DNA from: Aegilops tauschii subsp. strangulata
Taxonomy: Eukaryota; Streptophyta; Magnoliopsida; Poales; Poaceae
Assembly (NCBI RefSeq): GCF_002575655.3
Contig: NC_053039.3
Span: 45,199,290-45,263,289, forward strand
Direction of reading: 5' to 3'
DNA: 64,000 nucleotides
This document shows, piece after piece, positions 1-64,000 of this stretch. A program made the translations under genes and the position numbers. Under the pieces are notes generated by a model. It saw only the letters and a program-made list of their open reading frames with translations, did no database searches and was not told where the DNA came from. Each line of letters starts with the position of its first letter. Positions within the stretch are counted from its first letter, which is position 1.

Positions 1-893
1 TGCGATATTGGCTTGCTAATCTTGCCTGGTCTAACAATTAAGGCCCATTGTAAGGGCATTGTGTGACTTGCGACGCCGAAAATCGTGATGTGTGAATGCG
101 TGACTTGTGGAAGCATGTTTGTCACCAATAAGAGATGTGTGTGCACGCATGTCCAGCCAAGTAAACGAGCCAAGAATTCTCCACCATTCGCCGTCGTTGA
201 TCATCAGTCGAGCCGTTCAATTCCCGTTCTCATACTAGTTTGAACTTTGTTTGGATCGTCTCTGAAGCAACATGCAAGTCATACGCGTATGCACAACTTG
301 TCACGAGTGTCTTTGTTTCTATTGACTAGTTTTATAGCCGCCGCATTATTATCGATGCAAAGTAGAGTAGCAAATTTGCCTGGCCATGATGATCAAGCAT
401 GTCCTTTCTAATTTTTTTTTTAATTGTTTGGGATGCCTCGGCAAATAATTGAGTGGTCATACCACCAAGTTGCAATTGGCCCTATGTAATCCTATAGATA
501 GGTCCATGTGGACACGCTGCTTGATCCCATACACACGCTGCTTGATCCCGTACGCATCTACTACATCATGAATATTTTAAAGAACAAAAAATGGCATTTC
601 GATTTTGCATGTACAGTCCCAATGGTACTTTTTGGCCTCAAGTTTATATGGTTAACTAAATATAAACTTTGTAGCATGAATCCATTCTAATGGTAAAAAT
701 TCAATAGTGTTTTACTATTAATTATTGGCCGAAGGTATTTTTTATATGATTATATGCGATCTGGGCTGAATGCAGCTATGCAGCCTTGGCTTAGGAATGC
801 AGTGTCTTGGAAGATGCCACCAGTGAAGAGACATATATATAATTTTGGGTTTTTCTTGTTTGACAAGTAGTAGCGTGCATATAATTATCTGAA
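1..893. other. Intergenic DNA, no gene recognised
   Basis: AT-moderate sequence without a long open frame, terminal repeats or RNA gene that I can recognise. The short frame at 508-690 has no similarity I know. The last 15 bases (879-893, atataattatctgaa) are the left copy of the target-site duplication of the retroposon that follows. Confidence 0.6.
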
Positions 894-2157
894 GCTAGCA
901 CCCACCCCCGCGTCGCCAACCCTAGGCGACACGGGGGGCGACCACGCCGCCGGCCCTAGGCCCCTCCCCTCGCCTCCTCCGTCCTGCCGCCGCCTGAGGT
1001 CTTACCGGCGAAGCCTGGCCTATGATGGCGGCGGCGGGGCCTTATCCCTCGCGCGGTGGTGGCGGCGCATCGTTCGACGAAGATCCGGCGGCAAGGAGCG
1101 GCGGGATCCCTAAGGCATGCGCGATGGCGGCGTCAGCGGAGGTGCACCCTCCCCGCGGCGGAGTCGCCCCTGTGGCGGCGGCCGAGATTGCCGATCTGGT
1201 CTTGCCCAGATGGGCTTGGGCGGGCCGACGGTTCCGGTGTGCATCTACAGGCGAGCGCGGTGGGCCTGACGGCGCCGGCTGTAGGCACCGTGGTGGTGCC
1301 ATGGCCAGTCAGGTGGCGGCGGCCTGGATCCCTTTTGTCCAGGCCCCGACAGAGATGGCGGCAGTCCATGCACGAGATGCTAGAGGGAGGATCGTCGAAC
1401 AGATCTGGGTGAAAACCTGCGCTCGGCTAGCTGCCAATGTCGGCGGTGGCGGCGCTGTCTGCGTCGTTCCCTTCTTGAAAGCATCGCCGTGGAGAAGTTC
1501 AAGGCCACTCTATGCTACCTCCGGGGGAAACCCTAAATCAGTAGATCAGATGACGGCGGCGCTATGGTGTCGTTTCCCTCTTGGGGGCGTCATTCGTGAA
1601 GGTGTACACAGACCGAGGGACCAGTGGAAGGCTTTTTGGTGGAGCGGTGCTTCAGCTTACACATTGATGGCGGCGGATCTCGGCGGCATGGCGCCGTGAA
1701 GATTCGACGTCTGATGCGCGGAGATGGACTCGCGCAGGGAGGTGGCGTTGTCTGGCGTCGTGGTGGCGTCGACGGCAGCTAGACCGGGCAAGGTTGATGC
1801 AGCAGTACAACACTAAAGATGGATTGATGGCAGGTGGCTGCGGCGGCCTCATACCTGGCAGGCGTCCTGGTTGAGAAGTGTGCCGGACTGGTGGGTGCCC
1901 CATACCCGGCAGGCGTCCTGGTTGGGATCTCAGGTCTTAGATGGTAGGTTTGGCTGCGAGGTCTGTTTTGGTATTAGGCCCAGACTATCAGCATCCCTTC
2001 ATCAACTGGATAGAAGTAGCGACAAATATTGCCTAAACGGTGGCTTTAGTCTGACTGTTGTATGACTTTCTAAGGTCTTGTGTGAATAATCAATAAAGTG
2101 GCTGCATGCATCGTCCAGATGCAGAGGCCGGGGGTCCTTCTCCATTTCTAAAAAAAT
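894..2157 (+). mobile_element. Non-coding GC-rich retroposon (non-LTR type) with 15-bp TSD
   Basis: A 1.26-kb segment is bounded by a perfect 15-bp direct repeat, atataattatctgaa, at 879-893 and 2158-2172. It ends in a short A-run (about 2150-2156), as expected for LINE-driven target-primed reverse transcription. The 5' part is GC-rich (gcgtcgccaaccctaggcga near 910). The 3' part has an aataaa signal near 2090 and the gatgcagaggccggggg motif near 2117, which I recognise from the 3' ends of grass retroposons. The long GC-rich frames inside (for example 1022-1699) have no RT or endonuclease motifs, so it is non-autonomous. A related copy lies at 35611-37693: both share a stretch with ggggaaaccct followed by tgtcgtttccc and cttgggggc. 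Family name unknown to me. Confidence 0.8.
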
Positions 2158-2172
2158 ATATAATTATCTGAA

Positions 2173-3691
2173 AGTGCAACTGAGAGTGACATTGTAAAAA
2201 ACGAACAAATCGGTAGTGTCTATCGAGTTCCTGTTGACTTTTCTCGCTTAGAATTAGAAACACTGTTTTTTCCGCAAGATATAGGTTGTGTGACGTTGTG
2301 GAGGTATTGACGTGCAAGCAATGATAGTAGCCGCCGCTCCGATATCCCAAATCAGAGTTTGGCTGGCTGTTCAATTCCAAATCATCGCAGTGGTAAGTGT
2401 ATTCAGTGCAAGTGGTGTTGCTGCTGCATGTGCCAAGACCGACGATCAAAGTCTTGCCTTTTCACACCAACTTTTTCTTGTTAGCAGGGCCCTCTTTCCA
2501 ATTTAAAAGGTGATGCATGCATGCACATTCATATAATCTCCATCGTTTGATCTAACTGTCTACATTCGTGTGATGTGTCCGCAGATTAAGAGTACTAGTC
2601 GTCAGTCTGTGCATTCGCACGGGTTAGACTCATAAGTTATTATAGTTTTATCTAATAATCATTTTAACTTTGTTCTGTGATCAAACTTATGCAATGATAT
2701 ATTTACTTTCATTTTGCAACCTACTGGGATTGCTGGATTATTGTACTTACCAACATTGTCATGCAATAGCTTATGTGGTTGTAAAAAGATGCAGTACTCC
2801 CTGCAAAAAAAAAGATGCAGTACATAATTATCATCTTTTATTTGAGAAATTATTACACCAAATCAATCTGATGCTAATATGTATGCACAGGTATAAACCG
2901 ATGCTAACATTAAATTCTTGCAAAATTTAGCACTAAAAAAATGCAAGATAACATGCTTGTGTACAATAATGTTAAACTTTACAAAGGTTGCAATCTTCTG
3001 ATTAAATTATACTGCGACCAAAGTAATCTTCGATGATGATAGTAACCCACAAAGCTCGAAAAATAGTGCTGCTACACGGATTTCTATACTACGTTTATTC
3101 ACGAATATAATATATCAAGAACTTGTTGATTACTAATATTGTGATATTTGGTTATTGTCAGTTATGTATAATCTATATTTACAGAAGTACATATTTGCCA
3201 GAGAATTCGAAGGGTGGTTGTATATTCTCATATTAGTATAACCAAAATCATTCTTCAATAGCTTGTGTTGTGGAAAAATTCTTAAAATAATCATAACCTT
3301 AAATTTCCTTCGGCAAATTCGTGCTAAATTGATACGGTTATAATCTGATGCTAATATTTGAAATTTCATGAACAAATTAGCACCGACCAATTGCATATAA
3401 AAAGACCACACTTGTCCATTATTACTCAACAATCTTGGCAAATTGTTTAACGTCACAACCCAATCTCAATCAATAGTCTTTCCACATATTTTTTGTATCA
3501 TCGTGTTTCATTATAGATGTCGACAGAACATATAATTTCTGGTATATATTTTCTGGTATATATCAAAATGCACCAAAGAAAATGACCTATTAATTAATAC
3601 ATAGATGTATATATTTTCTGGTAGTCGACAATGTTCACGTAACAAAGTTTGCAGTAAAGCCTTCACTATATGTTTTACCTTCTCATGCCAT
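2173..3691. other. AT-rich intergenic DNA, no gene recognised
   Basis: AT-rich DNA with short unsupported frames only. A small hairpin at 2604-2630 (agtct/agact and gtgc/gcac stems followed by ggg) recalls a Helitron 3' end, but I could not find a partner end or a CTRR terminus, so no element is called. Confidence 0.5.
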
Positions 3692-3694
3692 AAA

Positions 3695-3975
3695 CACTAG
3701 TAGAAAACAGGGCTTTGGGCCAGGCTGGGCCAGCCCATTAGTCCTGGTTCAGTCACGAACCGGGACCCATGGGGGCAACGGTCCCGGTTCGTGAGGCAGC
3801 CGGGCCTCGTGGGGCATTGGTCCCAGTTCGTCTGGACCCTTTGGTCCCGGTTCCAGACACGAACCGGGACCAATGTGCCTCGCTCCTGGCCCACAACCAT
3901 TGGTCCCGGTTCGTGGCTGGAACCGGGACCAAGGGGGGTCGTTTAGTCCCGGTTCCAGCCACGAGCCGGGACCAA
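3695..3975. repeat. CACTA 5' terminal inverted repeat and subterminal palindrome array
   Basis: The terminus cactagtagaaaacagggc is followed by repeated units in both orientations: ggtcccggttcgtg and cacgaaccgggacc, at about 3745-3790, 3835-3870, 3900-3935 and 3945-3975. In En/Spm-type elements such arrays bind the element's own DNA-binding protein; that role is inferred here. Confidence 0.88.
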
Positions 3976-3979
3976 TGAG

Positions 3980-3995
3980 ATGCCTATATATACCC
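3980..3995 (+). promoter_or_regulatory. Putative TATA box of CACTA gene 1
   Basis: tgcctatatatacccc lies immediately downstream of the subterminal array and upstream of the first gene. The position fits a core promoter controlled by proteins bound to the array. Confidence 0.55.
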
Positions 3996-4388
3996 CCTCA
4001 CCCGCGAGCAGGGCACTCCACTGCTCTGTTTTTCTGGCCGGCCGTTGGAGAGCTTTGTGATGCTCTAGCTCACCTCCTATGCACATGAGGTGTTCGATGA
4101 AATGCCCGAGCCATACTTAAGCTTTCTCCTCTCAAAGATCCTTGTCCAAACTCCATTTTCCTCAAGATTTGTCTAGGTTTGGCAGTCCGTGATCCTGTCC
4201 CGTCCCTGTCCTCACCGCCGTCGATCGCCCGCGCCGATCTCGTTGTCGGCACCGATCTCGTCGCCGGCACCACCGTGGTGAGCCTCTTGATCTTATCTTC
4301 TTTCTAAAAAAAGTTCTTACTTGTATGATTTAATTAGGTACTTGTGTAATTTTCTTACTTTTATTATTTTTTGTTATTATATAGTGCG

Positions 4389-4825
4389 ATGGTTTTGGTA
4401 TCCGCCTCCGTCGGCCCTCGTCCTGTCTATGATTCGGATGTGGTATATATTATCTTTTATAACTATTTGGTTCATTTATTGTTTATGAAAATTATGCTGA
4501 CCAACGTGACATAGATTTTTTTATCTACGAGGTATGCGAACCGGAAATTCCAACCGACCCTATTGTCAAGAGGTTAAATTTAGTTGAAGAAGTAAACAAT
4601 TACTTGAAGAAAAAATTAAAAAAAATTGGGGTGGAGAAGATGATATTGGAGTGGCATGTTGCGGATGTCGTCGATGATCACAAGATCAAGATGGATGCAA
4701 TGCGCTTGAAGATTAGAAAATATGCCATTCATACCGAGGCTTGGTATCATTATGTCGTTGGATCAATTGTTACCTTGGTTGCGATTATGATCGCATTTGT
4801 TGTTGCATTGAAATGTTTTACATAG
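4389..4825 (+). CDS. Small CACTA ORF with C-terminal membrane segment (two probable exons)
   Basis: A possible start ATG lies at 4389 with a short first exon to about 4442 (gatgtg followed by gtatat). A second coding stretch is open in one frame from about 4502 to the TAG at 4823-4825. It encodes an acidic then lysine-rich helical part (LVEEVNNYLKKKLKKI) followed by a hydrophobic segment of about 20 residues near the C-terminus (GSIVTLVAIMIAFVVALKCF). I recognise this small ORF as a recurring companion upstream of the transposase in Triticeae CACTA elements, but know of no function. Its second part has no stop or frameshift, unlike the transposase behind it. The exon boundaries are my guess from splice-like motifs, and it may instead be the 5' part of the transposase transcript. 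Confidence 0.5.
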
Positions 4826-4975
4826 TTTCAATGTATGGTTTAATTAGATGCTCTGGAGAACTATGTATGTACTTTGGTTTTAATGTGATGATGAACTTCT
4901 ATTAATTTGGTCACTTATCTATTCATGATGTTCTGTAATGGTTTTGACACACTTAATTACATATAATGCACGCAG

Positions 4976-7900
4976 ATGAACCGGCAATGGATGTACGGTA
5001 ACAGACGCACCTCCGAGTACATTGAGGGCCTGCATAATTTTCTCGCAGTGGCTGAGGCAAACAATGGTTTTATGTGTTGTCCATGCCCTAGCTGTGGGAA
5101 TACGAGGTCTTACTTTGACTCGAAAACCCTTCACACCCACCTGCTTTATAAGGGTTTCATGCCATACTATAATGTTTGGACCAAGCACGGAGAAATCGGG
5201 GTTATGATGGAAGACATCGAAAAGAATAGGATGATGACAACTATGTGCCCCCTGAATACGGTGATGCTGCAACGGGGGAAGCTGAAGATCAAGAGGAACC
5301 AAACGATGTGCCCGATGTTGATCTTCGCCGGGTCATTGTTGATGCAAAGAGACAGTGCGAAAGTGAAAAGGAGAAGCTGAAGTTTGATCGCATGTTAGAG
5401 GATCACAGAAAAAGTTGTATCCCAATTGCGAAGATGGCAACACAAAGCTCGGTACCGTACTGGAATTGCTGCAGTGGAAGGCAGGGAATGGTGTACCTGA
5501 CAAAGGATTTGAGAAGCTACTGAAAATATTGAAGAAGAAGCTTCCAAAGGATAACGAATTGCCCGACAGTACGTACGCATCAAAGAAGGTTGTATGCCCT
5601 CTAGGATTGGAGGTGCAGAAGATACATGCATGCCCTAAGGACTGCATCCTCTACAGCGGTGCGTATGAGGATTTGAACGCATGCCCGGTATGTGGTGAAT
5701 TGCGGTATAAGATCAGACGAGATGACCCTGGTGATGTTGACGGCGAGCGCCACAGGAAGAGGGTTCCTGCCAAGGTGATGTTGTATGCTCCTATAATACC
5801 ACGGTTGAAACGTCTATTCAGAAACAAAGAGCATGCCAAGTTGATGCAATGGCACAGAGAGGACCGTAAGAAAGATGGGAAGTTGAGAGCACCCGCTGAT
5901 GGGTCGCTGTGGAGAAAAATCGAGAGAAAGTACTGAAAGGAGTTTGCAGGTGATGCAAGGAACGTATGGTTTGGTTTAAGTGCGGATGGCATTAATCCTT
6001 TTGGGGAGCAGAGCAGCAATCACAACACCTGGCCCGTGACTCTATGTATCTATAACTTTCCTCCTTGGCTGTGCATGAAGCGGACGTTCATTATGATGCC
6101 AGTTCTCATCCAAGGCCCTAAGCAACCCGGCAACGACATTGATGTGTACCTAAGGCCATTAGTTGAAGAACTTTTACAGCTGTGGAATGGAAACGGTGTA
6201 GGTGTGTGGGATGAGCACAAACAGGAGGAATTTGACCTACATGTGTTGCTGTTTGTAACCATCAATGATTGGCCTGCTCTCAGTAACCTTTCAGGACAGA
6301 GAAACAAGGGATACCACGCATGCACGCACTGTTTAGATGACACCGAAAGTATATACCTGGACAAATGCAGGAAGAATGTGTACCTGGGGCATCGTCGATT
6401 TCTTCCGACCAACCATCAATGTCGAAAGAAAGGAAAGAATTTCAAAGGCGAGGCAGATCACCAGAAGAAGCTCGGCATCCGTACCGGTGATCACATACTT
6501 GCTATGGTCAATGATTTACAAGTAATCTTTGGAAAGGGTCCCGACGGACTATCTGTTCCGAATGACTCTGAGGGACGCGCACCCATGTGGAAGAAGAAAT
6601 CTATATTTTGGGACCTACCCTACTGGAAAGACCTAGAGGTCCGCTCTTCAATCGACGTGATGCACGTGATGAAAAATCTTTGCGTGAACCTGCTAGGCTT
6701 CTTGGGCGTGTATGGCAAGACAAAAGATACACCGGAGGCACGAGAGGACCAGCAACGTGTGCACGAAAAAGACGGCATGCCTCCAAAGCAGTATGAAGGT
6801 CCTGTCAGCTACGCTCTTACCAAAGAAGAGAAGGAAATCTTCTTTGAATGCCTGCTCAGTATGAAGGTCCCGTCTGGCTTCTCGTCGAATATAAAGGGAA
6901 TAATAAATATGCTAGAGAAAAAGTTCCAGAACCTAAAGTCTCGTGACTGCCACGTGATTATGACGCAACTGCTTCCGGTTGCATTGAGGGGGCTTCTACC
7001 AGAAAACATTCGATTAGCCATTGTTAAGCTATGTTCATTCCTCAATGCAATCTCTTAGAAGGTGATCGATCCAGAAATCCTACCAAGGTTAAGGACTGAT
7101 GTGGCGCAATGTCTTATTAGTTTCGAGCTGGTGTTCCCACCATCCTTCTTCAATATCATGACGCACGTCCTAGTTCATCTAGTCAACGAGATTGTCGTTC
7201 TGGGCCCTGTATTTCTACACAATATGTTCCCCTTTGAGAGGTTCATGTGAGTCCTAAAGAAATATGTCCGTAACCGCGCTAGGCCAGAAGGAAGGATCTC
7301 CATGGACCATCAAACAGAGGATGTCATTGGGTTTTGTGTTGACTTCATTCCTGACCTTAAGAAGATTGGTCTCCCTCAGTCGCTGTATGAGGGGAGACTG
7401 ACTGGAAAAGGCACACTAGGAGGGGACTCAATAATATGTAGGGACGGGCATTCTTGGTCTCAAGCACACTACATAGTTCTACAGAACTCTACCTTGGTGA
7501 CCGCGTATGTCGATGAACACAAGAACATTCTGCGCTCCAAACACCCGGAGCAGTATGACGACTAGATTACATGTGAACACATCAGGACTTTCGACAGTTG
7601 GTTACAAACACGTCTCAGGGGTGACAACACTGTTTCTGATGAGCTGTACTCGTTGGCCAGGGGACCATCTTCGACTGTATTGACTTACAAAGGGTACGAG
7701 ATAAATGGCAATACATTTTACACGATCGCCCAAGATCAAAAGAGCACCAACCAAAACAGCGGTGTCCGCTTTGATGCAGCAACCAAGAGGAGAAAGGACA
7801 CATATTATGGTTACATAGTGGACATAGGGGAACTTGACTACGGACATGATTTTAAGGTCCCTTTGTTTTAGTGCAAATGGGTCAATCTGTCAGGAGGCGG

Positions 7901-8270
7901 GGTACAGGTAGACCCACAGTATGGAATGACAACAGTGGATCTGAACAATCTTGGGTACACAGACGAACCATCGTCCTAGCCAATGATGTGGCACAGGTTT
8001 TCTATGTGAAGGACATGTCTACCAAACCGAGAAAAGGAAAAGATAAGGAAGCGAATACATCATACGATGAGCCAAAGCGCCACATAGTTCTTTCAGGAAA
8101 AAGAGACATCGTGGGATTGGAGGGCAAGACAGACATGTCTGAAGATTATGAAAAGTTCCATGAAATTCCTCCCTTCAAAAGTCAAGGCTGACCCAAGCAC
8201 CCTGTTAAACGATGAAGATTATCCTTGGTTACGGCGCAATAAGCAAAGGACACAAGCGAAGAAAAAGTGA
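4976..8270 (+). pseudogene. CACTA transposase (TNP2/TNPD-like), degenerate
   Basis: The coding part starts at ATG 4976, right after a splice acceptor (cacgcag). Parts recognised in order: a transposase-associated zinc-binding N-terminus (CPCPSCGNTRSYF, then HLLYKGF) at about 4980-5190; a Transposase_21 core (ACPVCGELRYKIRRDD near 5680; NDWPALSNLSGQRNKGYHAC near 6270; SSIDVMHVMKNLCVNLLGF near 6645); a DUF4218-like part (LLPENIRLAIVKLC near 6990; HNMFPFERFM near 7220); and a DUF4216-like end (ELDYGHDFKVPLF near 7835). It is broken by frameshifts near 5235, 5410, 7970 and 8180 and by in-frame stops at 5934 (TGA), 7056 (TAG), 7248 (TGA), 7563 (TAG) and 7869 (TAG). An intact relative would cut and paste CACTA ends; this copy cannot. 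Confidence 0.93.
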
Positions 8271-8334
8271 AGACTTTCTCTCCACCACTATTATGATGAT
8301 GCCTTTGATCTAGAATATCACAGCAGTTACATGT

Positions 8335-8891
8335 GAAGAAATGAAATGTCTTTTGTAACAGATGAGTTTCCGTATGAAACCCTGATACTTCGAAAGAGAT
8401 TGTCCGTTTTGTACACGAAGTGCATCTAGTTTTTGCCATAACCCTCTCAACTTTTTAACACATGCTATGTGGGTGAAATGATGATACCCTGCCAACTTTC
8501 AACCTTTTCAGAGTTCATTTGTAGTGCTTTTCAATTTCAGGGTCATTTAGCTTAAAAAATCAGTAAATGCATGAAAAATACCAGATGAAGTCAGAAAGGG
8601 TTGAAAATTGATGATGTGGCTTTGAATGGTTCATTTTGAACACACAAAAGTCTGGAGTTCAAATAAGTTCAAAAAAATGAAATTCCTTTGTAACAGATTG
8701 GTTTTCGTCCGAAACCATGATACTTCGAAAGAGATTGTCCATTTTGTACATGAAGTGCATCCAGTTTTTGCCATAACCCTCTCAACTTTTTAGCACATTC
8801 TATGTGGGTGAAATGATGATACCATGCCAACTTTCAACCTTTTCAGAGTTCATTTGTAGTGCTCTTCAATTTCAGGGTCATTTAGCTCAAA
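8335..8891. repeat. Direct repeat downstream of transposase, period about 335 bp
   Basis: A stretch of about 215 bp at 8335-8555 recurs at 8672-8891. Shared segments include gatacttcgaaagagattgt, ccataaccctctcaactttt and gtgggtgaaatgatgatacc. The copies differ at scattered positions, so this is an old tandem duplication in the 3' untranslated part of gene 1. Confidence 0.85.
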
Positions 8892-9515
8892 GAATGAACT
8901 AATAGAAAAAAATGAACTAATAGCAAAAAGAATGAACTAAAAATAATCAATTCAAATATTCTATTATGATCAACTAAAACAAAACTATAATATTCTTCAA
9001 TAGCAAAAAGAATCAACGAAAAAGCTTTTATAAAACTCTAATAGCAAAATGAATCAACTAAAATGCTTTTATAAACCTCTATTATTTTTGGAACTAAAAT
9101 TATATAAAATTTATGAAACTAAAATTATCAAAGTATTTTCTGTTAAAACATGAAAGCAAAAAGAATTTTCATAAAGAAATTTTTTGTTAGAAACTTCAAT
9201 AGTAAAAAGAATATCATAAGGAATTTTTTGTTAGAAACTAAAATAACAAAATCTGTTTTTGAATATAATGATAAAACATAGTAATATTAAATAGCAGGAA
9301 AAAGACTCCAAAATCTATTTTTGTAGTAAAGTTAATCACAAACTAGTGATTCACACAAATTTCAAAGAATTCAAATTTAAAAGCTAATGGCACTAACAGA
9401 AAGTGTATAATTTTTCTGACCTAATGGCAAAAAGAATTAAAAAAACAAAAAAAAACAAAAGAAAATAAATAATGCAAAAAACAAAACAAAAAACTAGAAA
9501 AAATAAAAAATGCCA
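8892..9515. other. A-rich spacer inside the CACTA
   Basis: Very A-rich sequence built from repeats of phrases such as aatagcaaaaagaat and atgaactaa, with no open frame. It separates gene 1 from the internal promoter region of gene 2. Confidence 0.6.
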
Positions 9516-9739
9516 CCTACTGGGCCACCACGGCCTGAATACGACTAGAAACCCCATTGGGCCAGGATTCAGGCCCGCAGAAGGCCCAGTTGGCCCACAT
9601 GCAGCGGAGTCTGAGATTAGGTCCGTAAGCTTGCATTTGAGAGGAGCTTGAGAGGGCAACGACAGTGGGGCTTATAAACCACTCCGAGCCCCTCTCAACT
9701 AGCGAGGTGGGACTAAACTTTTGGAAATGGGCAGCACAA

Positions 9740-9975
9740 GGCCTTTGGTCCCGGTTGGTAGCACCAACCGGGACGAAAGGGGTGCATTGGTACCGGTTCG
9801 TGGTACCAACTGGGACCAATGCCCCCTTTAGTCCCGGTTGGTGCCACCAACCGGGACCAAAGGTCCTTGTTTCCCGCCCTTTGGGCTGCTGAAAAGAGAC
9901 CTTTGGTCCCGGTTGGTGGCACCAACCGGGACTAAAGGGGGGCATTGGTCCCGGCCACGAACCGGGACCAAGGGC
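9740..9975. repeat. Internal array of subterminal-type palindromes
   Basis: Units such as tcccggttggtggcaccaac and its complement occur at about 9748-9776, 9789-9818, 9831-9860 and 9905-9935, and a unit of the terminal type (cacgaaccgggacc) lies at 9956-9970. The internal core is ggttggt rather than ggttcgtg, so most units are a variant of those at the element ends. The array lies directly upstream of a TATA box and a GC-rich leader, so it looks like the regulatory region of CACTA gene 2. Confidence 0.8.
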
Positions 9976-9977
9976 TT

Positions 9978-9990
9978 TCCTATATAAGTG
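9978..9990 (+). promoter_or_regulatory. Putative TATA box of CACTA gene 2
   Basis: tcctatataagtg follows the internal palindrome array by a few bases, mirroring the arrangement at 3980-3995 for gene 1. The GC-rich leader starts about 40 bases downstream. Confidence 0.55.
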
Positions 9991-10009
9991 GCACTTAGGA
10001 ATTTTTGCA

Positions 10010-10440
10010 GCAAGTTCTCACATTTCTCCCCGACGCCGACGCCCTGCGCCCTGACGCCCTGCTCCTCATCGCCGCGCCCTGCCCCGTCGCCGCCCGCTGC
10101 TCGTCGCCGTCGCCGGCCCTACCTTCTCGTCACCGTCGCCGCGCCCTGCACTGATGCCGTTGCCGCGCCCTGCCCCGTCGCCGTGCCCTGCCCCGAGCCC
10201 ATCCTTGTCATCACCGCCCCGAGCCCTCTCCTCGTCGCCGACGTGTCCTCGCCATGAGCGCCGCCCCGATCCCCTCCTCCTCCTATTCCTCCTTGTACTG
10301 GCCGCCGTCGCCGCGCCTTGCCCCGTCGCCGCGCCCTGTCGCCGACCCCGACGCCCTGCCGCCGACCCCGATGCCATCGGTGGCGAGCCACTGACCAAGG
10401 GGGTCAAGTGTGGCGACACCATGTGGGATAGATGAAGATG
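10010..10440 (+). other. GC-rich leader of CACTA gene 2
   Basis: A C-rich run of imperfect units (gccctgccccgtcgccg and similar) with open but low-complexity frames on both strands. I read it as 5' untranslated or leader sequence. It ends near tggcgacaccatgtgggata at 10411-10430. Confidence 0.5.
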
Positions 10441-10914
10441 AGGAGTGCATGGCATCGATTCCCCCCTCTGTCCAAAATATTTCTGAATTTACTGAATTTT
10501 TTGACAGTGCTAAACAGTGCACATCAAGTGTATGATGAAATGCCAAAAGGGCTCTAGGAATTTTAGGAATGTTTGAGAATTTTTGTGGTGACGCGTTGAT
10601 GCACAAAAGAGAGTCTGGAAAAGTTTGAGAATTTTTTGTCCAATTTAAATTGCGCTTTGACCATGGAGTTTGAATCTGGTCCAAATTTGAAGTGAATGAA
10701 ATTTGAAATTTTTGAACTATAGAACCAAATGTTTTTGGCGGAATGGGTTGTGGGTACTGTCAAATAGATGGAGTAATTTTTGTGGGTGCAAAGGAATTGG
10801 GGAGAATATATCTCCTTTGCAAATCAAAGGAAATATGAATAATTGAAATTCAATTTATTAAATATAAGAAAAATAATTACATAGTTAGAGATATTTGCAT
10901 AGTTCGAGATATTC
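10441..10914. other. Non-coding CACTA sequence, probable intron
   Basis: AT-rich DNA without a supported frame between the gene 2 leader and the low-complexity hairpin. I see no other structure in it. Confidence 0.4.
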
Positions 10915-11182
10915 ATGATCAAAAAGAAAAAGAAAAATAATTACATAGGAAGAAGGAAGAAGAAGAAAAAGAAGGAGAGGAAAAAGGAAAATAAGAAGAG
11001 GAAGAAGGAGAAGAAGAGGAGAAAACAAATAAAAAGAAGAAGAAGAGGAGAAAAAAATAAGAAGAGGAAGAAAAAAAGAGGAGAAGAAGAAAAAATTGAA
11101 TTATTCTATTTTTTCTTCTTCTCCTCTTTTTTTGTTCTTCTATTTTTTGTTCTTCTCCTCTATTCCTTCTTCTTCTCCTCTT

Positions 11183-11213
<31 letters not shown>

Positions 11214-11225
11214 ATTTTTTATCGG
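10915..11225. repeat. Purine tract and complementary pyrimidine tract forming a long inverted repeat
   Basis: About 180 bases of almost pure A/G on the top strand (gaagaagaaa, aggaggag) are followed by about 115 bases of almost pure T/C. The core is a perfect 26-bp inverted repeat, 11071-11096 against 11108-11133, with an 11-base loop. The outer parts pair imperfectly. Confidence 0.9.
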
Positions 11226-11360
11226 GAACGAGGGTGTCGAGGATCGCCGAGCGGTCGAGGGTCGGGAACTAGGGTAGAGGGTCGAGGTCGAGGATCGCCG
11301 AGGGGTCGAGGGTCGAGGTTCGAGGATCGCCGAGGGGTCAAGGGTTGAGGGTCGAGATTT
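11226..11360. repeat. Minisatellite of gtcgaggatcgccgag-type units
   Basis: Imperfect tandem copies built from gtcgagg, atcgccgag and gggtcgagg between the purine/pyrimidine repeat and the CLASSY-like hairpin. Non-coding as far as I can see. Confidence 0.8.
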
Positions 11361-11586
11361 ATCAAGAATGCCCCCATTATGGATGTGCACAAGTTGACCC
11401 AATTTTTTTTCTGATCTCATATATATATATATCACGTTGTCTATCACAGTATTGAAGAAATCCATGGCTACATCATTAGCAGGAAGTAACAGGCGTATGA
11501 TGCTACGAAGCTCTTAAAAGTTGTTTTGGAACGGAGTTCCGGATAGAATAATTCACTTTTTTGTACGAATTTCAGGAAAGCCTTCC
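11353..11586 (-). pseudogene. Captured CLASSY/DRD1-like SNF2 ATPase fragment, left arm of a hairpin
   Basis: Read on the minus strand, this arm encodes IILSGTPFQNNF (helicase motif III of SNF2 ATPases), then after a TAA stop and about 65 codons the phrase LVHIHNGGILDKS. That second phrase is typical of the plant CLASSY/DRD1 branch, where a [LF]-x-H-[IV]-x-x-G-x-I-L segment lies between the two ATPase lobes. An intact protein of this branch would act in the nucleus in RNA-directed DNA methylation. Only about 75 codons remain, with one stop, so no ATPase can be made. It is the near-complement of the plus-strand arm at 11601-11838 at about 80% identity by eye. The outer end runs into the minisatellite. 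Assignment to the branch rests on these short motifs. Confidence 0.75.
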
Positions 11587-11600
11587 AAATAGCGATATTC

Positions 11601-11838
11601 GGAAGGCTCTTGCTGAACTTCGTACCAAAAAGCTAATTATCCTATCTGGGACTCCGTTCCAAAACAATTTTGGAGAGCTTCATACCATTATGCGCCTGTT
11701 ACTTCCGGCTAATGATGAAGCCATGGTTTTCTTGAATCCTTTGACACTAGACAACGTGACATATAGAAGGGTAGATGAGATCAGGAAAAATATGGACCAT
11801 TTTCTGCACATCCAGAATGGCGCCATTTTGTTAAATCC
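11601..11838 (+). pseudogene. Captured CLASSY/DRD1-like SNF2 ATPase fragment, right arm of a hairpin
   Basis: The open frame 11561-11887 includes LRTKKLIILSGTPFQNNF (motif III residues encoded at 11645-11671) and DHFLHIQNGAIL (His codon at 11807), both expected in the SNF2 domain of CLASSY/DRD1-type remodelers. The matching left arm abuts it across a 14-base loop (11587-11600) that begins and ends in ccttcc/ggaagg. No ATP-binding motif I or later helicase motifs are present, so this is a gene fragment. No intron is apparent, so I cannot tell capture from genomic DNA from capture of cDNA. The frame continues a short way into unrelated CACTA sequence (to 11887). Confidence 0.78.
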
Positions 11839-11935
11839 CTTGTTTGACATTCATGAGAGAGGCGGTCCGGACGTCGGACATTCATGAGAGAACTTCGGTA
11901 ACTCTTCAACATGAGGGAGGACGTCGATCAACCCC

Positions 11936-12225
11936 CTCTCGCCCGACCAAACCCTAGGAGCATCGAGGCCACCCCAAACCCTAGAAGCGTTGCCGAGGCC
12001 ACCCAAACCCTAGAAGCGTCGAGGCCACCCAAACTTACCAAGTTAAAAGAGCGTTGTCGAGGCCACCCCAAGCCCTAGAAGCGTTGCTGAGGCGACCCCA
12101 AACCCTAGAAGCGTCGAGGCCACCCAAATTTACCATGTTAAAAGAGCCTTGTCGTCGAGGCCACACCAAACCCTAGAAGCGTTGTCGAGGCCACCCCAAA
12201 GCATAGAAGCGTCGAGCTAGCTAGG
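11936..12225. repeat. Minisatellite of ccctagaagcgt-cgaggccacc units
   Basis: About nine imperfect copies of a 20-30 bp unit built from aaaccctagaagcgt and cgaggccacccc, two of them followed by a ttaccaagttaaaagagc-type spacer. It lies just upstream of the first recognised exon of gene 2. It is tandem, without spacers of constant length, so it is not a CRISPR array. Confidence 0.85.
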
Positions 12226-12299
12226 TCTATGTTTGCCACTACTATATCCATCTCTCATGTTTGTATATTAATTGCCATGTTGTAATATTTGTAGAAACT

Positions 12300-12440
12300 A
12301 TGGAGCAAAGAGACTTGGAAACAGAACTGTTGTTGGGGGACATAATCCTCGGTGGAGGTGATGTCTTGTCGTATCTTAATGAAACTGATGGTCTGGAAGG
12401 AGAGGGTGAAGGATCCGGTGATCGAATAATGGAGGAGGAA
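12300..12440 (+). pseudogene. CACTA gene 2, first coding exon, left part (interrupted)
   Basis: ATG at 12300 lies just behind a splice-acceptor-like tttgtag. The exon encodes MEQRDLETELLLGDIILGGG and an acidic Gly/Glu-rich stretch. After 12440 it is interrupted by the first Gypsy element and resumes at 21287 in a similar Gly/Asp/Glu-rich style (GDHDDGSGDRMEEG). The TSD aggaa at 12436-12440 and 21287-21291 marks the insertion point. Confidence 0.75.
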
Positions 12441-12910
12441 TGAGGGAGTCCTGGATTAGGGGGTCCTCGGACAGTCGGACTATATACTTTAGCCGGACTG
12501 TTGGACTATGAAGACACAAGATTGAAGACTCCGTCCCGTGTCCGGATGGGACTCTCCTTGGCGTGGAAGGCAAGCTTGGCAATACGGATATGTAGATCTC
12601 CTCCCTTGTAACCGACTCTGTGTAACCCTAGCCCCCTCCGGTGTCTATATAAACCGGAGGGTTTAGTCCATAGGACAAGAACAATCATACCATAGGCTAG
12701 CTTCTAGGGTTTAGCCTCTACGATCTCGTGGTAGATCAACTCTTGTAATACTCATATCATCAAGATCAATCAAGCAGGAAGTAGGGTATTAACTCCATCG
12801 AGAGGGCCCGAACATGGGTAAACATCGTGTCCCCCGCCTCCTGTTACCATCCGCCTTAGACGCACAGTTCGGGACCCCCTACCCGAGATCCGCCGGTTTT
12901 GACACCGACA
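12441..12910 (+). repeat. 5' LTR of Gypsy element 1
   Basis: Begins tgagggagtcctgg and ends gacaccgaca. Contains a TATA-like ctatataaac near 12646. The following ttggtgctttcattgagag (from 12911) is in the primer-binding-site position; I did not assign a tRNA. Confidence 0.93.
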
Positions 12911-13170
12911 TTGGTGCTTTCATTGAGAGTTCCACTGTGCCGTCGCGATAAAGGCTTGATGGCTCCTTTGATCATCGCCAACGATGCGATCCAGGGTGAG
13001 GTCTTCCTCCCCGGACAGATCTTCATATTCGACGCTTCGTACTGCGGGCCAACTTGCTTGGCCATCTGGAGTAGATCGAGAGCTACACCCCTGGCCGTCA
13101 GGTCAGGCTAGGAAATTTAAACTACACTGCCGACATCCGCGGAGACTTGATCTTTTACGGATTCGAGCCC

Positions 13171-16023
13171 ATGTCAGGTGCGCCGCACAGTCACGACGAG
13201 CACGACTTAGCTCTGCCGCCGGACGGTGTTCGGGAGAGCACACCTATGGCTACTCCGGCCCTAGACCCGGAGTCGATTGCGCCGTCCGAGGACGGGTGGA
13301 TGGACCCTGCCTCGGAGGCCACACACTCAGTGGCGATAGAGCCGAATACTGACTTCACCTTCTATGAGACCTGTGTCGCCGGATCCTCGGATTCGTCCCC
13401 GGCCATAGGCCCCAAACCGCCTGCGTCCATGCCTATCGAATCTGATTGGGCGCCGATCATGGAGTTTACCTCTGCGGATATCTTTCAGCACTCGCCTTTT
13501 GGTGATGTGCTAAATTCATTAAGGTCTCTCTCCTTGTCAGGAGGCCCTTGGCCGAACTATGTCCGGCTCGAATGGGAGGCGGACGACGAAGAAATTCGTT
13601 CCCCACCCACCACCCACTTAATAGCCATCGTCGATGACTTAACCGACATGCTCGATTTGGACTCCGAAGACATCAATGGTATGGACGACGATGCAGGAGA
13701 AGAACAGGAACCGCCGCCCACAGGGCGCTGGACAGCCACTTTATCACACGATATATATATGGTGGATACACCCAAAGAAAACAATGACGAGGAATGGAAG
13801 GATGCAGCGAGGGATAGTTCCCTCGAGAAGCAACCAAAGTGACGGCGTAGGCGCCGCTCCAAATCCCGCCTCGGCAAAAACAGTGATAACAGCACAAGAA
13901 AAAATAATACCCCGGTTGACCCCAGAGGAAACAACGACCACACGGACCCAGCGACAGAGCAGGATGAACCAGCGGACGGCGAACATAGTACGGAGCCGCT
14001 GTCCGATCACGGCGACGCCGAGGATAAAGCTCATCAACCTCTCTCCGGAGAGGAAAACAGTCCGGACGACGATGCACACATCATCCCGGAAAGGCACTTG
14101 GAACAAGAGAACCTCCATAGAAGGCTTATTGCCACTGCGAGGAGTCTGAAGAAGCAGAAGCAAAGGCTTAAGGCCGCGCAGAATACGCTCAGCAGTAGAT
14201 GGAACAAAGTGCTCGACACTGAAGAAAAGTACGGCGGCAGTCACCACACAAAGAGCTATCCAAAGCGCAAGCTGTTGCCTGAATTTGATGATGAGGCCTT
14301 AGAGCCTACACAGCCGAAAAATAAAACGGCCGACCGGTCGGATCGACCACCTCGTGGCCGCGATAGGGCGGCTAACGAGGCCGCACATAAGTCAGCACAT
14401 GATTCATGCGAGGACTTGCATCAAAAAGCTGGCGTGACCAGATCCATCTACGGATCTAGGAAGCGCGCTCCAGCGCAGAATCAAAACCGAACACTACAAC
14501 CGTCAGAACGCCATGGCACATCCAAATATAGGGGTGCCGCGCACCCCCTATGTTTCACCGATGAGGTGCTGGATCACGAATTTCCAGAGGGATTCAAACC
14601 CATGAACATAGAGGCGTATGACGGAACGCCAGACCCTGGGGTCTGGATTGAGGACTTCATCCTCCATATCCATATGGCTCGCGGAGACGATCTCCACGCC
14701 ATCAAGTACTTGCCCCTCAAGCTGAAAGGACCAGCTCGGTACTGGCTGAAGAGCCTCCCCGAAAATTCAATTGGAAGTTGGGAGGAGCTTGATGATGCTT
14801 TTAGGGCTAACTTTCAAGGGACCTATGTTCGACCTCCAGATGCAGACGATTTAAGTCATATAATTCAACAGCCCGGAGAGTCAGCCCGAAAGCTTTGGAA
14901 CAGATTTCTCACTAAGAAGAACCAAATCGTCGACTGCCCGGACGCCGAAGCCTTAGCAGCTTTCAAACACAGCGTCCGAGACGAATGGCTCGCCAGACAC
15001 CTCGGCCAAGAAACACCGAGGACAATGGAAGCCCTAACAAGCCTTATGACCCGCTTTTGCGCGGGCGAAGATAGCTGGCTGGCCCATAGTAGCACGAGCG
15101 ACCCAGGCACATATGAAGTCAGGGATGGCAATGGAAAACCATGACGCAGTAAAAGCAAGCATCGAAATAACGAAGACAGCCGAAACAACACGGCGGTAAA
15201 CGCCGGATTTAGGGGCTCTCGACCCGGTCAACGGAAAAAGCCTTTCAAAGGCAGCAGAGATGGACCGTCCAGCCTAAACAAGATTCTAGACAAATTATGT
15301 CAGATTCATGGCACCCCCGATAAACCTGCAAATTACACCCACAGAGAATGTTGGGTCTTCAAGCAGGCCGGCAAGCTAAACGCCAAACACAAGGGGAGGG
15401 AGACACCAAGTGAAGACGAGGATGAGCCTCGCCAGCAAAACACTGGGGGACAGGAAAAATTCCCACCAGAGGTCAAAAGAGTGAACATGATTCACGTAAC
15501 AAAAAGAAGGAGCAAACACACACTCCTAGACATATGCGCCGTAGAGCCCGTCACCCCTAAGTTCAACCCTTGGTCGGCCTGCCCGATCACTTTTGATCGT
15601 AGGGATCACCCGACTAGTATCCGGCACGGAGGATTGGTTGCCTTGGTGCTAGACCCAATAATCGACGGATACCATCTCACCCAAGTCCTCATGGACGGCG
15701 GCAGTAGTCTTAATCTAATATATCAGGACACAGTCCGCAAAATGGGGATAGACCCGACAAGAATCAGCCAAAGCAGTACTATCTTTAAAGGAGTAATACC
15801 AGGCCCAGAGGCCCGCTGTACGGGCTCTCTAGTACTAGAGGTTGTATTCGGTCCTCCCGACAACTTCCGAAGTGAAAAGTTAACCTTCGACATCGCTCCA
15901 TTCCGCAGCGGCTATCAAGCACTACTCGGAAGAACGACCTTCACTCGTTTTAATGCAGTACCGTATTACGCTTCTCTTAAGCTTAAGATGCCCGGTCCAC
16001 ATGGCATCATCATAGTTAGCTGA
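13171..16023 (+). pseudogene. gag-protease of Gypsy element 1 (two in-frame stops)
   Basis: One frame runs from ATG 13171 to the TGA at 16021, broken by TGA at 13840 and at 15142. The N-terminal part is acidic. A retrotransposon gag (PF03732-like) core lies at about 14560-15080 (IKYLPLKLKGPARYWLKSLP, then RFLTKKNQIVDCPDAEAL). A retropepsin-like domain at about 15620-15990 has MDGGSSLNLIY, so the usual D-[ST]-G reads DGG, and the second conserved block YQALLGRTTF. Gag would form the particle and the protease would cut it. Both stops are TGA where CGA would fit, compatible with deamination of methylated CpG. The frame ends without any pol, so the element never reaches RT. Confidence 0.85.
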
Positions 16024-17277
16024 ACACTAAGCGTTCCTTATGCGCGGAAGAACGTGTGGCGGCTTTAGCAGCCGAACACTAAATGGCCTTTCCAACCAGA
16101 ATAAATGGTCGGTCGTCAAGACCGCGTACACGGCTAGACGAGTCCGGCGCACCACTAGCTGTAACAGCTTAGATAAACCTGAGATTGGTTTGGTGGATAT
16201 ACCCCCATAGGCGGTACCAGGGGCTTCCCGCATGTAAAAGGGACTACAGTTCGGCTTTACCTCATTTAGATTGAATTTTAATGAGAATAATCAGTTTTCC
16301 GCACGAAGACTTTCATCTAAGTTTTTCTCTTTTACAGATGACAATCGTGCTACACCCTTCCAGGATACGGCACAACGGAGACACAGGCGCAGACGTGCAG
16401 CAGGGCCCCGCTCAAAGGTTTCTTTTTAGATTAAGACCCTGTGTAAACCTTTCTTACTGTCTCTTGTTGCTTGACACCCCCCGGATACCTAAGACAACCG
16501 TGAGGGATGCTGGCGTTGTTGGCATTTCGCCACGACAGAATAATGCACGTACCTGCAAATTTAGGGTCCATTATCAAGGGCGTTACTCAGCCCGGTACAT
16601 GTTGTAAAGACCGAACACCTTAGGGAGTGTTCGGTGTCGCGAGTTTGGCCTTATATGCACCACCTCCGAATCATGTCTTTGGTCAAATGTTGGGTTTGCC
16701 CGGCTCCCGCGTTTTGCTACCTTACGTTCCGCTCTATCGGCTAAGGTGGCACCGGGAGAACTACTGCGATTGTGCCCTGGTTCATCCGGATGAGCACCTC
16801 AGTAGAGAATGCTGAAAACTGACTGTCATGATAAAGCGCGAGACTGGTCAACCACTCGATGACTTAGCGGAATCTTTGGGATTCCTCTGCATTAACGAAG
16901 GGCCGGTTTTCCCGGTCATGTACGTATGCGCCCCGTACTCGGATGAGCGCGGAAGTACCAGGGGCTATATAGTAGCCCCACTGTCAAACTCCTATGGTTA
17001 AGTGAAAGTGTTAAAGCAATATAGTTCGATTGCCTCGTTCGCCGCGCTACCACCTCCTTAATGGACCAAGACGTTGGATCAAGTGTGAACACGTGCTTTT
17101 GCGAACACCCCCGCATTATATGCGTGGGGGCTGAAGCCGACGACTGCAAACTTTCAGGTTATATATATATATATATACATAAACGACCGCACATGAGGCA
17201 TAATAATACTTTCAGGCAAAAGTATAAACACAGCCTCTATAATTCAAATAGCATTGTTCTTACAATCAGGATACATG
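16024..17277. other. Non-coding spacer of Gypsy element 1
   Basis: No long supported frame. Part of it (about 16690-16810, with gggtttgcccggctcccg and catccggatgagcacctc) resembles a segment at about 29320-29440 in Gypsy element 2, showing that the two elements share their spacer. A short AT dinucleotide run lies at 17160-17176. Confidence 0.6.
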
Positions 17278-20200
17278 TCACTCGAACATGACACTCTTCG
17301 AGCACTGAGCCTCTATTAAACGAGCACCTTCTAGGACTTCTTCGAAATAATGCTCGACCGAAACCTGGCCTACGGCCGGATTCTGGGTTGCAATAGCGGT
17401 GGCCTCCATCTTTGCCCAGTATGTCTTGACACGGGCAAGAGCCATCCGCGCACCCTCTATGCACGCCGACCTCTTTACAGCGTCAATATGCGGCATAGCA
17501 CCAAGGAATCGTTGCACTAGACCAAAATAACTATTTGGCCTTGATCCTTCCGGCCAAAGACGATCCACGACAGACCTCATGGCAAGTCTGGACAACCTAT
17601 GGAGCTCGGCCCACTCGGCCATTTGCTCATTTAACAGCAGCGGACGCGCTGGAGCATTGAACTGCGACCAGAACAACTTTTCCACTTCGCGATCCTTTTG
17701 ATCTTCGAAAAACTTGGTCGCATCAGCAGCACTCGCTGCCAAATCCAAGTACGCGTCCGCAAAACTCCATAATTGATCCAGAAGGGCATACTTAGGATCT
17801 CCGAACTTCGTCCGCAACAAAAAGGGCTTCCCAGCCGTGATATCTCCGGCTTGACGTAGCTCCTCCTTCGCTGCTATGATTTTAGAGCGGGTTTCCTTGA
17901 CTGCTACCATGGCTTTCTCCAGGTCCGCCGTCTTCGTTTGACTTTCGCTTTCAAGAATCTCGTAACGGTCAGCGGCATCTTTCAACTCAACAACCATCTT
18001 GGCCATTTTCTCTTTGCTCTGGCAATGCGCAGCCTGTTCGGCTCTTAACTCTTCAACCGCCTTTAGGGCGGCCGCATCACTCCTCCTGGCTTGTTCCTTG
18101 GCTCGGCCAAGTTCCGCCCGAAGGGTCTCCACGGCGGTAGCTCCATCTGCAGTCACAACATATTATAGATACTAGCATCATGCTCCTCTTAATATATGTT
18201 GACCACCGAAGAATACATACCCTGTGCCTCGTCAAGCCGCCTGTTTACAAGCACGATGTCGGCATCCGCCGCATCAAGTTGCCGCAACAGTTCGGCAAAC
18301 TTACCAGTCCGGCTAGCCACCGGACCCTCAGCCGCCTGCACATGAAAGCAGCACGGTTATTACCTGGGACTATGATCCTCTGTTTGCCGCCTTTTTCGAC
18401 AGAAACCAGAGTCTCAGGGGCTACTATCTGCATAGGGCACACCTAGCGTGTGCGGTACCATAAAAAATATACATATTACTTTGCGTACCTCAAAGCCTCT
18501 CAGCAGGCTCATAAAAGCTTCATGCAACCCGCTTTCGGCGGATGAAAACCTCTCAACCACCGTACCCATTAGCGTATGATGCGCTTCTGAGATAGCCGCT
18601 TGCTCCAGAAGATTCATCAGTGCGTCTGGTCGCGCACCGGACAGTCCCGGACTCTTTCTATTGCTCCCCTTAGGAGCCGAATACTCCGGACTTCGGGAGG
18701 CCGAAGGGTTACCTTCTGGCCTTGGTGGATCAGGAGAAATCCTTCGTGACGACACCTCTGGGTCGTCCGCCTCATGAGGCGGGGAGGCATGGGGAGGCGT
18801 TTCGTTCTCCATCATCTCCGGAAGAAGATCCCCCGAAGACGAACTCTGTCGAGAAGGGCTACGGTCCGAACTACAAGACATACGTCTCGGTTATTGTCCT
18901 CGGAAATAAAGTAAGATATATTTACTATAAAGTGCTTTTGTTTACTTACAGCTCGGTGGAGGGCTGGTCCCCTTGCGGGCACTGTGCGATAAGGATGCCC
19001 TCCGGGGTAGGGCCCCCTGACAAAGGTTTCTTGCCTCGTTTGGAAACCATTGTTTCCAAGTCTTCAGAGGCGGCCCTCTTCCTTCCTTGGGGAGAGGGAA
19101 TTTTAGATTCTTCTCCCCGGTTATCCTCCTTCGCGGAGGCACTAATTCCCCTGGTTTGGATGAATAATGAGTGAGGCTCGCTTTCGGCTTCTTTGTTCCT
19201 TCCTTTATCTTCCCCTGATGGCGCTTGATAAGGCGCAAGCTCAAGCATCCTGGCTAGTACAGGATCCGGTGAGCCTTCGGGAAGGGGGGCCGAACACCTG
19301 ATCATCTTCGCCTTTTTTATCCAGTCCTGGTCAAAGACCGACTTTTCAGAATGATGTTGTGATAAATAAAGAGACAGTATGTTCGGCCGAAGAATTACTT
19401 ACTTGGGTGTCTGGACGATTGCAGTTTAGGCCCGCATCCTCGGTGGTGTCCGGACACTTTATTCGTGATCCGAAGAACAATCTGTACATCTCTTCGAGCG
19501 TCACGCTGAAGAATTGCCGAATGGTTCGCGGTCCTTCCGGGTTGAACTCCCACATACGGAGAGATAGACATTGGCATGGCAGGACCCGACGAACTAGCAT
19601 GACTTGCATTACTTTGACAAGGCTGACATCTCTCTTGAGGAGATCCCGGATGCGACTCTGCAATGTTGGCACGTCATTAGCCGGCCCCCAGTCCAGCCCC
19701 TTGTCGACCCATGACGCCAGTTGTGGCGGGGGGCCCGAACGGAAGGCGGGGGCAGCTATCCACTTAGTACTTCGGGGAGCCGTGATGTAAAACCACTCCC
19801 GCTGCCATAAGTTGGACATCTCGGGGAAGGATCCCTTTGGCCATGGAGCATCGACGCCTTTGCTTATTATGGCGCCTCCGCACTCTGTGTGTTGCCCATC
19901 GATCAACTCCGGCTTCACATTGAAGGTCTTGAGCCATAAGCCGAAGTGCGGGGCGATGCGGAGGAAGGCCTCACACACGACGATAAACGACGAGATGTGA
20001 AGGATGGAATCCGGAGCCAGATCAAGGAAATTGAGCCCGTAATAGAACATAAGCCCTCTAACAAAGGGATCAAGACTAAAGCCTAGCCCTCGGAGGAAGT
20101 GGGAAACAAATACGACGCTCTCGTTGGGTTCGGGAGTGGGGATGACCTGCCCTTGAGCAGGCAGCCTGTGCGAGATTTCGGCGGTCAGATACCTAGCTTC

Positions 20201-20416
20201 TCTTAGCTTCTTGATGTCCTCCTCTGTGATGGAGGAGGCCACCCACTGGCCTTGAAGGTTGGATCCAGACATGATTGAAGGTCCGAAGCGCTTGGCCTCC
20301 GACTTGGGTGCTGGGATTTGAGGTGGGAGAAAGGAAAGATCGAGCGCAAGAAGAAAAGGACAGGCCTTGACCCCTTTATAAAGAGGGTGAATATCAAGCG
20401 CCCTCCGCACGACCAT
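17278..20416 (-). CDS. Antisense gene of Gypsy element 1, Transposase_28-like (PF04195), multi-exon
   Basis: On the minus strand, the first exon (frame from 20416, likely start ATG about 20271, MSGSNLQGQW) ends at a donor near 19402 (ccaa/gtaagt). Its core has HFLRGLGFSLDPFVRGLMFY and then LWQREWFYITAP, which I associate with the Pfam family named putative gypsy-type transposon. A second exon (about 19326-18950) is in frame, basic and Ser/Pro-rich. Further exons at about 18881-18490 and 18336-18222 lead to a last exon (to the stop at 17278) with a long Ala/Glu/Lys coiled coil (about residues 1-100 of that exon) and a helical domain. The exons are free of stops, unlike the sense gag. Function unknown; the name transposase is historical. 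Antisense genes in this position are known from Tat-lineage plant Gypsy elements. Confidence 0.7.
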
Positions 20417-20816
20417 CTAGAACTTGCCTAAAATCGAGGAGTCTTACCAACGGGCGTGATTGGGTTACCCACACTCGTATTGATGAGAATCCCGTGAAAA
20501 GAGGGACACGATCTCTGCTTCAACAAGACGTGCTAACAAAGCCGCCTCGCAACACGTGCAGTGGCAGGCTCGGAAAAAACGGTTCGTCATGACCAGATCA
20601 CGGCAGAACGTCACGTTAAGAAAAGCTATCAGCAGATTAGATTTGTGGAAATATTATTCTCTCTACGGTGGTATGTGGAATTTGTTTTGCAGAGCCGGAC
20701 ACTATCCTTGTGTTCAAAATCTTCTATGGAATATTCGGAGGAGGAACCCGCCTTGCAATGCCGAAGACGATCTGCGCGCCGGACTCATCGTCATTGAAGC
20801 CTGGTTCAGGGGCTAC

Positions 20817-21286
20817 TGAGGGAGTCCTGGATTATTGGGTCCTCGAACAGCCGGACTATATACTTTAGCCGGACTGTTGGACTATGAAGACACAAGATTG
20901 AAGACTCCGTCCTGTGTCCGGATGGGACTCTCCTTGGCGTGGAAGGCAAGCTTGGCAATACAGATATGTAGATCTCCTCCCTTGTAACCGACTCTGTGTA
21001 ACGCTAGCCCCCTCTGGTGTCTATATAAACCGGAGGGTTTAGTCCGTAGGACAAGAACAATCATACCATAGGATAGCTTCTAGGGTTTAGCCTCTATGAT
21101 CTCGTGGTAGATCAACTCTTGTAATACTCATATCATCAAGATCAATCAAGAAGGAAGTAGGTTATTACCTCCATCGAGAGGGCCCGAACCTGGGTAAACA
21201 CCGTGTCCCCCGCCTCCTGTTACCATCCGCCTTAGACGCACAGTTCGGGACCCCCTACCCGAGATCCGCCGGTTTTGACACCGACA
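20817..21286 (+). repeat. 3' LTR of Gypsy element 1
   Basis: Near-identical to 12441-12910, with about 16 differences counted by eye. It is preceded by a short purine-rich stretch (caggggctac). Confidence 0.93.
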
Positions 21287-21399
21287 AGGAAGGACACGAT
21301 CATGATGGCTCCGGTGACCGAATGCCGGTGGAAGAAGGAGACCATGATGACGGCTCCGGTGACCGAATGGAGGAGGGTGCTGTTGCAAAGTCCGGCGAG
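21287..21399 (+). pseudogene. CACTA gene 2, first coding exon, right part
   Basis: Continues the exon cut by Gypsy element 1. It encodes repeated Gly/Asp/Ser-rich units (DDGSGDRM) and ends at a donor-like gcgag/gtatat near 21399. Confidence 0.65.
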
Positions 21400-21493
21400 G
21401 TATATATATTAATTGAGTCTGTGCCGACTAGCTAATTGATGCATTAATTGTTTTGCTATGTACATATATTAACTCTTCTTTCTTATTTTCTAG

Positions 21494-23393
21494 CCCTCCG
21501 GATCGAGCCAAACTTCGGTAACGAGATGTGGCCCAAAGAAAAGGTTGCGCCAGGATGAAAGGTTCACGATCACATCAATCTCGAACGATGGCCAACCGAT
21601 TGAACCCAGGCGGACCAAGGAAGCATTTTCTGCTCAGTGCGGGGTTATTGTTAGGGACATGATCCCGATTAGGATCCAATTATGGAATAAGCGTAAGAAC
21701 GAAGACCCTCAAGTTCCTTATGTCAACGATAGACAGAAAGATGATCTTTGGACCTCGCTGAAGGCAAATTTCACCCTACCACCAGAGGAGGATCCGGATA
21801 AGCCAGTTATAGAGCCACTGGTCAAGGCTCATTCTCTTAAGAAGATGGCAGATCTATTCAGGAGGTGGAAGAATGAGTTGAAATCAACGTATGTCGACAA
21901 AGGGAAGACTCCTGAATTCACCGGCCGATTTGAGAAGATAAGAGATCACTGGCCCGCATTTGTGGCCTACAAGACATCGGACAAGAGTAGGAAGATGTCA
22001 AAGACAAACAAGATAAATGCTGCAAAGAAGCTGTATTACCATTGCACGGGGTCAGGTGGCTACCTCAAAGCCCGGCCGTTGTGGGACAAAGCTGAGAATG
22101 ACCTGAATTCTAAAGGGGTCGAACCAGAGATATTGAATTGGCCAGACCGTTCAAGGACTTGGTTTTTTGGGGTTGGTGGAACCTTGGACCGTGAAACAGG
22201 GAAGTGCGTTTGGACGGACGAGCAACTTGCAACACCCATCAAGAAGCTTTAGAAGTGTATCGCCGCAGCACAGAAAGGGACGTTCGTTCCCGACAGAGAG
22301 AATGACGAGCTGACCGAGGCCCTCGGGAATCCTGAGCACCCTGGACGAATATGAGGCACGCCAGGCTCCGTTGCGTGGAAGGTTGGGTTTCCCGGCGCAT
22401 GCGGTTACAAAACCCAGGAGAGGAATAGGAAACTGGAGCAGAGAAAAATGCAGAAGCTGAATGCAAGAGTACAAAAGCTAGAGGAACAAGTTGAGAGCCA
22501 GCGAGCTACCGGAGCTACCCCAGAAGCTACGCCGCCATCTCAGCGGAGAAGCAGCATGGCTTCCACCGAGCTCGTTCAGCAGCCTGACTTCACGGCTGCT
22601 AGCTACCCCGTGGATGCTATCACGGAGGCTCAACATTGCCGGCTTATGATGCAATGGCAGAACCTCAAAGTCAAGGCGGCTGTCGGCTCTGTTGCTCCTC
22701 TTGAACCCGACGGAACTTTTCACTTCCGTCTGATTCCACATGGCTATGCTGTTGTGATGGCGGATGAAGTAACAGAGGGATTTGAGGAGCTCGAGCTTGA
22801 CCACCCTACAGGTGAAGGGGAGACTCAGCTGGGTCTTGCTCTGAAGACTCCATGTCTATGGCAGAAGGAGCACATCAAGCTTTCGAACTGGACGCCTCCG
22901 CCTCCTCCTCCTCCTCCTCTGGCGAGTCAGGGCACTCCGCCTCCTCCTCCTCCTACTCCTCCGGCGAGTGATCAGGGCACTCCACCTCCTTCTCCGGCTG
23001 CTCCGGCGCGTGAGGCCGGCACTCCGCCTCCTCCAGCGCGTCTGACCAGTCCGCCTCCTCCTCCGCCTCGTCAGCAACGGCGGAAGACAGACGCCGCCGC
23101 TCCGGCTCCTCCGGCGCGTTGGAGCACTCCGCCTCCTTCTCCGCCTCGTAAGCAACGATAGAAGAGAGACGCCGCCACTCCGGCATCTAGTAGTATAGCC
23201 AGAGGCGGGAGGCAATACAGATATGGTCCATCTCTCAAGCCTCTAGAGAAGTTACCATACGAGAGTACCGTGGAGGAAAACGCGGAGATCTGTGAAGCCT
23301 ATGTGAAGGACTTATTTGCAAAGAAACCTCCACCTCCGAAGGAGATGATAGATCCGGTGAAAGCGAAGCACACTATCGATGCCCTGAAGCAAC
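21494..23393 (+). pseudogene. CACTA gene 2, Transposase_24-like region and proline-rich linker
   Basis: Starts at a splice acceptor (ttctag at 21488-21493). The first part (to the TAG at 22250) has WPDRSRTWFFGVGGTLD and VYDRQ-like basic/aromatic segments typical of the plant Transposase_24 family (PF03004), the DNA-binding second protein of En/Spm-type elements. The same frame, after a second stop near 22352, continues with a coiled-coil stretch (LNARVQKLEEQVESQ near 22455), then VTEGFEELELDHPTGEGET near 22770, and a low-complexity Pro/Ala/Ser linker at 22889-23158 ending in TAG (23159-23161). Beyond it EAYVKDLFAKKPPPP leads to 23393, where Gypsy element 2 interrupts the exon. In En/Spm such a protein binds the subterminal repeats; here inferred. 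Confidence 0.8.
22889..23158 (+). repeat. Proline-coding trinucleotide-rich tract
   Basis: Repeats of cctcctcct, ccgcctcctcc and actccgcctcct encode PPPPPP, GTPPPPPP and similar blocks. It is the disordered linker of CACTA gene 2. The long arginine-rich frame on the other strand is its shadow. Confidence 0.8.
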
Positions 23394-23863
23394 TGAGGGA
23401 GTCCTGGAGTAAGGGGTCCTCGGGCGTCCGGCCTGTTGGATATGGGCCGGACTGATGGGCTGTGAAGATACACGACCGAAGACTCTCACCCGTGTCTGGA
23501 TGGGACTCTCCTTGGCGTGGAAGGCAAGCTTGGCGTCCGGATATGCAGATTCCTTTCTCTGTAACCGACTTTGTACAACCCTAGTCCCCTCCGATGTCTA
23601 TATAAACCGGAGGGCTTAGTCCATAGGGGCAATCATAATCATATAGGCTAGACTTCTAGGGTTTTAGCCATTACGATCTCGGGTAGATCAACTCTTGTAA
23701 TACTCATATTCATCAAGATCAATCAAGCAGGAAGTAGGGTATTACCTCCATAGAGAGGGCCCGAACCTGGGTAAACATCGTGTCCCCCGCCTCCTGTTAC
23801 CATCGACCTTAGACGCATAGTTCGGGACCCCCTACCCGAGATCCGCCGGTTTTGACACCAACA
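23394..23863 (+). repeat. 5' LTR of Gypsy element 2
   Basis: Begins tgagggagtcctggagtaag and ends gacaccaaca. TATA-like ctatataaac near 23598. The same ttggtgctttcattgagag as in Gypsy element 1 follows from 23864 in the primer-binding-site position. Confidence 0.92.
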
Positions 23864-23889
23864 TTGGTGCTTTCATTGAGAGTTCCGCC

Positions 23890-24681
23890 GTGACATCGAA
23901 GACATTATTGATGGCTCGCCTTGTTGTCAAGGAGAGTATCACCTTCGGAGGAGCCCTGTCCCCAGGTCAAACCCTCCGGCTGGGCGGCTTTACCATGACC
24001 GCCCGTTCGGCCGTTAAGCCGACGATGACTTCTCGGATCATCGAAAATCGCCTCCCTGTTGATTCCGAACACTCTAAACAGATGGATCCGGCAAAGTTGT
24101 CATCTTTAAACGAACTCCTTGATCGCATCGCTGCCCTGGGGGTCGCTACAGACTATGATCGGATTGAGCTTAAACCCGGTCAGAGAGAAATCAAATCTCC
24201 ACCGATCACCCATCAGGTAGCGGTAATCGAGGAGTGAAACAACATCTCTCCCTCTATATTGAGGACGAACTATGTTCGGATTTCCGGGCCTGAAGAGCAG
24301 GATACCCGTCTGCGGAACAACATGCCCTGCCTTCCGAACCTAGTATCGGACAACGGGCCTGAAAAATCAGTTAATATCCCGGAGCCCGAACTATTAAGTT
24401 CGGAAGTTTCTCAAACTCCGGATCCCAAATTGGGTCAGGGTTCGGACTTAAATCAACCCACCCATCCAGATACACGCGATCTCATGTACCCACGACAGCA
24501 GTCTCAGGAAACGGTCCATCACTTCTGGGCCAGATTCCTCCTTGTCAAAGACAAGATTAAAGATTGCCGCGACGAAGACGCGATATCACTATTCCGCAAC
24601 AATTGCACGGACGAGGGAATCCTCAATGCCATTAATCGCCGTCGCGTATTACACTTCGCTGACTTGGCAACCATAGTGTAG
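23890..24681 (+). pseudogene. gag remnant of Gypsy element 2
   Basis: The frame is open in two pieces (about 23890-24237 and 24259-24681) with stops at 24235 (TGA) and 24679 (TAG). The C-terminal piece has HHFWARFLLVKDKIKDCRDE, the counterpart of the gag block in Gypsy element 1. The central gag block (the RYWLKSL region) is missing, and the frame passes straight from an acidic leader to the C-terminal block, so an internal deletion is likely. Confidence 0.7.
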
Positions 24682-24693
24682 AAGTACTGCGCA

Positions 24694-25788
24694 ATGGAAA
24701 GCGCCTGGAAAACTCAGGCTGCTCCCTGGGAGCCACCAGTTTCCAATCAACCCCTCGTCCGGGCAAAAAGGAGGCACCCTCGTAGGGCGCCCGATCAAAT
24801 AGTAAAGAAATCTAAGTCCACTACGGGCCGCGGAACCGTTCTGGAGGGATGGCTCGATAGGCCATGCAAAATACACACAACACCGGATACCATACCAACC
24901 CACAGCCTTAGAGCATGTTGGATACTCCAGCAAGTGGCCAAGAGCGGCGAGGATCTCCTTACCAAAAATACTGCAGAGCAACATCCCCCGGAAGGCGACG
25001 ACCTTAGAGTATTGACGGTCTTCGAGACTTTCGCCTCAAACAATAGGCGCAAAAGGGCACTCCGCGGCCTCACTGAAGTCTGCCAAGTTGCAGCGAAAAA
25101 CCCCTGGGACGACACGGCCATAACTTTCAATGCCGGTGACGAAGCAAAATTCAGGACAGTCCGGGCACCAGCCGCCTTGGTCCTCAGTCCAATTGTGGAC
25201 GGCTTTCGGCTTACCAAAGTACTCACGGACAGCGGCAGCGGACTAAACCTCATTTACGGGGACACTCTCAACAAAATGGAAATAGACATGAGCCGCATTG
25301 AGCAAAGTAACACGACCTTCCGAGGAATCATTCCCAGTCGGGAGGCGCGATGCGTGGGAAAAATCACACTCGATGTGGTATTCGGCATGCCGGAGAATTA
25401 TCGGTCCGAAAAGATAACCTTCCAAGTGGCCCCTTTCAACAGTGGATATCACGCCCTGTTGGGGCGAGATGCATTTACACGCTTCCAAGCTATACCTTAT
25501 TACGGGTACATGAAGCTCAAGATGCCCGGGCCCAATGGTATTATCACTCTTGCCAGTGATCCGGACATAGCACTCCGCGCCGAAAACAAAACCGCATCCC
25601 TAGCCCTCGAGGCATTGTCTGAAGCCCTCGCGGCCGAAGAGTTAAGTGCGCTACGCTCCACGGTGGATAGGGACGACGTAATCCTAGATAAGCGACCCAA
25701 ATCCACCTCCTTTAAACCAGCAGATGAAATAGTCAAATTTCAAGTCCACCCGACAGACTCCAAGAAGACAGCCTCCATCGGGGCATAG
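24694..25788 (+). pseudogene. Aspartic protease region of Gypsy element 2
   Basis: The frame continues from gag and ends at TAG 25786-25788. The retropepsin-like active site reads LTDSGSGLNLIY near 25228, with the canonical D-S-G, unlike the D-G-G of Gypsy element 1. The second block YHALLGRDAFTRF lies near 25450. The upstream part is basic and low in complexity. The protease would process the Gag-Pol precursor. Confidence 0.8.
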
Positions 25789-26976
25789 CTAGACCCAACG
25801 GTTGACACCGCGCTACGAGAGTTCCTGCGCGAGAACTGGGACATATTCGCCTGGCACCCTTCTAATATGCCGGGAATCCCATGCAAGTTAGCCGAACATA
25901 GCCTCAACATACTGAAGGGATACACATCGGTCAAGCAAACACTACGACGCTTTTCCGAACCCAAACGACAAGCCATGGGGGAGGAGCTAGCCAAGTTAAT
26001 CGAGGCCGGATTCATCAGAGAAATAAACCACCCGGACTGGCTGGCAAACCTGGTGATGGTACCAAAGAAGGATAAATCCGGGCGCCTATGCGTCGATTTC
26101 AAAGACCTCAACAAGGCCTACCCAAAGGATCCATTTCCCCTCCCTCGCATCGATCAGATTATCGATGCTACGGCCGAACACGACTCACTGTGTTTCCTCG
26201 ACGCATACTCCGGATACCATCAAATCAAAATGAAGGAGTCCGACCAAGCCGCAACAACATTCATTACCCCATATGGGCCGTTCTGCTTAAACATTATGCC
26301 CTTCGGAGTCAAAAACGCCAGCGCTACCTACCAACGCATGATTCAAACATGCCTGGAGAAACAAATCGGCAAGACAGTTGAAGTATATGTGGATGACGTC
26401 GTCATCAAAACTAGGCACGTCGAGTCATTAATAGACGATCTACGTCTCACATTCGACAACCTCCGTGCATATGACATCAAGCTCAATCCGGAAAAGTGTG
26501 TTTTCGGCGTTCCCGCTGGAAAACTGCTGGGCTTCATCGTTTCCAATAGAGGAATTGAGGCAAACCCAGCCAAAATCAGAGCTTTGTCACAGCTGGCTAC
26601 GCCAACAGACCTTAAACAAGTCCAAAAGCTAGCCGGATGTGTGGCAGCTTTAAGCCGCTTCATCTCCAGACTAGGAGAAAAAGCGTTGCCACTTTATCGC
26701 CTTCTCCAACACACCGATCACTTCGAGTAGACGGACGCGGCAACGGCCGGACTGGAGGAAATGAAGGCTCTTTTAGCGAGCAACCCAATCCTGGCCACAC
26801 CGAACGTCGGCGAACCCATGTTATTATACATATCGGCAACACACCAGGTTGTGAGTGCGGTGCTCATCGTTGAACGAGAGGAGGACGGACACAAATTCCT
26901 GCTCCAGAAGCCGGTATACTACGTATCCACTGTCCTCACACCATGCAAATCCTGGTACCCCCATTACCAAAAATAG
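25789..26976 (+). pseudogene. Reverse transcriptase and first RNase H part of Gypsy element 2
   Basis: The same frame continues past the TAG at 25786. RT blocks seen: SGRLCVDFKDLNKAYPKD near 26078, LCFLDAYSGYHQI near 26190, and the catalytic YVDD at 26386-26397. A TAG at 26728 interrupts the frame after LLQHTDHFE. The RNase H part after RT follows (NPILATPNVGEPMLLYISAT near 26780), and a one-base loss near 26970 shifts the frame. The RT core is well preserved between the stops, so this copy decayed only recently. Confidence 0.88.
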
Positions 26977-29036
26977 TATACGCGGTCTTCATGGCATCCC
27001 GGAAGCTACGACACTATTTTCAAGAGTGCTCAATCACGGTGGCCTCCGAAGTACCACTAAATGACATAATAAACAACCGCGATGCCACGGGCCGGATTGC
27101 CAAGTGGGCCATTGAGCTCCTCCCATTCGACATTACATACAGACCGCGCCGGCCTATTAAATCCCAAGTACTGGCCGACTTCGTCGCCGAATGGACAGAG
27201 GCCGAATTCCCTAAAGAGTACGGCACATATTCCAACTGGGTCATGCACTTCGACGGCTCCAAAATGCTGGCGGGCTTAGGAGCAGGCGTTGTACTAACAT
27301 CCCCCACTAGAGATACAGTTCAGTACGTACTCCAGATATTATACACAGACTCTAACAATGCAACCGAATACGAGGCCTTATTGCATGGTCTTCGGATGGC
27401 TGTCTCCATGGGCATACAACGCCTGGAAGTGCGCAGGGATTCAAACCTCGCAATATCTCAAATAAATGGAGATTTCGATGCCAAAGATCCGAAGATGGCG
27501 GCTTACCGTAACACCGTCCTCAAAATGTCGGCTCGGTTCGAGGGGCTCGAGTTTCATCATGTGGCTCAGGAAAGTAATCAAGCGGCGGATGTCCTTGCTC
27601 GCATCGGTGCCAAGCGCGACCCCATCCCACCTAACATCTTTCTGGAAAGGCTCTTCAAGCCATCCGTGGTGTGGCAAGGGGAGAGCGGCAACACCATTCC
27701 GGATCCGACTATAACCCCAGATTCCGAACACACCGACATCATCGGGGGCTCAACCACCGAAATAACACCGCCAGCCCATCTTATCATGGCAGTCGTTGCC
27801 CCATGGACCGAACCCTTCTTGGCCTACCTTAATAGGCGAGAACTCCCTGAGGATCAGAATGAGGCTCGCCGCATTGTCCGGCGCTCGAAAGCCTACAAGG
27901 TTCATGACAGAGAGCTCTACAAGAAAAGCGTTACCGGAGTACTTCAAAGATGTATCTCCGAGGAAGAGTGGCGGCAGCTCTTGGCTGAAATTCATGCCGG
28001 TCTCGGTGGTCACCACGCCGCAGCTCAGGCCCTTGTAAGCAAGGCCTTCTGTACAGGTTTCTATTGGCCGACGACCCGAGTAGATGCACAGGACCTTGTC
28101 CAACGTTGCGTCGGATGCCAGCTTTTTGCCAACCAAAGCCATATGCCACCCACTACTCTACAAACAATCCCCATCACTTGGCCTTTTGCGGTCTGGGGGC
28201 TGGATATGGTCGGACCCCTTAAAAGAGGAAGCCATAAGAAAAAATATCTGCTGGTCATGGTGGACAAATTCACTAAGTGGATAGAGGCCAAACCAGTTAA
28301 AACGGCCAAAGCCGGGCCAGTAATAGACTTCATATCTGGTGTTGTGCACCGTTATGGTGTTCCACATAGCATCATCACCGATAACGGCTCCAATTTCACA
28401 GCCGATGAGGTGAAAACCTGGTGTAATAATCTGGGCATTAAGCTTGATTATGCATCCGTCTATCACCCGCAAACAAACGGTCAAGTCAAACGAGCCAATG
28501 GTCTTATTATGAGCGGCATTAAGCCCAGACTAGTGCGGTCCTTGAAAGAATCAGACAAGCACTGGGTTGAGGAGCTCGACTCCGTACTCTGGGGGCTGCG
28601 GACCATGCCTAATCGCACTACCGGATATACACCTTTCTTCATGGTGTACGGCGCAGAGGCTGTGCTACCCTGTGACATTATTCATGACTCACCTCGAGTG
28701 CGCATGTATGAAGAGAGTGAGGCTGAGCTTGATCGGCAGGACAGCTTAGATGCCCTGGAGGAGGAGCGCGATGTTGCAAAAGCCCATTCCGCATTTTATC
28801 AACAGCAGGCTCGCAGATATCAAAGCAGAGAAGTGCGGGCCAAGACTTATAATGTTGGCGAACTAGTTCTACGCTTGCCGGAGAAGAAAAAGGACAAACT
28901 CAAGCCCAAATGGGAGGGTCCCTTCATCATTGATGAAGTTCTCACGGGAGGAGCGTACCACCTGCGTGATGCATCAGACAACCGCCTAGAGCCGAACCCG
29001 TGGAACGTGGCCAGACTCCGAAGATTCTATGCCTAG
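26943..29036 (+). pseudogene. RNase H and integrase of Gypsy element 2 (integrase catalytic Glu replaced by Lys)
   Basis: A 697-codon frame. A second RNase H-like domain has acidic positions in MHFDGSK (near 27243), NATEYEALLHG (near 27357), VRRDSNLAIS and NQAADVLARIG. The integrase has an HHCC zinc finger (HAGLGGHH ... QRCVGC, about 27990-28120) and a DDE core: WGLDMVGPLK (near 28195), ITDNGSNF (near 28375) and HPQTNGQVKRANG (near 28465). The last normally reads GQVERANG; here codon 28488-28490 is aaa, so the catalytic Glu is lost. The C-terminus has a GPFIIDEVLTGGAYHL-type end domain. The rest of the frame is open, so this single change may be what disables integration. Confidence 0.88.
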
Positions 29037-29917
29037 CGCCGAACTCTTTGTTCGTCTCTTTCCCCCTTTTGTTTACATTATTCATTCCTCTCTTTTCGCT
29101 TTTTTTTCATTTTTTTAGCCTTAAAGCTTTCGCGCGGCTAAACCGCGTACCTATGACACACATATCCTCAAATATGATCGTCCATTATACCTGAGGGCTT
29201 CTCGTACAAAAGCTTATTATTATTATTTTCAGAGCATCAAGCTCCCCACATATGTGTCTTTTCGTCATATGTACCTTTTCTTCGCCATTATATGCATCGA
29301 TATGAATTAAGTTTTGGCCAAGATGGGTTGCCTGGCTCCTGTGCTTATGCCCTACATCCCCGTTAGTTCGGCTAAGGCATAAAGGGAGCACCTCTGCGAT
29401 TGTTACTGCCGGGTCATCCGGATGTGTACCTCAGACTGGGTGAAGCCGAAAGCTAGCGTTCTTAAGGGAATATTCGGTCGGCGGACTAAAGATGTTTTTT
29501 ACTCATTACACTATGAACCCCCAGATGTTATGTATACTGTGATTTTTTCAATCACAGTTCGGGCATGCATGTTCACGCATGCTCGCCCAGGGAAAGGAAC
29601 CCTTAATGGAACTATTCTCTTCGGAAGATGTTTCTTACAATCATAAAGTAATATAACATAGCTAGCCGGATACAACTTGTCTGTTCAAGCAACTATGACC
29701 CCTACGCCTGGTTTCCATGCATACCCCGGTTTATTTTGCCGCTCAGGTATTCGGAAACACTCCGCACCTTCGGGTCCAGAGGTCGAAGCGAAAAGGTCTG
29801 CCATGACAATTCTTTTACAATCCGGCTAGGGACAAATATGTCAAGGAAAGTACATAGTCACTTGGACTAAAAAATTTCCTCTTCTATGCCGTCCAACAGG
29901 TTGTCTAACTTACAATC
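29037..29917. other. Non-coding spacer of Gypsy element 2
   Basis: No supported frame. A segment at about 29320-29440 (gttgcctggctcctgtgc, gtcatccggatgtgtacctc) matches the spacer of Gypsy element 1 at about 16690-16810, so the spacer is ancestral to both. Confidence 0.6.
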
Positions 29918-32663
29918 CTATTGAGAGTATTTTGCGGCTACTTTTACCTGGTCATATACCAAACTAATGGGAATTTCTTTTCCATCTGACCCTAGAGGTC
30001 CGACCCGGGCCATATGATTCGGATCAAGCTTGGTATACCGTGTTTTTACCATGGCCCAGGCCTCTCGCGCACCTTCTCGGCAGGCCGATATCTTCCATAA
30101 TCGAAAACGCCGCCGCGCTCCCTTGAATAGCTGTACAAGCTCCTCCATACTTCCTGGAGGGGAGGCGGATGGCCATAAGGCCTTGTCAACACTCCGCATT
30201 GCCTGCCGAGCTCGCTCGTGCATTTGCGACTGCTCTTGTAGCAGATCGCCCGAAGATCCGGACATCTCCTCTTCGGGACGGCCAGTCAGCATACCTACAG
30301 ACATCACTCTATCAGTTCCTTTCCTCGCCAAAATTACACGGAGGTAAGTTTGAACACATACTAAATATGCCGCCTCGTAGCCTCTTATTTTCCTTCACGG
30401 AGTCAGCCAGCTGGGCCCGCACATCTTTCAGTTCTTCGCCCAGCTGGGTGTTGGAATCCTGGAGTTTGTTTTTCTCCTCCCAGACCCGTGTCAGTATACG
30501 CTCGCCCGCGGCGCGTTGCCTTTTGGCTTTTTGTTCACCCGCTTGCGCGACTTCTAGCGCCCCTTCCAGTTGATCTGACGATCCTGCCATGAGATATGCA
30601 ACTGTGTTAGCATTGCGGGCATATAATTCTATTTTTTTCTCGATGGAGGGAAACATTACCAGACGATGCCTTCTTGGATTTCTCCAGTTCGGTGGTCGCA
30701 GCAGCTAGCTGGGTCTGACACTTTTCCAGCTCTTGAGACAACATGTTGTTCTTCTCCATAAGCACCTGGTTATAAAATGATCCTTAAATCAGTTGAATCC
30801 ACTGCTTCAAGTCTCGGGGGCTACTAGTATATAATTATCAGGTTTGAACAATGTGAGCTCACCCGCATATCTTTCAAATGTTGGTCTGTGGCTCTGGTAA
30901 GCCCGTCTCGAGCAGCTCGGATGTATGCATCAGCTGAGCTGATGGTGTTAAATATCTCCTTTGTAAAGCCAGGGTCGCGAAGAGCGGCCCGCCAGCGCCG
31001 ATGATTCATGGCGCTTTCCACTTCAGAGTTTGTGATGGATACATCATCCGACTCCTCTGCCGAAGGACAATCCGGCATCACTCCCGTATCAGCCCTCGCC
31101 TTTAAAGCAGGGTCGGGATCCTGACTTATGGAAGCGCGGCCGGTAAGATCCCCGAACATAGTCTGGCGAACGCTTTTCCTGATAAAACACAGCGGATAAT
31201 GTCACAGTTGGATGTGACGGCTAGGAAGCATGATCAAAAACCATACCTCTTTGTTGAAGGCTCTGCCGTATTGTTAGCTTTCCTCTTTGAAGATTTGCTT
31301 GGTGCGGGTGCCGCTCTCTTAGGAGATGCCTTTGGCGCATGTTGAGGCGTCGGGCGCCTCCCCTTGGGAGCACGAAATAGTGCGGTGAGTAAGGCGTAAC
31401 GAGGAAGCTCTCTCTAAGAAGGTGTCTCTTGATCACTTACATGCGAGGCAGGGAGGAGACCGGGATAGTCGGCGGTGATGGCCACTTCCGTGCCGTCATA
31501 GCTCGCCTGGTAGAACACCCCATCCTCGAGCTCCACGAATATGTCTGGATCCTCTTCAAATCTGGGATCAAGGTCCCGGTTGTGATTCTCTGGCTGTGGG
31601 GCAGGGCTATGGATCTCCTTGGCAACCTTCCGCCATTCCTGTTATAAATAGGATGGACTGATGCTTGTTAAAATTGACTCAGGAAAAGAATTGAGTAAAC
31701 TGGTGGAGTTAAAACTCACCCAGCTAGGAGGATTGTACATGGAAAATCCATCTCGACGTTTAATGCGAGTGACCTCCTCTTTCTCCCCTTTGTACAGCTC
31801 GGCCAGTATTTTGGCCAAAGCGGCGGGGGTGTCCGGACCCTTCCGACCACAGCAGGAGGCGTCATCTTCCCCATTATAGTGCCACATGGGGAGCCCTCTG
31901 TATTGAAGCGGCTGAACTCCCCGCACTATAGAGGTCGCCATTACCTCGACTATTGACAGTCCGGACTGGGCGAGTGTCTTTATCTTGCCCATCAATTAAC
32001 GGACTTCCGGGCTGTCTTCCTCCTCGAGGCTCCGAGGGCGCCAGCTATGGCGTTTCTTCAACGGAGCGCTCGAAAATTTGGGAAGACCCATTCGGACTGG
32101 GTCAGGAAGAGCGATGTCCTCAATATAAAACCACTCTGAGGGCCAGTCTTTGGGCACCCTCTTCGTTGTGCCAGACAGGTATCCGGTCCCGGCTATGCGC
32201 CATACTTCGGCACCGCCCACTTCGAATATTGATCCCTCTTGGTTACAAGGGACAAGGCAGAATAGTTTCCTCCATAATTCAAAATGGGCTTCACAGCCCA
32301 GGAATAGCTCACAATGAGCAACATAACCCGCGATGTGCGAGATGGAGGCAGGAGTGAAATTGTGCAGTTGAAGGCCATAATACTCTAGAAGTCCTCGGAG
32401 GAACGGGTGGATTGGAAATCCGACGCCCCTTAGCAAGTAGGGACGAAGCACACTCGTTCCCCCCTATATGGGTTGGGGAAATTCTTAGCCTGAGCCCCAC
32501 CATTGAAGGAAGTCAATCCTACTCGTACGGGGACTAGATCCGCGGGGGGAAGAAATTCCTGCATTTGCAGCTTCACCAACTGACCGTGGGATACAGAACA
32601 TCTCTCCCAATCGCCTTTTTCGGAGCCGTGGGGACGGGAGGAAGAACTGGGAGCGCTAGCCAT
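29918..32663 (-). pseudogene. Antisense gene of Gypsy element 2, Transposase_28-like (PF04195)
   Basis: Minus-strand exons correspond to those of Gypsy element 1. A start region at 32663 (MASAPSSSSRPHGSEKGDWE) leads to a core at about 32451-31996 with PIHPFLRGLLEYYGLQL and DWPSEWFYIEDIALP, and further pieces lie at 31995-31642, 31436-31221, 31159-30824, 30656-30312 and 30331-29918, the last ones Glu/Lys-rich and partly coiled coil. A stop separates the start piece from the core, and I could not define clean exon joins, so I call it a probable pseudogene. The similarity to 17278-20416 is in order and motif rather than close identity, so the gene is long established in both lineages. Confidence 0.65.
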
Positions 32664-32977
32664 GTTGGAATGGTTCCTCCCAGCAGGCTCTGAGGATTTT
32701 TTCCGAGTGGTGTGGAACGCATCTGGGATCCAATCTCTTTAAATAGACACTTTTCTCACATGGCGGAGGTGTTATGTGCAAAAAATACCCTGACCTCTCG
32801 TATTCGCTCGACACGTGGAAGCTAAAGTCATGGGTGCACAGAAGCCGATGGGTACAACATTCAATGGAAGGCCAAATACATCTCTTTGAAGTCATCGGAG
32901 GAGGAACCTGCCTTGCAATGCCGAAGACAATCTGCGCGCCGGACACATCGTCATTGAAAGCCTGGTTCAGGGGCTAC

Positions 32978-33448
32978 TGAGGGAGTCCTGGAGTAAGGGG
33001 TCCTCGGGCGTCCGGCCTGTTGGATATGGGCCGGACTGATGGGCTGTGAAAATACAAGACCGAAGACTCTCACCCGTGTCCGGATAGGACTCTCCTTGGC
33101 GTGGAAGGCAAGCTTGGCGTCCGGATATGAAGATCCCTTTCTCTGTAACCGACTTTGTACAACCCTAGTCCCCTCCGGTGTCTATATAAACTGGAGAGCT
33201 TAGTCCGTGGGGGCAATCATAATCATATAGGCTAGACTTCTAGGGTTTTAGCCATTACGATCTCATGGTAGATCAACTCTTGTAATACGCATATTTATCA
33301 AGATCAATCAAGCAGGAAGTATGGTATTACCTCCATAGAGAGGGCCCGAACCTGGGTAAACATCGTGTCCCCCGCCTCCTGTTACCATCGACCTTAGACG
33401 CGCAGTTCGGGACCCCCTACCCGAGATCCGCCGGTTTTGACACCGACA
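32978..33448 (+). repeat. 3' LTR of Gypsy element 2
   Basis: Near-identical to 23394-23863 apart from about 20 positions and a one-base indel. It is preceded by the same purine-rich caggggctac as in Gypsy element 1. Confidence 0.92.
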
Positions 33449-35034
33449 GTGACCACCACCGCGTTCGCCGGATGACAACCATGCCCGCTATCTTAAGAAG
33501 ACATTGGAAGATGCGCGCCGGTCGGGAACTACTTCAAGTGATAAAAGGTTAGCAGAACGAAGAAGTGGGAAAAAAAGTTCCACAGCTCGGCGAACAGGCG
33601 AACCAATCGTGCCCCCCGCTCAAGGTGTCTAGCGATATCGTCGCAAATCTGCCGGGGATGGTGCCCGGTACCAATCCTGGTGAATACCTGGGCGACGATG
33701 TACATTTTGATACAATGTAGGTGGACGAATTCAGATACCAATACGGGAAGCCTCTCGTCAAAGATGGAAGTCCTCCTCTAACAATGATGATGCGAAGATT
33801 CCATCAATGGTACATGAAAACCTACAGCAAGTCTGGGAAGGATGCTTTGACGATGAGAATTAAAGATGACCACGACTTCATTGGACAAGATCTGTTAACT
33901 GTTGATTTTGACGAGTTTTTTCAGTTCTACAATCAAAAGGCCCTCGACAAATCACTCGTGGCTTGCTACTGTCTGTAAGTACTACTTTCTGTAATTAAGT
34001 CTCTATATATAGCTCAGCTCTTTCATTGTATGTATATATAATTATCTCACTATATTATGCAGATTGAAGATCGTCGAATGGAGAAAAGCACAAATCTATG
34101 ACATTGGGTTCATTAACCCAAATGTCATACATGAATTTACTGCTAAACACAATGTCTCAGAAACCGAGGACAACTTGGTAGAATCGTTGCTCAAAAATCA
34201 AAGCAAAGATAAAATACTCTTTCCTTACAACTTCAAGTGAGTGTTACTATCTTGTGCACATTCAGTTTCCCTTATTACTCGAGGCTATAGTAATGTAACT
34301 GATGAGTTATGCATGCGTGCGCAGGTTCCACTTTATTCTCCTAGAGATTAAGCTTGAGTGAGGAGAAGTAACCGTCTTAAACTCGAGACGAAAAGATCCC
34401 GAGGAATATGCGGACATGACTCGAATGCTCCAGAAGTAAGTTCAATCGGTCATTATCGCACCATATCGACAACTTTGTTCATTTCCTGATATCAAGTAAT
34501 TATTTTCTTTGTCTGGAAGGGTTTGGAAAGAGTTCACCTCAATTTCTCCGGGACTGCCGACCAAGCTGCGATTTAAACACCCGAAAGTAAGTACTACTAT
34601 CTAGTTCCGCGCATCTGCCATTGATTCTAGCTAGTTTCATCAATACCATTTAGCATGCTTGCTTATCAGTTTGATTGACCTCTATTTCTCGTAAAGTGCT
34701 TGTGGCAGGAAGCCGGGAATCATTTCTATGGATACTACATTTGCGAGTTCATCTACAACACGACGTCCTCTAATAAGCGGGGCTACTCTGAAAAACAATA
34801 TGAAGTGCGTAAGCAAAAATATTCATAATATTATTTTATTACCATCATTTGTGTTGAGTTTCATCCATACACATGTATTGATCCTCTTCTTCAATTTAGA
34901 TGTGGCAGATGCGGGATGAACTTCTACCACATGACCGCATAAAAGCAATTCAAGAGGAATTGGCGGGATTCTTTCTTGATCACGTCATCAATAAAGCCGG
35001 AGAATACCATGTGGCACTTGACTTCAGATGTTAG
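33449..35034 (+). pseudogene. CACTA gene 2, C-terminal Ulp1/C48-like protease domain with lost catalytic residues
   Basis: Exons inferred from splice motifs: to 33974, 34063-34236, 34325-34435, 34520-34586, 34697-34804, 34900-35034. They encode an upstream segment (VDEFRYQYGKPLVKDGSPPL near 33721) and a C48-like fold: ILFPYNFK, FHFILLEIKL, VLNSRRKDPEEYADM, GNHFYGYYICEF and HDRIKAIQEELAGFFLDHV. In active Ulp1-type proteases the His is followed by Asp in VLDS and Cys in a CGYY block; here the Asp is Asn (near 34379) and the Cys is Tyr (near 34730). A TGA stop lies near 34359 and a TAG near 33718. A C48 domain is common in the second protein of plant CACTAs. I infer it cannot cleave SUMO-like or peptide substrates. 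Confidence 0.82.
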
Positions 35035-35332
35035 GGATTGTAAGAGATCTTATATTGTATATATATGTAGCTAGTAGCGTCGGATAGATATACAAAAACT
35101 TGTTGTTCGACCAATCTCTCGAAGAAGGAGGAGGTCGATCACTTCTCTCTGTATATGTTCATGACGATCTTGTGTACTTAATAGTTTCCTTCATTTGCTT
35201 ACTAGCTAGCGTGTCGCGAGTTCTCTCTATAAGTATAGTACGCAGCGTCGACCAAGCACGGAGATAAGAGAGGTCACTTCTCTCTATTAGCTAGCTAACC
35301 CAATATATGAAACCCTTACATTAACCCTCCAA

Positions 35333-35355
35333 CCCCCCCCCCCCCCCCCCCCCCC
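35333..35355. repeat. Run of 23 C
   Basis: An uninterrupted poly-C on the plus strand about 200 bases inside the CACTA 3' end, followed by taaaaaaaac. Such runs are error-prone, so its length may be an assembly artefact. Confidence 0.9.
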
Positions 35356-35389
35356 TAAAAAAAACAAAAACGCCAACTCCTGAGCTAAC

Positions 35390-35560
35390 ACGAATCGGGA
35401 CCAAAGGCCCTCCTGTCTGAGAGCCGCAGCGGCCACGTGGAGCACCATCTGTCCCGGTTCATAAACGAACCGGGACTAAAGATGATGGGCTTTAGTCCCG
35501 GTTCCAGAACCAGTGCAAATGGGCCTCCGGGACAAATTAATGAAACTTTTTTTACTAGTG
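35390..35560. repeat. CACTA 3' subterminal palindromes and terminal inverted repeat
   Basis: cgaatcgggacc (about 35391), gtcccggttcataaacgaac (about 35452) and gtcccggttccag (about 35496) are the units seen at the 5' end. The terminus tttactagtg is the complement of cactagtaaa and matches the 5' terminus for the first eight bases and then weakly. Confidence 0.85.
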
Positions 35561-35610
35561 AAATCTTGGCTGCATGGCAACACCATCGGTATAGAAAGAT
35601 ATAGCCATGA

Positions 35611-37693
35611 CAGGAAATTCACCACACTTGGCCCCGTGTTGCCCCCAGGCGACACTGGGGCGACTCCCCACTGGCCGCCGCTAGAGCCTCTCCGGCTAGC
35701 ACACGCCGCTGCTGCCGCTGGCTCCTGCCGCGGTGGCAGCGGGCCCCACTGCCTAAGGCTGTGGGAGGTCGTTATCTCCGTCTTGGAGCCGCTGGGGGCG
35801 GCGGCCGGAGCTCACAGTGAGCGGAAGCCGGGGCGGTGGCCCTGGAGCTTGCTCGTTTTGGCGTCTCCTCTCGAGAGCGAAGGGTGCAAATGAGGTGATA
35901 GTGACAGCCCGGGGCGCTGCGGGGATCCGAGCCCCAGATCTGAATGCATCGCATGATGGTTCGGGGTGCAGCTTGGGGCGGTGACCCTGCTCGGTGCGTC
36001 CGCGTTTGTGCTGGCTTGGGGTCGCGACCGGAGGACGTGGTCGAGGTGCGCAGTGCGCTTCGGTGGCTATGGTGGCCAGAGCGTGGAGTCGCGGAAGGAA
36101 GGGCGTGGTCGAGGTGTGCTCTGGCTATGGTGGCCAGGGCGTGTCGTGGACGCCGGGGCGGCGGCATCGGAACGACAGCAGCGTTTGGGCGCGGTGTTCC
36201 TTCGTGGTAGGAGGTGCTGCGATGGGATGTGGTGCGGTGGTCCGTGCTGCGTGCAGCGCGGCGCGGCGTTGGAGCGTGTGGTCTTCGGACGGTGCGAATC
36301 TGGCGCTTGGAGCTACTGCGGTGCCGTGCTATAGCTCAGGAGGCGCGGCACGGAGGCCTGGGATGGCGCGGTGAGGTGGTAGCATTTCTGCCTTCACCGG
36401 CGGGTGCACGTGAACTATGGCCAGGAACCGTGGTGGTTAGTGGCCTCGGCCGGCCCTCTTCCGTGCCTTATCGGCATGGTGCTTGGTACGACGCGGTGGC
36501 TCATGCTGCATCCGGTGGTCCTGCTCCGGTCGATCGTCGAGGATATGCTATCCTGCGTGGCGAGAGGGTCGGCGGCAGCCTCCCTCCGTGAGGTGCTGGC
36601 GGCTGCGATGACTGCGATGTGGCATGTTCGGTGGCAGTGGCAGTGGTGGATGGTGGGCCCTCGTGTGGGAGGTTGACCGCTGGCGGTCACCATGAGGAGC
36701 GGTTGGCTGCGGCGGTCTCGGCACCTCTTCATCGATGGGCAACTTCAATGGTGGTGGTGGTTCGTGAGCTTGTCGGCGCCGGTGGGATGATGTGTGGCCG
36801 AGGTGGTGTGGGAGCTTGGGTGAAGACCCTGTCTCGGCCTTGTGCTGTGATCCTGTGACCAGCAATGGCGGCGGCTGTGGCCGTCGTGATCTTTCTGGAG
36901 GCGTCGCTGCTTTGTTGTCGCACCCCTCCTATAGGGATCCAGCCATCATGGCCTCTCCAGGGGAAACCCTTGATCTTGTGATCGGACGATTGCGGCACTT
37001 TGTTGTGTCGTTTCCCTTCTTGGGGGCTTCGTCTTGGAACTCGGCCTCGGCAAGCAGGACTGGTGGTTTGGGGCGGTTGTGGCGCCCAGCCTTCTGTGGC
37101 AATGATGATGGTGGGGCGATGTCGGCGACGCGGCAGTGGTTGCGGTAGTCGGCTCTTCTATGGCATGTCGGCGATATTGCCTCGGTTTGTTTGTTGCTGT
37201 GGAGTCGAAGCTGCGGCGGCGGGGCCTGTGGTATACGATGTTTGGCTGCATGTGGCCCATTCGGCGATCTTCCGTGGTGCCAGCCGTGCCTGGTTTTGCT
37301 CTTCAGAATTCTCCGTCGGAGTCGGAGTTGCGCTGTCTGGTCGCAAGTGGCTGGGTTTTGGCGCAGATCTTCATGCAACTTCACGCGTCCTGTACAATGT
37401 GGTTTGAGTCGATGGTCACCTACAGCGAAGTCGGAGTCGTTTGCTCAGAGTGTAGGGATGGCGATGACGCCTCTAGAGGAGGAGTGACAATGATGGCGCC
37501 TGTGTGCAGTCTTGCTGAGGCCCTCTTTGGAGTGGTGTGCGTCGGGTTCCTTATGTGTGCCGCTCAGCGATTGTGATGGTTTTCGCTAGGTTCTCCATAA
37601 TTAACTGCGCAATCTTCGCTCGACTTTCCCTAATTAACTTAGCAACGTTTTTCTTCTTAATGAATGCAGAATAACCGCCATTTAAAAAAAAGC
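35611..37693 (+). mobile_element. Second GC-rich non-coding retroposon
   Basis: It lies between two copies of atagccatga (35601-35610 and 37694-37703) and ends in aatgcagaataaccgccatt followed by an A-run (about 37683-37691). The 5' region (ccccaggcgacactggggcg near 35645) resembles the retroposon at 894-2157. A shared later block has ggggaaaccct, then tgtcgtttccc and cttgggggct near 36961-37028. The long GC-rich frames on both strands have no RT, endonuclease or known domains. At 2.1 kb it is longer than its relative, so one of the two may be internally deleted or 5'-truncated. Confidence 0.75.
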
Positions 37694-37703
37694 ATAGCCA
37701 TGA

Positions 37704-38987
37704 GGCATGTAATATATCGCCTGTTTAATTCATAATCAGTTAGAGAGATAAAAAAATACATCTATTAGAGAGCAAGTATAATTGATATGAGTGCCAACAA
37801 AATCAACAAGCACGCAGGAAAAAACAATACTGCGGTTACGACAAATAGACTTAGCTCTCGCTGCAGGTATCTGTGTAGCGGCTTGCACTAGCAGTTGGGG
37901 CGCGCCTCCTCAAAGAAAGTTTGGGCATTGCCAGTTTGTAGGCGTCCTTCTCATTGCTTTTGGTGCTCCTTACATGTACGTGAACATTAGCATAGTTTAG
38001 TACGGCTGATTGATTATAGTCCGTGACAGTAATTCAGATATGATATTAAAATGACAATTGGACTGCTAATTAATTATATCAGTTTCATTAATGCAGAAAC
38101 AAAGCAAAAGATATTTATTACAAGTAGAGGAACATCTATTCAGTGCACGACAATGAACAACTGGTAGCATAGTTTCTATAACACAAAATTGATCTTACAA
38201 AAGGAGAGCAAATAGTACATCAAAAGCGGATGACCGGACAACTGGTAGCATAGAACACAAAAATTAATCATGTTGGCTACACTTGACTTCTTATCAAAAG
38301 AGAAAAAATAACACATCAAAAGCAGATGCCCGAATGACCTTGTCGATTTAAGGCAGGTCGAAAAGCTCGATTAGCATGGAGGTGGGTGTTGGCATGGTGG
38401 CAGTACCGTTGGTTGCGTGGCACCGGTTGGACGTGGCAAGGAGACTTGACGGAGTACTTCTGATTTTTTTCCAGATAAAGCAAAAATGTTATACACAACC
38501 ACAAGTAATGTATTTAGCTTATGATTGGGTGCCAAGGTTTTCTTTTCTTAGCACCTACCCACACATCACCTAGCATTGGTGCTAGGTGATTTCGCCTACC
38601 GGGCTCGAATACACCATACTCAAGAACCCGTATAATTAACAACATACAAAGTTAAATACAACAAAACAGTTTAAGTTAACAATTGGTGGAACACCGGTAA
38701 GCTTGAATTAGTCATGTGGGAAAATACCTTTAACCTATGATTAATTATGTTGGATACTTGATCCTTGGAATAAGCCTAGAAAGTTATAACAAGTGGTTAA
38801 TTTGCCTGTAAATTAGTGTCATAATGCCGAAGAAATATTAGTCCCCTTCATTCATGTTAGTAGACATAACAACAAACACATGAGCTAAATTGAAGGGGGC
38901 AAAGAAATATTAGTCCCCTTTTTCTCGCAATTTTTTTAAAAGGAGCCATTCAATTTTCACTACAGCAAATATAGTAAGAATGCTTAC
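37704..38987. other. Intergenic DNA with a perfect 11-bp-stem hairpin
   Basis: No gene recognised. A perfect inverted repeat atcacctagca ... tgctaggtgat with a four-base loop lies at 38565-38590. The frame at 37791-38000 has no similarity I can name. Confidence 0.55.
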
Positions 38988-39278
38988 TATTTAAGGATTC
39001 AAGCTTTGGTAGAAACCGATCTGCTGGGTCTATGGCATTTGCAATCCCTGATAAACGTAATGGTCTATCAGTTAACAAAACAGTACAAAATGTTGAGTAA
39101 GATTGTTTTCCTTTTCTTTTCCAAAGAGATAAAAGTGTACATTATAGGTGTGAGTATCGCAGAAAACTAACCTATGAGTACGCATCTTGAGAACTGGTGG
39201 GTGGTAAGCATGAAAAGGTCATGTAGCACAGCTTGGTCTCTTGTTATTAAGTAGTCCATCTCATCCACAACGATCAAT
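38988..39278 (-). pseudogene. Two exons of a CDC6/ORC1-like replication ATPase (gene fragment)
   Basis: On the minus strand, exon 39278-39172 is bounded by acceptor ttgccag and donor gttagt and encodes LIVVDEMDYLITRDQAVLHD (a Walker B VVDE) and LFMLTTHQFSRCVLI. After a 123-bp intron, exon 39048-38988 (acceptor ttatcag, donor gtaagc) continues in phase with GIANAIDPADRFLPKLESLN. This is the Walker B to sensor 1 segment of the AAA+ ATPase CDC6, which loads the MCM helicase at replication origins; ORC1 is the main alternative. I see no Walker A exon to the right or C-terminal exon to the left, so it is a fragment of a gene or of a captured copy. The two exons have no stops and intact splice sites. 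Confidence 0.75.
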
Positions 39279-39985
39279 CTGGCAACCAGTGACATACAGT
39301 TCAGGTAACAAGATCAAAATGGCAAGAAAAGCCATTATCGTACAAGCAGGTTCAAATAGTTCCTACAACATCCTCCTTGAAGTTTCTTTGTGAGAAAACA
39401 TACATTGCAGTTGCTGAAGTGGTGCCAATTTGCTACTTGCCTTTTTTCAAACCTAGAATTTTCTTTGTTAGAAAAATATATTGACCTTACTGAACTATAG
39501 CAGAACCTATGTACACATAAATCAATCTTCACAAAAGCCCTTTTTGGCACTCGGAAAATGGAAGATGATTTTTGTGTGCAAAGAAAATGATAAGTTCCTT
39601 TATAAACATTGTTTTCCATTCTAAGATGCACACCATGCACAATATAAGGTCATTTGAACAAACTATGCCATAAGTTTCGCCATAACATTGGTCATTTGAC
39701 TTGAAAGCTATGAATCTTCACACATACACTAAAAGGGAAACCCCTTATAAGATTTTGTTAGTAGAAGTGTTCTGCTAAAATAAGACGCGACTGCTAATTT
39801 GACCAACTACCAGCGGTGTCCATGAAAATAATGGGCGCTTCTACTGTTACAGTGCTAGCGGCGTTCGGCCGAAGTAAACACTGCTAGTGTTGTACAACCA
39901 GGAAGGTATTCTGCCTCAAAACACCAACACCGTTTGAGGCAAGCAGACGCCGCAAGTTGGATGTAAACTAGCAGAGTTAGAAGGA
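39279..39985. other. Intergenic DNA, no further feature recognised
   Basis: The frame at 39335-39640 on the minus strand has no known similarity. Around 39840-39900 phrases such as gtgctagcggcgttc recur in complement near 40310-40360, hinting at an older element into which the MITE below inserted. Confidence 0.4.
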
Positions 39986-39990
39986 ACATG

Positions 39991-40252
39991 ATGGGAATGT
40001 TTGGTTGCCATCCGCACTTTGCCACACTTCTGTGCACCACAAGTGTGGCAAATTGAGGCAATTGTTTGATTGCAGCCATGGTTGTGGCATTGCCATATTT
40101 TTTTAGTCACATGCCCCATTTGTCATAGACTCAGTTGCTAGCCAATTTTTGCCACAAGTGTGGCGACCAATTTGACCACCACAAAAACTATGACATGCCA
40201 CACTTGTGGCAAATAAGTGTGGCAATGTGTGGATGGCAACCAAACATGCCTG
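39991..40252. mobile_element. MITE with inverted ends (tgtttggttgccatcc)
   Basis: The left end gggaatgtttggttgccatc is the near-complement of the right end ggatggcaaccaaacatgcc, and further inside ttgccacactt pairs with aagtgtggcaa. The inner part has repeated gccacacttgtggc palindromes and no coding capacity. About 260 bp. The superfamily is unresolved (hAT or Harbinger both possible) because I could not fix the TSD. Confidence 0.75.
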
Positions 40253-40420
40253 ACAAAACATGCTTGAACCACCACACCTGTCGAACGCACATTTTGCTCA
40301 AATAACGAGCAGCGTTTGAACGCTAGCTGCCAATGGTCGTACAATTAGCGGCGTATATGGCCACGACACACTGCTAAATTGTGCTGTTCTAAAGTAGCGA
40401 ACCCAAAAGATGAAACTTTG

Positions 40421-41008
40421 TTTTGTCTGCATTAGATGTAAACAATATTTATAGGTCACAAAAGTAACAACCCTACAGTGCCACCTCACAAATCGGACAC
40501 TTCCCCCATTGAACCTACTAATCTCCGCCGACATCGACAGGTCGTTAACAAATCTCATAACTTTTGTGTAACACATTAAATTTGTAATCACATATTCTAG
40601 TGATCACATGCATGATGAGATCGTCCAAAAAAATTGAAACGACAATAACAACAATTTGTAAAACTAATTACAATCTTGAAATTCAGTTACCAGCGTTCCA
40701 GCTAAAAGAAAACGCTGCTAAGCATAACATTAGCAACGTCTTGTCCTTTCTGCATGCTTCTAATATATCAAATCCCATCTCATATAAATCCAAATTTTGG
40801 AGATGCAACTCTCATTTGTCTGCATTAGATGTATACAAGTTTTTTAGGTCCAAAAAATAGCAACCTTGCCCTCAAAAGAGTCGACGACCCACCCAACCAT
40901 CTAACATGCTATACGAATAGCTATGTAAACAACACATGTCATAACTCTTGTGTAACACATTGAAATTTTAATCACACTTTCTAGTGATCACATAATGAAA
41001 CCATACAA
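40421..41008. repeat. Diverged direct repeat, offset about 390 bp
   Basis: tttgtctgcattagatgta at 40422-40440 recurs at 40815-40833, and later parts recur in order: cataact.ttgtgtaacacatt, then tctagtgatcacat (40596 and 40980). Between these the copies differ strongly. An old local duplication of unknown nature. Confidence 0.7.
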
Positions 41009-41164
41009 AGTTTCATTTATATTCCATAACATTTTTCATCTTGTAAAATCTGCTTAAATTACTAAACTACGGTAGCCACAGGCCAGTCCGCCTTAAACAC
41101 TGCTCCACTTGACTTTGGGAAAATTATCCAAATCTCGCCGGCAATGAACACTTGCCCGCACCGT

Positions 41165-41318
41165 CATGTCCCAATGCGGCCGACATCGTCGGGGTTCGTC
41201 TACGTCCTAGCATGGCCGACCTGATCGGCGTCCTTCTGTGTCCCAATGTGGCCGACCTCGCCGGCGTTCGTCTGCGTCATCGCTGATGTTCGTCTGCATC
41301 GCCGTCGGCGTTCATCTA
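41165..41318. repeat. Imperfect tandem repeat of about 36 bp
   Basis: Units of the form tcccaatgYggccgac then YcgYcggcgttcgtctRcg occur about three times, with two shorter units up to the LTR start at 41319. Non-coding. Confidence 0.7.
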
Positions 41319-41434
41319 TGTTGGCGCCGCATCCTCGCAGCACCGCTTCTTCTTCTACCTCACAATCTCTCTACTCTCTTGTTTCTCTCAAGAGCACACC
41401 ATGAGAAAAGCTCAAAGAAAACACACACACACAC

Positions 41435-41492
<58 letters not shown>

Positions 41493-41759
41493 AAGAAGGA
41501 TGTCCAGATGCCTTTGCCCAGAACACTTCCTTGTTGAACACAAAGACTACATTGTTTCTTCTACCAACAAAAATGAACTTGTTACACAGCCGGTTAGTAG
41601 TGCACGCACACAAGCCAGCCACACCACGACTAGCTCCACTAGATGGTACAAACGTCCACTAGCAATCCCATGACTCAGCCACCTCCTCACTTCCTGGAGA
41701 ACACGTCTGATTACTAGGATCTCCTCTAAGTCAATCTACCAACTAGCTCTATCCATGCA
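41319..41759 (-). repeat. Left (3') LTR of TRIM-like element
   Basis: Matches 56293-56707 along its length except for an expanded AC microsatellite that the other copy lacks. Confidence 0.85.
41420..41491. repeat. (AC)n microsatellite, about 35 units
   Basis: Near-perfect AC repeat with one aa interruption at about 41435, inside the left LTR. The same place in the right LTR is just acacacacgcgcgtgcagac. Confidence 0.95.
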
Positions 41760-41940
41760 TGTACGTGTGATTCACTCCTCCAACTATCCTGTATTGGGTT
41801 GCTAAAGGTGATATGGACAGGCAGGAGGGGCATGATATTTTTGTTCGCTACACGAGGCAGAAAACCTCGTCTGTGTTTGATCGTATTGAAGAGCACAATG
41901 ATACATCGGCGGACCCTGCGAGGCAGGGCCGCCGGTCACA

Positions 41941-43121
41941 ATGAGTATTTTGGCCTGGAACTGTCGAGGACTGGGGTTGGACTCGACAGTTGGCGAGCTT
42001 CGAGACCTGATACGGTCCTACAACCCAGCGGTGGTGTTTTTATCGGAAACAAAGAAATCAGCAAAGGCTATGGAGAGACTTAAGTGGAGAGTAGGGTTCA
42101 GACATGGAGTTGCGGTGGATTGTGTTGGTAAGAGTGGAGGGCTTGCTTTGTGGTGGAGATATCATGTGAATGTAACAGTCCGGCCGTGGTGTCAGTATTA
42201 TATAGATTCCCAGGTAGTGTTGTACCTATAGGTTCACTGGAATCTATGGGGAGCCGTGTGTGGAAAAGAGAAAGAAAACGTGGGAGGTGCTGAGGTACTT
42301 GAGAACCCTAGATGATCTACCTGGATATGTGTTGGAGACTATAATGAGGCGATGGTGCAGAAGGAGCAGATTGGTGGAAACCCAAGATGCATTAGGCAGA
42401 TGGACGAGTTTCGTGACTACGTGGCCGACCGTGGACTCGCGGACACGGGGTTCTCAGGGTATCCGTTCACGTGGAATAATAAGAGAGAAGGGACAGAAAA
42501 TATTCAAGTTAGATTGGATAGGGCCATGTGCTCGGCGTCTTTCATGCAGATGTTCCCGGCATCCGAGGTGCAGCACGTTTTGACGGAGGAGTCCGATCAC
42601 CAGGCGCTTTTGTCCATGTTGCGTCGACACTGGTCGACCAAGTAGTGCGGGCGCAGAGACCCTTCCAGTACGAGGCGGCTTGGGCAAGGCACGCGGATTA
42701 CGAGGCCATGGTGGCCAATGCATGGGACGCGGCTCATGTGGCCAATCATATGCAGCCCGGTATGGATGCAACATGCAAGCAGCTCGCATTAATGGCCAAA
42801 GCCATGCAAACCTAGAGCCGGGAAGTTTTTGGATCTATTAAAAAGCAGATTGGTCACTTAAAATGGCAGCTCAAAGATGCCAAGGAGCGAACATTACGAA
42901 CAGGCTATGGGCAGGAAATAAAGGATATTGAGGATTAGTTGCATGAAATGTATGAACGAGAGGAGATTTATTACAAGCAGAGATCAAGGATGGATTGGCT
43001 ACAATATGGTGACCAAAATACACAGTATTTTCAGAACAGAGCTTCTCATAGGAAGAGGAAAAACACAGTTAAGGCGTTACGAAGGGAGGATGGAACCAAA
43101 TGCATGGATGATGATGGTATG
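41941..43121 (+). pseudogene. LINE 1 ORF2, endonuclease part
   Basis: ATG 41941 opens with MSILAWNCRGLG, the classic start of plant L1 APE-type endonucleases. LSETKKSAKAM near 42042 and SGYPFTWNNKREG near 42455 are further endonuclease blocks, and EESDHQALL near 42587 carries the terminal SDH. The reading frame shifts several times (near 42230, 42330 and 42640), with stops near 42813 and 42937. The endonuclease nicks target DNA for retrotransposition. The frame is cut at 43121 by the Athila-like element. Confidence 0.85.
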
Positions 43122-44541
43122 TGATAACCCACAAGTATAGGGGGTCGCAATAGTTTTCAAGGGTAGAGTATTCAACCCAAATTTATTGATTCGACACAAG
43201 GGGAGCCAAAGAATATTCTCAAGTATTAGCAACTGAGTTGTCAATTCAGTCACACCTGGATAACTTAATATCTGCAGCAAAGTATTTAGTAGCAAAGTAG
43301 TATGATAGTAACGGTAACAGTGGCAAAGGTAACGATAGCAAAAGTAATATTTTTGGGTTTTGTAGTGATTGTAACAGTGGCAACGGAAAAGTAACTAAGC
43401 GAAGAACAATATGTGAAAAGCTCGTAGGCATTGGATCGGTGATGGAGAAATATGCCGGATGCGATCATTCATGTAACAGTTATAACATAGGGTGACACAG
43501 AATTAGCTCCAATTCATCAATGTAATGTAGGCATGTATTCCGAATATAGTTATACATGCTTATGGAAAAGAACTTGCATCACATCTTTTGTCCTACCCTC
43601 CCGTGGCAGTGGGGTCCTAATGGAAACTAAAGGATATTAAGGTCTCCTTTTAATAGAGTACCGGACCAAAGCATTAACACATAGTGAATACATGAACTCC
43701 TCAAACTACGGTCATCACCGGGAGTGGTCCCGATTATTGTCACTTCGGGGTTGCCGGATCATAACACATAGTAGGTGACTATAGACTTGCAAGATAGGAT
43801 CAAGAACTCACATATATTCATGAAAACATAATAGGTTCAGATCTGAAATCATGGCACTCGGGCCCTAGTGACAAGCATTAAGCATAGCAAAGTCATAGCA
43901 ACATCAATCTCAGAACATAGTGGATACTAGGGATCAAACCCTAACAAAACTAACTCGATTACATGATAAATCTCATCCAACCCATCACCGTCCAGCAAGC
44001 CTACGATGGAATTACTCACGCACGGCAGTGAGCATCATGAAATTGGTGATGGAGGATGGTTGATGATGATGATGGCGACGGATTCCCCTCTCCGGAGCCC
44101 CGAACGGATTCCAGATCAGCCCTCCCGAGAAAGTTTAGGACTTGGCGGTGGCTCCGTATCGTAAAACGCGATGAATCCTTCTCTCTGATTTTTTTCTCCC
44201 CGAACGTGAATATATAGAGTTGGAGTTGAGGTCGGTGGAGCTCCAGGGGGCGCACGAGGCAGGGGGCGCGCCCAGGGGGGCAGGCGCGCCTCCCACCCTC
44301 GTGGACAGGGTGTGGGCCCCCTGGCCTTGATTCTTTTGCCAGCATTTTTTATTATTTCCAAAAATAATCTCCGTGAAGTTTCAGGTCATTCCGAGAACTT
44401 TTGTTTCTGCACAAAGATAACACCATGGCAATTCTGCTGAAAACAGCGCCAGTCCGGGTTAGTTCCATTCAAATCATGCAAGTTAGAGTCCAAAACAAGG
44501 GCAAAAGTGTTTGGAAAAGTAGATACGACGGAGACGTATCA
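43122..44541 (-). repeat. Left (3') LTR of the Athila-like element
   Basis: Plus-strand ends tgataaccc and gacgtatca. TATA-like ctatatattcacg on the minus strand near 44205-44217. Confidence 0.92.
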
Positions 44542-46856
44542 ACTCCCCCAAGCTTTAACCCTTGCTTGTCCTCAAGCAATTCAGTTGATAAACTGAAAGT
44601 GATAAAGAAAAACTTTTACAAACTCTGTTTGCTCTTGTTGTAAATATGTAAAGCCAGCAGTCAAGTTTTCAGGAAAGATTATGATCTAACCATATTCACA
44701 ATAACACTTAGGTCTCTTGTTTACTCATATCAATGGCATAATTAACTAGCGAGCAATAATAATAAATCTCAGATGACAACACTTTCTCAAAACAATCATA
44801 ATATGATATAACAAGATGGTATCTCGCTAGCCCTTTCTGAGACCGCAAAACATAAATGCAGAGCACCTTTAAAGATCAAGGACTGACTAGACATTGTAAT
44901 TCATGGTAAAAGAGATCCAATCATAGTCATACCCAATATAAATTAATAGTAATGGATGCAAATGACAACGGTGCTCTCCAGCTAGTGCTTTTTAATAAGA
45001 GGGTGATGACTCAACATAAAAGTAAATAGATTATAGATAGGCTCTTCGCAGAGGGAAGCAGGGATTTGTAGAGGTGCCAGAGCTCGATTTTAAAATAGAG
45101 ATAAATAATATTTTGAGCAGTATACTTTCATTGTCAACATAACAAACAAGAGATGGCGATATCTTCCATGCTACACACATTATAGGTGGTTCCCAAACAG
45201 AATGGTAAAGTTTATACCCCCCTCCACCAACAAACATCAATGCATGGCTTGTCCAAAACAACGGGTGCCTCCAACTAACAACAATCCTGGGGGAGTTTTG
45301 TTTGCAATTATTTTGATTTGATTTGCATAAAGCATGGGACTGGGCATCCCGGTGACCAGCCATTTTCTCGTGAGTGAGGAACGGAGTCCACTCCTCTAGA
45401 GAATAACCCGCCTAGCATGGAAGATACAGACAGCCCTAGTTGATACATGAATTATTTGAGCATACAAAACAGAATTTCATTTGAAGGTTTAGAGTTTGGC
45501 ACATACAAATTTACTTGGAACGGCAGGTAGATACCGCATATATAGGAAGGTATGGTGGACTCATATGGAATAATTTTGGGGTTTAAGGGATTTGATGCAC
45601 AAGCAGTATTCCCGCTTAGTACAAGTGAAGGCTAGAAAAAGACTGGGAAGCGACCAACTATAGAGCGACAGCAATCATGAACATGCATTAAAATTAATAA
45701 ACATTGAGTGCAAGCATGAGTAGGATATAATCCACCATGAACATAAATATCGTGAAGGCTATGTTGATTTTGTTTCAACTACATGCGTGAACATGTGCCA
45801 AGTCAAGTCACTCAAACCATTCAAAGGAGGGTACCACCCTATCATACCACATCACAACCATTTTAATAGCATGTTGGCACGCAAGGTAAACCATTATAAA
45901 CTCCTAGCTAATTAAGCATGGCATAAGTAACTATAATCTCTAATTGTCATTGCAAACATGTTTATTCATAATAGGCTGAATTAGGAACGATGAACTAATC
46001 ATATTTACAAAAACAAGAGAGGTCGAGTTCATACCAGCTTCTCTCATCTCAATCAGTCCATCATATATCGTCATAATTGCCTTTCACTTGCACGACCGAA
46101 TGATGTGAATAATAATAATAGTGCACGTGCATTGGACTAAGCTGGAATCTGCAAGCATTCAATAAACAGGACAAGACAAGGCAATATGGGCTCTTGGTTA
46201 AATCAACAATAATGCATATAAGAGCCGTTTTAACATTTTAATCATGGTCTTCTCCTATCGACCCCCAAAGAAAAGAAAAGAAATAAAACTATTTACACGG
46301 GAAAGCTCCCAACAAACAAAAAGAAGAACGAGAAATCTTTTTGGGTTTTCTTTTAATTAATATTACTACAAGCAAGAAAGTAAACTAGCTAAAAGCTACA
46401 ACTAATTTTTTGTTGTTTTTCTTAAGGTTTTTCAAACACACAAGAAGAAAGCAGGAAAAAGGAAAATAAACTAGCATGGATAATACAATGAAAGAGAAGA
46501 ACACCGACAACTAGAATGAGTGTGTGAACATAAATGTAATGTCGGTGAGAAATACGTACTCCCCGAAGCTTAGGCTTTTGGCCTAAGTTGGTCTATGGCC
46601 ACGGCTGGCCTGGCGGATATCCAAAGGTATAGTTGGGGTCGTACTGAGAAGCAGCGGCTATTGCATCGTGGGCTGCAGCTTGGAGGCGAGCTGCCCTCGT
46701 CCTCCTCTCATACTCATTTGCCTCCTCCCTAGTTATGAAATATCTCCCCTTTGCCTGAAAGTCAAAGAAAGTGGGAGCAGGAAGAGCGACGTGATAGGTG
46801 CGTCGTCTGTCAAAGATTATTCGGTACTGGAGAGGTTATTCATTCCTCTCAATAAA
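44542..46856. other. Non-coding internal region of the Athila-like element
   Basis: No supported frame over 2.3 kb between the extra ORF and the 3' LTR. AT-rich, with only short ORFs. In an autonomous relative pol or an env-like gene would lie between protease and this region. Confidence 0.6.
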
Positions 46857-47618
46857 CTAATGACGAACCATAGCCTCATAATCTAAATAAACAGGAGGCA
46901 ACTCAATATCATAATCACGTATGGCTACACCAAGAAAATTAGCTAGACGGGTTGCATAAATTCCACAAAAGAAGTCTCCATTAAATCTATTATTATGCAA
47001 CCTACGTGCGATAAAGGCTCCCAAATTATAATGTTTGTCTCCTAATACAGCACTCCTGAGAACACTGAGATCAGGGACACACATGTGACATGCTTCATCC
47101 TTACCATTTATGCACCTACCTATGAAGAGAGCAAAATAATGTATAGCAGGAAAATGAATGCTCCCTATGGTAGCTTGTGTTATATCTCTAGACTCCCCCA
47201 CAGTTATACTAGCAAGAAAATCTCTAAACTCATATTTGCGAGGCTCACTAGTGCTACCCCATTGTGGAAGTTTGCAAGCAGTGGTAAAATCCTCTAAGTC
47301 CATAGTATAAGAATTTTCATAGAGATCAAACAGGACAGTTTGAGAATTGCGTGATGATGAAAATTCAAACCTCATCACAAAGGAATCAGTGAGATAGTAA
47401 TGCTGATGACACTTATCTGCCTCGAAGCTCTCAAGATCAGTGTTACGCACATATGTGTAAAATTCTTCCTTGATTCCCGCTCGATCCACGAGGTCCTCTG
47501 AAGGCCATTCGCAAGCCCGCACTTGAGCTTCCCTCGGTGGTTCATCATCAGCATCGCGCATTGCGAGCCTAGGTCCTTGCTTCCTCAAAGGACCACGTTG
47601 ATACATTTTCCTAAACAT
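46857..47618 (-). CDS. ORF of Athila-like element, ATHILA ORF1-like domain, 253 codons
   Basis: An intact frame from ATG 47618 to a stop at 46857-46859. It is basic at the N-terminus (MFRKMYQRGPLRKQGPR) with a folded region holding YYLTDSFVMRFEFSSS, YTMDLEDFTTACKLPQW and IHYFALFIGRCINGKDE. The pattern (short basic head, then a strand, then an L-[ED]-[DE]-F helix and a later I-[GC]-R block) resembles the ATHILA ORF-1 family (PF03078-like) and the plant mobile domain. That is a judgement from pattern, not a search. It lies behind the protease, where autonomous elements have pol, and is the only coding region of this element without a stop or frameshift. Function unknown. Confidence 0.6.
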   Translation of the reverse strand: MFRKMYQRGPLRKQGPRLAMRDADDEPPREAQVRACEWPSEDLVDRAGIKEEFYTYVRNTDLESFEADKCHQHYYLTDSFVMRFEFSSSRNSQTVLFDLYENSYTMDLEDFTTACKLPQWGSTSEPRKYEFRDFLASITVGESRDITQATIGSIHFPAIHYFALFIGRCINGKDEACHMCVPDLSVLRSAVLGDKHYNLGAFIARRLHNNRFNGDFFCGIYATRLANFLGVAIRDYDIELPPVYLDYEAMVRH

Positions 47619-48395
47619 ATTTCCTCCTTTGAAAAATTTCTGAAAATTTTAGTAACTTCAAAATAAAAGTGAACCATACTCAACCAAACTGATAGCAACT
47701 ACTCCCACAAGTGCCTAGAAACTATATCATGCATTAGAACTACTTGGAACCATATAAATTTGACATGCAAGCTCAAGAACATGGTCACCTAGGCAGCACA
47801 AATTTGCAATGAATAAAGCACTAGAACAAAAACTAATTGGACCATTGGAGGAGTTACATACCAAGGAACAATCCCCCAAAGCAGTTTTGTAAGAGGTGCT
47901 TTCAGCTAGGAGATCGAAAATGGCAGCAAAATGAGCAAGAACTCATGCTTGAGCTGGTTGGTGATTTTTTTTGGGAGGAAGAAGGAGTGTGTGGTGGCTG
48001 GAATAAGTGGAGGGGAGCCACCATGGGCCCACGAGGCAGGGGGCGCGCCCTGGACCCTCGTGGCAAGGTGCTTGCTCCCCCTGCTGTGTTCTCAATGCCA
48101 GATATTCTCAAATATTCCAGAAAAAAATCATATTTTAATTTCAGGCATTTGGAGAACTTTTATTTTCAGGGTATTTTTTATTGCATGGATAATTCAGAAA
48201 GCTGATAGAAAAATACTATTTTTACTTTATTTCAACTAAATAACAGAAAGTACAGGAAGGGTACAGAGAGTTGTGCTTTCTAACTTCATTCATCTCATGC
48301 TCATCAAAAGGAATCCACTAACAAGGTTGATCGGGTCTTGTTAACAAACTCATTCCGAATTGCATGAAACCGGAGAATTTTCGAATAGCACTAAG
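47619..48395. other. Spacer with LTR-like GC-rich motif
   Basis: Non-coding. At about 48024-48070 the phrase gggcccacgaggcagggggc and gcgccctggaccctcgtgg resembles the GC-rich part of the element's own LTR (near 44250-44320), so it may be a relic of an older LTR or recombination event. Confidence 0.5.
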
Positions 48396-49148
48396 TTACC
48401 TCAACGGGGATATGCACGTCCCCAACAATAAGAATATCATATCTCTTTTTGACAGTAGGAAGAGGAAATTCAAAACCTCAAAAATAATCGATGGAAATTT
48501 TCCAATAGAGTTTATACTGTGAACTTGAGGTTGTTTCCTCGGAAAGTGTACCGTACCATTAACATGAAAAGTGACATTGCCTTTGTTGCAATCAGTAACA
48601 GCCCCTGCAGTATTCAAAAAGGGTCTTCCAAGAATAATAGACATACTATCGTCCTCGGGAATATCAAGAATAACAAAGTTCGTTAAAATAGTAACATTTG
48701 CAACTACAACAGGCACATCCTCACAAATACCGACAGGTATAGCAGTTGATTTATCGGCCATTTGCAAAGATATTTCAGTAGGTGTCAACTTATTCAAGTC
48801 AAGTCTACGATATAAAGAGAGAGGCATAACACTAACACCGGCTCCAAGATCACATAAAGCAGTTCTAACATAGTTTCTTTTAATGGAGCATGGTATAGTT
48901 GGTACTCCTGGATCTCCTAGTTTCTTTGGTATTCCACCCTTAAAAGTATAATTAGCAAGCATGGTGGAAATTTCAGCTTCCCGTATCTTTCTTTTATTTG
49001 TAACAATTTCTTTCATATACTTAGCATAAGGATTCATTTTGAGCATATCAGTTAAACACATACGCAAGAAGATAGGTCTAATCATTTCAGCAAAGCGCTC
49101 AAAATCCTCATCATCCTTTTTCTTGGATGGTTTAGGAGGAAAAGGCAT
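48396..49148 (-). pseudogene. Aspartic protease region of Athila-like element
   Basis: Encodes ALCDLGAGVSVMPLSLY, the retropepsin-like active site in the form usual for Athila elements (D-L-G-A), then LADKSTAIPVGICEDV-type sequence and the second block SIILGRPFLNTAGAV. The frame is shifted by one base relative to the gag frame upstream. The frame stops at 48396, and no RT follows. Confidence 0.8.
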
Positions 49149-49188
49149 GGGTTTCTGAACCCATGGCTATCTTTCTTTACCGTGTTTC

Positions 49189-51153
49189 CTAGCAACAAAG
49201 TCTCTTATCATAACGTTGATTCTTTGATTGTGGGTTATCAAGATCAACAGCAGGTTCAATTTCTACATCATTATCATTGCTAGGTTGAGCATCAACATGA
49301 ACATCATCATTAACATTATCACTAGGTTCATGTTCATTACCAGATTGTGTTTCAGCATCAGAAATAGAAATATCATTGGGGTTCTCAGGTGTGTCAACAA
49401 CAGGTTCCCTCGAAGCATGCAAAGTCCTATCATTTTTCTTTTTCTTCTTCTTAGAAGGACTAGGTGCATCTAAATTATTTCTCTGAGAATCCTGCTCAAT
49501 TCTCTTAGAGTGGCCCTCAGGATACAAAGGTTCCTGAGTCATTCTACCTCCTCTAGTCACAACTCTAATAGCATTATCATTATCCTTACTATTCAATTCA
49601 TTGAGCAAATCATTCTGAGCTTTAAGTACTTGTTCTACTTGAGTGGTAACCATAGAAACATGTTTACTAATGAGTTTAAGTTCACCTTTAACTCTAGACA
49701 TATAATCACTCAAGTGTTCAATCATATAAGCATTGTGTTTTAATTGTCTACCAAAATAAGCATTGAAATCTTCTTGCTTAACCATAAAATTATCAAACTC
49801 ATCTAGGCATTAGCTAGCAAACTTAGTAGGAGGGATTTCAGCTTTATCATATCTATAGAGAGAATTTACCTTTACTACCTGTGTCGGGTTATCAAGACCA
49901 TGTATTTCTTCAACAGGGGGTAGATTAAGACCATGTATTTCTTCAACAGGAGGTAAATTCTTAACATCTTCAGCTTTTATACCTTTTTCTTTCATAGATT
50001 TCTTTGCCTCTTGCATATCTTCAGGACTGAGAAATAGAATACCCCTTTTCTTCGGAGTTGGCTTAGGAGTTGGTTCAGGAAGTGTCCAATTATTTTCATT
50101 GGTCAACATATTATTCAATAGAATTTCAGCTTGATCGACAGTTCTTTCCCTGAAAACACAACCAGCACAACTATCCAGGTGGTCTCTGGAAGCATCGGTT
50201 AGTCCATTATAAAAGATATCAAGTATTTCATTTTTCTTTAGAGGATGATCAGGCAAAGCATTAAGTAATTGGAGAAGCCTCCCCCAAGCTTGTGGGAGAC
50301 TCTCTTCTTCAATTTGCACAAAATTATATATTCCCCTTAAGGCAGCTTGTTTCTTATGATCACGGAAATATTTAGCAGAGAAGTAATAAATCATATCATG
50401 GGGACTACGCACACAACCAGGATCAAGAGAATTAAACCATATCTTAGCATCACCATTTAATGAGAACGGGAATATTTTAAGGATATAATAGTAGCGAGAT
50501 TTCTCATCATTAGTGAACAGGGTGGCTATATCTTTTAGTTTAGTAAGATGTTCCACAACAGTTTCAGATTCATAGCCATAAAAAGGATCAGATCCAACCA
50601 AAGTAATTATATCAGGATCAATAGAGAAATCATAATCCTTATCAGTAACAAAGATAGGTGAAGTAGCATAAGCAGGATCATATTTCATTCTAGCATTCAG
50701 AGATTTTTGTTTCACCTTAGCTAATAATTTCTTAAGATCACTTCTATCGTTGCAAGCAAGAAAGTCTGTAGCAGTTTCTTCATCCATAAGATAACCCTCA
50801 GGCACAACAGGCAATTCATATCTAGGGGGAGAATCTTCATCATCACTTTCATCAATATTATCAGTTTCAAGAATTTCATTCTCTCTAGCCCTTGCAAGTT
50901 GTTCATCAAGGAATTCACCAAGTGGCACAGTAGTATCAAGCATAGAAGTAGTTTCATCATAAGTATCATGCATAGCAGAAGTGACATCATCAATAACATG
51001 CGACATATAAGAATTAATAGCAGAAGCAGGTTTAGGTGTCGCAAGTTTACTCAAAACAGAAGGTGAATCAAGTGCAGAGCTAGATGGCAGTTCCTTACCT
51101 CCCCTCGTAGTTGAGGGATAAATTTTAGTTTTCTTGTCTTTCAAGTTCTTCAT
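49189..51153 (-). pseudogene. gag of Athila-like element
   Basis: One frame from ATG 51153 with a TAA stop at 49810-49812, after which the same frame runs on to 49189. The gag core is at about 50560-50090: KIFPFSLNGDAKIWFNSLDP, LRGIYNFVQIEEESLPQAW and ILDIFYNGLTDASRDHLDS, with the RT-linked EILLNNMLTNENNW after it. The N-terminus is acidic. The C-terminal piece is charged and low in complexity (SKKKKKKND). Gag would package the element's RNA. Confidence 0.85.
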
Positions 51154-51203
51154 AGTGACCAGCAGATATAAATCCCAAGTGACTCAAAAAATAGAGCTAT
51201 GCT

Positions 51204-51220
51204 CCTCGGCAACGGCGCCA
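51204..51220 (-). other. Primer-binding site of Athila-like element
   Basis: Minus strand TGGCGCCGTTGCCGAGG, eleven bases inside the 5' LTR. This is the tRNA-Asp-type site usual for Athila elements. Confidence 0.8.
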
Positions 51221-51231
51221 GAAAATAGTCT

Positions 51232-52650
51232 TGATAACCCACAAGTATAGGGGATCGCAACAGTTTTCGAGGGTAGAGTATTCAACCCAAATTTATTGAT
51301 TCGACACAAGGGGAGCCAAAGAATATTCTCAAGTATTAGCAACTGAGTTGTCAATTCAGTCACACCTGGATAACTTAATATCTGCAGCAAAGTATTTAGT
51401 AGCAAAGTAGTATGATAGTAACGATAACAGTGGCAAAGGTAACGATAGCAAAAGTAATATTTTTGGGTTTTGTAGTGATTGTAACAGTGGCAACGGAAAA
51501 GTAACTAAGCGAAGAACAATATGTGAAAAGCTCGTAGGCATTGGATCAGTGATGGAGAATTATGCCGGATGTGATCATTCATGTAACAGTTATAACATAG
51601 GGTGACACAGAACTAGCTCCAATTCATCAATGTAATGTAGGCATGTATTCTGAATATAGTCATACGTGCTTATGGAAAAGAACTTGCATGACATCTTTTG
51701 TCCTACCCTCCCGTGGCAGCGGGGTCCTAATGGAAACTAAGGGATATTAAGGCCTCCTTTTAATAGAGTACCGGACCAAAGCATTAACACATAGTGAATA
51801 CATGAACTCCTCAAACTACGGTCATCACCGGGAGTGGTCCCGATTATTGTCACTTCGGGGTAGCCGGATCATAACACATAGTAGGTGACTATAGACATGC
51901 AAGATAGTATCAAGAACTCACATATATTCATGAAAACATAATAGGTTCAGATCTGAAATCATGGCACTCGGGCCCTAGTGACAAGCATTAAGCATAGCAA
52001 AGTCATAACAACATCAATCTCAGAACATAGTGGATACTAGGGATCAAACCCTAACAAAACTAACTCGATTACATGATAAATCTCGTCCAACCCATCACCG
52101 TCCAGCAAGCCTACGATGGAATTACTCACGCACGGCGGTGAGCATCATGAAATTGTTGATGGAGGATGGTTGATGATGACGATGGCGACGGATTCCCCTC
52201 TCCGGAGCCCCGAACGGACTCCAGATCAGCCCTCCCGAGAGAGTTTAGGGCTTGGCGGTGGCTCCGTATCGTAAAACGCGATGAATCCTTCTCTCTGATT
52301 TTTTTCTCCCCGAACGTGAATATATAGAGTTGGAGTTGAGGTCGGTGGACCTCCAGGGGGCCCACGAGGCAGGGGTGTGCCCAGGGGTGCAGGCACGCCT
52401 CCCACCCTCGTGGACAGGGTGTGGGCCCCCTGGCCTTGATTCTTTCGCCAGTATTTTTTATTATTTCCAAAAATAATCTCCGTGAAGTTTCAGGTCATTT
52501 CGAGAACTTTTGTTTCTGCACAAAGATAACACCATGGCAATTCTGCTGAAAACAGTGTCAGCCCGGGTTAGTTCCATTCAAATCATGCAAGTTAGAGTCC
52601 AAAACAAGGGCAAAAGTGTTTGGAAAAGTAGATACGACGGAGACGTATCA
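51232..52650 (-). repeat. Right (5') LTR of the Athila-like element
   Basis: Matches 43122-44541 with about 39 differences and one or two indels by eye. Flanked to the right by the TSD gtatg, after which the LINE resumes. Confidence 0.92.
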
Positions 52651-52655
52651 GTATG

Positions 52656-53862
52656 CGAGGGATGGATGCAGATTTTTATGCTTTGCTTTTCAGGTCAGAG
52701 GGGTCCCGGGATGGAAGCAAGATTTTAGAACATATTGATACGCTTGTCACGGAGGATATGAATAACAGGTTGGGTGCACCGTTTACAGATGTGGAGATCG
52801 AGAGAGCATTATTTCAGATGGGGCCAACTAAGGCCCCCGGACCAGATGGTTTCCCGGTGATGTTTTATCAACGACACTGGTCGTTGGTAAAAGAGGAGGT
52901 GTGTGCTGCTATACGGGATTTTTTGGCAGGGAGGGCAACGCCAGAAGGTTTCAACGATACAGTTATTGTGATGATCCCCAAGGTGGCCTCACCAAAGATG
53001 CTTACCCAGTTCAGACCAATTAGTCTTTGCAATGTATTGTATAAAATCGCGTCAAAAACTTTGGCTAATAGGCTCAAGGTGGTGTTGCCGGTGTTGATTG
53101 CGGAGGAGCAAAGTGCGTTTGTCCCGGGGAGATTAATCACGGATAATGTTTTGGTGGCATATGAGTGTGTTCATGCTATCAGGAAGAGGAAGAGGAGGAA
53201 ACCACTTTGTGCAATTAAACTTGGCATGATGAAGGCTTATTGCAGGGTGGAGTGGATCTTTCTGGATCAAGTAATGACAAAATATGGTTTCTCTGCTCAC
53301 TGGAGAGAGATGATCATGAGGTGTGTAATGACTGTGAGTTTCTCGGTGAAGCTAAATGGTGCCTTCTCCCGCAGATTTACCCCATCTAGGGGCCTCCGGC
53401 AAGGTGACCCATTATCACCATATCTTTTTCTCTTCTGTTTTGAGGGCTTTTCAGTGTTGCTTAAACATGCCTAGGAGGAGAAGAAGATTAAGGGTGTCTT
53501 GTTTGGGAGCACTGGCCCCACGGTCACTCATTTGCTGTTTGCTGACGATAGTATCGTTTTCCTGGAGGGATCCCAAGACAACTTTCTTTGTCTACGTGCT
53601 ATCTTGCAGGATTATGAAGTGGCTTCCGGTCAAAAAGTCAACTCGGAGAAATCTGCTATATTTTTTGGGAAAGATAGTGGTGATGAGGATAAAGAGCTTC
53701 TCAAACAAACCATTGGCATATCTTCTGAGGCTCTTGGGGAGAGATATTTGGGCCTACCAACGGTGGTGGGAAAATCCAAGGACGGAACATTTAAATATGT
53801 CAAATGGCTAGGGAGGTGTTGATCAAATAGAGACTTCAATCTACTCCTACTTTCACCATGAG
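52656..53862 (+). pseudogene. LINE 1 ORF2, reverse transcriptase part
   Basis: The frame starting at 52653 resumes the LINE. RT blocks: [15 protein letters not shown] near 52830, [16 protein letters not shown] near 53012, [15 protein letters not shown] near 53110, then [13 protein letters not shown] at 53217-53255, [13 protein letters not shown] near 53390, and FADD at 53538-53549. In active plant LINE RTs the motif reads KLDMxKAYDRVEW: the catalytic Asp is Gly (codon 53223-53225) and the second Asp is Cys (53241-53243). A TAG at 53472 and a frameshift before FADD also break the frame. Confidence 0.9.
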
Positions 53863-55583
53863 CTGTTTTCAACTCACAAAGAAAATGTGCGGGAATCTGT
53901 CGTCTCTTTCTTCTAACTTCTGGTGGGGTGAGGCTAATGGTGAGAAAAGAGTACATTGGATTGCATGGGATAAAATGTGCACAAGGAAGCAAGAAGGTGG
54001 ACTTGGGTTTAGGGATCCAGAAGTATTCAATCAAGCGTTGCTTGCCAAGCAAGCATGGAGGCTGCTGCATGTACAAAATTTGTTGTGTGCAAGAGTGCTT
54101 AGAGCGAGGTACTACACAGATAGCTCCATTCTCAGTGCCACTTGTCCAGAGGGGGGGGGGTCGTTCACTTTCAGGAGCATCCTTCATGGCCGTGACCTCC
54201 TCTTGGAAGGACTTATTTGGAGAATTGGAGAAGGATTACAAGTACGTATACATCATGATAATTGGATACCGCGGAAGGGCAGCCTGAAGCCACTGGGCCA
54301 GGTGTTTGTCCCGGGCATAACGAGAGTTGGTGATCTGCTGAATAACACAAGCTCCGGGTGGGACCAAGCTAAAGTACTAAACATGTTCCCTCCGGCGGAG
54401 GCGCGTGAGATCTTGCAAATTTCAGTGGGGGACCGACGGTGGAGGACTATCTCGCATGGAATCATACGAAGGATGGCGTTTTTACTGTTAGATCGGCCTA
54501 CCACCTCTGCATGGGTCTAAAACAAGCTAAGACAGGCAGCCCGGGGTCGTCTTCCTCGGTTGCGGATCATAGAGCATGGATGAATCTGTGGGATACGGTT
54601 GCCCCGGGCAGAGTCAAAATCCATACCTGGCGACTTATTCGCAATGGGCTGGCGGTGGGTTTTGAGCTCCATAGGCGCAAGATTAAACCCGGGGTGTTCT
54701 GTGTTGTGTGTGGACAAGAGGAGATGAATCTACACAGGTTTTGGGGCTATCCACACTCTGCAAAATTCTGGAAAGTGCTGTACTCGGAATTGGGAGCACC
54801 GACGGCGATCCCGCCGGAGTCAGTAAGCTCCCAGAGTGCGCTATCTCAATGGCTCCTATCGTGGTTTGCTGACGCGTCGGACGATGCTCGTGCTATAATG
54901 GTGCAGGGTTTATATGCTTTGTGGATGGCACGGAATAACGTGTGAGATGGGAAGAGGATTGAGGAGGCGGCGGACACGGCTGGCATTGTTAGGAACTCAT
55001 GGAAGAGTGGCAGAATGTTAATGGCAGAGCGAGCAAAGTCCCGCGAGTAACCCCGGTCCAGAAGTGGAGCGCTCTAGAGGAAGGGTGGATCAAGGCGAAT
55101 GTTGATGGTGCAACTACTAAGGGAGGGGAGAAGGGGGGCGGTGGCGTGGTTTTCAGGAACGAGGATGGAGCTTTCATCGGTGCAGCGTGCCACTACTATC
55201 CTATGGGGGGAGACCCAGCAATGTTGGAGCTCCAGGCTTGAAAGAGGGCGGTGCAACTAGCGGTGGAGCTAAACTTCGCGAAACTGCACATTGAGATGGA
55301 CTGCCAAGAGGTGGTACGCAAACTACAGAGGGAGGACAATGATTTATCCGCGTTGGGACCTTTGATCAAGGAGGTGAAAAACCTACTGGCGACAAGGGAG
55401 TGGAAGGTGTCCTGGGTTCGGAGGACGGCGAATGGTGCCGCGCATGGGCTAGCAAAGGAGGGAGTAGCTAATAATCTTTGCAAAGTTTGGGTCAATGAAC
55501 CCCCAGATTGTATTTTTCACATTATCTCGGCAGAAATTCCTGCCTTCTATGAATAAATAAAGACGTGGTAGACTTAAAAAAAA
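53863..55583 (+). pseudogene. LINE 1 ORF2, C-terminal zinc-binding and RNase H part
   Basis: A zf-RVT-like region (about 54600-54800) with RVKIHTWRLIRNGLAVG, FCVVCGQEEMNLHRFW and WGYPHSAKFW leads to an RNase H domain (about 55095-55480): KANVDGATTKGG, MDCQEVVRKL and ANGAAHGLAKEG carry the expected acidic and His positions. Frames change near 54440 and 54945, with a stop at 55239-55241. RNase H would degrade the RNA template after first-strand synthesis. The 3' end is aataaataaag then poly-A. Confidence 0.82.
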
Positions 55584-55591
55584 AACTATCC

Positions 55592-56292
55592 AGAGTTGTA
55601 ACTAACTAACTCTTGGACGCAGACTCATGCACATACTTGGTGCCATACATGCACAACACCAAGCTGACACCTCTTAACACGACTAACAAGCTTTGCAATG
55701 TGTACGTGTGACCACATCTCTATGTGTGCACATGCTGCAGCTTCATCTACATGCAAACTCGGAAATAAAACCATGATGAAAATCTAAACAACAAGGTTAA
55801 GTATAACAATCACCACCTTAAACTTGTTGTCTTTATTCGAACACCTTCGCGTCGACCTTCACCATGAGCATGCCGTCGTGGCACGCTTGTTGCCACATGT
55901 TTGCCACCGGTGCCGCAACTCGCCGGTGACTCGCCTCCATGTTCGTCACCGGTGATGCAATTCGCTTGTGACTCGCCTCCATGTTCCCGACGATGACACA
56001 CCTTGTTGCTGACTTGGACAAGGACGATGAACTCCTCATGGCAATGGCCTTCGCACCGTGGCCATAACGTTTTTTTTGCTGCCGTTGGCGCAATCATACC
56101 TTTCTCCATCGCTCGTGACGTAGATCGAGGATCATGGAGACACGCACCAGCCGCTAGCAGCATCGCTCCGCTAATGGCGTACACCTTGCACCATGACCTC
56201 CACCTTACATGGAGTCCCGTCGCACCGTCACCGCCGCGCCAGCCACCATAGCTGCCGCCATCGCCTCGGATTAACAAGGCTCTTATGCCAAT
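55592..56292 (-). other. Internal region of the TRIM-like element
   Basis: No gag or pol motifs. GC-rich near the primer site, with three imperfect units of catggaggcgagtcac on the minus strand at about 55925-55985. The minus-strand frame 55810-56277 has no similarity I know. Primer site at 56279-56290. Confidence 0.65.
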
Positions 56293-56707
56293 TGTTGGCG
56301 CCGCGTCCTCGCAGCGCCGCTTTTTCTTCTACCTCATAATCTGTCTACTCTCTTGTTTCTCTCAAAAACACACCATGAGAAAAAAGCTCAAAGAAAACAC
56401 ACACACGCGCGTGCAGACACTCAACCAAAAGAAGGATGCCCAAATGCCTTTGCCCAGAACACTTCCATGGTGAACACAAAAACTACATTGTTTCTCTGCC
56501 AACACAAATGAATTTGTTACACAGCCTATTAGTAGTGCACGCACACAAGCCAGCCACACCATGACTAGCTCCATTAGCCGGTACAAACGGCCACTAGCAA
56601 TCCCATGACTCAGCCACACGACTCGGCCGTCTTCTCACTTCCTGGAGATCACGTCTGATTACTAGGATCCCCTCTAAGCCAATCTACCAACTAATTCTAT
56701 CCATGCA
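56293..56707 (-). repeat. Right (5') LTR of TRIM-like element
   Basis: 415 bp, same orientation as 41319-41759. Begins on the minus strand with TGCATGGATAG and ends with GCGCCAACA next to the primer site. Confidence 0.85.
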
Positions 56708-56843
56708 TCATTATTAAGGGTTGAAGTTCTGGAAAAAGAAGTGGTTGGTGACGTGCCAAGGATTGGAACTGGCTTGGATTGTTGTCTGTTTTCTTTTTAA
56801 CTTATGTGTTTTAAGGTTGTTGCACTAGTTTTGACTAGCTGAG

Positions 56844-59556
56844 ATGTTTAGCCAGAGCAAGAGGTCCCGCTCCCTAGCCCCCGTCGGCGGCCACCCGCTC
56901 GCCCGCGCCGGCTCTGCTCCAGCACCGTCGCCCACCCCCATGGCCTCTCCCTCCCCCTCCCCCGCGGCAGGTCGTCCCCGCGAGCTGCGCTGGCTCGAAT
57001 CCAGCCCTTCCTTTGCCGGGTCCGACCGTGATGCACGCTCCTACCGCCAGGCCCTGTGCTCCTCTACGGCCGCCCAGCCTCCACCCTCGCCTGCGCCCCG
57101 GCTCTCACCGCCCGCCGTGCCCCCGGCCCCCGTCCTGAGGTGCACAGGGTTGTGCACGAGACCGCGGCCGCTCCTGATGACGGCGAGTGGTTGGTGGCCT
57201 CTGGTCGGCGCCGCTCCAGCCCGCGCGGCCTGCGCCGTCGCCGCCGGGACAAGCCCGCACGCCTCACGAGCCGCCCCCCGTCCCCACCGAGCCCCAGGGA
57301 GTGCCCGCGCTGCCTTGGCCATGGTCACCCGCGGTCCGAGTGACGTCGGGATGTGCGTTACCGTCGATGCAAGTTTTTCGGCCACATCGCCCGCTACTGC
57401 ACTACCCCGCGCCCTCCCTCCACGAGCGGTGCGCCGGCGGCCAAGCGTCTGCGCCCCTCCACCCCGCGTTCGGCTGGCTCCTCCGCCACGAGTGTCGCAG
57501 GCCCATGCCCACCCGCGTCTTTCGGGTCCGGGTTTCGCCTGTCCTCAACCTCCGCCGCCTCCTACGCCATTGGCACCCCGCCCCCTCTTCCTCGACTGCT
57601 CCCTCACCCTGTGGTTCTGCATCCGTCTGCGCTCCAGCTGCGCCGGTGGCGATGTATGGGCACCCTGACCTGCGCCCCCCAGCGCAGTGTGCTTCATGCC
57701 GTGCTCTGCCTGCTTGGACGCTGCCGAGCGCGCCCTGGACCTCGCCCTATTTGCCATCGTGGCTGGCAATCACTCGGGTGTGTCCGCTGCGGATGTGTCG
57801 CGCGCTCTCTGCGAGCGCCTCCAGCTCGAGTCGTCGGCGTTCTCGGTTCACCGCCGCCGGGACGACGATTTCCTTCTGCGCTTCCGGGACAAGACCTCCC
57901 GTGCCACTGTTGCTGCCGCCACCGTGCGCATGCCCAAGTTTCGGCTCATCATGCACCCGTGGAGCCGCCTAGCCGGCGCGGAGCCAATCTCCCTCCGCAT
58001 CGCAGTTGACATCGAGATCACCGGCATCCCTGACCATGGCTGGGACATCTCCTCCGCCATCCAGTTGCTCTCCCCCTTTTGCCTCATCGACTGGCTCGCC
58101 CCTCAGACGCTGGATGGCAGCGACATGTCCGTCTTTCGCTTGTCGGCCTGGACGACAAACCCCGACAGGATCCCGCACTCATCTGAGCTGCTGCTCGCTT
58201 AGCCAGATGAGCACGCCGACGCCAACCCCAACCTCGTCGATCGCTTCGTCATGGAGATGTTGCGTTTTCCAGTGTCCATTCACGTGCGCCACTGCCGATT
58301 TTCGGCTACCTTCGCCACCCCCGCCGCCTCCGCCCGTTGGGCCTGATGATGGCTCCGGCCGCGCGCCCTCGCCGCCCTGCCCTGACGCCTGGCCGCGTCA
58401 GTAGGATTTTCCGCCACCCTCTGGTGCTCGTCGACCGCGTGGCCGCGCCGGCCAGAATTTCAGCGGCCTGCACTACCGTAGGCGCGCCGCGCCGCCCTTT
58501 CACGACTGACATGGTGTTCTCGGGGCCCACCCCGCCGTCAGCGGCGCTTTCCGCAGGACCCCTGCCCAGCAAAGGTTGACCGGCCTGGCTGCTAACCTGG
58601 GCACCTCTGCAGGCCTGTAGCTGGCTGTTGTTCAAACTACAGCCACATCCCCTCTGTCCTCCCGCCTTCCGTCATCGGTCGATGGCCCGCGGCTCCACGA
58701 CCGCCCTGCCAGTCCGGGCCCGCCACCCGACCGTGGTGCATGCCCTCTCCTGGACAGCGCGCCTGGGATCCCCCCTCCCCCCTCTGTCCTCCCCTCCTGA
58801 GAACCCACTTTGCAACCCCATACATGCTTTTGACAGCACGGCACGCCCCCCATGCCTGATCCTTCTGCGGCAACTGATGCGTCCATCCCATCATGCCAAT
58901 TGGAAGCTGCGCTTTCTCCTGCAGTGGGCCCTACGCCCAATTCGCTGTGCGACCCCATGCCTGATTCCCCTGGCGCGGGGAATCCCGAGGGGCGGCCTCA
59001 CACTTCTGGGGTTGCCCGTTCGGGAAATCTGCAGGGGCCCGCGCCTGCCCGTGCTGACCAACCCAACCCCGTGCATGGTTCGGGCCCACTCGTGCACGCT
59101 GATTGCCCGACGCCCTCTGCGGCCATGCAACAACCGATCCAGCTCCCTCCCTTCATGTCCAACGGTCAAGCCTCCTGCCCCATCTCGGATCACATGCTGG
59201 GCTACCTGGACTCCATTAGGATGCATTCCACCCCCATCTTCGACACACCATCGACACGCCGCAAGCACGGTGGGATGCCACCGAATATCACGCCACGCCG
59301 CAGTGGGCGGCTCGCCAAAAACGATCGTGGCCTCGATTCTGAGACAAAGGCGAAGCGCGTCTTGCTGCGGCGCCTTGGGCTCCTCGGCGAGGACGAGCCC
59401 ATTTCTGATGCGGCCCTCGACAGATACCACAAGCTCTTCACCCGGCCGCTCGCGGATGACATTGTTCTAGCGTTCGCCGATTTCTTTGGCTGGAGCGTCC
59501 CCTCCGGCCTGCTGGATAGGCTGACTCCGGTCGCACCTCGCCTTGTCGAGGTCTGA
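56844..59556 (+). pseudogene. LINE 2 ORF1 (gag-like, zinc knuckle), frameshifted
   Basis: Starts MFSQSKRSRSLAPVGGHP. Proline/alanine-rich for about 450 bases. A degenerate double zinc knuckle lies near 57300-57410: ECPRCLGHGHP, then a stop, then RYRRCKFFGHIARYC, in which the first Cys of the second knuckle is Tyr. A helical domain at about 57690-58200 (MPKFRLIMHPWSRLAG, ITGIPDHGWDISSAIQLL) is the plant LINE ORF1 (DUF4283-like) pattern. The C-terminal part (58852-59556, RRSGRLAKNDRGL) follows in another frame. ORF1 proteins bind LINE RNA. At least three frame changes. Confidence 0.75.
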
Positions 59557-60300
59557 GGTGGCCGCGCCTCCCTGCCAAACGCCCCCCATAAATTTTATGG
59601 ATCACAAACTTCTGATCGCCTTCTGGAACGTGCGTGGGCTGAACTGCCGTGTCGAGCGCACTGCCGTCCGATCTGTTGTCTCCTCCGCAGACCCGTGTAT
59701 TGTGTGTCTTTCTGAAACTAAGCTTAGTTCCGTCTCGTCGTCGTCCATGGTTGAAACCCTAGGTGCTCCCTTTGCGGACTTCTTCTTCCTCCCGGCATCT
59801 GGCACCAGAGGCGGTGTCCTTCTCGCCTGGCGCAGTGACCGCGTCTCCCTTGCGAACCCCATCATTGGGGATTACCACGTTTCGGCCACTATCTCCCGAG
59901 GTGCTGACTCCAGTCCATGGTGGTTCACGACTGTCTACGGGCCGCAGGCCGTGGCCGACAAGCTTGCCTTCGTGTCCGAGCTCCATGAGCTGCGGGATAT
60001 CATTGTTGGCCCATGGCTTATAGGTGGCGACTTCAACTTGGTCACGTCGAGCACTGATAAGAGCAATGGAAACATCAACCAACGTACCACCAACCGATTC
60101 CGGTGGTTCATTGCAGATCACAGCCTCCGCGATGTCTACCTGCATGGGAGGCGTTATACATGGTCTAATGAACAAGCTAGCCCCACGCTCGTTTGAAACA
60201 ACCGAGTTCTCTGCACCCCCTCTTGGGAGACCATGCACCCTCATCACCTTCTTTCCTGCATGGCCACCGCCACCTCAGATCACTGCCCCCTATTGATCGA
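59543..60300 (+). pseudogene. LINE 2 ORF2, endonuclease part
   Basis: The start ATG 59543 (or 59597) overlaps the end of ORF1. Blocks: LIAFWNVRGLNCRVERT near 59613, CIVCLSETKLSSV near 59697, WLIGGDFNLVTSS near 60014, YLHGRRYTWSNEQ near 60138, and the terminal SDHCPLL near 60277. TGA at 60194 with a shift after it. The APE fold is otherwise well preserved. Confidence 0.85.
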
Positions 60301-61313
60301 TTGCGCTCCTCGGGGCCATGGCAAGCGTAGGTTCCACTTTGAGCGGTTCTGGCATAAACTCGATGCTTTTCTTTCCACGGTCCAGGAGGCTTGGAAATCC
60401 GTTCCGCCCGACCCAGACCCGTTTGACGCTTATTCAGCAGACTCAAGGCCACCACTCGCCGTCTACAGAGTTGGGGGATGCGCACCACGGGCAACATCTC
60501 CCTGCAGATGCAGATTGCACGTGAGATCATCTTTCGATTGGATGCTGCGCAGGACTCCAGGCCCCTCTCGCCGGCCAAGGGCTGGCTGCGCCGTGAGCTA
60601 AAACGTGCCCATCTTCGCCTCGCGTCACTCGAGCGCTCCATCCTCTGCCAGCGCGTGCGCCTTGGCTAGCTCAAGGAAGGGGACACTAACTCTGCATTCT
60701 TCAAGATCCACGATGCTCACGGTGCCCAAAAGAATCATATGGCAAGCATCAAGATTGGCTCGGAGATCGTCTCCGACAAGGCGTCCATGGCTAAGGCGGC
60801 TTTCGAGCACTTTAGTTCAATCCTAAGCTCGTCCACCCATCGGGATCACTCCATCGACCTTGATGGTATTGATCATTGCCACTTCAACCTCGTGGAGCTT
60901 GAGCGGCCTTTCACCAAGGACAAAATCTGGAGCGCCATCAAGTTGTTGCCTACTAGAAAGGCGCCCAGCCCCGATGGGTTCACGGCTGAGTTCTTGCGCT
61001 CTTGCTGGCCGGTCATCAAAACTGACATCTGCGCCGTGTTCGACGAGCTTTATGCCATAAATGGCCAAGGATTCCATAAGCTGAATGAAGCCATGCTCAC
61101 CCTGCTCCCCAAGAAGCCGGACACGTCTATGCTCTCCGATAACAGACCCATTAGTCTGATCCACCTCGTGGGCAAGCTCTTCAAGAAAGTCCTCTCTCTC
61201 CGCTTAGCACCCCGAATGGGACAAATCGTCTCCGTCAACCAAAGCGCGTTCATCGCCGGGCGCAGCGTGCACGACAACTTCCTTCTGGTGCAGCAAACTA
61301 CGCGCCTACCGCA
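60301..61313 (+). pseudogene. LINE 2 ORF2, linker and truncated reverse transcriptase
   Basis: Frames change near 60480 and 60700. RT blocks in the last frame: RKAPSPDGFTAEFLRSCWPV near 60955, LPKKPDTSMLSDNRPISLIH near 61110, and VNQSAFIAGRSVHDN near 61235. The catalytic blocks that would follow are missing because the Copia LTR begins at 61314. Confidence 0.85.
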
Positions 61314-62588
61314 TGTTGGGGAACGTAGTAATTTCAAAAAAATTCCTACGCACACGCAAGATCATGGTGATGCATAGCAACGAGAGGGGAGAGTGTGTCC
61401 ACGTACCCTCGTAGACCGAAAGCGGAAGCGTTAGCACAACGCGGTTGATGTAGTCGTACGTCTTCATGATCTGACCGATCAAGTACTGAACGCACGGCAC
61501 CTCCGAGTTCAGAACACGTTCAACTCGATGACGTCCCTCGAACTCCGATCCAGCCGAGCTTTGTGGGAGAGTTCCGTCAGCACAACGGCGTGGTGACGAT
61601 GATGATGTTCTGCCGTCGCAGGGCTTCGCCTAAGCACCGCTACGATATGACCGAGCTGGATTATGGTGGAGGGGGGCACCGCACACAGCTAACAGATCCA
61701 CGGGATCAATTGTTGTGTCTCAAGGGGGTGCCTCCCTCCCCGTATATAAAGGAGTGGAGGAGGGGAGGGGGCCGGCCACCCTTGGCGCGCCCCATGAGGA
61801 GTCCTACTCCCATCAGGAGTAGGACTCCCCCCTTCCATGTTGGAGTAGGAGAGGGGAGGGAAGGAGAGAGAGGGGGAAAGGAAAGGGGGGGCGCCGCCCC
61901 CCTCCTTGTCCAATTCGGACTTGGGGGGGGGGGAGGGCGCGCGGCTGCCCCTTGGCCGCCACTCCTCTTCCACCACTTGGGCCCATGAGGCCCAATAACC
62001 TCCGGGGGTTCCAGTAACCCCCCGGTACTCCGGTATATATCTAATAACCCCCGGAACCATTCCGGTGTCCGAATATAGTCGTCCAATATATCAATCTTCA
62101 TGTCTCGACCATTTCGAGACTCCTCGTCATGTCCGTGATCAAATCCGGGACTCCAAACTACCTTTGGTACATCAAAACACATAAACTCATAATATAACCG
62201 TCATCGAACTTTAAGCGTGCGGACCCTACGGGTACGAGAACTATGTAGACATGACTGAGACACGTCTCCGGTCAATAACCAATAGCGGAACCTAGATGCT
62301 CATATTGGCTCCCACATATTCTACGAAGATCTTTATCGGTCAAACTGCATAACAACATACGTTATTTCCTTTGTTATCGGTATGTTACTTGCCCGAGATT
62401 CGATCGTCGGTATCTCAATACCTAGTTCAATCTCGTTACCGACAAGTCTCTTTACTCGTTCCGTAATACATCATCCCGCAACTAACTCATTAGTTGGAAT
62501 GCTTGCAAGGCTTAAGTGATGTGCATTACCGAGTGGGCCCAGAGATACCTCTCATAGTCATAGGAACATGTATAAGTCATGAAGAAAG
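61314..62588 (-). mobile_element. Angela/BARE/WIS-type Copia LTR, minus strand, incomplete in this window
   Basis: Begins tgttggggaacgtagtaatt, which read on the minus strand is the end of an Angela-type LTR (aattactacgttccccaaca). It contains ctccccgtatataaaggag near 61738, the TATA-like core of this LTR type. It stops at 62588, where a second LTR begins, so its 5' portion is displaced beyond the window. It sits in LINE 2. No internal domain of this element lies in the window. Confidence 0.85.
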
Positions 62589-64000
62589 TGTTGGAAATAT
62601 GCCCTAGAGGCAATAATAAAATGGTTATTATTGTATTTCCTTGTTCATGATAATTGTCTGTTGTTCATGCTATAATTGTATTAACTGGAAACCGTAATAC
62701 ATGTGTGAATACATAGACCACAACATGTCCCTAGTAAGCCTCTAGTTGACTAGCTCGTTGATCAGTAGATGGTTATGGTTTCCTGACCATGGACATTGGA
62801 TGTCATTGATAACGGGATCACATCATTAGGAGAATGATGTGATGGACAAGACCCAATCCTAAGCATAGCACAAGATCGTGTAGTTCGTTTGCTAGAGCTT
62901 TTCTAATGTCAAGTATCATTTCCTTAGATCATGAGATTGTGCAACTCCCGGATACCGTAGGAATGCTTTGGGTGTACCAAACGTCACAACGTAACTGGGT
63001 GGCTATAAAGTTGCACTATAGGTATCTCCGAAAGTGTCTGTTGGGTTGGCACGAATCGAGACTGGGATTCGTCACTCCGTATGACGGAGAGGTATCTCTG
63101 GGCCCACTCGGTAATGCATCATCATAATGAGCTCAATGTGACCAAGTGTTTGGTCACGGGATCATGCATTACGGTACGAGTAAAGTGACTTGCCGGTAAC
63201 GAGATTGAACAAGGTATTGGGATACCAACGATCGAATCTCGGGCAAGTAACGTACCGATTGACAAAGGGAATTGTATACGGGATTGATTGAATCCTCGAC
63301 ATCGTGGTTCATCCGATGAGATCATCGTGGAACATGTGGGAGCCAACATGGGTATCCAGATCCCGCTGTTGGTTATTGACCGGAGAGTCGTCTCGGTCAT
63401 GTCTGCATGTCTCCCGAACCCGTAGGGTCTACACACTTAAGGTTTGGTGACGCTAGGGTTGTAGAGATATTAGTATGCGGAAATCCGAAAGTCGTTCGGA
63501 GTCCCGGATGACATCCCGGACGTCACGAGGAGTTCCGGAATGGTCCGGAGGTAAAGATTTATATATGGGAAGTCCTATTTTGGCCACCGGAAAATGTTCG
63601 GGATTTTTTCGGTATTGTACCGGGAAGGTTCTAGAAGGTTCCGAAGTGGGGCCCACCTGCATGGAGGGACCCACATGAACGTGCGTAGTGGGGGCAAGGC
63701 CCCACACCCCTAGTCAAGGCGCACCAAGATCCCACCTTAGAAGGAATAAGATCATATCCCGAAGGGATAAGATCAAGATCCCTAAAAAAGGGGGATAACA
63801 ATCGGTGGGGAAGGGAAATGATGGGATTTCTTTCCCCCACCTTTCCCAACGCCCCAATGGACTTGGAGGGCAAGAAACCAGCCCCCTCCACCCCTATATA
63901 TAGTGGGGAGGCGCATGGGAGCAGCACCCCAAGCCCTGGCGCCTCCCTCCCTCCCGTGACACCTCTTCCTCCCCGCTTGCGCTTGGTGAAGCCCTGCCGG
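62589..64000 (+). mobile_element. Angela/BARE/WIS-type Copia 5' LTR, plus strand, cut by window end
   Basis: Begins tgttggaaatatgccctaga, the canonical start of Triticeae BARE1/WIS/Angela LTRs. The following ggcaataataaaatggttat and aatgatgtgatggacaagac are typical of the same family. A TATA-like ctatatatagtgg lies near 63891-63903, about 100 bases before the window end. It inserted in, or joined to, the minus-strand LTR on its left. Confidence 0.88.
63888..63905 (+). promoter_or_regulatory. Putative TATA box of the Copia LTR
   Basis: cccctatatatagtgggg in the usual place, with the likely transcript start shortly after. It matches the LTR promoter layout known from BARE1. Confidence 0.55.

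Follow-up and report, generated by a model that had tools for sequence, protein, structure and literature searches.

A CACTA transposon of Aegilops tauschii carries a long hairpin of CLASSY3-like gene sequence with apparent counterparts in other copies

A 64,000-nucleotide stretch of the Aegilops tauschii subsp. strangulata genome (hereafter the window, to which all positions refer) holds a CACTA transposon in which two head-to-head fragments of an SNF2 ATPase gene lie at 11356-11837. This fold-back is real, the hairpin that it forms on prediction is far beyond chance, and comparison with related proteins indicates that both arms derive from the SNF2 domain of a CLASSY3-like gene, of the CLASSY 3/4 branch, and that the fold-back recurs in other copies of the element. 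The reading that we favour, with moderate confidence, is that of a captured gene fragment that underwent an early inverse duplication, was spread by the transposon and probably yields siRNAs acting mostly on the transposon's own family. The likelihoods that we attach to this reading and to its rivals overlap, as it shares self-silencing with one of them and a passenger origin with another, and they do not sum to one.

Table 1 Features of the CACTA element and its hairpin, in positions of the window
Feature	Position	Strand	Evidence
CACTA (En/Spm-type) element, interrupted by two nested LTR retrotransposons	3695..35560	+	ends, repeats near ends, transposase domains
ORF1 piece, transposase-associated domain	4976..5380	+	Pfam Transpos_assoc 6.9e-21
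ORF1 piece, tnp2 transposase	6036..7058	+	Pfam Transposase_21 1.6e-58
Left hairpin arm, CLASSY3-like SNF2 fragment, with stops	11356..11589	- (antisense to the element's genes)	arm alignment, translation, tree
Open frame, 108 codons, from left of the centre through the right arm	11561..11887	+	ORF; relatives in 82 short protein clusters
Fold-back centre, junction common to other copies	11590..11597		fold, arm alignment, clusters crossing it
Right hairpin arm, CLASSY3-like SNF2 fragment, sense	11598..11837	+	arm alignment; Pfam SNF2-rel_dom 3.9e-7; 55/80 residues identical to barley P0007
Short repeats, ccaaaccctagaagcgtcgaggcc type, between hairpin and ORF2	11947..12216		self-BLAST 11947-12033/12098-12199 and 11963-12118/12057-12216
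ORF2 start (MEQRDLETELLLGDIILGG...), cut by retrotransposon at 12441	12300..12440	+	translation; relative P0205
Nested LTR retrotransposon, LTRs 96.6% identical	12441..21286		LTR pair; gag domain; P0205 reads across uninterrupted site
ORF2 continuation, Transposase_24 remnant	21545..22252	+	Pfam 0.0012, 19.5 bits, under curated cut-off of 28.7
Second nested LTR retrotransposon, LTRs 95.6% identical	23389..33451		LTR pair

A preliminary description of this DNA had placed the fold-back in a CACTA element, and the termini, the subterminal repeats and the tnp2 and associated domains bear this out (Table 1). Both ends of the element read inward CACTAGTA(G/A)AAAA, with AAA outside each of them (CACTAGTAGAAAA and, reverse-complemented, CACTAGTAAAAAA). 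Taken alone, the 3-base AAA duplication is weak evidence for an element; it occurs here together with inverted CACTA termini, a tnp2-type transposase and subterminal repeats at both ends, the latter being GTCCCGGTT/AACCGGGAC motifs at 3740-3945 and 35468-35494, with a further cluster at 9747-9960 and one at 31572. The internal cluster at 9747-9960 may represent a nested or fused CACTA end, and a sub-threshold MIR8670 match lies at 9813-9950 (86 bits, 150 being needed). The element also holds a direct repeat of about 225 bases, 92% identical (8336-8560 / 8672-8895), and, adjoining the hairpin at 10957-11220, a purine-rich stretch followed by its pyrimidine-rich near-complement. Elsewhere in the window, direct repeats of 1420 bases and 97.3% identity (43122-44541 / 51232-52650) are probably retrotransposon LTRs, with minus-strand open frames at 46857-51153.

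The first nested retrotransposon splits ORF2, which reads ...DRIMEEE before the insertion and EGHDHDGSGD after it. Relative P0205 is unbroken across this site (...MEEEEGHDHDGSGD) and joins the right flank of the hairpin to the ORF2 start, its residues 48-112 matching 12255-12431 at 71%; QTLEALPRPP repeats that match the short repeats between hairpin and ORF2 are found in several relatives. The continuity of P0205, together with the splitting of ORF2 by the retrotransposon, places the hairpin between the tnp2 transposase gene and the ORF2 start, where it would presumably belong to a leader, an intron or a read-through transcript.

The arms, which the preliminary description had put at 11353-11586 (minus) and 11601-11838 (plus) with about 80% identity by eye, align at 11356-11589 and 11598-11837 with 196 identical bases out of 232 (84.5%) and 10 gap bases, around core arms of 135 nt and 84% identity (11444-11578 and 11610-11744) detected by a repeat finder. 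The long hairpin proposed on this basis was recovered by folding: plus-strand RNA gave one hairpin of -265.9 kcal/mol (shuffles -109 ± 6; z -26.2), minus-strand RNA gave -262.9 kcal/mol (z -22.7), and in either case 0 of 100 shuffles folded as well. A 14-base loop had been described between the arms; in the predicted fold this segment is itself mostly paired, and the stem closes down to a 4-nt loop. Translation gave the expected motifs in both arms, namely SGTPFQNNF in each and the H-I-x-N-G-x-I-L block as HIHNGGIL on the minus side and HIQNGAIL on the plus side. Two in-frame stops interrupt the minus arm, which also changes frame near the loop, and the frame of the plus arm stops at 11887, ahead of ORF2.

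To place the arms among SNF2 proteins, the plus arm, which matches the Pfam SNF2-rel_dom family, was searched against long proteins, where five of 121 candidates passed E 0.01. The best were Aegilops tauschii P0001 and Aegilops geniculata P0002 (61% over 82% of the query), followed by CLASSY 4-like proteins of Corylus and Diospyros (P0003, P0004) and one unnamed protein; barley P0007, for which Table 1 gives the identity, is named CLASSY 3-like. A tree was then built on 132 columns from 136 rows, namely 122 long SNF2 proteins, the two window arms and 12 of the 82 copies described below (P0010 was dropped as its anchor motif was missing); it is midpoint-rooted for drawing, and about half of its forks are open. 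In it, the two arms and the 12 chosen copies formed one clade (SH-aLRT 97), nested in a clade with the CLASSY3-like proteins of barley, Aegilops and wheat (95), next to which stood Festuca P0008 (98). Duplications specific to grasses have been documented within the CLSY3/4 clade (PMC12680349). Thus, of the CLASSY/DRD1 assignment made in the preliminary description, the CLASSY part holds, as CLASSY 3/4, by both relatives and tree, and the DRD1 part found no support: no DRD1-labelled relative was present among the 5 hits or the 120 rows listed, many of them unnamed or with the name cut. We set a DRD1 origin aside on these grounds and because the CLASSY3/4 branch fits the arms, in a tree built without DRD1 itself. 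A generic SNF2 origin was likewise rejected, the best Protein Data Bank match reaching only 6.3e-5 (8he5_O, a DNA repair protein chain), followed by RAD26 at 0.0039. The simplest reading of these relationships would be that the fragment was captured once, in the wheat/barley lineage, and then duplicated inversely.

Since no DNA of other copies turned up in the viral contigs or genome contigs searched, copies were represented by protein clusters, which covers only copies with open frames. Of 86 candidates retrieved with the plus-arm frame, 82 short protein clusters passed E 0.01. Their source labels are ena, src, jgi, lgn and ncbi, and the contigs with a stated length do not exceed 6,284 bases. 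In 17 of the 82, the frame covers 60 nt or more of each arm, one of these clusters (P0199) representing 84 sequences; another 26 extend across the centre by 15 nt or more; and 39 do neither, most of these covering one arm only and being uninformative either way. This split allows a 20-residue overlap between matched pieces, and a 12-residue limit changes it to 13, 26 and 43. Among 123 long SNF2 proteins used as a control, 122 had a match, none read both arms and one (P0034) crossed the junction. Both arms or the junction are therefore read in 43 of the 82 clusters, which supports the presence in other copies that the preliminary description had made one of its tests.

The copies are not uniform. 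P0142 and P0192 retain more of the gene beyond the arm end, as judged by eye against P0001, so arm length appears to vary, and the initial sequence of P0139, P0157 and P0195 does not resemble the loop. None of the 82 clusters contains the DEGH or TPRN stretch from further upstream in the gene, which supports a shared break point to the extent that the frames reach it, many of them starting inside the arm, where they cannot tell. Reordered hairpin parts were seen in P0126, P0133 and P0136 (arm 2 then the start of arm 1; the loop read oppositely; antisense right flank before an arm), hinting at recombination between arms. In P0151, residues 65-110 join the right-arm flank to the LTR sequence of 12773-12910 (91%), reflecting either the same LTR family near the hairpin in another copy or a contig chimera.

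When copies were classed by the reading direction of their loop (P0186 left out), the arm types clustered on a tree that included the loop columns, with 3 changes against a least possible 2. They mixed more on the tree without those columns (7 changes, least possible 2, shuffled mean 12.6), where the two types separate only partially. A single early fold-back duplication is likely on this pattern, though not proven, and the mixing may be due to exchange between arms or to loop flips.

The divergence between the two arms of the window is 0.174 (K2P). At an assumed substitution rate of 1.3e-8 per site and year, this would correspond to an estimated age of 6-7 million years, about 6.7 by calculation. 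Mismatches between the arms on the plus strand comprise 8 G-U, 7 A-C and 21 others; G-U and A-C being about equally frequent, pairing has not been protected, and selection on RNA pairing, considered as a candidate, was not seen. Differences fall on codon positions in the numbers 11, 10 and 15 (of 76, 78 and 78), dN/dS between the arms is 0.59 (73 usable codons of 78), and the longest identical run, 17 bases, was reached by 3722 of 5000 shuffles. Over 81 of the 82 clusters, the run IILSGTPFQNNF ranks first in conservation among 12-residue windows (96%, compared with 84% elsewhere), and this conservation, together with a dN/dS below 1, hints at constraint. In the 24 plus-type copies alone, its conservation was 94% (85% elsewhere), with five other windows equal or higher, and special conservation of IILSGTPFQNNF was thus not relied on. 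Overall, we favour a divergence close to neutral drift with a mild hint of constraint.

Such near-neutral divergence is what would be expected of a pure passenger, a fold-back left by aborted repair that hitchhikes with the element without being transcribed or processed to any effect. The loss of the centre in two copies (P0190, P0196) points the same way, and so does the frequency of comparable events elsewhere, given that CACTA elements in wheat have captured an estimated 2,500 or so genes or pseudogenes (PMC4290129), which makes one RdDM gene among them unsurprising by itself, and that about one-third of maize CACTA elements are reported to hold hairpins of some kind, mostly near their ends (PMC10760457). 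Against it stands the retention of the junction or of both arms in the 43 clusters, and we regard this alternative as quite possible, if well short of an even chance. That the SNF2 piece is kept for its protein, as a short peptide or an ORF2 fusion, is in our view very improbable. The dN/dS value and the right arm of P0205, which runs in one frame into the ORF2 start, would agree with such a role, but the piece spans only about 90 residues of a domain of about 310, short of a complete two-lobe ATPase, the minus arm is interrupted by stops, and the plus frame ends before ORF2.

The reading that we favour can be set out as follows. In the wheat/barley lineage, an ancestor of the CACTA family would have captured one piece, about the size of an exon, from a CLASSY3-like remodeller gene; the piece, placed just upstream of ORF2, would then have been inversely duplicated, and the fold-back would have spread as the element multiplied, a step that the sequence of the copies supports. 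Given its plus-strand position between the two genes of the element, the hairpin would be included in a read-through transcript or in one with an ORF2 leader, and a long fold-back of 85% identity would be a fit substrate for Dicer-like enzymes, most likely yielding siRNAs of 21-24 nt that would act mainly on the transposon family itself. The hairpin would have been retained through copy inheritance, rather than through demonstrated silencing of host CLASSY genes. Besides the strength of the predicted hairpin, the tree and the recurrence in copies, this explanation draws on the near-neutral divergence of the arms, on the frequency of gene capture by CACTA elements and on the maize small-RNA mapping cited below. 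Persistence of the fold-back over the estimated 6-7 million years could instead reflect a useful function, which would speak against this explanation, as do the hints of constraint, the only partial separation of arm types and the divergent starts of P0139, P0157 and P0195.

With regard to known small RNAs, none of the 63 Rfam matches listed in 3600-13000 reached its gathering score, and at the hairpin only MIR439 appeared among them (27.9 bits, gathering score 90). A literature look-up of six stem strings matched one, to miR1439 entries in three papers, a Mariner-type sequence sharing 14 nt. A known miRNA in the stem was hence rejected, this 14-nt overlap being taken as chance. Hairpins of maize transposable elements, CACTA included, tend to be regions to which small RNAs map (PMC10760457). 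This correlation, the long stem and the position before ORF2 would all suit a hairpin whose siRNAs feed back on the CACTA family and dampen it, with no effect on host genes. The stem, however, is gene-derived rather than transposase sequence, so that secondary siRNAs would be required for silencing to reach the remainder of the element, and we consider this version, taken on its own, possible but rather unlikely.

Among other systems in which transposons and silencing meet, VANC of VANDAL elements is said to be an anti-silencing protein; were the hairpin anti-silencing, it would serve the same end, as an RNA and not a protein. Maize Mu killer is reportedly a hairpin locus of transposon sequence that arose by inverse duplication and silences MuDR; the present fold-back resembles it as a long hairpin produced by inverse duplication and able to feed siRNA pathways, but its stem is host gene sequence carried by the transposon. 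Rice miR820 is, to our knowledge, the only small RNA from a plant transposon that targets the RdDM machinery. It is described as a CACTA fold-back with OsDRM2 sequence, in five copies, with 22/24-nt products and mapped cleavage, whose similarity to OsDRM2 reaches into exon 2 and intron 3 (PMC3459959), and it has been termed an anti-silencing factor in a review (PMC5943564). In the window, too, an internal fold-back with the sequence of an RdDM-pathway gene lies inside an element of the CACTA class and has spread with it in multiple copies. It differs from miR820 in that the donor is CLASSY3-like rather than OsDRM2, the arms measure about 235-240 bases and the hairpin is known from sequence alone, and for these reasons we do not file it as a miR820-type miRNA gene. 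Like the fragments captured by wheat CACTA elements (PMC4290129), it is a piece of a host gene carried without the remainder; unlike them, it is inverted-duplicated and recurs across copies, and the excerpted text of that study describes no such fold-back. A CACTA-borne CLASSY hairpin was likewise not described in the titles and abstract openings among the literature matches listed.

The comparison with miR820 raises the alternative that siRNAs or a young miRNA from the stem would direct cleavage or methylation of CLASSY3-like genes of the host, reducing the recruitment of Pol IV and thereby releasing the CACTA family from silencing. The element class and the logic would be those of miR820, which lowers OsDRM2 (PMC3459959); the fold-back is present in many copies; and a target exists, as donor-branch proteins with both ATPase lobes are still found in wheat, Aegilops and barley. 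Maize genes that donated captured fragments are reported to have more siRNAs and methylation than other genes (review PMC8616336). At the residue level, both arms share the 12-residue run IILSGTPFQNNF with 8 of the 10 grass proteins compared, 10 of its residues being common to both arms, barley P0007 and Festuca P0008, and P0007 has two more runs, of 7 residues each, in common with the plus arm; runs long enough for a perfect 21-mer thus number one (10-12 residues) in each of the 10 grass proteins, plus these two in P0007. On the other side, the arms are only about 61-69% identical at the protein level to their nearest host proteins, which leaves few 21-mers able to match the host. An activity ongoing in this copy is further disfavoured by substitutions that show no pairing bias and spread over all three codon positions, and the sole literature match of the stem was the Mariner-type miR1439. 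We therefore hold this alternative to be doubtful, and regard as equally doubtful the broader proposition that the CACTA family carries a heritable hairpin against CLASSY3-like remodellers, at the entry step of RdDM, as a second and independent instance of the miR820 strategy.

A recurring fold-back of CLASSY3-like sequence in another CACTA lineage would show whether the miR820 strategy had more than one origin. Should the hairpin prove to be cargo, it would still provide a natural multi-copy series for studying how captured gene pieces become siRNA loci.
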